Shown piece by piece: positions 1 to 23,745 of a DNA stretch of 23,745 bases. The position numbers and the translations under genes were made by a program. The notes under the pieces are model-generated. The model saw nothing but the letters and a program-made list of their open reading frames with translations, ran no database searches and was not told where the DNA came from. Within the stretch, counting starts at the first letter, position 1. Each line of letters begins with the position of its first letter. Location: positions 1 through 23,745 of IMG/VR virus record IMGVR_UViG_3300045921_000147. The stretch is one strand, 5' to 3'. The DNA is from a virus.

Positions 1-236
1 GCAGCAAAATGATATACTATATCTATATTGTGATTTTTAAATACTTCTTCTAGTTCAACGGGATTTACTAAATTTAATTGATAAAAATCTACACCCATAG
101 GTACGTTGTTCAAATATCCACCGGATAAATCATCTATACCTATAACATTCGTATTATGTTTTGTATTTAAAATATGTTGTGCAAGACGTGATCCAAGTAA
201 CCCGGCCACACCTGTTATTAATATATTCATATTCAT
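1..236 (-). CDS. NAD-dependent sugar epimerase/dehydratase (extended SDR), N-terminal fragment
   Basis: Translating the minus strand from 236 gives an open frame that runs off the window edge after about 78 residues. It begins MNMNILITGVAGLLGS, which contains the GxxGxxG dinucleotide-binding loop of a Rossmann fold. The acidic end of the second strand follows (GIDDLSGG), and the fragment stops at VYHFAA, the usual H-x-A-A turn of extended SDR enzymes. Such enzymes act on nucleotide sugars (UDP-Glc/GlcA epimerases and relatives). The catalytic YxxxK is outside the window, so the substrate is unknown. The next ATG, at 230, is an alternative start that would give MNILITG, more typical of the family; AGGA lies 4 bases before the first ATG. 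It is the last visible gene of the glycan operon, 6 bases after the cytidylyltransferase. Confidence 0.85.
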   Translation of the reverse strand, partial: MNMNILITGVAGLLGSRLAQHILNTKHNTNVIGIDDLSGGYLNNVPMGVDFYQLNLVNPVELEEVFKNHNIDIVYHFA

Positions 237-242
237 TTATTC

Positions 243-695
243 CTATTTCAAATGTCCGTAAATTTCATTAATTTCACTTTTTATAATTCTACCTTTTATA
301 TTGGTAGTAGATATTCCTTTAGTATATGGAACATACTTCATTTCTATGTTGTTGTCAAGTAGAAATTTGTGGTTAATGTTAAGTTGTTCTAATAATGAAT
401 CTCCCGTCCAATCATCACCATGTAAAATATAATCTACATTATAGTTTATAATATACTCTGGCTGTTTTTCAAAACTTTCCATTATGAATGCTTCTGATGT
501 ATATTTACATGATTGAACCATTATAAGTCTTTCGTGCTGGTTCATAATTGGTAATCTTTTTTTATAGAACTTTACGAATTCATCCGAGTTAACTGCAACT
601 ATTACTTCGTCGGCAATATTTTTAGCATTTTCAAGTAGTTTGACATGGCCTGGATGAAAGCAGTCGAAAGTTCCGCCTACGTATATTCTTTTCAT
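243..695 (-). CDS. HxGH nucleotidyltransferase, glycerol-3-phosphate cytidylyltransferase-like (TagD/RfaE-C type)
   Basis: A 150-residue cytidylyltransferase of the nucleotidyltransferase superfamily. The N-terminus GGTFDCFHPGHVKLL carries the catalytic HxGH at residues 14-17. HGDDW is at 92-96, and the second family signature GISTTNIKGRI is around 127-137. Family members couple CTP to a phosphorylated small alcohol or sugar (glycerol-3-phosphate, phosphoethanolamine, heptose-phosphate type) to make a CDP-activated precursor. TagD is about 130 residues, so this protein is slightly longer. The substrate cannot be fixed from motifs alone. The ATG overlaps the stop of the upstream transferase as ATGA, so translation is probably coupled. 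It probably feeds an activated group into the glycan made by the surrounding transferases. Confidence 0.88.
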   Translation of the reverse strand: MKRIYVGGTFDCFHPGHVKLLENAKNIADEVIVAVNSDEFVKFYKKRLPIMNQHERLIMVQSCKYTSEAFIMESFEKQPEYIINYNVDYILHGDDWTGDSLLEQLNINHKFLLDNNIEMKYVPYTKGISTTNIKGRIIKSEINEIYGHLK

Positions 696-1351
696 AATCT
701 AGCTCTGTATGTTTTTTTTACGTGACCTAAATCTCTTAAATTAGAACTTAATAGATATTCATTGTATCCTTCTATAGTAAGAATCATACCTAATATACGT
801 TCCATAGACATTGATTGATTTTTATTTGTGGGAACGATTTTATCAAGACCTTTATCAATTAATTCTTTTATTATATTCGATCTAATTACTAAAGAAGAAC
901 CTATTAACATTGTAAAATTATCAGTAATATAAGGTGACCAATACGAATTTAGTATTTGTTGTTTAGACCACTCTATATCTTCACCAGATAATGCAATCCA
1001 GGACTGCATAGTACCAATACAAGCTGTTACCGGCTTACTAAATGGGTCAAAGGGTGATATTACTTCACATGAATCGTGAAATAAAATATAATAATCGGCT
1101 TCATAATTTTTTACTGCATAGTATAAAGCACCAATTTCGTAATTTTTATTTTGTATATTAGCAATTTCACATTTTGTATTTAGTTCGGAAAAATGTTCTG
1201 TAAATGCGGAGTTGCTGTCCACCACTAAAATTTTATGGTTATTGGTTGAAAAATTTTTACGAATACTATCGATACAGGCATTTAGCATGCCTACATCATT
1301 AACACTTTCTATTTTAGATGGTATTACCCATTGAACTGTGCTCTCTTCCAA
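692..1351 (-). CDS. GT-A fold glycosyltransferase-like protein (TTG start)
   Basis: A 219-residue protein that looks like a divergent GT2-type transferase. An N-terminal segment WVIPSKIES is followed by a Rossmann-like strand KILVVDSNS, and ADYYILFHDSCEVI stands where the metal-binding DxD is expected. Here that motif is HDS, so the metal site is atypical or absent. The start codon is TTG at 1351, supported by GGAG 8 bases upstream; no in-frame ATG occurs before residue 22. The start lies 28 bases inside the end of the upstream gene. The C-terminus is basic (KKTYRARL). The family is uncertain, and the role in glycan assembly is inferred mainly from context. Confidence 0.7.
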   Translation of the reverse strand: MEESTVQWVIPSKIESVNDVGMLNACIDSIRKNFSTNNHKILVVDSNSAFTEHFSELNTKCEIANIQNKNYEIGALYYAVKNYEADYYILFHDSCEVISPFDPFSKPVTACIGTMQSWIALSGEDIEWSKQQILNSYWSPYITDNFTMLIGSSLVIRSNIIKELIDKGLDKIVPTNKNQSMSMERILGMILTIEGYNEYLLSSNLRDLGHVKKTYRARL

Positions 1352-2040
1352 TATTCAAACTCCGTAAGACTGGGAAACTCTTTTATATCACCATATACAT
1401 CCAACAACCCCGTACCAAATTGGTTGTAGTTGTTTCCGTCAAAAGGTTTCACTGCTGTATAGTTATTCCACTTCTGTAATATATAAGCTTTATTGTATAA
1501 ATTTATATTCTTATCTTTATTATAAATAGTTTTACTAGTTAAACTTTTATTTAAATCTGCACTGTACCCCAGAGATATCACTTTTTTATTCATTAATTTT
1601 GATCTGTATTTATAATCGTCGTCTTCGCAAGTAACATATACAAAATTCTCATCAAACTCACCTACATCTTCCCAAAACTTTTTTGTTATACCAAACAATG
1701 AAAATTCAAATGAACGGTCATAGGCGCCTGCTATTGTGTTATCATTAGTTTCATCCCATATATGGTCTAACATATCATTAGTAAATTGAGCATCGTCTTG
1801 CCCAATTATAATTTTATCCAAATTCAAATATTCGAATGCAATTTTACAAATTAAATTCCAACCACCCGCACATCCTATATTTTGAGTGGTAGTGGCCACT
1901 ACAAGATTTTTAATATTATTAGGAACTACTTGCTGACCATTATCTACTATATGAAAATCATAACCTAAAAAGTTTTCTGGATTAAACCAAGAACTAAGAT
2001 ATTCTGATCCAATATAACTTAAAATAAACACATGTTTCAT
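1324..2040 (-). CDS. GT2-like glycosyltransferase
   Basis: A 238-residue protein with a compact GT-A plan. It has an N-terminal strand (MKHVFILSYIG), then DFHIVDNGQQ, which resembles the nucleotide-binding VVDNGS strand of GT2 enzymes, then TQNIGCAGGWN, matching the usual N-x-G-x-xGG-N segment. IIIGQDDAQFT supplies an Asp-Asp pair at the DxD position. A later acidic cluster, VTCEDDDYKYR, resembles the ED catalytic-base region of GT2 enzymes. It would transfer a sugar from a nucleotide donor in the cytoplasm; no membrane segment is seen. It starts with ATGA overlap on the GT9 stop and overlaps the next gene by 28 bases. Confidence 0.8.
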   Translation of the reverse strand: MKHVFILSYIGSEYLSSWFNPENFLGYDFHIVDNGQQVVPNNIKNLVVATTTQNIGCAGGWNLICKIAFEYLNLDKIIIGQDDAQFTNDMLDHIWDETNDNTIAGAYDRSFEFSLFGITKKFWEDVGEFDENFVYVTCEDDDYKYRSKLMNKKVISLGYSADLNKSLTSKTIYNKDKNINLYNKAYILQKWNNYTAVKPFDGNNYNQFGTGLLDVYGDIKEFPSLTEFEYWKRAQFNG

Positions 2041-2927
2041 CGTAGTTTCTCTATTGTAAATTTTATAATTTCCAATACTTCTTTATCAGTAGCGAATGGA
2101 TTTATACTAGTATGATTTCCATTTGGAAAAAAATATTTAGGCCCCAATTTTGGTTCTACTATTTTTTTAAATAATCCATTGTAACCATATAATTGATATA
2201 TAAAATCTGTTGTTATTATTGTAGGAATTGTTTGACAGCCAGCAGCTATATTAGATAATCCACCCTCTGCACCAATATACAATTGACAAGATTTAATTAA
2301 TTGTGCAGTTTGATATAATGACAGATCTCCGTTTTTTGGTTCAAGATCAAACTGAGAACTGTATTTTGCCCCAACTTCAATAAGATTAACCTTTTCATTT
2401 TTTTTCAGTTCAGATTTTATCCACTCGATATTTCTCTTTTTTCCACCGTAACCCATATTCGGGACATCTATTCCCCGTTCGTATTCTTCTTTGGTAAATA
2501 AAAAACAACGTTTTTCCCAATCCAATCCGACCGCAATGTTAATCTTATCAGTTTTTATATATTTCGATACTAAATCATTGTCAACAGATATATCTACTAC
2601 AAATTCTGATTCAAAATCAGAAGTTATACCGGCTTGCTTTTGAAACTCTATAGTGGGTACTTCGCATAATGAAAGTCCACCCAATTTAATTATTTTGTCG
2701 TATTCTGAAATGTATTCATCTGATATCCAATCGCCGGGTGATGGGGTCGGTTGTTCAAAATATAGAACATTATCTATGTATTGTTTTTCAAGTAATGGTA
2801 CTACTTGTGGAAATCCACATAAAAAATCTATTGTTGAGTGTGTATATTGTTTTTTAAGTACACGTGCAACAGATGACGCAAACAATATATCACCGAAATA
2901 ACCATACGTAACAATTAATATCTTCAT
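2037..2927 (-). CDS. GT9 (heptosyltransferase-like) glycosyltransferase
   Basis: A 296-residue GT-B protein of the ADP-heptose:LPS heptosyltransferase type. The start MKILIVTYGYFGDILFASS matches the N-terminal I-x-G-D-x-L-x-S pattern of GT9. The C-terminal donor-binding part is seen as SLYQTAQLIKSCQLYIGAEGGLSNIAAG, the usual region in which GT9 enzymes contact the sugar nucleotide (quoted here in two parts: SLYQTAQLIKSC and LYIGAEGGLSNIAAG). The length is a little short of the 320-350 residues of bacterial WaaC/WaaF. In bacteria these enzymes build the LPS inner core; in a phage the acceptor is unknown. It overlaps both neighbours as ATGA. Confidence 0.85.
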   Translation of the reverse strand: MKILIVTYGYFGDILFASSVARVLKKQYTHSTIDFLCGFPQVVPLLEKQYIDNVLYFEQPTPSPGDWISDEYISEYDKIIKLGGLSLCEVPTIEFQKQAGITSDFESEFVVDISVDNDLVSKYIKTDKINIAVGLDWEKRCFLFTKEEYERGIDVPNMGYGGKKRNIEWIKSELKKNEKVNLIEVGAKYSSQFDLEPKNGDLSLYQTAQLIKSCQLYIGAEGGLSNIAAGCQTIPTIITTDFIYQLYGYNGLFKKIVEPKLGPKYFFPNGNHTSINPFATDKEVLEIIKFTIEKLR

Positions 2928-3658
2928 TCTATTGTTCCATAGTTAGTGCTTTTAATCCATCTCAAGTTTTTAATTTCCGGTATTACATTTGATATTTCTA
3001 CAGAAGTAAAATCAAAATTAGAAATTCCAAAATTTAAATAATCACTAAAGTTCAACAACATCTGACGACCAGCATAAAAATCCGTCCATTTAGTATCACC
3101 GGGAGAGGGACAATTATCCTTATGATTTAATATCCAAAATGTGCCAACTTCATTTCGTTTAACCGGAATATTGTAATATTTAAGTCTTTCTCGTATATCT
3201 TCATCCTCATTTCCCCAACCTTTATATAAGTGATTAAATCCATTTATTTTTATGAATTGATTCTTTGTCATGCAAAGTACGCCCCCATAAAAATTAGGAT
3301 CAATTTCATTTATAAAATTTTTATATCCAGCTGGAATATCTGATATATCTCGTAATCCCAAATCATCAGTAAGAAAAACTCCTCGTTTAGCCGGTAACAA
3401 AGCATAATTTTCATTAAATTTATATGAAACGTCATCTGACGGTATATAATCTACCTGATGAAATATGAATTTATCCCCGCGAGCATATTTAGCCCCCACG
3501 TTTTGCACACAGGATATCTGAAAATTATTCATATCATCTTGTTCAGATACTATAATTTCATAATCCTCAGGGCCTGATTCAAACACGCTTTCTAATCTTG
3601 GTAATAAATACTGTAGATGAGATTCTCTATCTCTATATGGAATTATAATACTAATCAT
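2924..3658 (-). CDS. Beta-1,4-galactosyltransferase-like enzyme (GT2 N-terminus, GT7-type C-terminal motif)
   Basis: A 244-residue transferase. It begins ISIIIPYRDRESHLQYLLP (residues 2-20), close to the PYRDR/H start of beta-1,4-galactosyltransferases. FHQVDYIPSD at about 66-75 stands where animal enzymes have DVD, but the first Asp is Gln. YGGVLCMTKNQFIKINGF (124-141) leads into YKGWGNEDEDIRERL (145-159), the GT7 hallmark GWGxEDxD that binds acceptor and holds the catalytic Asp. A later His (LNHKDN, 179) may serve as metal ligand. Known relatives transfer Gal or GalNAc to GlcNAc or xylose. There is no signal peptide or membrane segment, so it acts in the cytoplasm. It overlaps the methyltransferase by 8 bases. 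Confidence 0.85.
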   Translation of the reverse strand: MISIIIPYRDRESHLQYLLPRLESVFESGPEDYEIIVSEQDDMNNFQISCVQNVGAKYARGDKFIFHQVDYIPSDDVSYKFNENYALLPAKRGVFLTDDLGLRDISDIPAGYKNFINEIDPNFYGGVLCMTKNQFIKINGFNHLYKGWGNEDEDIRERLKYYNIPVKRNEVGTFWILNHKDNCPSPGDTKWTDFYAGRQMLLNFSDYLNFGISNFDFTSVEISNVIPEIKNLRWIKSTNYGTIE

Positions 3659-4301
3659 TTTTAATATACACCCATTTATCTATTACAGATAGATCGGATT
3701 TAATGAAATTATTGTTAAATATTTCTTTTTCAATAATACTCATATCCATCCAATTCATTTCTGTATTATCTAGAGCAAGAAATCCCGTTGGAAGTATTCT
3801 TGGAGCGAAAAACTTTACTTCTTCTAAAACAATATCAGTATTATGTTGGCCGTCTAAATGTACGAGAGAATAATCTGAACGTATTTGCTTTTCACCAGAA
3901 AAATAATCGGGAATGCCGTCTGAAAATCTATGCATAAATTCCGAACTTTCTAAGTTAAAAAACACAAAGTTTACAGTTTTGTCAAGCGAATTTAAATATG
4001 AATAAAAGTTAAACAAAGTAGTTTTACGTTTTTCATTAGTGTAATCTAATCTTCTTATAGTGGTTCCTTCACTATATGGAATATTACCATATGGATCAAT
4101 TGCTATAAACAAATCGTCAAAACTGTAATTTCTGCCACTTATCATAGACATGGTGCCTGTACCATTTCTAAAACCTACTTCCACAAAAATTCCAGTTGGA
4201 GCAAGACCCGATAATTTTGAAAGACATTCATATTTTTCAAACGGGCCATCACCGTGTAAATTATACAAATTTGTAAGTTCGTTATATTGTTGGTTATTCA
4301 T
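3651..4301 (-). CDS. Class I SAM-dependent methyltransferase (Methyltransf_24-like)
   Basis: A 216-residue protein with a clear AdoMet fold. Motif I is IFVEVGFRNGTGTMSM (residues 38-53), the acidic residue of motif II is in FIAIDPYG (D69), and HLDGQHNTDIVLEE (148-161) matches the DGxH metal or catalytic segment of sugar and macrocin-type O-methyltransferases. PTGFLALDNTE completes the fold. Relatives methylate hydroxyls on sugars or small molecules, and context suggests a glycan O-methyltransferase, possibly capping or protecting the sugar chain. This substrate is inferred. The gene overlaps its neighbours by 8 bases on each side. Confidence 0.85.
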   Translation of the reverse strand: MNNQQYNELTNLYNLHGDGPFEKYECLSKLSGLAPTGIFVEVGFRNGTGTMSMISGRNYSFDDLFIAIDPYGNIPYSEGTTIRRLDYTNEKRKTTLFNFYSYLNSLDKTVNFVFFNLESSEFMHRFSDGIPDYFSGEKQIRSDYSLVHLDGQHNTDIVLEEVKFFAPRILPTGFLALDNTEMNWMDMSIIEKEIFNNNFIKSDLSVIDKWVYIKND

Positions 4302-5094
4302 ATTGTTTCCAGTTTAAAATTCTATCGTATTGATGTACTATACAATACTGCTTTGCATCTTCGTAATTAAATTTCACTCTACCTTCGTTAATAACATGCA
4401 AATGTACTGCAAAATAATGTGATAAGTTTGTAAATAAAACTTGCTTATTATATTTTGTTTGTATTAAGTAATTGAAAGCTGTTTGATCAGCAACTTTAGA
4501 CTTTCCAGATGCAATCAAATAAATATCTCTTGATATTTCTTTTACTAGCGAAACAGAACCACCGAATACACCTACATTATATACTAGCTTATTCTCAAGT
4601 AACTGAAATCCAGGAATACCAAGAGTGTGTAGTAAATGCTGAGAATTCCACATATGATCTTTATACTTTATCTCTTCACTGCTGACAATCAATAGATCTG
4701 GTGGTATTAAGTCGAATGGATTTTTGTTAAAGTAAACATCACGAATGTCTGTAATTAAAACCGAATTATATAAGTCACAGGTAGTTTCTAGAAAATTCCA
4801 TATATGAAAAAATCTAACATTATGAACTAAATTATATGATGATTTTTCATCACAGTTGGCCGTATTCCATTCAAATTGGGTGACTAAATTTCCATAAAAA
4901 TCAAAATCAGGACTTATTACGGATACAGAATTGCTATCTAAAAACTCTACAACTTCATCAACGGGTGATGTATCGGTTTTATATAAAAACAATACTCTAT
5001 CAATATTTTCAAAGTTATTAGAGCTTTTAACCCAATTATAAATGTCAGAAACTTTATAATTCGAGCTTATAGCACCTATTAATAAATTTTTCAT
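4294..5094 (-). CDS. Putative glycosyltransferase with DxD motif
   Basis: About 266 residues from the preferred start. The frame stays open to an ATG at 5127, but the internal ATG at 5094 forms an ATGA overlap with the preceding stop and gives a natural start MKNLLIGAISSNYK, so I use it. The centre has YNSVLITDIRDVYFNKNPF. DIRD there is a DxD-type motif followed by an acceptor-like D-V-Y-F-x-x-x-P-F segment, as in GT8/GT77-like and nucleotide-diphospho-sugar transferases. YNVGVFGGS and ADQTAFNYL then match the downstream G-G and D-Q-x-x-x-N segments of the same superfamily. It probably moves a sugar in the cytoplasm. The exact family is not certain. Confidence 0.75.
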   Translation of the reverse strand: MKNLLIGAISSNYKVSDIYNWVKSSNNFENIDRVLFLYKTDTSPVDEVVEFLDSNSVSVISPDFDFYGNLVTQFEWNTANCDEKSSYNLVHNVRFFHIWNFLETTCDLYNSVLITDIRDVYFNKNPFDLIPPDLLIVSSEEIKYKDHMWNSQHLLHTLGIPGFQLLENKLVYNVGVFGGSVSLVKEISRDIYLIASGKSKVADQTAFNYLIQTKYNKQVLFTNLSHYFAVHLHVINEGRVKFNYEDAKQYCIVHQYDRILNWKQYE

Positions 5095-5801
5095 ATTTTT
5101 TCCCAGTCGATTCCAGGTGATGCCCATTCAGGTATACAATGCGTTGAATATCCAGGTATCGGTGTAATTAAACTAACACCATTATCTCGTAGTGTAATGA
5201 ATGCTCTCAAATCTTCTGGGTATGATCCCACCGTAAACATATCCCACACATTCCAATCTTTGATCAATTGTTTTCTTGTAGTAGCAAAGGTCATTGTAGT
5301 ACTATTTGTAAGTTTCCAATGTGTAGATTTAGTACGAAATACTTTCGTCACTTCACCGCCGTCTTCATCTATAAAAATATTGCCTCCTTTTATGGCAGGA
5401 ATGTATTTATCAAAATGATCATACAAACTGACATAATCTGCGATCTCAATTCCTTCTAACAAGACTTCTTTTGAATTATTTAAATGTAAATAATCATCTT
5501 CTAGAAAATATATTACGTCTTCATCGTCGAACTGTTTTGCATACTCTGCTACATATCGCCAAGATTGTGCAGAACTTCCACCTGTATAAAATGTAAGTTT
5601 TCCAAATCCATATGAATTATCGAAACTTGTTACCATTTCTCTAGTGTTTTGCACTAAATTTGTTTCATCTACGAACAAATGAATGTTCTCTCTGCCGAAT
5701 ACATTCACCGCATTCATTAAACAATGTTGTTTTGTTGCATGAGGATATTTAATTCTTACATATCCATTATCAGACAGTCTATAAAGAATTATCAACGACA
5801 T
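5091..5801 (-). CDS. GT-A glycosyltransferase-like protein
   Basis: A 236-residue protein of GT-A type. The N-terminal strand is MSLIILYRLSDNGY. The acidic donor and metal motif is VIYFLEDDYLHL at about residues 95-106, where EDDY replaces a canonical DxD. Downstream, SYPEDLRAFITL provides another acidic pair where a catalytic base could lie, and SLITPIPGYSTHCIPEW ends the domain with a His often used as metal ligand. No signal or membrane segment is visible. The ATG overlaps the GDP-mannose dehydratase stop by one base (TAATG). Donor and acceptor are unknown; its role is inferred from fold motifs and operon context. Confidence 0.75.
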   Translation of the reverse strand: MSLIILYRLSDNGYVRIKYPHATKQHCLMNAVNVFGRENIHLFVDETNLVQNTREMVTSFDNSYGFGKLTFYTGGSSAQSWRYVAEYAKQFDDEDVIYFLEDDYLHLNNSKEVLLEGIEIADYVSLYDHFDKYIPAIKGGNIFIDEDGGEVTKVFRTKSTHWKLTNSTTMTFATTRKQLIKDWNVWDMFTVGSYPEDLRAFITLRDNGVSLITPIPGYSTHCIPEWASPGIDWEKI

Positions 5802-6829
5802 TATAAATTACCTTCATTAGAGTATACGACTATCATCTCATCAATCATATCTTCGAAAGTGTATTTAGGCGACCATCCTAAAACTTTTCTAGCTTTAGAA
5901 GAATCTCCACACAGTCTACGAACATCTTCTGCTCTATAAAATTCTGGATTTATAATAACATAATCTTCGTAGTTTCCTAGTCCAACTTTTTCAAACACAT
6001 ACTTACATAATTCACGCACCGAGCGGCTTTCGCCCATAGCTATTACATAATCGTCGGGTCTATCCTGTTGTATCATTAACCACATAGCTTCTACATAATC
6101 TTTAGCATGGCCCCAATCACGATATGAATCTAAATTACCGAGCTCTAACTTATCAAGTTTGCCCGCCCTAATAGCTAATGCTCCACGAATAATTTTTGAT
6201 GTAACAAAGTTGTGGCCCCTACGTGGACTTTCATGATTAAATAAAATACCACTACAAGTATAGAGATTAAATGCTCTTCTATACATCTGAGTGGTATAAT
6301 GTGCAAATACCTTTGAAACAGCATATGGTGATGCGGGGGCAAATGGAGTATTTTCATCCTGAAGTAATACATTATTAGAATCTTCTATCAGTATTACGTT
6401 TTTTGTAGAGTTACCAAACATCTCGGATGTTGACGCTTGATAAAACTTAGTAGATGGTGATTGAGTTCTCAAAACTTCCAATATAGCTGCAACAGCTGTT
6501 GCGTTGGTCTCGGTTGTAGCAAGGGGCATATCATAACTAATTCTAACGTGACTTTGAGCTGCTAAATTATAAAATTCATGGGGTTGTACTTTTAATACAG
6601 CTTGTTCAATTGACAACGTATCCGTTACATCACCCCACAAAAAATGCAGTTTCTTGAACGCCTGGGTTGAAATATGTGCTAACTTACCAAGAGTTGTTTG
6701 ATCGTTTAAGTCATAAAAATTTCTACGAGGTATAATACACCATACCTCGTATTCTTTTTCTAGTAATAGTTCTGCCAAGTAACTACCATCTTGGCCTGTT
6801 GCTCCTGTTATAATTGCTCTCTTAGGCAT
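5801..6829 (-). CDS. gmd: GDP-mannose 4,6-dehydratase
   Basis: Converts GDP-D-mannose to GDP-4-keto-6-deoxymannose, the precursor of GDP-fucose, GDP-rhamnose and related sugars. The 342-residue protein starts MPKRAIITGATGQDGSYL with the GxxGxxG NADP loop at residues 9-15. STSEMFG (133-139) holds the active-site Thr/Glu. SPYAVSK has the catalytic Y169-x3-K173. LFNHESPRRG (197-205) and LGNLDSYRDWGHAKDYV (230-246) are strongly diagnostic of this enzyme. I place the start at 6829, with GAGAG a few bases upstream and an 8-base overlap like other genes here, instead of the ATG at 6850. Compared with usual members there seem to be about 11 extra residues between MFG and TPF. The second-step enzyme (fucose synthase or rhamnose reductase) is not visible in the window. 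Confidence 0.95.
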   Translation of the reverse strand: MPKRAIITGATGQDGSYLAELLLEKEYEVWCIIPRRNFYDLNDQTTLGKLAHISTQAFKKLHFLWGDVTDTLSIEQAVLKVQPHEFYNLAAQSHVRISYDMPLATTETNATAVAAILEVLRTQSPSTKFYQASTSEMFGNSTKNVILIEDSNNVLLQDENTPFAPASPYAVSKVFAHYTTQMYRRAFNLYTCSGILFNHESPRRGHNFVTSKIIRGALAIRAGKLDKLELGNLDSYRDWGHAKDYVEAMWLMIQQDRPDDYVIAMGESRSVRELCKYVFEKVGLGNYEDYVIINPEFYRAEDVRRLCGDSSKARKVLGWSPKYTFEDMIDEMIVVYSNEGNL

Positions 6830-7448
6830 TGATTCTCTCGTATTTTTCATTTTGTTTTTCTTGACGATCTATTGTTTTATTGTGAATTATTGCATATTCA
6901 GGTTCAGCGGGAAATACTGTATATGTCTTAAACCCCGTAAGTTTTTCGTGTACAGCACGTTCCCATTTAATATCAGGCAAATTTCTATACAATCTACATT
7001 GATAATCCGGCCATTGAATGACATCACCAACATGCTCTATATGAGTAACAGTCCAATGCCACTTACGGATATGATCATCGGTAATACCGTATACTTTATT
7101 CAGTCGAGGAAACCATGCAGCTTCAAACGTTGGTTCGTCTTCTATTATTTCGAATATATACTCATATAATTCTTCTGTCAAGTGTTCGTCTGCATCTAAG
7201 TTTAAAATCCACTCGCCTGAACATTTGCTGTTTAAAAAATTCTTTTGTTGTGCAAAATTATCATTTAAACTATGTTTATGAATGGTGACTGCGTTTGACC
7301 ATGCATCTAATATAGAAAGAGTGACAGGATCATCAGAAAAGTCATCTACAATCACTATTTCTGTGTTTGCTCTTTTTGGTATACTACTCAATAACTGAGC
7401 AATATACGGTCCTTCGTTTTTAGTTAGAATCGCGTAAGACAGCTTCAT
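6822..7448 (-). CDS. GT2 glycosyltransferase
   Basis: A 208-residue family 2 transferase. The opening MKLSYAILTKNEGPYIAQLL matches the A/C-x-I-x-x-K-N-E start of LPS-core and WaaE-like GT2 enzymes. EIVIVDDFSDD (residues about 30-40) is the nucleotide-binding strand, and WILNLDADEHL (about 80-90) is a clear LDADE DxD motif. WERAVHEKLTG near the C-terminus resembles the acceptor region of WaaE-type beta-1,4-glucosyltransferases. The protein is shorter than the usual 250 residues and has no membrane anchor. It overlaps the upstream GT4 by 29 bases and the dehydratase by 8. Confidence 0.88.
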   Translation of the reverse strand: MKLSYAILTKNEGPYIAQLLSSIPKRANTEIVIVDDFSDDPVTLSILDAWSNAVTIHKHSLNDNFAQQKNFLNSKCSGEWILNLDADEHLTEELYEYIFEIIEDEPTFEAAWFPRLNKVYGITDDHIRKWHWTVTHIEHVGDVIQWPDYQCRLYRNLPDIKWERAVHEKLTGFKTYTVFPAEPEYAIIHNKTIDRQEKQNEKYERINA

Positions 7449-8766
7449 TTTCTTCTACATTAACCTTTTTAAGTTTTGGTAATTCAATCTTTTTAAGATT
7501 TGGAAGTTTTATTGGTACTTGTACCGCAAACTTAGGAACAACTTGCTCAACCAATTCTTTGGTTTTCTGGAAAATTGCTTCATACGAAAACTTCTGTCTA
7601 TTTTCACGAGCAAGTTTCTTTGCACCTGGTAACAAGGTATCGTAGTTTTCAAATGCATAAGCCATCATATTAATTGCTTGTGATGGATCAGGCATAAACC
7701 ACATACTTTCTTTTAATATAACATTATCCCACGCTGCTGATGGGTGAACATTTTCAAGCTTTCCACCGACGAGAAGTGCATCGTTTGTATTTAAGAAATC
7801 AAGATGTCCTGACCACCCAGACGCAATGATTGGTTTTTCACTTAACGATGCTTCTAATAATGGACGACCAAACCCTTCTCCGTGCGTCAAACTAATATGA
7901 ACCTTTACCTTTGGATGATTATATAAAGAATTCATTTCAGACTCAGTAAGTTCACCATGCAGTAAATATACGTTTGGAGCATTTGGTCCAACTTGATCAC
8001 GAATTTCTTTAATACGTTTCAATATATGTTCACGGTCGATTACTGAGAATCCTGCCCCAGAAGTCTTTAACAAGAGTGCTGGTTGTTTAGATTTTACAGT
8101 ATTCTTGAAGGTTTCACAGAAAAGTCTAATAAGCAAACCAACATTCTTTCGGTCATGCCCAAGATCACCCTTCAGCCAGTGACCAACAAAGAGATATACA
8201 AACTTTTCTTTAATCTTCAACATCACATCATCAATACTTCTTTCTAACTTGTGTTGTACACCGAAAACATCTGTATGAACCGCGTTATGTAAAACTCGGA
8301 TTGGAACACGAACTCTTTCTGTTTTTACAACATTTCCAGCTTGATCACGAAATTCTGCAACAGTTTGTTCAAATACACGTTTACTGTGTTCTGAAATAGT
8401 CCAAACTTCGTTCATACGGTTACACCCTTCAATCCACTGTAAACTACATGCGGTAGTTTCAATACCAGCAGTTATACCAATATTAAACTTTCCAATTGGT
8501 TGAAATTCGTTTGGAACAGAAATCTGAACAAACAAGTCTGGTTGACGATCCAACGGACCTTGAAGAATTCTGTTAAGAATTTCTACATGCTTTAAGTTTT
8601 CTCCGTCTAATGCATTGAGGGGAGTCATGCCCCAACCCATACTAACTAGTTTAATGTCATATAGATCAAGTTCAATAAAATGACTGACAATATCTCTGGC
8701 CATATCACCATACCCGCTTCGGGTTGCGAATGGTCCTTGTATAACACATAATGGTTTGTTACTCAT
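7420..8766 (-). CDS. GT4 glycosyltransferase
   Basis: A 448-residue GT-B transferase. The N-terminal domain begins with CVIQGPFATRSGYGDMARD, a typical start for this group. The C-terminal donor domain has KFVYLFVGHWLKGDLGHDRKN (the start of the second Rossmann unit, around 188-208) and ISLTHGEGFGRPLLEAS, which carries the E-x7-E pair that binds the nucleotide sugar. The end is a Lys/Pro/Leu-rich tail with a short repeated pattern (LPNLKKIELPKLKK) that could be a membrane- or partner-binding peptide. It forms a pair with the second GT4 upstream, from which it is separated by a small phage gene and a homing endonuclease. It overlaps the 89-residue gene by 8 bases. Confidence 0.9.
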   Translation of the reverse strand: MSNKPLCVIQGPFATRSGYGDMARDIVSHFIELDLYDIKLVSMGWGMTPLNALDGENLKHVEILNRILQGPLDRQPDLFVQISVPNEFQPIGKFNIGITAGIETTACSLQWIEGCNRMNEVWTISEHSKRVFEQTVAEFRDQAGNVVKTERVRVPIRVLHNAVHTDVFGVQHKLERSIDDVMLKIKEKFVYLFVGHWLKGDLGHDRKNVGLLIRLFCETFKNTVKSKQPALLLKTSGAGFSVIDREHILKRIKEIRDQVGPNAPNVYLLHGELTESEMNSLYNHPKVKVHISLTHGEGFGRPLLEASLSEKPIIASGWSGHLDFLNTNDALLVGGKLENVHPSAAWDNVILKESMWFMPDPSQAINMMAYAFENYDTLLPGAKKLARENRQKFSYEAIFQKTKELVEQVVPKFAVQVPIKLPNLKKIELPKLKKVNVEENEAVLRDSN

Positions 8767-9028
8767 CTATAACCTCTTCATAAGTTTGTTCAAAAATATC
8801 TGTTTTACATGGATAATATTCTCCAGCTACACCCCGAATAATCCAGTCTGTTAGAGCGCCTATCGTTGTTCCTTCTAATGTTTCGATATACACAACATAC
8901 TGACCATCAAAAGGTAGCTGCTCAATATGATACTTACTCTTTCCTAAAAAATTTATAATTTCATCTTGATTAGATTCTTTAATTTGAACAGCTTCTACTA
9001 TTACTGGTTTTTTTCTAAACTTTGGCAT
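8759..9028 (-). CDS. Conserved small phage protein of unknown function
   Basis: An 89-residue protein I recognise as a widespread phage and prophage type. It starts MPKFRKKPVIVEAVQI and ends with a conserved block ADWIIRGVAGEYYPCK-like segment; here it reads TDWIIRGVAGEYYPCKTDIF, followed by an acidic tail. The function is not known in any relative I can recall. It is small, soluble and lacks a signal or membrane segment. It lies between a GT4 and the homing endonuclease, which hints that it may have moved together with the endonuclease and may have nothing to do with glycan synthesis. The gene starts two bases after the endonuclease stop. Confidence 0.75.
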   Translation of the reverse strand: MPKFRKKPVIVEAVQIKESNQDEIINFLGKSKYHIEQLPFDGQYVVYIETLEGTTIGALTDWIIRGVAGEYYPCKTDIFEQTYEEVIDE

Positions 9029-9029
9029 G

Positions 9030-9773
9030 TTATAGATCTCTCCAAGTTTTTCTTAAAACTATATCACTTATATGATCAGGATTTAATCTGTATTTGTGTG
9101 CCAATTGTATCTGTTTAAACTGGCCAGTTTCCCAATCCTTTCTAATGTTAAGAACAATTTCTTCTGTAATTTTCCTACTTCTAGGAGCTATACTTTTTAT
9201 TTTATGAAGTTTTCTTTGTTCTTCACTCATGGTTTGCCAACGCTTCACGCCAGCAATTTCTAAAGATTTTTTATGAGATGTACTTAATTCTTTGCCTTTC
9301 CAAAATGAGGATTTTGACTTGTGAAGTTTCATATAATCCTTATCTTCTTTTTTATGAGACCAAGTTTTTATATTAGATTCTTTTATACGATTTTTATGTT
9401 CTTTAGATTTAGTCTTTCCTTTTCTCACAGTACTCATTTTATTAATTGTTTCAACAGAGTGTTTTTTACCTCGCATAGCTGCATCAGATTCAGTACCCAT
9501 ATTAAAACAATCCGGTGTTCCTACGTAAATTTTCAGTAATTTATTTTCTGATTCCGCCAATAGGTTAGGTTCCAATCGTTCCAATATTTCTATCGCAAAA
9601 GCGTCTTCTCCATATTTATTCCACGACGATTGCAAGTGTTTATTTGCGTGTCTGTTGTTTCTAAGTGCTGACCGATGATTTTGCCATCTATTTTTTATAT
9701 TAACACTTGATCCTATATAAAACTGACCAGTTTTGATGTTGGTTATTTTATAGATTCCACTCACGCTTTCCAT
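9030..9773 (-). CDS. GIY-YIG homing endonuclease with NUMOD3-like DNA-binding region
   Basis: A free-standing homing endonuclease of 247 residues. The catalytic domain occupies about residues 4-90: SGIYKITNIKTGQFYIGSS supplies the GIY and YIG strands, N26-IKNRW the conserved Arg, and LQSSWNKYGEDAFAIEILE the N/E part. The middle is rich in Lys/Ser/His with two NUMOD3-like blocks (GKKHSVETINKMS and GKTKSKEHKNRI) that would lie in the DNA minor groove. The C-terminal 40 residues (EEIVLNIRKDWETGQ through HISDIVLRKTW) look like a helix-turn-helix. It nicks or cuts a related intron-less or gene-less allele to spread itself. Its ATG lies 13 bases inside the end of the upstream GT4, so it uses the operon for expression. 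Confidence 0.93.
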   Translation of the reverse strand: MESVSGIYKITNIKTGQFYIGSSVNIKNRWQNHRSALRNNRHANKHLQSSWNKYGEDAFAIEILERLEPNLLAESENKLLKIYVGTPDCFNMGTESDAAMRGKKHSVETINKMSTVRKGKTKSKEHKNRIKESNIKTWSHKKEDKDYMKLHKSKSSFWKGKELSTSHKKSLEIAGVKRWQTMSEEQRKLHKIKSIAPRSRKITEEIVLNIRKDWETGQFKQIQLAHKYRLNPDHISDIVLRKTWRDL

Positions 9774-11227
9774 ATGTCAAATCTCTTTCGAGGTGACCAA
9801 TTTTTCAATACTTCTTCAAATCCTTCAATAAAACCATTACCCATTTCTGTTGTCGTAAATTTATTTTCTATTGCATATTCACGACCAAGTTTACCACGAC
9901 GAGTACGTTCGTCCTTTGACATATCAAAGATTTCTCTCATTGCTTTTGCAGAGTCTTCATATGAAGGACGTTCATCGACGATATATGGTGTAGGGACAGA
10001 GCCTATAAGCGAACGATTACTTGGAAATAGTGGAATAGCCCACTCACCATGCGTAGTATACTTTTTGACGCTATTTGTTAGGAAATTCTTATTAAAATGT
10101 ATATTTTCGTTTAATAAGTTACCGTTTTCATCACGGAATCCCATTTGGTCTTGCAATCCGCCTGTAACAGTTGCTATAATCATACTACCAGCCATTATTG
10201 CTTCCATTGTAGCCAATCCAAATCCTTCATTGGATGACATATTAATCGTAACATCTGTAATGTTATACAATAGATTGAGCTTGTGTGTTGGCAAACCAGG
10301 ATTGCTGTAGATAATAAGTTTTTCACATTCAGGCAATACATCACGAACTACAGCCGGCAAGTCTGTTCCATTATCATCAACCGGCGCGGTGTGCATTATT
10401 AATCGAACTTTATTTTTCTTTTCTTTTGGTAAATCAGCAACAAACTGCTTGAATGCCCATAACACATCACCAGTAGACTTGCGACGAATATTTCTATTGT
10501 TGTAGAGAATTGAAAATTCTACATCTTCATCTTTAAACAACTGTTTACGCATTTCAACTAATTCAGCGTCATCCTCTGGAACTGGCTTAAAAATATTTGA
10601 ATCTACACCGTGTGGGAGATACTTTAGTTGCCAATCTTTAATATCATCGCCCTCTAATACAATACGGTTTAAGTTGTGGGTTTGCTTACTAATAGCAAAT
10701 AATGCATCGACTGAACGATAATAGTTTTTATTGTACAATGGTGGTGGTGGTGCATCCCATATATTGTAGAACACGATTGGTACTACTTGACGAAGTTCGT
10801 GTTCCATCTCAAATAACCAAATCCAGTATCTTGGATCAGTAAAGATCATAAGAATATCTGGTTTATATGCCATTAATAATTGACGAACAACTTGTTGATT
10901 TCCATAACCATTAAATGGTACTATTATAAGTGACGCATCCTTCACACCAGAAGCTTCTGAAAGTGCCTGTGAAGCGTCTACAATTTTACCTGCTTCTGGG
11001 TGTTGTACAGCAGCTCCCAACTGCACCCAGTTATACCGATGTGCTGTATTTACTACAATTTCACGGGACATTGTTCCAACGCCCGAATGCATTCTCAAAT
11101 CATCGGAAAGTAATAAAACAGTTTTACGTTCTGCTTTTGGTAAGTAACCTTCTTTTGTAACCTCTACCGTATGATCGGCTATATCTCCGATACTCTGTGC
11201 AGTAGGAATATCAATATCTATACTCAT
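9761..11227 (-). CDS. GT4 glycosyltransferase (large)
   Basis: A 488-residue GT-B transferase, the largest of the operon. The N-terminal 35 residues are an extra acidic or polar extension before VLLLSDDLRMHSGVGTMSRE, which is the true GT-B start. The second domain has FSILYNNRNIRRKSTGD (start of the donor domain) and INMSSNEGFGLATMEAIMAG with the E-x7-E donor-binding pair, then IATVTGGLQDQM. DPRYWIWLFEMEHEL, about 130 residues in, is a segment of the acceptor domain. It resembles the other GT4 in layout but differs clearly in sequence. It directly follows the RHH gene (TAATG overlap), making it the first enzyme gene of the operon. Confidence 0.9.
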   Translation of the reverse strand: MSIDIDIPTAQSIGDIADHTVEVTKEGYLPKAERKTVLLLSDDLRMHSGVGTMSREIVVNTAHRYNWVQLGAAVQHPEAGKIVDASQALSEASGVKDASLIIVPFNGYGNQQVVRQLLMAYKPDILMIFTDPRYWIWLFEMEHELRQVVPIVFYNIWDAPPPPLYNKNYYRSVDALFAISKQTHNLNRIVLEGDDIKDWQLKYLPHGVDSNIFKPVPEDDAELVEMRKQLFKDEDVEFSILYNNRNIRRKSTGDVLWAFKQFVADLPKEKKNKVRLIMHTAPVDDNGTDLPAVVRDVLPECEKLIIYSNPGLPTHKLNLLYNITDVTINMSSNEGFGLATMEAIMAGSMIIATVTGGLQDQMGFRDENGNLLNENIHFNKNFLTNSVKKYTTHGEWAIPLFPSNRSLIGSVPTPYIVDERPSYEDSAKAMREIFDMSKDERTRRGKLGREYAIENKFTTTEMGNGFIEGFEEVLKNWSPRKRFDIWKA

Positions 11228-11397
11228 TATATATTTACGCTCCCTGAAAGTGAACCTGAAAAATCAGAAAGGAACAGTTGCTCCATATAGCGACTTATCT
11301 TTAATCCCCTAAGGTCGCAATACCGAGTCAAATGTTCCTTTATGTCTCTACGAATTTGTATAGTAGAGTAATACTGCTTTTTGTTTTTTCTACTCAT
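11227..11397 (-). CDS. Ribbon-helix-helix (Arc/MetJ/CopG-like) small DNA-binding protein
   Basis: A 56-residue basic protein from the preferred ATG at 11397. KQYYSTIQIRRDIKEHL has an alternating beta strand typical of the paired DNA-contacting ribbon, followed by two helices (RDIKEHLTRYCDLRG and KISRYMEQLFLSDF) separated by a short turn. RHH dimers bind palindromic operators and often repress their own promoter. The frame is open to an ATG at 11421, but that ATG lies at or upstream of the start point predicted from the promoter just before it; ATGs at 11403 and 11397 fit better, and no good Shine-Dalgarno is visible. It is the first gene of the glycan operon and overlaps the GT4 as TAATG. A role as operon autoregulator is inferred. 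Confidence 0.7.
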   Translation of the reverse strand: MSRKNKKQYYSTIQIRRDIKEHLTRYCDLRGLKISRYMEQLFLSDFSGSLSGSVNI

Positions 11398-11424
11398 AAA
11401 CATAACCGTTAAGGTGTACATTTA

Positions 11425-11454
11425 TATATAGTAGAATTCTACGAAAAAAGTCAA
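11425..11454 (-). promoter_or_regulatory. Sigma70-like promoter of the glycan operon
   Basis: Reading the minus strand, TTGACT (11454-11449) matches five of six bases of the -35 consensus. An 18-base spacer leads to TATATA (11430-11425), which matches five of six bases of the -10 consensus. The -35 box begins four bases after the stop codon of the nuclease gene, so the element sits in the only real intergenic gap of this area and would start transcription near 11418. The gene behind it is the RHH regulator followed by the glycan genes. Confidence 0.6.
11431..11442. promoter_or_regulatory. Candidate operator: perfect 12-bp palindrome between -35 and -10
   Basis: GTAGAATTCTAC is a perfect inverted repeat. 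It occupies the whole 3' part of the promoter spacer and abuts the -10 box, so a protein bound here would block RNA polymerase. The first gene downstream encodes a ribbon-helix-helix protein, a class that binds short palindromes as dimers. The palindrome is directly visible; its use as that protein's operator is inferred. Confidence 0.5.
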
Positions 11455-11457
11455 TTT

Positions 11458-12342
11458 TTAAACACCCTCAGTACAATGAATTGTATTTCTGAACGGACAA
11501 TATTTACAATTTGATTTAGAAGGCGTAGCAACTACTTGGTCATTATATTCACCAGTACTAGTAAAACATTCTTCTAAAAAGTTTTGAAAACTAGACCATG
11601 CCTTATTTATTGAAGGGGTTCCATGCGATGGTTCAAATTTACTAAGGCGGAGAATAGTGAAGTCAGCATTTTCTGCAATCTTGCGTTTGAGGATAAGAAA
11701 ACGTGGAATAATATTCTTCTCATCTACTCCAAACTGTTCTGCATAAAACTTCTTATATAGAAGAATTTGATTAATCTTTTTTGGATCTTTTTTCTGGTAT
11801 ACCCACCCAGAACGTGAAGTTTTTAAATCGTAAATATAATACAAATCTTTTGTGGTGTCGTGAATCACCAAATCAATGTAACCAATATAATTAATGTGAT
11901 CATTAAGTTGTACTTCAAGAGGGATTTCACAACCAACTAGTTTATGACCTTGTGTTGGAAAAAATGCTTTTGCATGTGAACGTACATGATCTAGAATAGC
12001 ACATCCATCTAAATAATATTCAATTAATGTTTCTTTATCAGCAACAAATGTTCGTTCACCTGTTTGTTCATTTAAGATACTACGTTCTTTAAACAATTCT
12101 TTTAAACGATCTTTGAACGGAATATGTAGGTCTATTAATTTTGCTTTCTTTTCATTTTCAAAATGCTGATGTAACCACTCTTGGATAACCTCGTGCATAG
12201 CAGTACCAAATACAGTGTCCATTGAATCTGAAAACTGATCTAGTTTATCAACATATTTCAATTTCCACTGCTTTGGACAAGTAAGCCAAGTACTATATTG
12301 AGAATATGAAACTTTCTTGGGTTCTATTAATTCTTCTGACAT
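11458..12342 (-). CDS. PD-(D/E)XK nuclease, Cas4/RecB/AddB-like with four-Cys Fe-S motif
   Basis: A 294-residue nuclease of the PDDEXK_1 type. The N-terminus SYSQYSTWLTCPKQWKLKY has the S-x-x-x-W-x-x-C-P start with the first Cys at 22. The active site is seen as GYIDLVIHD and YYIYDLKTS, the D...D-L-K pattern, and a preceding conserved Glu lies in the GCEIPLEV segment. The C-terminal C279-x2-C282-x7-C290 completes a four-Cys cluster as in Cas4 and AddB, where it holds a 4Fe-4S centre. GTAMHEVIQEW contributes the G-x-x-x-H metal ligand. Such phage enzymes are probably 5' or 3' exonucleases in recombination or DNA turnover. It is the last gene of the replication block and follows the metallophosphoesterase by one base. 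Confidence 0.88.
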   Translation of the reverse strand: MSEELIEPKKVSYSQYSTWLTCPKQWKLKYVDKLDQFSDSMDTVFGTAMHEVIQEWLHQHFENEKKAKLIDLHIPFKDRLKELFKERSILNEQTGERTFVADKETLIEYYLDGCAILDHVRSHAKAFFPTQGHKLVGCEIPLEVQLNDHINYIGYIDLVIHDTTKDLYYIYDLKTSRSGWVYQKKDPKKINQILLYKKFYAEQFGVDEKNIIPRFLILKRKIAENADFTILRLSKFEPSHGTPSINKAWSSFQNFLEECFTSTGEYNDQVVATPSKSNCKYCPFRNTIHCTEGV

Positions 12343-12343
12343 T

Positions 12344-13072
12344 TTAAGTTAGTTTAATGTTTATAATATTACCGTTATTATCTTCAGCGGCAATAGTTAG
12401 ATTTTCTACAATATCACCGCAGTTTATATAATCTAATCCATCAATCTGCTTTACACAAGGGGCGTGTATATGACCGCATATTACACCATCAAAATTATTT
12501 CTTTTTGCTTCTGATATTAGAACATTTTCAAAATTTCCTATATACATTGCGGCATCTTTTACTCGTTTCTTTATAGCTGCTGAAAAGCTCCAGTACTTTT
12601 TAATTCCCAGTGATCTTCTAATTTTATTTATCCAGAAATTAAATTTGACAATCATATTGTAAAGTATTGCTCCCAATTTTGAAATAAATGGGTGCATCTT
12701 TACAACTTCATCAAATTGATCTCCGTGAGTAATATAGTATCGTTTACCGTTTAATCCAATATATTGGTCGTCCATTTTAATTTCAATAGTATCAAACTTT
12801 GATCCAATTAACTCACGGACTACTTCATCGTGATTACCTGGTATGTAGATAATCTTAATTCCTTTACGAGATAATTTTAATAAATGTTGAATAAGAGCTG
12901 TAGTTTCACGATTCCAACGAATACCGTTTCGCATTACCCAAATATCAAAAATATCTCCAACTAGATAAATCGTGTCTGCTGTATTTGACTTTAAGAATGA
13001 CAAAAGTTCAGCGGCATGGCAGCCAGCTGAACCTATGTGAATGTCAGAAATAAAGAATGTTTTGTAATGCAT
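12344..13072 (-). CDS. Calcineurin-like metallophosphoesterase, LpxH/YbbF-like
   Basis: A 242-residue enzyme with the full metallophosphoesterase motif set: ISDIHIG (D10, H12), LVGDIFDIW (D40), IPGNHDE (79-83), THGDQFD (H116) and GHIHAPC (200-206). The order, the short length and the helical insert around 125-180 (MHPFISKLGAILYNM, WSFSAAIKKR) match UDP-2,3-diacylglucosamine hydrolase LpxH, about 240 residues, in which that insert forms the lipid-binding lid. Other members of COG2908 have different or unknown substrates, so a lipid A step is possible but not shown. It lies between a small membrane protein and a Cas4-like nuclease, so a nuclease or nucleotide-phosphate role is the alternative. 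Confidence 0.85.
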   Translation of the reverse strand: MHYKTFFISDIHIGSAGCHAAELLSFLKSNTADTIYLVGDIFDIWVMRNGIRWNRETTALIQHLLKLSRKGIKIIYIPGNHDEVVRELIGSKFDTIEIKMDDQYIGLNGKRYYITHGDQFDEVVKMHPFISKLGAILYNMIVKFNFWINKIRRSLGIKKYWSFSAAIKKRVKDAAMYIGNFENVLISEAKRNNFDGVICGHIHAPCVKQIDGLDYINCGDIVENLTIAAEDNNGNIINIKLT

Positions 13073-13073
13073 A

Positions 13074-13298
13074 TTACCACGTTGTTGAATCTATAGGAAT
13101 ATTTGTGAATATCCTGCACGTTACAGTCGATGTATCCAACCCTCGTCTAAGATAATCAAGTTTTATAGAATCTAAATATGGTTTATAAATTGGATTATCC
13201 TCACACTTTAACTTGGGTGATGTCGGTAGATAAACACAAGCAATCATCAACAAAATTACTACTACCACAGTGATTAAATTTATCCATCGTTGGCTCAT
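13074..13298 (-). CDS. Small protein with one N-terminal membrane segment
   Basis: A 74-residue protein of unknown function. After a short start with one Arg, residues about 6-25 form a hydrophobic helix (INLITVVVVILLMIACVYLP), followed by a polar domain with three more Cys positions in total (C21, C32, C61). The end of the helix, MIAC, only loosely resembles a lipobox, so an inner-membrane anchor is the safer reading. GAGAAA lies about 5 bases before the ATG. Upstream is a 24-base inverted repeat. The polar domain probably faces the periplasm (inferred). No family recognised. Confidence 0.6.
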   Translation of the reverse strand: MSQRWINLITVVVVILLMIACVYLPTSPKLKCEDNPIYKPYLDSIKLDYLRRGLDTSTVTCRIFTNIPIDSTTW

Positions 13299-13311
13299 AA
13301 TATTTCTCGAT

Positions 13312-13335
13312 TATAATACTATTATAAGTATTATA
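13312..13335. repeat. AT-rich inverted repeat with 9-base arms
   Basis: TATAATACT (13312-13320) and AGTATTATA (13327-13335) are exact inverted repeats around a 6-base centre. The right arm covers the stop codon of the 84-residue gene. On the minus strand TATAAT occurs within it, but no -35 box is found at a proper distance. There is no T-tract after it, so it is not a terminator. It could be an operator or a weak mRNA hairpin. Confidence 0.5.
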
Positions 13336-13585
13336 TTATGAAATCTTTCACGTTATTGCTTTCGTCTGTTTCTTCTTGCTTCTCGTTATCGGCGTTTATA
13401 TTGGACAATCTTTTAAAGGATCTCTCTAATTCTTCTATACGTTTATCCAAATCTGATTGGTCGGTTACCTTTTCGAATAAATCATAATAATAACTGTTAT
13501 TCATCTGTAAGGTAACGTGGAATAGTCCCGGAGCATCTTGAATCAAGAAATAAGGATTACCAGCTTTAGATCTACCTTTAATCAT
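13331..13585 (-). CDS. Hypothetical protein, 84 residues
   Basis: No family recognised. The first half looks like a small beta-rich fold (GNPYFLIQDAPGLFHVTLQM) and the second half is a charged helix that may form a coiled coil (DQSDLDKRIEELERSFKRL), ending in a disordered acidic tail with many Asn/Glu. The gene starts with ATGA overlap on the stop of the gp62-like gene, so it is probably translated together with the clamp-loader small subunit. A role at the replication fork is possible only by context. Confidence 0.6.
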   Translation of the reverse strand: MIKGRSKAGNPYFLIQDAPGLFHVTLQMNNSYYYDLFEKVTDQSDLDKRIEELERSFKRLSNINADNEKQEETDESNNVKDFII

Positions 13586-14031
13586 AACTTTAATTTTTTA
13601 ATTTTTTTAGCGTCTGTCCCGTAGGATTCAAGAAGTTGTTTGAGGTTTGACTTACCTGTGGGAGTTGCGTAGAAAATGTTGAGGTATTCTTGAGCCTCAT
13701 CTGTTCCCACCATGTAATGCGATGCAACGATTTCAACCACCCAGCTTTCATAGTTCGTTTCATCTTTGGCACCCTTAATATATTTGTTGTATTGTTTACC
13801 ACGGGGAAGAATATCAGCATACACTTTAAAGAGTTCTTTACCCTTTATCTGATTATAAAACATTTGAACTTCGTTCACAATTGGTACAAAGTTCATATTC
13901 ATACTAATGAACCTATTGATCATATAATCAGACCACGTTTTTTTATCTACGTCATTTAAAGTTTCATAATATTTTAAATTTTTTGACGTAAATACTGCAT
14001 TTACGTGATCAAATAAACTTTTCTGTTTCAT
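13582..14031 (-). CDS. gp62: Clamp-loader small subunit, T4 gp62-like
   Basis: A 149-residue protein that I match to T4 gp62 by segment order. TWSDYMINRFISMNMNFVPIV corresponds to the gp62 region with Y-S-K-F-M-V-E-N-A-L-S (here residues about 32-52). The following ILPRGKQYNKYIKG corresponds to the VPRGKRYGKW segment, and VVEIVASHYMVGTDEAQEY to the IIKLLAKRYQVNTNDA helix. The C-terminus is Lys-rich in both. With gp44 it forms the pentameric loader that opens and places the sliding clamp. T4 gp62 is 187 residues, so this version is clearly shorter, mainly at the N-terminus. The ATG overlaps the previous gene by 23 bases and has no clear Shine-Dalgarno. Confidence 0.75.
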   Translation of the reverse strand: MKQKSLFDHVNAVFTSKNLKYYETLNDVDKKTWSDYMINRFISMNMNFVPIVNEVQMFYNQIKGKELFKVYADILPRGKQYNKYIKGAKDETNYESWVVEIVASHYMVGTDEAQEYLNIFYATPTGKSNLKQLLESYGTDAKKIKKLKL

Positions 14032-14200
14032 CTGATGTTTCTATTAAAGTTTCTCTAATAGAATCTAATAGACTTTCTTGATCCTGTAAAGAGGGATCTT
14101 TTGATTTAAAAATCAAATCCCAATTTTCTCTAAAAGTATCCCAACTTACTGAGAGAGGACGAGGAGCATCACCTTTTCCATTTTGTACTGTGTCAGACAT
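14009..14200 (-). CDS. Hypothetical protein, 63 residues
   Basis: A small acidic protein of unknown function. It begins MSDTVQNGKGDAPRPLSVSWDTFRENWD; the G-K-G-D-x-P-R-P segment (residues 8-15) is common at the start of short phage proteins. The remainder is predicted helical and polar. It ends 23 bases inside the gp62-like gene, so its translation may feed initiation of that gene, which lacks its own ribosome site. No domain seen. Confidence 0.55.
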   Translation of the reverse strand: MSDTVQNGKGDAPRPLSVSWDTFRENWDLIFKSKDPSLQDQESLLDSIRETLIETSDETEKFI

Positions 14201-14202
14201 AA

Positions 14203-14481
14203 TTAAGCTGGATAATAAATTTCCTTAGACTTTGGTAATTCATCTCTTCTAATCAAGTTTAACGCAAATTCTGCGTCAGACTTATAAATTTCTACAATTT
14301 GTCTTCCTTCATTTGTGGGAATTTCTGCTACACGTCCCATATTATACAAAGCACGTTCTAATTCATCTATATAATGAAATAATATTGGGAACTGTGTATA
14401 TGACTCTTCATCCACGCCTGTAGGATAACCTTTCTTCATACGTTCACGAATTTGATCTACTTTAGTTGCTAAAACTGACAT
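14203..14481 (-). CDS. Hypothetical protein, 92 residues
   Basis: No family recognised. The protein seems largely helical, with a charged N-terminal helix (KVDQIRERMKKG), a middle helix pair (FHYIDELERALYNM and EGRQIVEIYKSDAEFALNLI) and a short Pro/Tyr end. No Cys or catalytic motif is visible. It lies between the zinc-ribbon gene (4-base gap) and the 63-residue gene (2-base gap) inside the clamp-loader section, so it is expressed with the replisome genes. Confidence 0.6.
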   Translation of the reverse strand: MSVLATKVDQIRERMKKGYPTGVDEESYTQFPILFHYIDELERALYNMGRVAEIPTNEGRQIVEIYKSDAEFALNLIRRDELPKSKEIYYPA

Positions 14482-14485
14482 TTTA

Positions 14486-14773
14486 TCACTCCGTAACTAG
14501 TTGAATTTTCTTTTTTTGTGGAACATTTGACGATTGTATATTGCTTTCCCGTTCAACTTCTTTCTGTGGAAGAAATGCCTTGTTTACATTTCCACAGGCA
14601 TTACACGCAAATACTGGTATAGCAGCAATCTCATCTTGACCTGTTCGTGAAAGAATTGCCGGTACTTTTTTTAAAATAACCACCTGCGTAAAAGTTGCAT
14701 TGTTACACTTTTCACAGGTAATTGTTTCAAGATCTTGAATGTTAACATTTATGTTTGATGGGGTATTATTCAT
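14486..14773 (-). CDS. Small zinc-ribbon protein
   Basis: A 95-residue protein with two CxxC knuckles: C20-EK-C23 and C57-NA-C60, separated by a beta-rich stretch (TFTQVVILKKVPAIL). This is the layout of a treble-clef or zinc-ribbon domain binding one zinc. Flanking regions are polar and probably disordered, with a Lys-rich end (QKKKIQLVTE). AGAGG lies four bases before the ATG. Its position right after the gp44-like gene suggests a DNA- or protein-binding accessory role, but I know no characterised relative. Confidence 0.7.
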   Translation of the reverse strand: MNNTPSNINVNIQDLETITCEKCNNATFTQVVILKKVPAILSRTGQDEIAAIPVFACNACGNVNKAFLPQKEVERESNIQSSNVPQKKKIQLVTE

Positions 14774-14781
14774 GCATCCTC

Positions 14782-15711
14782 TTATTTCATTACTTGTAAA
14801 ATACTAATTAATGTACTCATCATATTTATTTCTTTGTCAACTACAAAAGCATCCCTATATTGTCCTTCTGCTATTGCTAGAATAACACCGGATACATTAT
14901 TAGGGGAATATTCTTCTACACGATCATATAACAATCTATATATGTCAGAAAAATCACGAATTTTTGCATCTGCAAGAATTTGCCGAATTGATTGAAACTT
15001 TGTTTTACCATCTGACTTTGCCACTAAAGTTTCAATTATTTGAAGTTTAATATCTGATGCAACTAATTCGTTCTTATTAAGAAGAAGTTGACCTGTTGTT
15101 GAATTTTGTTGAATTTCTTGAATAACCTTTCTAATATCAGGATAGTGTGCATCAATAATTATCTTAACATCTTGAACATTTGCTGAAATTCCTTCTTTTT
15201 GGAGAATATTCCATGCGTGCTTACCAACCTCTGCTTTATTAGGCGGAACAACATGGAATGATTGTGTTCTACTCACAATAGCATCAAGCATACGTTCCAC
15301 AAAATTACAGGTCATAATAAACCGTGTAGTAGAGTGGAAACTTTCCATTATATTACGAAGTGCTGCTTGTGCCTGCAAGGAAAGAAAATCTGACTCATCT
15401 AAAATGATTATTTTAGTTCCACCAGTAATACTTACGGTCTGAGCAAACTTACGGATTTTATCACGAATCATATCAACGCTGTTTTCATCAGAAGCATTGA
15501 TATACATTGTGCGGTCACGTCCTGCAATCTGATTAGCGATAATCTTTGCAATAGTTGTCTTTCCAGTTCCAGGTGGACCAGAAAGTAATAGATGTGGAAC
15601 ATCTCCTGATGCTAAATAACGTCCAACTGCTGCTTTTAATGATTCATTACCAATATATTCGTCAAGAGACTGAGGGCGGTATTTCTCTGCCCAAATAAAA
15701 GCATCAGACAT
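14782..15711 (-). CDS. gp44: Clamp-loader large subunit, T4 gp44-like (RFC/AAA+)
   Basis: A 309-residue AAA+ ATPase of the replication factor C type; T4 gp44 is 319. It begins with the RFC box FIWAEKYRPQSLDEYIG. It has Walker A SGPPGTGKTT (residues 44-53), Walker B IIILDESDFL (101-110, DESD at 105-108), sensor 1 in FIMTCNF, and SRT at 147-149 replacing the SRC arginine-finger motif of relatives. The C-terminal collar helices follow. Four copies with one gp62 use ATP to load the clamp onto primed DNA. It has the best Shine-Dalgarno of the window, AAGGAGG nine bases before the ATG, suggesting high expression as needed for the 4:1 ratio. It overlaps the 64-residue gene by 8 bases. Confidence 0.95.
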   Translation of the reverse strand: MSDAFIWAEKYRPQSLDEYIGNESLKAAVGRYLASGDVPHLLLSGPPGTGKTTIAKIIANQIAGRDRTMYINASDENSVDMIRDKIRKFAQTVSITGGTKIIILDESDFLSLQAQAALRNIMESFHSTTRFIMTCNFVERMLDAIVSRTQSFHVVPPNKAEVGKHAWNILQKEGISANVQDVKIIIDAHYPDIRKVIQEIQQNSTTGQLLLNKNELVASDIKLQIIETLVAKSDGKTKFQSIRQILADAKIRDFSDIYRLLYDRVEEYSPNNVSGVILAIAEGQYRDAFVVDKEINMMSTLISILQVMK

Positions 15712-15898
15712 TAAAAGTTACCTCCTTAGAAGTCTGTCCAGCTTTATAACCTTCCGAGTAAATGGAAGGTTCTACTATTTTAATAACTGCTGCTACAATA
15801 TCTCTAGCAGATACCATATCCCACGCCCTACAACTCATACCTACATAATTTTCTACAAACTCGACTATCTGATCTAATTTTTTATCAGTAAAAATCAT
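15704..15898 (-). CDS. Hypothetical protein, 64 residues
   Basis: Unknown function. A small helical protein with two amphipathic helices (DKKLDQIVEFVENYVG and ARDIVAAVIKIVEP) and a polar end (YSEGYKAGQTSKEV). A single Cys is present, without a metal motif. The reverse of its last codons carries the strong ribosome site of the gp44-like gene. It sits one base after the 69-residue gene. It resembles short helical phage proteins generally, and I can give no role. Confidence 0.55.
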   Translation of the reverse strand: MIFTDKKLDQIVEFVENYVGMSCRAWDMVSARDIVAAVIKIVEPSIYSEGYKAGQTSKEVTFNV

Positions 15899-15899
15899 T

Positions 15900-16109
15900 T
15901 TAATTTAAGTTGTTTTTAAATTGTTTTAACTCTTTTTCGGTAAAAGAATTAACTTCACTAGTATTACCCATCTCGTTTAATATAACACGCAGAAGTTCTG
16001 ATGTCAAGTGTTTATTTTCCCATTTAAATTGCATAGGACCATATTGTTCTAGTTCAAGAATAATAAATCCTTTTCCCGTAAATTCTAATTTTAATTCTTC
16101 CATTGGCAT
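15900..16109 (-). CDS. Hypothetical protein, 69 residues
   Basis: No family recognised. The N-terminal half looks like beta strands (LKLEFTGKGFIILELEQYG, QFKWENKHL) and the C-terminal half is helical (TSELLRVILNEM, TEKELKQFKNNL). Two ATGs are possible, at 16109 and 16103; AAGGA lies 3 bases before the first and 9 before the second, so the second is slightly better spaced. A small gap of 29 bases separates it from the DruA-like gene. Confidence 0.55.
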   Translation of the reverse strand: MPMEELKLEFTGKGFIILELEQYGPMQFKWENKHLTSELLRVILNEMGNTSEVNSFTEKELKQFKNNLN

Positions 16110-16138
16110 CTATCCTTATAAAAGGTTATATTAATGAA

Positions 16139-17314
16139 TCATCGACCAACATCAGAAAGATATTTTTTCTTAGCATCTTCCCACGACATACCAATCATAG
16201 GAGTATAAAACAGTGTATTAGTTGATAATCTATTCTGTGATTTTAGATTTTTATATCTAGTAATTGCTTTAGGAACCCACCACCTCAAAACATCATCAAC
16301 ATCATTTTTTATTTTTTTATTTATAACTAAATCATCTACTGATATTTCATTCCGTAGAAACTGTCTAGTATTTTCGTATAATTCTGTATAAAACACTCCT
16401 CTTGTAAATCCATGCATATAATTAGACTGTTTCATTCCTAATTCTTTCATAATCATCACAAGAATTTTTTGTTTAACACCTGTTGTTGGTTGGCCTGTAT
16501 CTTTATATGTTTTTTCTTCATATTTTTCACTAAATTTTTCTTTAATGTAGTGATGCCAATATTCATAAAACGAATCATCGGGCTTTAACACAACACGTCC
16601 CGTAGTTTCTCCCAATTCCTTCCAAAACGGAATACGTTGATACATCGAATGTACACCGTATAGTGAAGTTGTGGTAATACCAACTAACCTTTCAGGATAC
16701 AAAGTATTCCATGCTTGACGTACAGGTTCAGTTGTCATCATAGAAGCAACCAACTTACCACCCAAAAAGTTATATCCAAATGGTTGAGTTGCAACTATTG
16801 TTGTAGCGATAGCCGAATGATTTAATTTCTTATCTTTAATCTTGTCTTCTGTTGACCAACCAATCCACTCATCGCGACACTTAACAAGAATAACATCAGA
16901 ACCGAGTGATGAACAACCTAAATACTTACCAGTATTTTCGTCTATAACAAAAAACCGAAGAAATCTACCTGGATTTCGTTCAAACTCCAACGTGTGAATA
17001 AATGTTCTAAGAAGTAACCAGTTTTCCATTTCCTGGTTATTGTCAGGTTGTACAAATACAATTTTAGGTCGTAATTTTTGAATTTCTTTAATGGTTAAAT
17101 CTTCATCTTCTAAATTTGAAGGTTGCCAGATATTGCTTTTTACTCTATCTGCTTTTGTAATTTGTTTAAAAAAATCTTGTACTTCAATCCATTTTTTGTA
17201 AAGGGTATGTTCTTCATTCGTCATTGAACGCAGAAATTCCATATGTTCAATGAACTTTTTCTTTTCACTTTCAAATGTTGGAACTTCTAACTCAAAGAAA
17301 TCAGAGAATGACAT
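16139..17314 (-). CDS. DruA/DUF4338-like protein
   Basis: A 391-residue protein whose core resembles the DUF4338 family, which includes DruA of the Druantia anti-phage systems and transposon-linked proteins. Segments in family order: RFLRFFVID (117-125), YLGCSSLG (131-138), RDEWIGWS (147-154, matching the family's D-R-x-I-G-W-S), LNHSAIATT (164-172), LGGKLVAS (184-191), LVGITTTSLYG (210-220, the family's L-E-T-F...Y segment) and WKELGETTGR (231-240, like W-x-x-L-G-x-T-T-G-R). The N-terminal 110 residues are helical; the C-terminal 150 are phage-specific. The biochemical activity of the family is not established. The gene lies between the clamp and clamp-loader genes and overlaps the Cys4 gene by 14 bases. 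The family call is from memory of its motifs. Confidence 0.65.
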   Translation of the reverse strand: MSFSDFFELEVPTFESEKKKFIEHMEFLRSMTNEEHTLYKKWIEVQDFFKQITKADRVKSNIWQPSNLEDEDLTIKEIQKLRPKIVFVQPDNNQEMENWLLLRTFIHTLEFERNPGRFLRFFVIDENTGKYLGCSSLGSDVILVKCRDEWIGWSTEDKIKDKKLNHSAIATTIVATQPFGYNFLGGKLVASMMTTEPVRQAWNTLYPERLVGITTTSLYGVHSMYQRIPFWKELGETTGRVVLKPDDSFYEYWHHYIKEKFSEKYEEKTYKDTGQPTTGVKQKILVMIMKELGMKQSNYMHGFTRGVFYTELYENTRQFLRNEISVDDLVINKKIKNDVDDVLRWWVPKAITRYKNLKSQNRLSTNTLFYTPMIGMSWEDAKKKYLSDVGR

Positions 17315-17501
17315 GTTCTATAGATTTAAATTCACCGCATAAGTCGTTTTCGGACACAAGAGGATATTGTCCTAAGCTAGCATGTACACTATTTGGGTCA
17401 TAAGGTCGTGGATTTGGTGGGAATCTTTTACATAAACCAACCAACTGACGCTCATGTGATCCTTGTTGTACAAAAAATTGACACTTTTTACAAGTAGACA
17501 T
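17301..17501 (-). CDS. Small four-Cys protein, probably zinc-binding
   Basis: A 66-residue protein with C4-x2-C7 at the N-terminus and two further Cys at 24 and 55, a spacing that could hold one zinc. The middle, RFPPNPRPYDPN, is Pro-rich. Similar short Cys4 proteins with a CxxCxF start and a C-x-x-F/Y-P segment are common in phages and bacteria, without a known function. It starts two bases after the clamp stop and overlaps the DruA-like gene by 14 bases, so the three are likely co-translated. Confidence 0.65.
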   Translation of the reverse strand: MSTCKKCQFFVQQGSHERQLVGLCKRFPPNPRPYDPNSVHASLGQYPLVSENDLCGEFKSIEHVIL

Positions 17502-17502
17502 A

Positions 17503-18216
17503 TTAAGAAATCTTCACAAGATAATAGTCAACAGAAAAACCTTCTATTTCAAAGGTAACGTGAGCAAGACCCTTTGATGATACTTTTAACTTACCACTTG
17601 CCATTTCTTTATTAGAAAGAAGCATATCCTTAAAATATTGAGCTGAGAAACTTACTGGTTCAATATCATTTGTTACAGTTGACGTGGTATCGATTGATAC
17701 TCGATTTGTATTTTGTTCACTCCAACCAACTACAACCGTAGTTGAATTATTTTCTGTCAAAACAGTAAAATTGTCTGCTTCTGGCAGAGCACTTTTTGCT
17801 TTTGTAAAAGTTTGAACAAAGTTGCTATCTAAATCAATCTCCACTTCAAACGGTGGAAGATTCTTCATAGCTGGAGCCTGTGGAATAGTTTTCTTATCTG
17901 CTAGGCTATACTGTACCTTTGTTCCTCCTGACCGCATCTCAAATCCAATTGGAGTACCATCGTTGCGAGTAAGTAACGTAACCTTTACGTCCTCGTCTAA
18001 CACTGAGAGCAATGAGCGAAGTTGTTTTGTATCATATACTCCAAATTCACCACTTGGAAGTTCTAACTGATTAGTAGTGATAAAACCTGCTGCACTTTTA
18101 TCATCTGTTATAAACTTGGTAGATACGGAATTTCCCTTGGATTCAATAATAACACTTTCAGCTACTCCATTTAGATTATATTTCGAGATAAACCGCTCAA
18201 AAGAATTCTTTTTCAT
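17503..18216 (-). CDS. gp45: DNA polymerase sliding clamp, T4 gp45-like
   Basis: A 237-residue protein; T4 gp45 is 228 and forms a trimeric ring. The sequence begins KKNSFERFISKYNLNGV, and has the alternating beta-strand pattern of clamp domains (SVIIESKGNSVSTKFI, KVTLLTRNDGTPIGF, HVTFEIEGFSVDYYLV at the end). Residues 62-77 (GVYDTKQLRSLLSVLD) resemble the gp45 segment with the L-x-x-F/L-L-S-x-L helix. A Pro-rich middle (KKTIPQAPAMKNLPPFEVEID) links the two domains. It tethers the polymerase to DNA and in T4 also activates late transcription. GAGG lies about seven bases before the ATG. The assignment rests on length, fold pattern and position beside gp43 and gp44. Confidence 0.82.
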   Translation of the reverse strand: MKKNSFERFISKYNLNGVAESVIIESKGNSVSTKFITDDKSAAGFITTNQLELPSGEFGVYDTKQLRSLLSVLDEDVKVTLLTRNDGTPIGFEMRSGGTKVQYSLADKKTIPQAPAMKNLPPFEVEIDLDSNFVQTFTKAKSALPEADNFTVLTENNSTTVVVGWSEQNTNRVSIDTTSTVTNDIEPVSFSAQYFKDMLLSNKEMASGKLKVSSKGLAHVTFEIEGFSVDYYLVKIS

Positions 18217-18225
18217 AATTTCCTC

Positions 18226-18513
18226 TTAATTTAAGACTTTAACTTTAGCGTTTATAAATGAACCTTTACGTTCTATTTTTTCTTTACGTACTTCTTCTAA
18301 TGTTTTAGGATCAATTTTAAAATGATAACATATAGCGTCGATGACATCTAAAACATCCCCAATCTCTTCTATTATATCAGCTTTGGTTATTGCTGTCAAG
18401 ACCTCTGTTGATTCTTCTACTAATTTGGCTCGCAATAAAATTTTTAATTCATGTTTACTAAGGGGCATTCTTGATGTATCTGGATCATTGTATTTGTCTC
18501 TAACTAATTTCAT
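18226..18513 (-). CDS. MazG-like (COG4997) nucleotide pyrophosphohydrolase
   Basis: A 95-residue all-alpha NTP pyrophosphohydrolase. It starts KLVRDKYND, close to the family's K-L-V-R-D-K-I-P. The metal-binding helices are seen as KLVEESTEVLTA (E-E-x-x-E) and DIIEEIGDVLDVIDA (E-E-x-x-D-x-x-D). Residues KEKIERKGSF match the K-R-G-x-F end of the COG4997 group. These house-cleaning enzymes hydrolyse non-canonical or excess NTPs and dNTPs. In phages MazG-type enzymes may also lower alarmone signals, but this is not shown for this subgroup. GAGG lies five bases before the ATG. It sits between polymerase and clamp, consistent with nucleotide-pool control. Confidence 0.85.
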   Translation of the reverse strand: MKLVRDKYNDPDTSRMPLSKHELKILLRAKLVEESTEVLTAITKADIIEEIGDVLDVIDAICYHFKIDPKTLEEVRKEKIERKGSFINAKVKVLN

Positions 18514-18525
18514 AATATCCTCGTA

Positions 18526-21045
18526 TCAAAAAGTAAAAAACTCTAAAGCATTTTGATTAACATCCGTAGGAATATTTCCCCAACCAAGTGCTGTATAAAA
18601 GTCATCTAACTTATTCTTCAATTCTGATTCAAACAATGCTTTTGCGTCAGTGTAGTTATTGACCAAATCCAAAATTTCCTTTGGATCGCCAAATCCACGA
18701 ATAGCAATAACGTCTATTTTATATGGATTGTCTTTCAAATAAACATACTTGATTTTTTCACCATCCATTATTGGTTCATATTTTTTATCAAGATTTAACA
18801 TTTTAAGAAATCTATTGTATGTTAAAGCAGATTTAACATGCATAGGAGTTCCTTTAGCAAATGTTACTAAGTCATCTGTTTTAACAGTATCATACTTTGA
18901 TAAATTTTTAACGCTAGTATTACGAGCTATTAACAACCTATCAAATTTCTCAATTGATTCAACAAATTCTAGAATTTTTGAATCAATAACTTCTTTTGGT
19001 TTTTTGTTTAAAATTTCCAACAATAATTCATTCATAAATGACTTAAATGCAATTGGAAAACTTGATCGCACAACATCCAAACCTTTTACAGTTATCTTTT
19101 CAATAGTTAGATTCTTCTCAAGATCAAAAGTCTTTAAAAGTGCATATCGTTTCTTTGCCACCCAAAACCCAGACTTTGCTACTGTTTCACCTTTAATAAC
19201 AAATTTATGATCTTTACAGAATAACATACGTTCTGCCATAACTGTATAAAATGAGTTTAATCCAGATTCCATTTGTCGAGCAATATCAATAGTAAACTGC
19301 ATCGGATCATTATTACCCATTAAAGGAACAGCGCTAAAGTAACAAGAATCTGTGTCTGTGTAAAGATTATAATCTTCGTCAGTTTCCAATTTCTTTCGAT
19401 ATATTGAATTAATATACTTAGCAGTTGTTTTAATAACATCTTGGCCAGTAGATGTTACTGCCAATGCATTATCTATATCATAAAATCTAAATACAGGAAG
19501 ACCCAAAACACCATAGATAGAGTTCAAGAAAATCTTTTGTACGTGTTGTAACTGGTCATAGTATGCTTCCAACTCTACGTTTCCTTCACGTGCATACTTT
19601 TTCATTAAATCTTTGTATTCTTTACGTTTTGCAAACCATTCTTCAAGAATCTCTGGAATAATACCCTTCTTGTTTGTATCATAAAGAATACCATTACTAG
19701 ACACCGTAAACCTTGTATCTTCCATAAATTCAATAAACTTGTCTTTATCAAATTTATATGTTGAACGATCTGCCTCAACAGTTAAGCTGTTTACCTCATT
19801 TGACAAAAACTTATTCACATCCCAGTTGTAAACTCTACCTGCCTTAGTTTCGGGAGAAATATTCAAACTCATAATAATGCTTGGATATAGACTTTGTAAA
19901 TCAAGTGAATATACCCACTCATATAAACCTGGTACTGGTTCTTTTACATACGCTCCTTCAAAACCATCTTCGTCTGAGTTGTCACGTTCTTCCATTTGAG
20001 TTCGACCGTCAATTGGCTTATTTGGACAAATAATTCCCTTACGATGTAAATAGGTAACAATAGTTCCCTCAATAAATCGAGAACTCATATTATAATCTTC
20101 GTATGGTACATGCCCTGTATGACAAATACGGCGAACTAATTCTATAAGCTTCTTTTTCTTGTCGATACTAACAATAAGTTTAACGTCAATATGATTATAT
20201 TCTACAAATTTTGCTAAATTATTTTCGTATAATTCTTGAAGTGTGCCATCATATTTAATCTTTTTTTCTCCAAGTTCAAATTCTGCTATAGTATCTAAAC
20301 GATAGTTTGGTTGTTCTGTGTAGGTAAACTTTTTATACATTTCTAAGTAATCAAGCTGACTAACACCAGCTATTACATAGCGTTCTTGTCGTTGACTATA
20401 TTTAACCAATTGTACCGGCGAAAGTCGGCATGCATTTTCATCACCCATTACTCGTCGCAGGCGTCTATATAGATATGGAACGTCAAATCTATTACTGTTC
20501 CAACCTGTTATAATAGTAGGTGAAAGTTCTTCGTAGTAATTTAAGAAAGCATTTAATAAATCTTCTTCATCACTATAATAATTTTCCTCCCAACCACGAA
20601 TAGTTTGTAATCCAACAAACTGCTTATTATTGGCTAATGTAAAAGTCTTATATTCTTCTGTAATTGAATCGTATACCGCAATAGATGTAATTTCTTTATC
20701 GGCAGTTTCCAAATTTGGAAATCCACCCTTTGAACTTACTTCAATGTCAAAAAATAGAACAACGTGACCTGTACTTGGTTCATCAGAATCCAAATATAAG
20801 TCAGTCAATACCCTTGTTTCTCTTGGTAAATCAGATTCTAATAATCCTTCCTCATCACGGCGATATCGATAAGTTTTCTTTACTCTAAAACCATGCAAAG
20901 AAATATCCATACCAGATGAATCACGTCTATATGCATAATCAAATTCAGTATATGGAATAGTAAGAAGTCCTTTCTTATCATCCCACAAATATACTGTTGC
21001 TGGTTCGTATTCAGTTCTACTTGTAATAAAAATATTTTGGTACAT
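18526..21045 (-). CDS. gp43: Replicative DNA polymerase, family B, T4 gp43-like
   Basis: An 839-residue polymerase with intact 3'-5' exonuclease and polymerase domains; T4 gp43 is 898. Exo I is FFDIEVS (D100, E102), Exo II TGWNSNRFDVPYL (D188) and Exo III YNHIDVKL (Y283, D287). Motif A is SLDLQSLYPSI (D382), motif B FLNSIYGVLG (506-515) and motif C LYTDTDSCYF (D564, D566), with KKRY at 631-634. The last residues, NALEFFTF, are aromatic, like the C-terminal clamp-binding peptide of T4/RB69 polymerase, and fit the gp45-like clamp nearby. It copies the phage genome and proofreads. No intein, frameshift or split is seen. No good ribosome site precedes the ATG; a consensus -35 box lies upstream. 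Confidence 0.97.
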   Translation of the reverse strand: MYQNIFITSRTEYEPATVYLWDDKKGLLTIPYTEFDYAYRRDSSGMDISLHGFRVKKTYRYRRDEEGLLESDLPRETRVLTDLYLDSDEPSTGHVVLFFDIEVSSKGGFPNLETADKEITSIAVYDSITEEYKTFTLANNKQFVGLQTIRGWEENYYSDEEDLLNAFLNYYEELSPTIITGWNSNRFDVPYLYRRLRRVMGDENACRLSPVQLVKYSQRQERYVIAGVSQLDYLEMYKKFTYTEQPNYRLDTIAEFELGEKKIKYDGTLQELYENNLAKFVEYNHIDVKLIVSIDKKKKLIELVRRICHTGHVPYEDYNMSSRFIEGTIVTYLHRKGIICPNKPIDGRTQMEERDNSDEDGFEGAYVKEPVPGLYEWVYSLDLQSLYPSIIMSLNISPETKAGRVYNWDVNKFLSNEVNSLTVEADRSTYKFDKDKFIEFMEDTRFTVSSNGILYDTNKKGIIPEILEEWFAKRKEYKDLMKKYAREGNVELEAYYDQLQHVQKIFLNSIYGVLGLPVFRFYDIDNALAVTSTGQDVIKTTAKYINSIYRKKLETDEDYNLYTDTDSCYFSAVPLMGNNDPMQFTIDIARQMESGLNSFYTVMAERMLFCKDHKFVIKGETVAKSGFWVAKKRYALLKTFDLEKNLTIEKITVKGLDVVRSSFPIAFKSFMNELLLEILNKKPKEVIDSKILEFVESIEKFDRLLIARNTSVKNLSKYDTVKTDDLVTFAKGTPMHVKSALTYNRFLKMLNLDKKYEPIMDGEKIKYVYLKDNPYKIDVIAIRGFGDPKEILDLVNNYTDAKALFESELKNKLDDFYTALGWGNIPTDVNQNALEFFTF

Positions 21046-21070
21046 TTTTAGTGTTGTGTAGGTTTATATT

Positions 21071-21099
21071 ACTGTAATCAATTTACTAATATTTGTCAA
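21071..21099 (-). promoter_or_regulatory. Possible sigma70-like promoter of the DNA polymerase gene
   Basis: On the minus strand TTGACA (21099-21094) is a perfect -35 box and is followed after 17 bases by TACAGT (21076-21071), four of six bases of the -10 consensus. Transcription would start near 21064, about 19 bases before the polymerase ATG, in the only gap of about 40 bases in this section. The -35 overlaps the last codons of the Gly/Tyr-rich gene, so it could be a coincidence of coding sequence. Confidence 0.35.
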
Positions 21100-21379
21100 G
21101 GTCTGTTTCTTCAGTATTCATTTTATTTAGTGATTGTAGTAGGTTGTGGGGGTGGTAGCGACTAGTTCCATAACCATAATGATTTTCATAACCATAATGA
21201 TTTCCATAACCATAGCCATCACCAAATTCATCACCATAACTATATCCATATCCATAACCAGCACCAAGTCCATAACCATAACAATAGCCAGCACCAAATC
21301 CATCACCATCACCATAGTTATGACCAAATCCATCACCATAGTTATGACCAAAACCATAACCCCGAGTAAATTTAATCAT
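21086..21379 (-). CDS. Gly/Tyr-rich low-complexity repeat protein 2
   Basis: A 97-residue protein of which about residues 7-77 are made almost only of Gly, Tyr, Asp, Phe, His and Asn. Repeats are GFGHNYGD (8 residues, twice at the start), alternating GYGYG, and NHYGYE/NHYGYG (6 residues). A normal, charged C-terminal tail follows (LLQSLNKMNTEETDLDKY). The start MIKFTRGYG is shared in style with the neighbouring protein (MIKIGDSYG), suggesting duplication. No signal peptide is seen. Tyr/Gly repeats are typical of phase-separating, amyloid-like or adhesive proteins, but the function is unknown. The ATG overlaps the upstream stop as ATGA. Long ORFs in other frames here are caused by the repeat bias. 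Confidence 0.7.
   Translation of the reverse strand: MIKFTRGYGFGHNYGDGFGHNYGDGDGFGAGYCYGYGLGAGYGYGYSYGDEFGDGYGYGNHYGYENHYGYGTSRYHPHNLLQSLNKMNTEETDLDKY
21311..21358. repeat. Two near-identical 24-bp direct repeats in Gly/Tyr gene 2
   Basis: The unit starting ACCATAGTTATGACCAAA occurs at 21311 and again at 21335, a period of 24 bases (8 codons). An 18-base period (6 codons) is seen near 21175-21215 in the same gene. The periods are multiples of three, so repeat gain or loss keeps the frame. Confidence 0.8.
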
Positions 21380-21681
21380 TGAAGTATTAGATATCGAGGG
21401 TAGTAAATAGATGTATCAACATAATCGCTAAGTCCATAACCACTACCATCGACAAACCCACCATCAAAACCATTACCAAATAAAAAACCAACTCCAGCAC
21501 CACCACCGTATATGTTACCATAGGCGTCACCATATCCTTCATTGAATGCAAATCCAAAACCGTATCCATCACCATAAAGGTTACTATAACCTTCTGCAAA
21601 TCCAAAACCGTATCCATCACCATAAGGGTTACTATAACCTTCATAGTAACCAGATCCATAACTGTCGCCAATTTTAATCAT
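21376..21681 (-). CDS. Gly/Tyr-rich low-complexity repeat protein 1
   Basis: A 101-residue Gly/Tyr/Phe/Asp-rich protein. It contains a 16-residue unit EGYSNPYGDGYGFGFA repeated once as EGYSNLYGDGYGFGFA, then further degenerate forms (NEGYGDAYGNIYGG, GFLFGNGFDGGF), and ends with an ordinary segment (DYVDTSIYYPRYLILQ). The frame is open to an ATG at 21702, but I choose the ATG at 21681 because it gives MIKIGDSYG, parallel to the next gene's MIKFTRGYG, and only an 8-base overlap with the VWA gene. No catalytic motif, Cys or membrane helix is seen. It is probably co-translated with the AAA+/VWA pair. Function unknown; a structural, adhesive or condensate-forming role is possible. Confidence 0.68.
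   Translation of the reverse strand: MIKIGDSYGSGYYEGYSNPYGDGYGFGFAEGYSNLYGDGYGFGFAFNEGYGDAYGNIYGGGAGVGFLFGNGFDGGFVDGSGYGLSDYVDTSIYYPRYLILQ
21548..21643. repeat. Two tandem 48-bp direct repeats in Gly/Tyr gene 1
   Basis: Copies at 21548-21595 and 21596-21643 agree at 46 of 48 positions by hand alignment (differences at repeat positions 31 and 48). They encode the 16-residue protein unit. The near-identity at DNA level, including silent positions, points to a recent duplication by slippage or recombination. Confidence 0.85.
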
Positions 21682-22777
21682 ATAAACACTCAGTCGCCCC
21701 AATAATTTTTGCTATGTGTGTAGTTGTACAACCAATTGGAATAACAATACACTTTGGAAAATTTTTAGGTACCGATACACCATATGCACTATCGTCATCT
21801 GTTATAATAATTGAAAGTTCAGATCTATCTTTATAAATGTTATCAATAACAGATTGGTAATTTGTTCCTCCCGCACCACACATAGGATCATTTACCAAAA
21901 GTGTATTATTAAAATACAAAACATCTGATCTGACCCGACCACGATATTTTAAAAGCAATTTATTGATATAATCTATACTATCTTTTGTTTTTTCTAGACT
22001 AAAAGATCCGCTTCGATCTACATAAATTGTTAGTTTAGGTGTTTTAGGAATTGATGATATGCCTTTTAGAATTAAATTTGTGCTATCAGCACGTCTATTC
22101 GGTCTTCTATATGTTTTTACACGGCCAATCACACTACGCCCAAAATAACGATCCATAATAGAAGACAATGATGGTTTTGGTAGTGTAAAGTTATTTACAG
22201 AGTACTGTGCTTGTTGTTTAGATCGTTCATATTTGATTTGAGATATTTGTTCATTTATTTTTTTCTTTACTTCTTCAACTAACTCCTCAATATTTGGAAT
22301 ATTTGGTGTATTTCTATTTTCATCAGTTATTTCTAAATTACCATCAGAATCTATAGAAACATAAAGTTTTTCTGCTTCTTTCTTTTCAAGTAATAAATCG
22401 TAAAATTCTTCTGCATATTTTGCTCCAGTAAAATCTTCACAATGAATTTTACGAATTGCGCCTGACAAAGATGATCTTGGTCTTGTGATCATATCATCAT
22501 CTTTATCAGTGTATATATGGTATGCTATTTCCAAATCACATGCAATATTCCATAATTTATTATTCCAAATACCATTTATAGATTTCTGTTTTAAGCATTT
22601 GGCACTTCCGCGTGATCGATGACGTAACCAAATATGAGAAAGTTCGTGCAAAAGTAACGTTTCACGTTCATCTACACGAACTACCTCACGACTTATATAT
22701 ACCGATGTAAAATCAGTATACCCCACACTTGGTTTATTACCATCAAAATCAATTATTGGAATATTAGTCGAAATCAT
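21674..22777 (-). CDS. VWA-domain protein with HExxH metallopeptidase-like domain (DUF2201-like)
   Basis: A 367-residue partner of MoxR-type ATPases. The N-terminal domain has LLLHELSHIWLRHRS with H44-E45-x2-H48, the zinc-binding HExxH of putative metallopeptidases. A charged linker of about 100 residues follows, with coiled-coil tendency (EKKEAEK, EELVEEVKKKINEQ). The C-terminal VWA-like domain has the MIDAS motif D254-R-S-G-S258, the MIDAS Thr in GAGGTNY (T305) and IIITDDDS (Asp near 327). Related proteins are encoded beside MoxR ATPases, and such pairs are thought to remodel or activate target proteins using metal-dependent contacts. The target in this phage is unknown. It overlaps the AAA+ gene as ATGA. 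Confidence 0.88.
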   Translation of the reverse strand: MISTNIPIIDFDGNKPSVGYTDFTSVYISREVVRVDERETLLLHELSHIWLRHRSRGSAKCLKQKSINGIWNNKLWNIACDLEIAYHIYTDKDDDMITRPRSSLSGAIRKIHCEDFTGAKYAEEFYDLLLEKKEAEKLYVSIDSDGNLEITDENRNTPNIPNIEELVEEVKKKINEQISQIKYERSKQQAQYSVNNFTLPKPSLSSIMDRYFGRSVIGRVKTYRRPNRRADSTNLILKGISSIPKTPKLTIYVDRSGSFSLEKTKDSIDYINKLLLKYRGRVRSDVLYFNNTLLVNDPMCGAGGTNYQSVIDNIYKDRSELSIIITDDDSAYGVSVPKNFPKCIVIPIGCTTTHIAKIIGATECLYD

Positions 22778-23589
22778 TTATTTATAATTCTAATTGGGCT
22801 AATTTTTGATGTTTTAGAAAAAGGTTTTCTAGAGAAATTTATCAATGTTTGCCTTGCTCTAGACTCTTCTTTTGAAATTTCAGATTTATCAAATACTCGT
22901 AACATTTGATCTGCTGCAACACCACTAAGTAGTCCACGTACTAGTTCAGAACGTTCATCCTTCGATGGACTATTCAATGCTGCTCTAAACGCCATATCTA
23001 AAGTTCTAGGGCAGGTAAGTCTCCAGGACCATTCTCCCTCTACACCAGATACATCTAGTAATGGTATTTCTCCAACTTCAACTAATGCAGCAACTTCATT
23101 TGCTAAATCTTCGTGTTCAGTATTTTTCCATTGAGACTTAAACCAATTACACCAATTGTTTACGTTGGGTACAAAAGTACGAACAGAAAATCTAGACCGC
23201 ATTGCCTGACTTATTCCATCACCTCCACCCCATTCAGGTGGATTTGCAGCAGCAATAATATCGCATGAAGGTGGTAAAGACCATTCACCTATTCTACGAG
23301 ATGCTATTAAAGTCAACAATGTATCAGCTACTTCGCGTCTAGCTTTATCAAGTTCATCAAAAAATATTGCGGTAGTTTTTCCTGCTGACGCGGCCTCTCG
23401 CAATCTTCTAAACATAGGAGGTTCAGTACGTGCCTCTACACCATTTATATGGTACGGAAGCCCTGCAATATCTTCTTCCGTCATAGTAGACAAAAGCACT
23501 ACTTCTGTGTAATCATATTTGCTGATTACAATTTGTGTTTTTCCCACACCTGGCGGTCCAACCCATAAAACAGGAATTGAATGATTCAT
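22774..23589 (-). CDS. MoxR-type AAA+ ATPase
   Basis: A 271-residue single-domain AAA+ ATPase. Walker A is GPPGVGKT at residues 11-18, almost at the N-terminus, so there is no N-terminal domain. EEDIAGLPYHING is the usual MoxR segment after the first helix, Walker B is AIFFDELDKA (74-83), sensor 1 lies in AAANPPEWGGGD (N116), and MRSRF (130-134) holds the arginine finger. The C-terminal lid is short. MoxR ATPases act as chaperones together with VWA proteins, and the VWA gene directly follows with ATGA overlap. The target is unknown; the two Gly/Tyr-rich proteins encoded next are candidates only by position. Confidence 0.9.
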   Translation of the reverse strand: MNHSIPVLWVGPPGVGKTQIVISKYDYTEVVLLSTMTEEDIAGLPYHINGVEARTEPPMFRRLREAASAGKTTAIFFDELDKARREVADTLLTLIASRRIGEWSLPPSCDIIAAANPPEWGGGDGISQAMRSRFSVRTFVPNVNNWCNWFKSQWKNTEHEDLANEVAALVEVGEIPLLDVSGVEGEWSWRLTCPRTLDMAFRAALNSPSKDERSELVRGLLSGVAADQMLRVFDKSEISKEESRARQTLINFSRKPFSKTSKISPIRIINK

Positions 23590-23744
23590 CGAAGTGTAGT
23601 CCCTGAAAACTTGTAAAGGTCAATACAATCAATAATACCGTAACAGGCTGAAATTGGGAAAGTACAAATTGCATCAGGATCAAACCGGTCAAGTACTACC
23701 GTTGCATCCTTATCTCCACGAGCTACACCAGGCATGCCCTTTCC
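23586..23744 (-). CDS. C-terminal fragment of an unidentified gene
   Basis: An open frame enters from the right edge and ends at TGA 23588-23586, overlapping the AAA+ gene start as ATGA. The 52 visible residues run GKGMPGVARGDKDATVVLDR to YKFSGTTLR. They include three Cys (in AICTF, SACYG and IDCID) but no motif that I can assign. The M-P-G-V-A-R-G-D segment looks superficially like a PAAR motif, but the rest does not fit. Whether the gene starts at that Met (49 residues) or outside the window cannot be decided. Confidence 0.55.
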   Translation of the reverse strand, partial: GKGMPGVARGDKDATVVLDRFDPDAICTFPISACYGIIDCIDLYKFSGTTLR

Positions 23745-23745
23745 A

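Follow-up and report, generated by a model that had tools for sequence, protein, structure and literature searches.

A likely ribbon-helix-helix protein encoded at the head of a phage glycan operon is a probable autoregulator of that operon

We provide evidence that a small ribbon-helix-helix (RHH) protein, encoded directly ahead of a run of phage sugar genes, most likely autoregulates the operon behind its own gene. The gene lies in a viral record of 23,745 nucleotides (the window, by which we mean the whole stretch of DNA analysed). Our preferred reading, to which we give a probability of about two in three, is that the protein is an Arc/CopG/F55-like regulator that binds its own leader and thereby heads and limits the glycan operon. 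A dedicated self-regulating switch is probable because the arrangement recurs in about 100 related phage sequences. The observations at the base of this reading are the gene order, the conserved pairing of RHH and glycosyltransferase genes, a box specific to the leader, the uniqueness of that box in the closest relatives and the tracking of box type with RHH type. The genes concerned are as follows.

11458..12342, minus strand: PD-(D/E)XK exonuclease, the conserved upstream neighbour (PF12705, E=3.5e-21), placed alike in Flavobacterium phage immuto and most relatives
11227..11397, minus strand: RHH-type regulator gene, 56 amino acids (translation; Arc-like PHROG match; same start as the L044 protein)
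9761..11227, minus strand: GT4-like glycosyltransferase, the conserved downstream neighbour (PF00534, E=4.3e-08; phrog_2170, E=1e-21)
9030-9773, minus strand: GIY-YIG homing endonuclease within the glycan operon, directly behind the first glycosyltransferase (PF01541, E=2.9e-08; phrog_314, E=8.8e-30)
243..9028, minus strand: remaining run of glycan genes (glycosyltransferases, GDP-mannose 4,6-dehydratase, methyltransferase-like, cytidylyltransferase-like and unknown genes), whose tight spacing suggests co-regulation

Further upstream of the exonuclease are replication genes, including those for a family B DNA polymerase and a clamp loader, and transcription of the glycan genes by readthrough from upstream genes is possible. 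A preliminary description of this DNA had counted more than ten sugar genes behind the RHH gene. The run exists, but the count was slightly generous because only about 9-10 sugar or glycosyl genes are recognisable, the rest being unknowns and the homing endonuclease.

The 56-residue open reading frame (11397-11227, minus strand) has an RHH-like sequence (MSRKNKKQYYSTIQIRRDIKEHLTRYCDLRGLKISRYMEQLF...), as had been proposed. Its nearest relative is the L044 protein (MAKKNKKQYTTIQIRKDI...), with 42% identity; the alignment begins at the same start, which favours this start over an in-frame ATG at 11421. In profile searches, the window protein matched an Arc-like PHROG (E=0.005) and had no Pfam RHH match above the cut-off. 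Seven of its relatives matched the Arc-like phrog_3180 (best E=8.7e-06), and the best solved-structure profile match of the RHH family was SvtR (2kel; E=0.024). An AlphaFold model of the monomer (pLDDT 70.7) has helices at residues 17-30 and 34-46 and no assigned strand; another model, from a different alignment, was poorer (pLDDT 60.9). Fold matches of this model were mostly RHH proteins, none with an E below 0.001; the Arc-operator structure 1par ranked first at a non-significant E of 0.38, and the CopG-DNA structure was also among them. An RHH (MetJ/Arc/CopG) fold is likely, although the weakness of these profile and fold matches counts against the autoregulator reading. A type II antitoxin with an RHH domain was considered and rejected because there is no toxin gene beside the RHH gene, whose flanking exonuclease and glycosyltransferase are conserved across relatives. 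The codons for the C-terminal SGS (TCA GGG AGC; within 11227-11260, minus strand) spell AGGGAG, a ribosome-binding-like sequence before the glycosyltransferase start, and SGS- or TGS-like endings recur in the RHH proteins of relatives.

Viral contigs of relatives were gathered by similarity to the glycosyltransferase and not to the RHH protein. As queries, the window RHH protein found no relatives in viral contigs or phages and the exonuclease found none in viral contigs. An RHH-like open reading frame lay at most 600 bases upstream of the glycosyltransferase in 98 of 109 loci (those in which the glycosyltransferase could be called, window included, many of them closely related), mostly adjacent to it and often preceded by the exonuclease. 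Phage immuto has the identical order of exonuclease, RHH and glycosyltransferase as its genes 88, 89 and 90. No RHH gene accompanies the glycosyltransferase in Microcystis phage Mel-JY01 or Rhodothermus phage RM378. The preliminary description had regarded a dedicated phage-encoded repressor as unusual; this view is not upheld, since an RHH regulator is common in this phage group and dedicated control is also known for the P22 gtr operon (PMC2909390). No paper on the linkage of RHH and glycosyltransferase genes was found in a literature search of partial coverage. The mechanism is of a known kind; what is new is that an RHH gene is so widely conserved at the head of glycan operons in phages.

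The leaders of these RHH genes are rich in repeated elements. Of 95 non-redundant leaders, 72 contain TATA-N1-3-TATA, where dinucleotide-preserving shuffles give 21.7 (sd 3.8). The perfect palindromes of the 95 leaders are also longer on average than those of every one of 100 shuffles. The same element was not found in the 60 nt before the glycosyltransferase (0 of 74 loci) or before the exonuclease (0 of 72), controls with AT contents of 77% and 71%, respectively, compared to 81% for the RHH leaders. A 20-bp palindrome in the immuto leader is the longest perfect one in that 160-kb genome, and a 16-bp palindrome in the L024 leader is the longest in its 57-kb contig. This could not be extended to a general rule: in three genomes of the AT-box type (G001, G007 and G013) the palindrome of the leader does not stand out in length, which counts against the autoregulator reading.

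One alternative is that the leader element is simply the core promoter, of host or phage type, of the RHH-glycosyltransferase operon and that the RHH protein acts elsewhere. Most leader elements are indeed TATA-like and AT-rich, and TATATTTATATA is present elsewhere in several genomes. The idea of a general phage promoter was checked by counting TATATTTATATA, TATAAATA, GATACTTAT and TATAGA: the AT-only motifs turn up at other places in some genomes, while the TATAGA tandem described below does not. The AT-only boxes are also of low complexity, and this, with their recurrence, weighs against the autoregulator reading too. Six contigs each have a single copy of a longer form, ATATATGTATAGA(C/T)AAATATAA. 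The palindromic excess of the leaders over shuffles speaks against a core promoter, as does the absence of the element where the RHH gene is missing: neither box type was found at the 13 glycosyltransferase loci without an adjacent RHH gene (several of which are near-copies and one of which is cut close to its end). As element type also follows RHH type, we regard a bare core promoter as unlikely.

The closest relatives provide the clearest example of this correspondence. Six contigs (L043, L044, L045, L138, L139 and L140) encode a glycosyltransferase 50-54% identical to that of the window, and the strand of their RHH proteins reads TT(I/V)Q, similar to the STIQ of the window (T/Q type). A tandem, TATAGA-N4-5-TATAGA, with boxes about one helical turn apart, lies just before the RHH start in all six and was not found with any other RHH strand type. 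In these contigs (166.6, 64, 58, 38.7, 33.2 and 5.6 kb), the tandem occurs only at the RHH leader, again in disagreement with a core promoter; the other TCTATAGA of the L044 contig, at 26200, is inside a coding frame. In L138, a collagen-like gene of 360 amino acids (2891-3973) is inserted between the RHH and glycosyltransferase genes, and the box has stayed with the RHH gene, 11 bases before its start. The tracking of RHH type by box type is to be read as an association and not as a rate because the clades are not independent events, a point that also tempers the autoregulator reading. Three RHH proteins with a T/R strand (L072, L094 and L144) have in their leaders a common motif, ACTATTTATTA, and paired TATATA-like stretches; this motif is perhaps a third operator type.

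At the family level, then, a repeated or palindromic element lies in the RHH gene's own leader; the window itself has a TAGA-NN-TCTA core and no TATAGA tandem. The elements of its leader are as follows.

11398..11457, minus strand: 60-nt leader from the exonuclease stop to the RHH start, the putative operator/promoter region; equivalent leaders of relatives have repeat or dyad elements
11431..11442, no strand assigned: palindrome GTAGAATTCTAC with core TAGA-AT-TCTA, the candidate main operator box; unique, with a core common to L044
11423..11430, no strand assigned: second palindrome TATATATA, a possible second box; overlaps the -10-like sequence
11425..11454, minus strand: sigma-70-like TTGACT-18-TATATA, a weak promoter candidate seen in the sequence and missing from the scan list

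The 12-bp palindrome described earlier is exact, abuts the TATATA and occurs only once in the 23.7-kb record. On its own, it is unremarkable and weak evidence: the window has 16 perfect palindromes of at least 12 bp, 8 of them longer than 12 bp, and about 4% of shuffles of the 60-nt leader contain a perfect 12-bp palindrome. Palindrome length alone was thus rejected as evidence for the window. It is conceivable, if improbable, that, in the window phage specifically, the palindrome is accidental and the regulator has either diverged or been left without its site. The abundance of such palindromes and the absence of the TATAGA tandem from the window leader would fit such a history, and the latter, like the lack of conservation of the exact 12-mer, is a point against the autoregulator reading. 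Against a chance palindrome, the RHH reading frame of the window is intact and in its conserved place, and the TAGA-AT-TCTA core resembles the TAGA-AC-TCTA between the boxes of L044. A TAGA-N2-3-TCTA is expected by chance in a 60-nt leader with p ~0.002, a value that is only indicative because the motif, though taken from relatives, was chosen after the palindrome was seen. The centres of TATATATA and GTAGAATTCTAC are 10 bp apart, which is the box spacing of the relatives. Loss of the palindrome in relatives that keep the RHH gene had been named as grounds for abandoning the proposal. The outcome is mixed: relatives do not share the exact 12-mer, yet most of their leaders have a repeat or dyad element. 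Inside the glycosyltransferase gene (10501-10523), an imperfect inverted repeat, TGTAGAGAATTGAAAATTCTACA, has TAGA/TCTA halves like those of the leader palindrome and is perhaps an auxiliary site or a product of chance.

The promoter that had been proposed is not convincing. All of its parts are there, with TTGACT at 11454-11449, a spacer of 18 nt and TATATA at 11430-11425. A sigma-70 promoter was taken to need A as the second and T as the sixth base of its -10 box, plus enrichment over background. TATATA fails on the former because it ends in A, and promoter-like sites are not enriched in positions 8000-23745 of the window (60 versus 73.6 in shuffles, sd 8.0). It is a weak promoter by these measures. 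Near-perfect extended sigma-70 promoters, with a spacer of 17 and TG before the -10 box, are seen at 18399-18371 and 16007-15979 (minus strand; 12/12 and 11/12). Both sit within listed open reading frames on the same strand, which may start later or contain internal promoters.

The autoregulator reading joins these elements into a mechanism of the following kind. The 56-residue protein would be an Arc/CopG-like regulator acting as dimers, and its targets would be boxes, repeated or palindromic, that lie in its own leader at intervals of about one helical turn. The boxes would be TAGA-AT-TCTA and TATATATA in the window, the tandem TATAGA in the closest relatives and AT-only sequences in those further away. 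By covering an internal promoter, the bound protein would hold down the expression of both its own gene and the downstream glycosyltransferase operon. The preliminary description had proposed an autorepressor of the whole operon. Its outline, in which an RHH protein heads a glycan operon and has a candidate operator in its own leader, is well supported comparatively by conserved linkage, leader-specific elements, box uniqueness, the match of box type to RHH strand type, the retention of the box by the RHH gene across an insertion and the lack of a box where the RHH gene is missing; binding, repression (activation being possible), the transcription start and whole-operon control are inferred.

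The RHH protein might instead bind the leader and activate, or serve as a timing factor whose other targets lie elsewhere in the phage. Repression is the commoner mode among known RHH autoregulators, and the T/Q phages have their box at one place only. Conversely, some genomes have further matches to AT-only boxes, and two RHH proteins, AvtR (PMC5569661) and AmrZ (PMC3325190), both activate and repress. Such a role seems to us rather improbable as a replacement for simple repression, though somewhat less so than a core promoter or a chance palindrome.

A broader proposition, which we hold only tentatively, is that in a large and diverse group of aquatic phages a dedicated RHH switch is the fixed head of variable glycan cassettes and has an operator that differs from clade to clade in step with the RHH strand (TATAGA tandems, AT-only boxes and possibly a third type). 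If true, nature would have supplied a series of regulators, each co-evolved with its operator, that determine the time at which glycosylation genes of these phages are expressed. The arrangement points to timed or dosed expression of these genes by a phage-encoded protein, and the cultured phage immuto is a setting in which the switch could be tested. With some 95 regulator-leader pairs available from nature and two or more types of box among them, it should also become easier to learn how the residues of the RHH strand determine which DNA sequence is bound.

Among known systems, the P22 gtr operon likewise encodes glycosylation functions on a phage and has its own transcriptional control, but that control works by phase variation via DNA methylation and not through an RHH product of the first gene (PMC2909390). 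RHH proteins, including viral ones, commonly block their own promoter by binding repeated boxes that overlie it, and F55 of Sulfolobus virus SSV1 binds tandem ATAGATAG boxes (PMC5569661). Like the window protein, F55 and SvtR (of SIRV1) are very small viral RHH proteins, and both bind their own promoters, as we suggest here. They differ in belonging to archaeal viruses, and F55 governs lysogeny genes and several promoters, whereas the sequence here points to one site at a glycan operon. MetJ and CopG are RHH repressors that recognise boxes, repeated or palindromic, at the promoters of their own genes or of their targets; the window protein has no co-repressor domain and its box sequences differ from theirs. 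The phage P22 repressor Arc is of the same 53-residue class of phage RHH proteins, and an Arc-like PHROG is the best family match of the window protein, with 1par its top, though non-significant, fold match. The sequence similarity is marginal, however, and Arc controls the P22 immunity region, whereas here the target would be a glycan operon.

Follow-up and report, generated by a model that had tools for sequence, protein, structure and literature searches.

The window, a 23.7-kb virus record that is itself a fragment, carries a replisome operon on its minus strand (Table 1). The genes are arranged in the order gp43, a MazG-like gene, gp45, a 66-aa ORF, a DruA-like gene, two small ORFs, gp44 and gp62. 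The original prediction had placed the DruA-like gene between the sliding clamp and the clamp loader, in tight overlap with replication genes. The position is borne out by the profile matches of the flanking genes (phrog_223 for gp45, phrog_168 for gp44), while the tight overlap is slightly overstated: the gene overlaps the 66-aa ORF by 14 nt but lies 188 nt from gp45 and 427 nt from gp44, and small ORFs separate it from both. Outside the operon, glycosyltransferase-like and sugar-nucleotide-like genes form a large island at positions 243-11227, broken by a GIY-YIG-like ORF (9030-9773), as read from the ORF list. Two neighbouring ORFs at 21086-21702 contain glycine/tyrosine-rich low-complexity repeats, and at 21674-23589 a MoxR-like AAA ATPase (PF07728) adjoins a DUF2201_N putative metallopeptidase protein.

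Table 1 Features of the replisome operon in the window
Feature	Position	Strand	Evidence
gp43 family B DNA polymerase	18526..21045	(-)	PF00136, E 1e-43; C-terminus NALEFFTF, similar to the N-terminal motif of the DruA-like protein
MazG/PRA-PH-like nucleotide pyrophosphohydrolase	18226..18513	(-)	PF01503, E 2e-5
gp45 sliding clamp	17503..18216	(-)	phrog_223, E 9e-15
66-aa ORF between clamp and DruA-like gene	17301..17501	(-)	phrog_15838, E 2e-6, no function assigned
N-terminal tail MSFSDFFELEVPT of the DruA-like protein, predicted disordered; FF-acidic motif, candidate clamp-docking peptide	17276..17314	(-)	pLDDT 49 for residues 1-10
DruA/DUF4338-like gene, 391 aa	16139..17314	(-)	ATG-to-stop ORF exactly at these coordinates
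69-aa ORF downstream of DruA-like gene	15900..16109	(-)	ORF alone; no family match
64-aa ORF downstream of DruA-like gene	15704..15898	(-)	ORF alone; no family match
gp44 clamp loader large subunit	14782..15711	(-)	phrog_168, E 2e-77
gp62 clamp loader small subunit	13582..14031	(-)	phrog_225, E 2e-16

The assignment to the DUF4338/DruA family is confirmed by a Pfam search of the 391-aa protein, which scores 110.7 bits against PF14236.12 (E 1e-31; curated cut-off 27) and 110.9 bits in a search of the whole record. PF14236 is the only Pfam match, with none to the Mom family PF25680, and a search of NCBIfam yielded no match. The protein is also matched by the PADLOC DruA1 profile (E 9e-27) and by phrog_19197 (E 5e-30), to which no function is assigned. 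By BLASTP it is 27% identical over 260 aa (82 bits) to DruA from a Druantia-like locus of Nitrosococcus watsonii that has a DEAD/DEAH helicase in the same operon. R147, GGKL, S217, G220, S223 and Y225 are invariant or nearly so between the 391-aa protein and two bacterial DruA proteins, and a polar set of R147, K187, T215, T216, S223, Y225 and R305 is kept even in remote relatives.

Among annotated phage genomes, the family is found only in marine T4-like phages, namely 25 Synechococcus phage records, one named cyanophage, three Pelagibacter phage records and two uncultured marine viruses. The gene is located directly or a few genes after gp44 and just before gp62 in the examined cyanophages. 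Two copies are found in Pelagibacter phage HTVC008M: one follows gp46, and the other lies between gp43 and uvsX. Other isolates with the family include Pelagibacter phage Mosig EXVC030M and Synechococcus phages S-PRM1 and S-CAM9. More than 160 loci with the family are found in IMG/VR. For the relatives of the window type, 47 nonredundant loci were compared: the gene lies between gp45 and gp44 in 24, directly upstream of gp43 in 15 and beside a replisome gene at the contig edge in four, and the other four have no replisome gene in the available stretch. A replisome gene on the same strand is thus found within 2 kb in 43 of 47 loci, at a median distance of 3 nt. The placement is conserved among relatives, and a random one is ruled out by these counts. 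The gene is under purifying selection (median dN/dS 0.07 for 60 close pairs of window-type relatives). Among the 80 closest gp44 relatives, 25 carry a DruA-like gene within the region fetched. As most gp44 relatives do without it, an essential core replication factor is ruled out, and this patchiness makes a core replication role in general unlikely.

The Synechococcus phage proteins (S-PRM1 and others), which adjoin gp44 and gp62, belong to the same family. In the available part of one report they are described as DruA-like by structure comparison and classed as defence-like, and that part contains no discussion of a Mom link, a slot interchange or a docking motif (PMC12774648). The window protein falls into a different subfamily, which is 23-25% identical to that of the cyanophages. 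Relatives outside replisomes exist as well. Those in MAG bins (L171-L181) are a mixture of likely phage contigs and mobile elements. A DruA-like domain is fused to a ParB_N domain in a 603-aa protein (L172, 1800-3608; ParB just below the cut-off) and joined to an N-terminal domain without known family in a 733-aa protein (L177, 4942-7140). In L174 and L175, the gene is accompanied by a resolvase/recombinase and a 277-aa partner on apparently cellular contigs, perhaps as part of a mobile element. A second, shorter DruA-like frame is found in two further loci (L042, 1006-1737; L060, 5432-6166), and in L060 a Mom gene separates both copies.

Druantia type I DruA shares PF14236 and the motifs RDxxIGW, GGKL and TTS..G..SxY with the phage protein. 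The latter differs in its location in a replisome operon, its separate branch and its N-terminal FF/FW motif. The bacterial PF14236 proteins that were fetched split into Druantia types and transposon types; in a tree, each of the three groups (phage, Druantia and transposon type) is found on one side of a branch, and the phage proteins form a branch of their own (R+C split 100/98). DruB-E are absent among the ten neighbours in the window fragment scanned with PADLOC, where a weak generic PD-(D/E)XK match (DruK, exonuclease) was obtained. With neither DruB-E nor helicase companion genes among these neighbours, a Druantia defence system is ruled out for the window. Homology to Druantia DruA is compatible with an inhibitor or decoy, the alternative named in the original prediction: a phage-borne mimic that poisons the host Druantia complex. 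This idea found no support and is the least likely explanation considered, with a very small probability: the phage branch is deep and separate, the gene has long resided in the replisome cluster of phages with very different hosts, including cyanobacteria and SAR11, and neither Druantia genes nearby nor any other Druantia-specific link was seen.

A structure model of the 391-aa protein was built from an alignment of 35 relatives (pLDDT 90.3, pTM 0.86). Mom of phage Mu (8bv8) is its best solved match in VIA-align, with Z 10.0 across 181 residues, but other GNATs trail by less than one Z unit, which amounts to a tie. The modelled fold alone therefore secures membership in the GNAT superfamily only, but this membership can be regarded as secure. 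Foldseek against the PDB returned GNAT matches only, all weak (best E 5e-3), and a sequence search of solved structures found nothing. For a domain fused to DndF, DUF4338 has already been described as a GNAT (PMC10853773). The same fold is predicted for proteins of the giant viruses Faunusvirus, Yasminevirus and Dasosvirus (BFVD A0A3G4ZXG3, A0A5K0UAJ3 and A0A3G4ZRA1, E 1e-19 to 1e-9).

Beyond the fold, the relationship to Mom was followed by profile comparison with hhalign. The phage type matches Druantia DruA with 99.85% probability (E 6e-31), Druantia and phage types combined match the transposon type with 96.8%, and the transposon type matches the Mom family with 96% (E 4e-9), Mom being the sole GNAT profile compared. 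The last alignment pairs Mom's H58-Y59, N121, S124, D149, Y159 and N163. When the phage type was compared directly with Mom, no significant match resulted (4% probability), so that the link is transitive and runs via the transposon type only. This chain of profiles argues that the phage DruA family shares ancestry with Mom and that Mom's HY, Ser and Asp have been lost, as in Druantia DruA. In phage and Druantia types, other residues stand in place of Mom's HY before beta 2, S124 and D149; the 391-aa protein, which is about 150 aa longer than Mu Mom, lacks H58, Y59, S124 and D149 and has Y225 at about the position of Y159. The invariant set of the phage DruA proteins is instead R147, G186-K187-L188, S217, G220, S223 and Y225. 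As the signature residues are replaced, the chemistry may differ from that of Mom or be lost, and N6-adenine carbamoylmethylation should not be assumed in a protein that lacks Mom's catalytic residues. One of the records is already annotated as 'methylcarbamoylase mom'. At one locus (L241, 12-2048), a transposon-type DUF4338 and an apparent transposase domain share one open frame.

The replisome slot was surveyed in loci fetched through gp44 rather than DruA, by which bias is avoided (80 loci, 36 after removal of near-copies). The 36 nonredundant loci carry TGT in 15 cases, DruA in eight (three with Mom), Mom alone in five, an N6/N4 methyltransferase in three and none of these in five. DruA never occurs together with TGT or a methyltransferase in this set, and one such modification gene is present in 19 of the 21 loci of at least 9 kb. 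Mom, the family with which the phage protein shares the GNAT fold and, via the transposon type, homology, is found in this slot among sister phages: Mom and methyltransferase genes sit exactly between gp45 and gp44 in some of them. Pfam confirms Mom (L264), the N6/N4 DNA methyltransferase (L288; weaker in L277) and dUTPase (L281) as slot genes. A 418-aa family near the slot matches TGT and is a candidate DpdA-like transglycosylase. Its members (L291, 690-1943; L281, 666-1937; and relatives) end in C-terminal FFKF and are usually accompanied by a dUTPase in the slot between gp45 and gp44; the TGT-dUTPase association in the gp44 set has a p of 2e-4.

In phage-type loci fetched through DruA, Mom genes are found in 49 of 108, within 44 nt in 22, and a typical array is Mom-Mom-DruA-gp43, with Mom identity confirmed by Pfam. 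No Mom gene was found in the 23.7-kb window fragment, and Mom lies nearby in none of 87 cyanophage-type relatives. As DruA-Mom co-occurrence is not significant in the unbiased gp44 set (p 0.23), adjacency and the shared slot are taken as the evidence. Because the slot of sister viruses holds known DNA-marking enzymes, the DruA-like gene probably marks new viral DNA. The replication- or DNA-related task of the original prediction is thereby narrowed to DNA modification by the Mom chain, the slot interchange and the Mom adjacency, a core replication role being unlikely given the patchiness described above. A GNAT could also acylate a protein during infection, such as host RNA polymerase, a restriction enzyme or a ribosomal or replisome protein, and phage GNATs such as phiKMV Rac do target host proteins (PMC7824862). 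As this would explain neither the homology chain to Mom nor the way in which Mom, TGT and DNA methyltransferase genes replace or adjoin the DruA-like gene, protein acylation is considered distinctly improbable.

A further neighbour, often directly after the DruA-like gene, is a GT4-like glycosyltransferase with an N-terminal FW[DE] (L056, 8205-9314; L017, 8170-9276; L019, 8026-9132; and relatives). It has a GT-B fold with a GT4-like match of Z 25.5 and is possibly a DNA glycosyltransferase; a DNA substrate is only a guess, because T4 alpha-glucosyltransferase is absent among the matches listed. The DruA-glycosyltransferase association in the gp44 set (p 0.01), the Mom-Mom-DruA arrays and the position of this FW-tailed glycosyltransferase directly after DruA in several loci are compatible with a special case of DNA modification, in which a group added by Mom is then extended, either by the DruA-like protein or by the glycosyltransferase beside it. 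Such a second-step hypermodification is rather unlikely, since many DruA loci are without Mom in the available stretch and glycosyltransferases are common in these genomes.

The N-terminal tail of the DruA-like protein is predicted to be disordered, the first helix of the model beginning at residue 14. Its sequence MSFSDFFELE and the C-terminal NALEFFTF of the window gp43 form a similar hydrophobic-acidic terminal epitope, and the tails of relatives read SFSDFFELE, SFWDTE, FAEFFDV, LHSLFFGEE and the like. In 41 of 48 distinct DruA-like relatives, F[FW] lies within residues 1-12, compared to 2.5% expected per terminus. The same expectation is exceeded at the C-termini of gp43 (40/41), TGT (9/12) and Mom (13/47), at the N-termini of the adjacent GT-B glycosyltransferase (15/20) and, as a weak excess partly due to miscalled starts, at those of gp44 (9/55). 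These six are the families with a significant terminal excess among 51; the motif is shared almost solely by DNA-modification families and gp43. As the binomial p-values ignore shared ancestry, the weight rests on the number of families with the motif. For the N6/N4 methyltransferases of the slot, whose number is too small for this test, the C-terminal ends are FWDTK or NFWG. No polymerase-like terminal motif is present in the Mom proteins of Mu, ICP1 and similar phages, and no FF motif in cyanophage-type relatives and pelagiphage copies.

In two phages, the end of Mom is a near-copy of the C-terminus of their own polymerase, which suggests that Mom docks on the clamp there: SLTDLFGDW in gp43 and GLTDLFGDF in Mom of Aeromonas phage PX29 (L328, 12471-15233; L218, 232-1116), and TTLEDFFG and ATLEGFF, respectively, in Melnitz-2 (L330, 1415-3946; L219, 292-1101). 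The C-termini of T4 gp43, gp55 and gp33 are interchangeable gp45 clamp-binding epitopes (PMC2988020), and by analogy the DruA-like N-terminal motif would bind gp45. A T4-type precedent for a clamp-bound DNA-modification enzyme is T4 alpha-glucosyltransferase, which co-purifies with gp45, although the alpha-glucosylation level in T4 is not set by clamp binding (PMC13216743). This enzyme has a GT-B fold, glucosylates hmC and is unrelated in sequence to the window protein.

On balance, these observations slightly favour the DruA-like protein being a DNA-modifying enzyme that is docked on the clamp and acts against host restriction. The enzyme, a GNAT of the Mom/DUF4338 branch, would be tethered by its disordered N-terminus (SFSDFFELE) to the phage's own gp45, where it would compete for, or share, the site of the polymerase C-terminus. 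New phage DNA would be marked during or just after replication, a base probably being acylated or otherwise substituted, and host restriction enzymes would fail to cut the marked DNA. The location in the replisome operon would be explained if the enzyme were produced together with the replication fork and acted there. The operon and the clamp-like terminal motif, together with the loss of Mom's catalytic residues, would also suit a non-enzymatic accessory or regulator, in which a degenerate GNAT fold binds the clamp or DNA and tunes replication or, like gp33 and gp55 via the clamp, late transcription. An accessory enzyme fits the patchiness among gp44 relatives and the interchange with real enzymes better, and the invariant polar set persists, so that a non-enzymatic role appears unlikely.

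A broader generalisation of clamp-docked DNA modification is offered tentatively, as it is probably more than the evidence will bear out. Phages with a T4-type clamp may use a general docking mode in which unrelated modifiers (DruA-like, Mom, N6/N4 methyltransferases, TGT/DpdA-like and glycosyltransferase) each carry a terminal copy of the clamp-binding peptide of the polymerase and write a base mark at the fork, and DUF4338, including Druantia type I DruA, may be a new class of nucleobase modifiers derived from Mom-like enzymes. In the literature searched, neither the sequence bridge from DUF4338 to Mom, nor the interchange of DruA and modification genes in a replisome slot, nor a polymerase-like docking peptide was found; the same holds for a stated function of DruA in Druantia type I and for a treatment of DruA together with Mom and DNA modification. 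The placement of DUF4338 beside Mom gives a direct hypothesis for the DruA family, namely nucleobase modification. The terminal motif common to these families points to a way in which marine T4-like phages may write modifications at the fork, and a short terminal peptide of this kind would permit the recognition of further modification enzymes.
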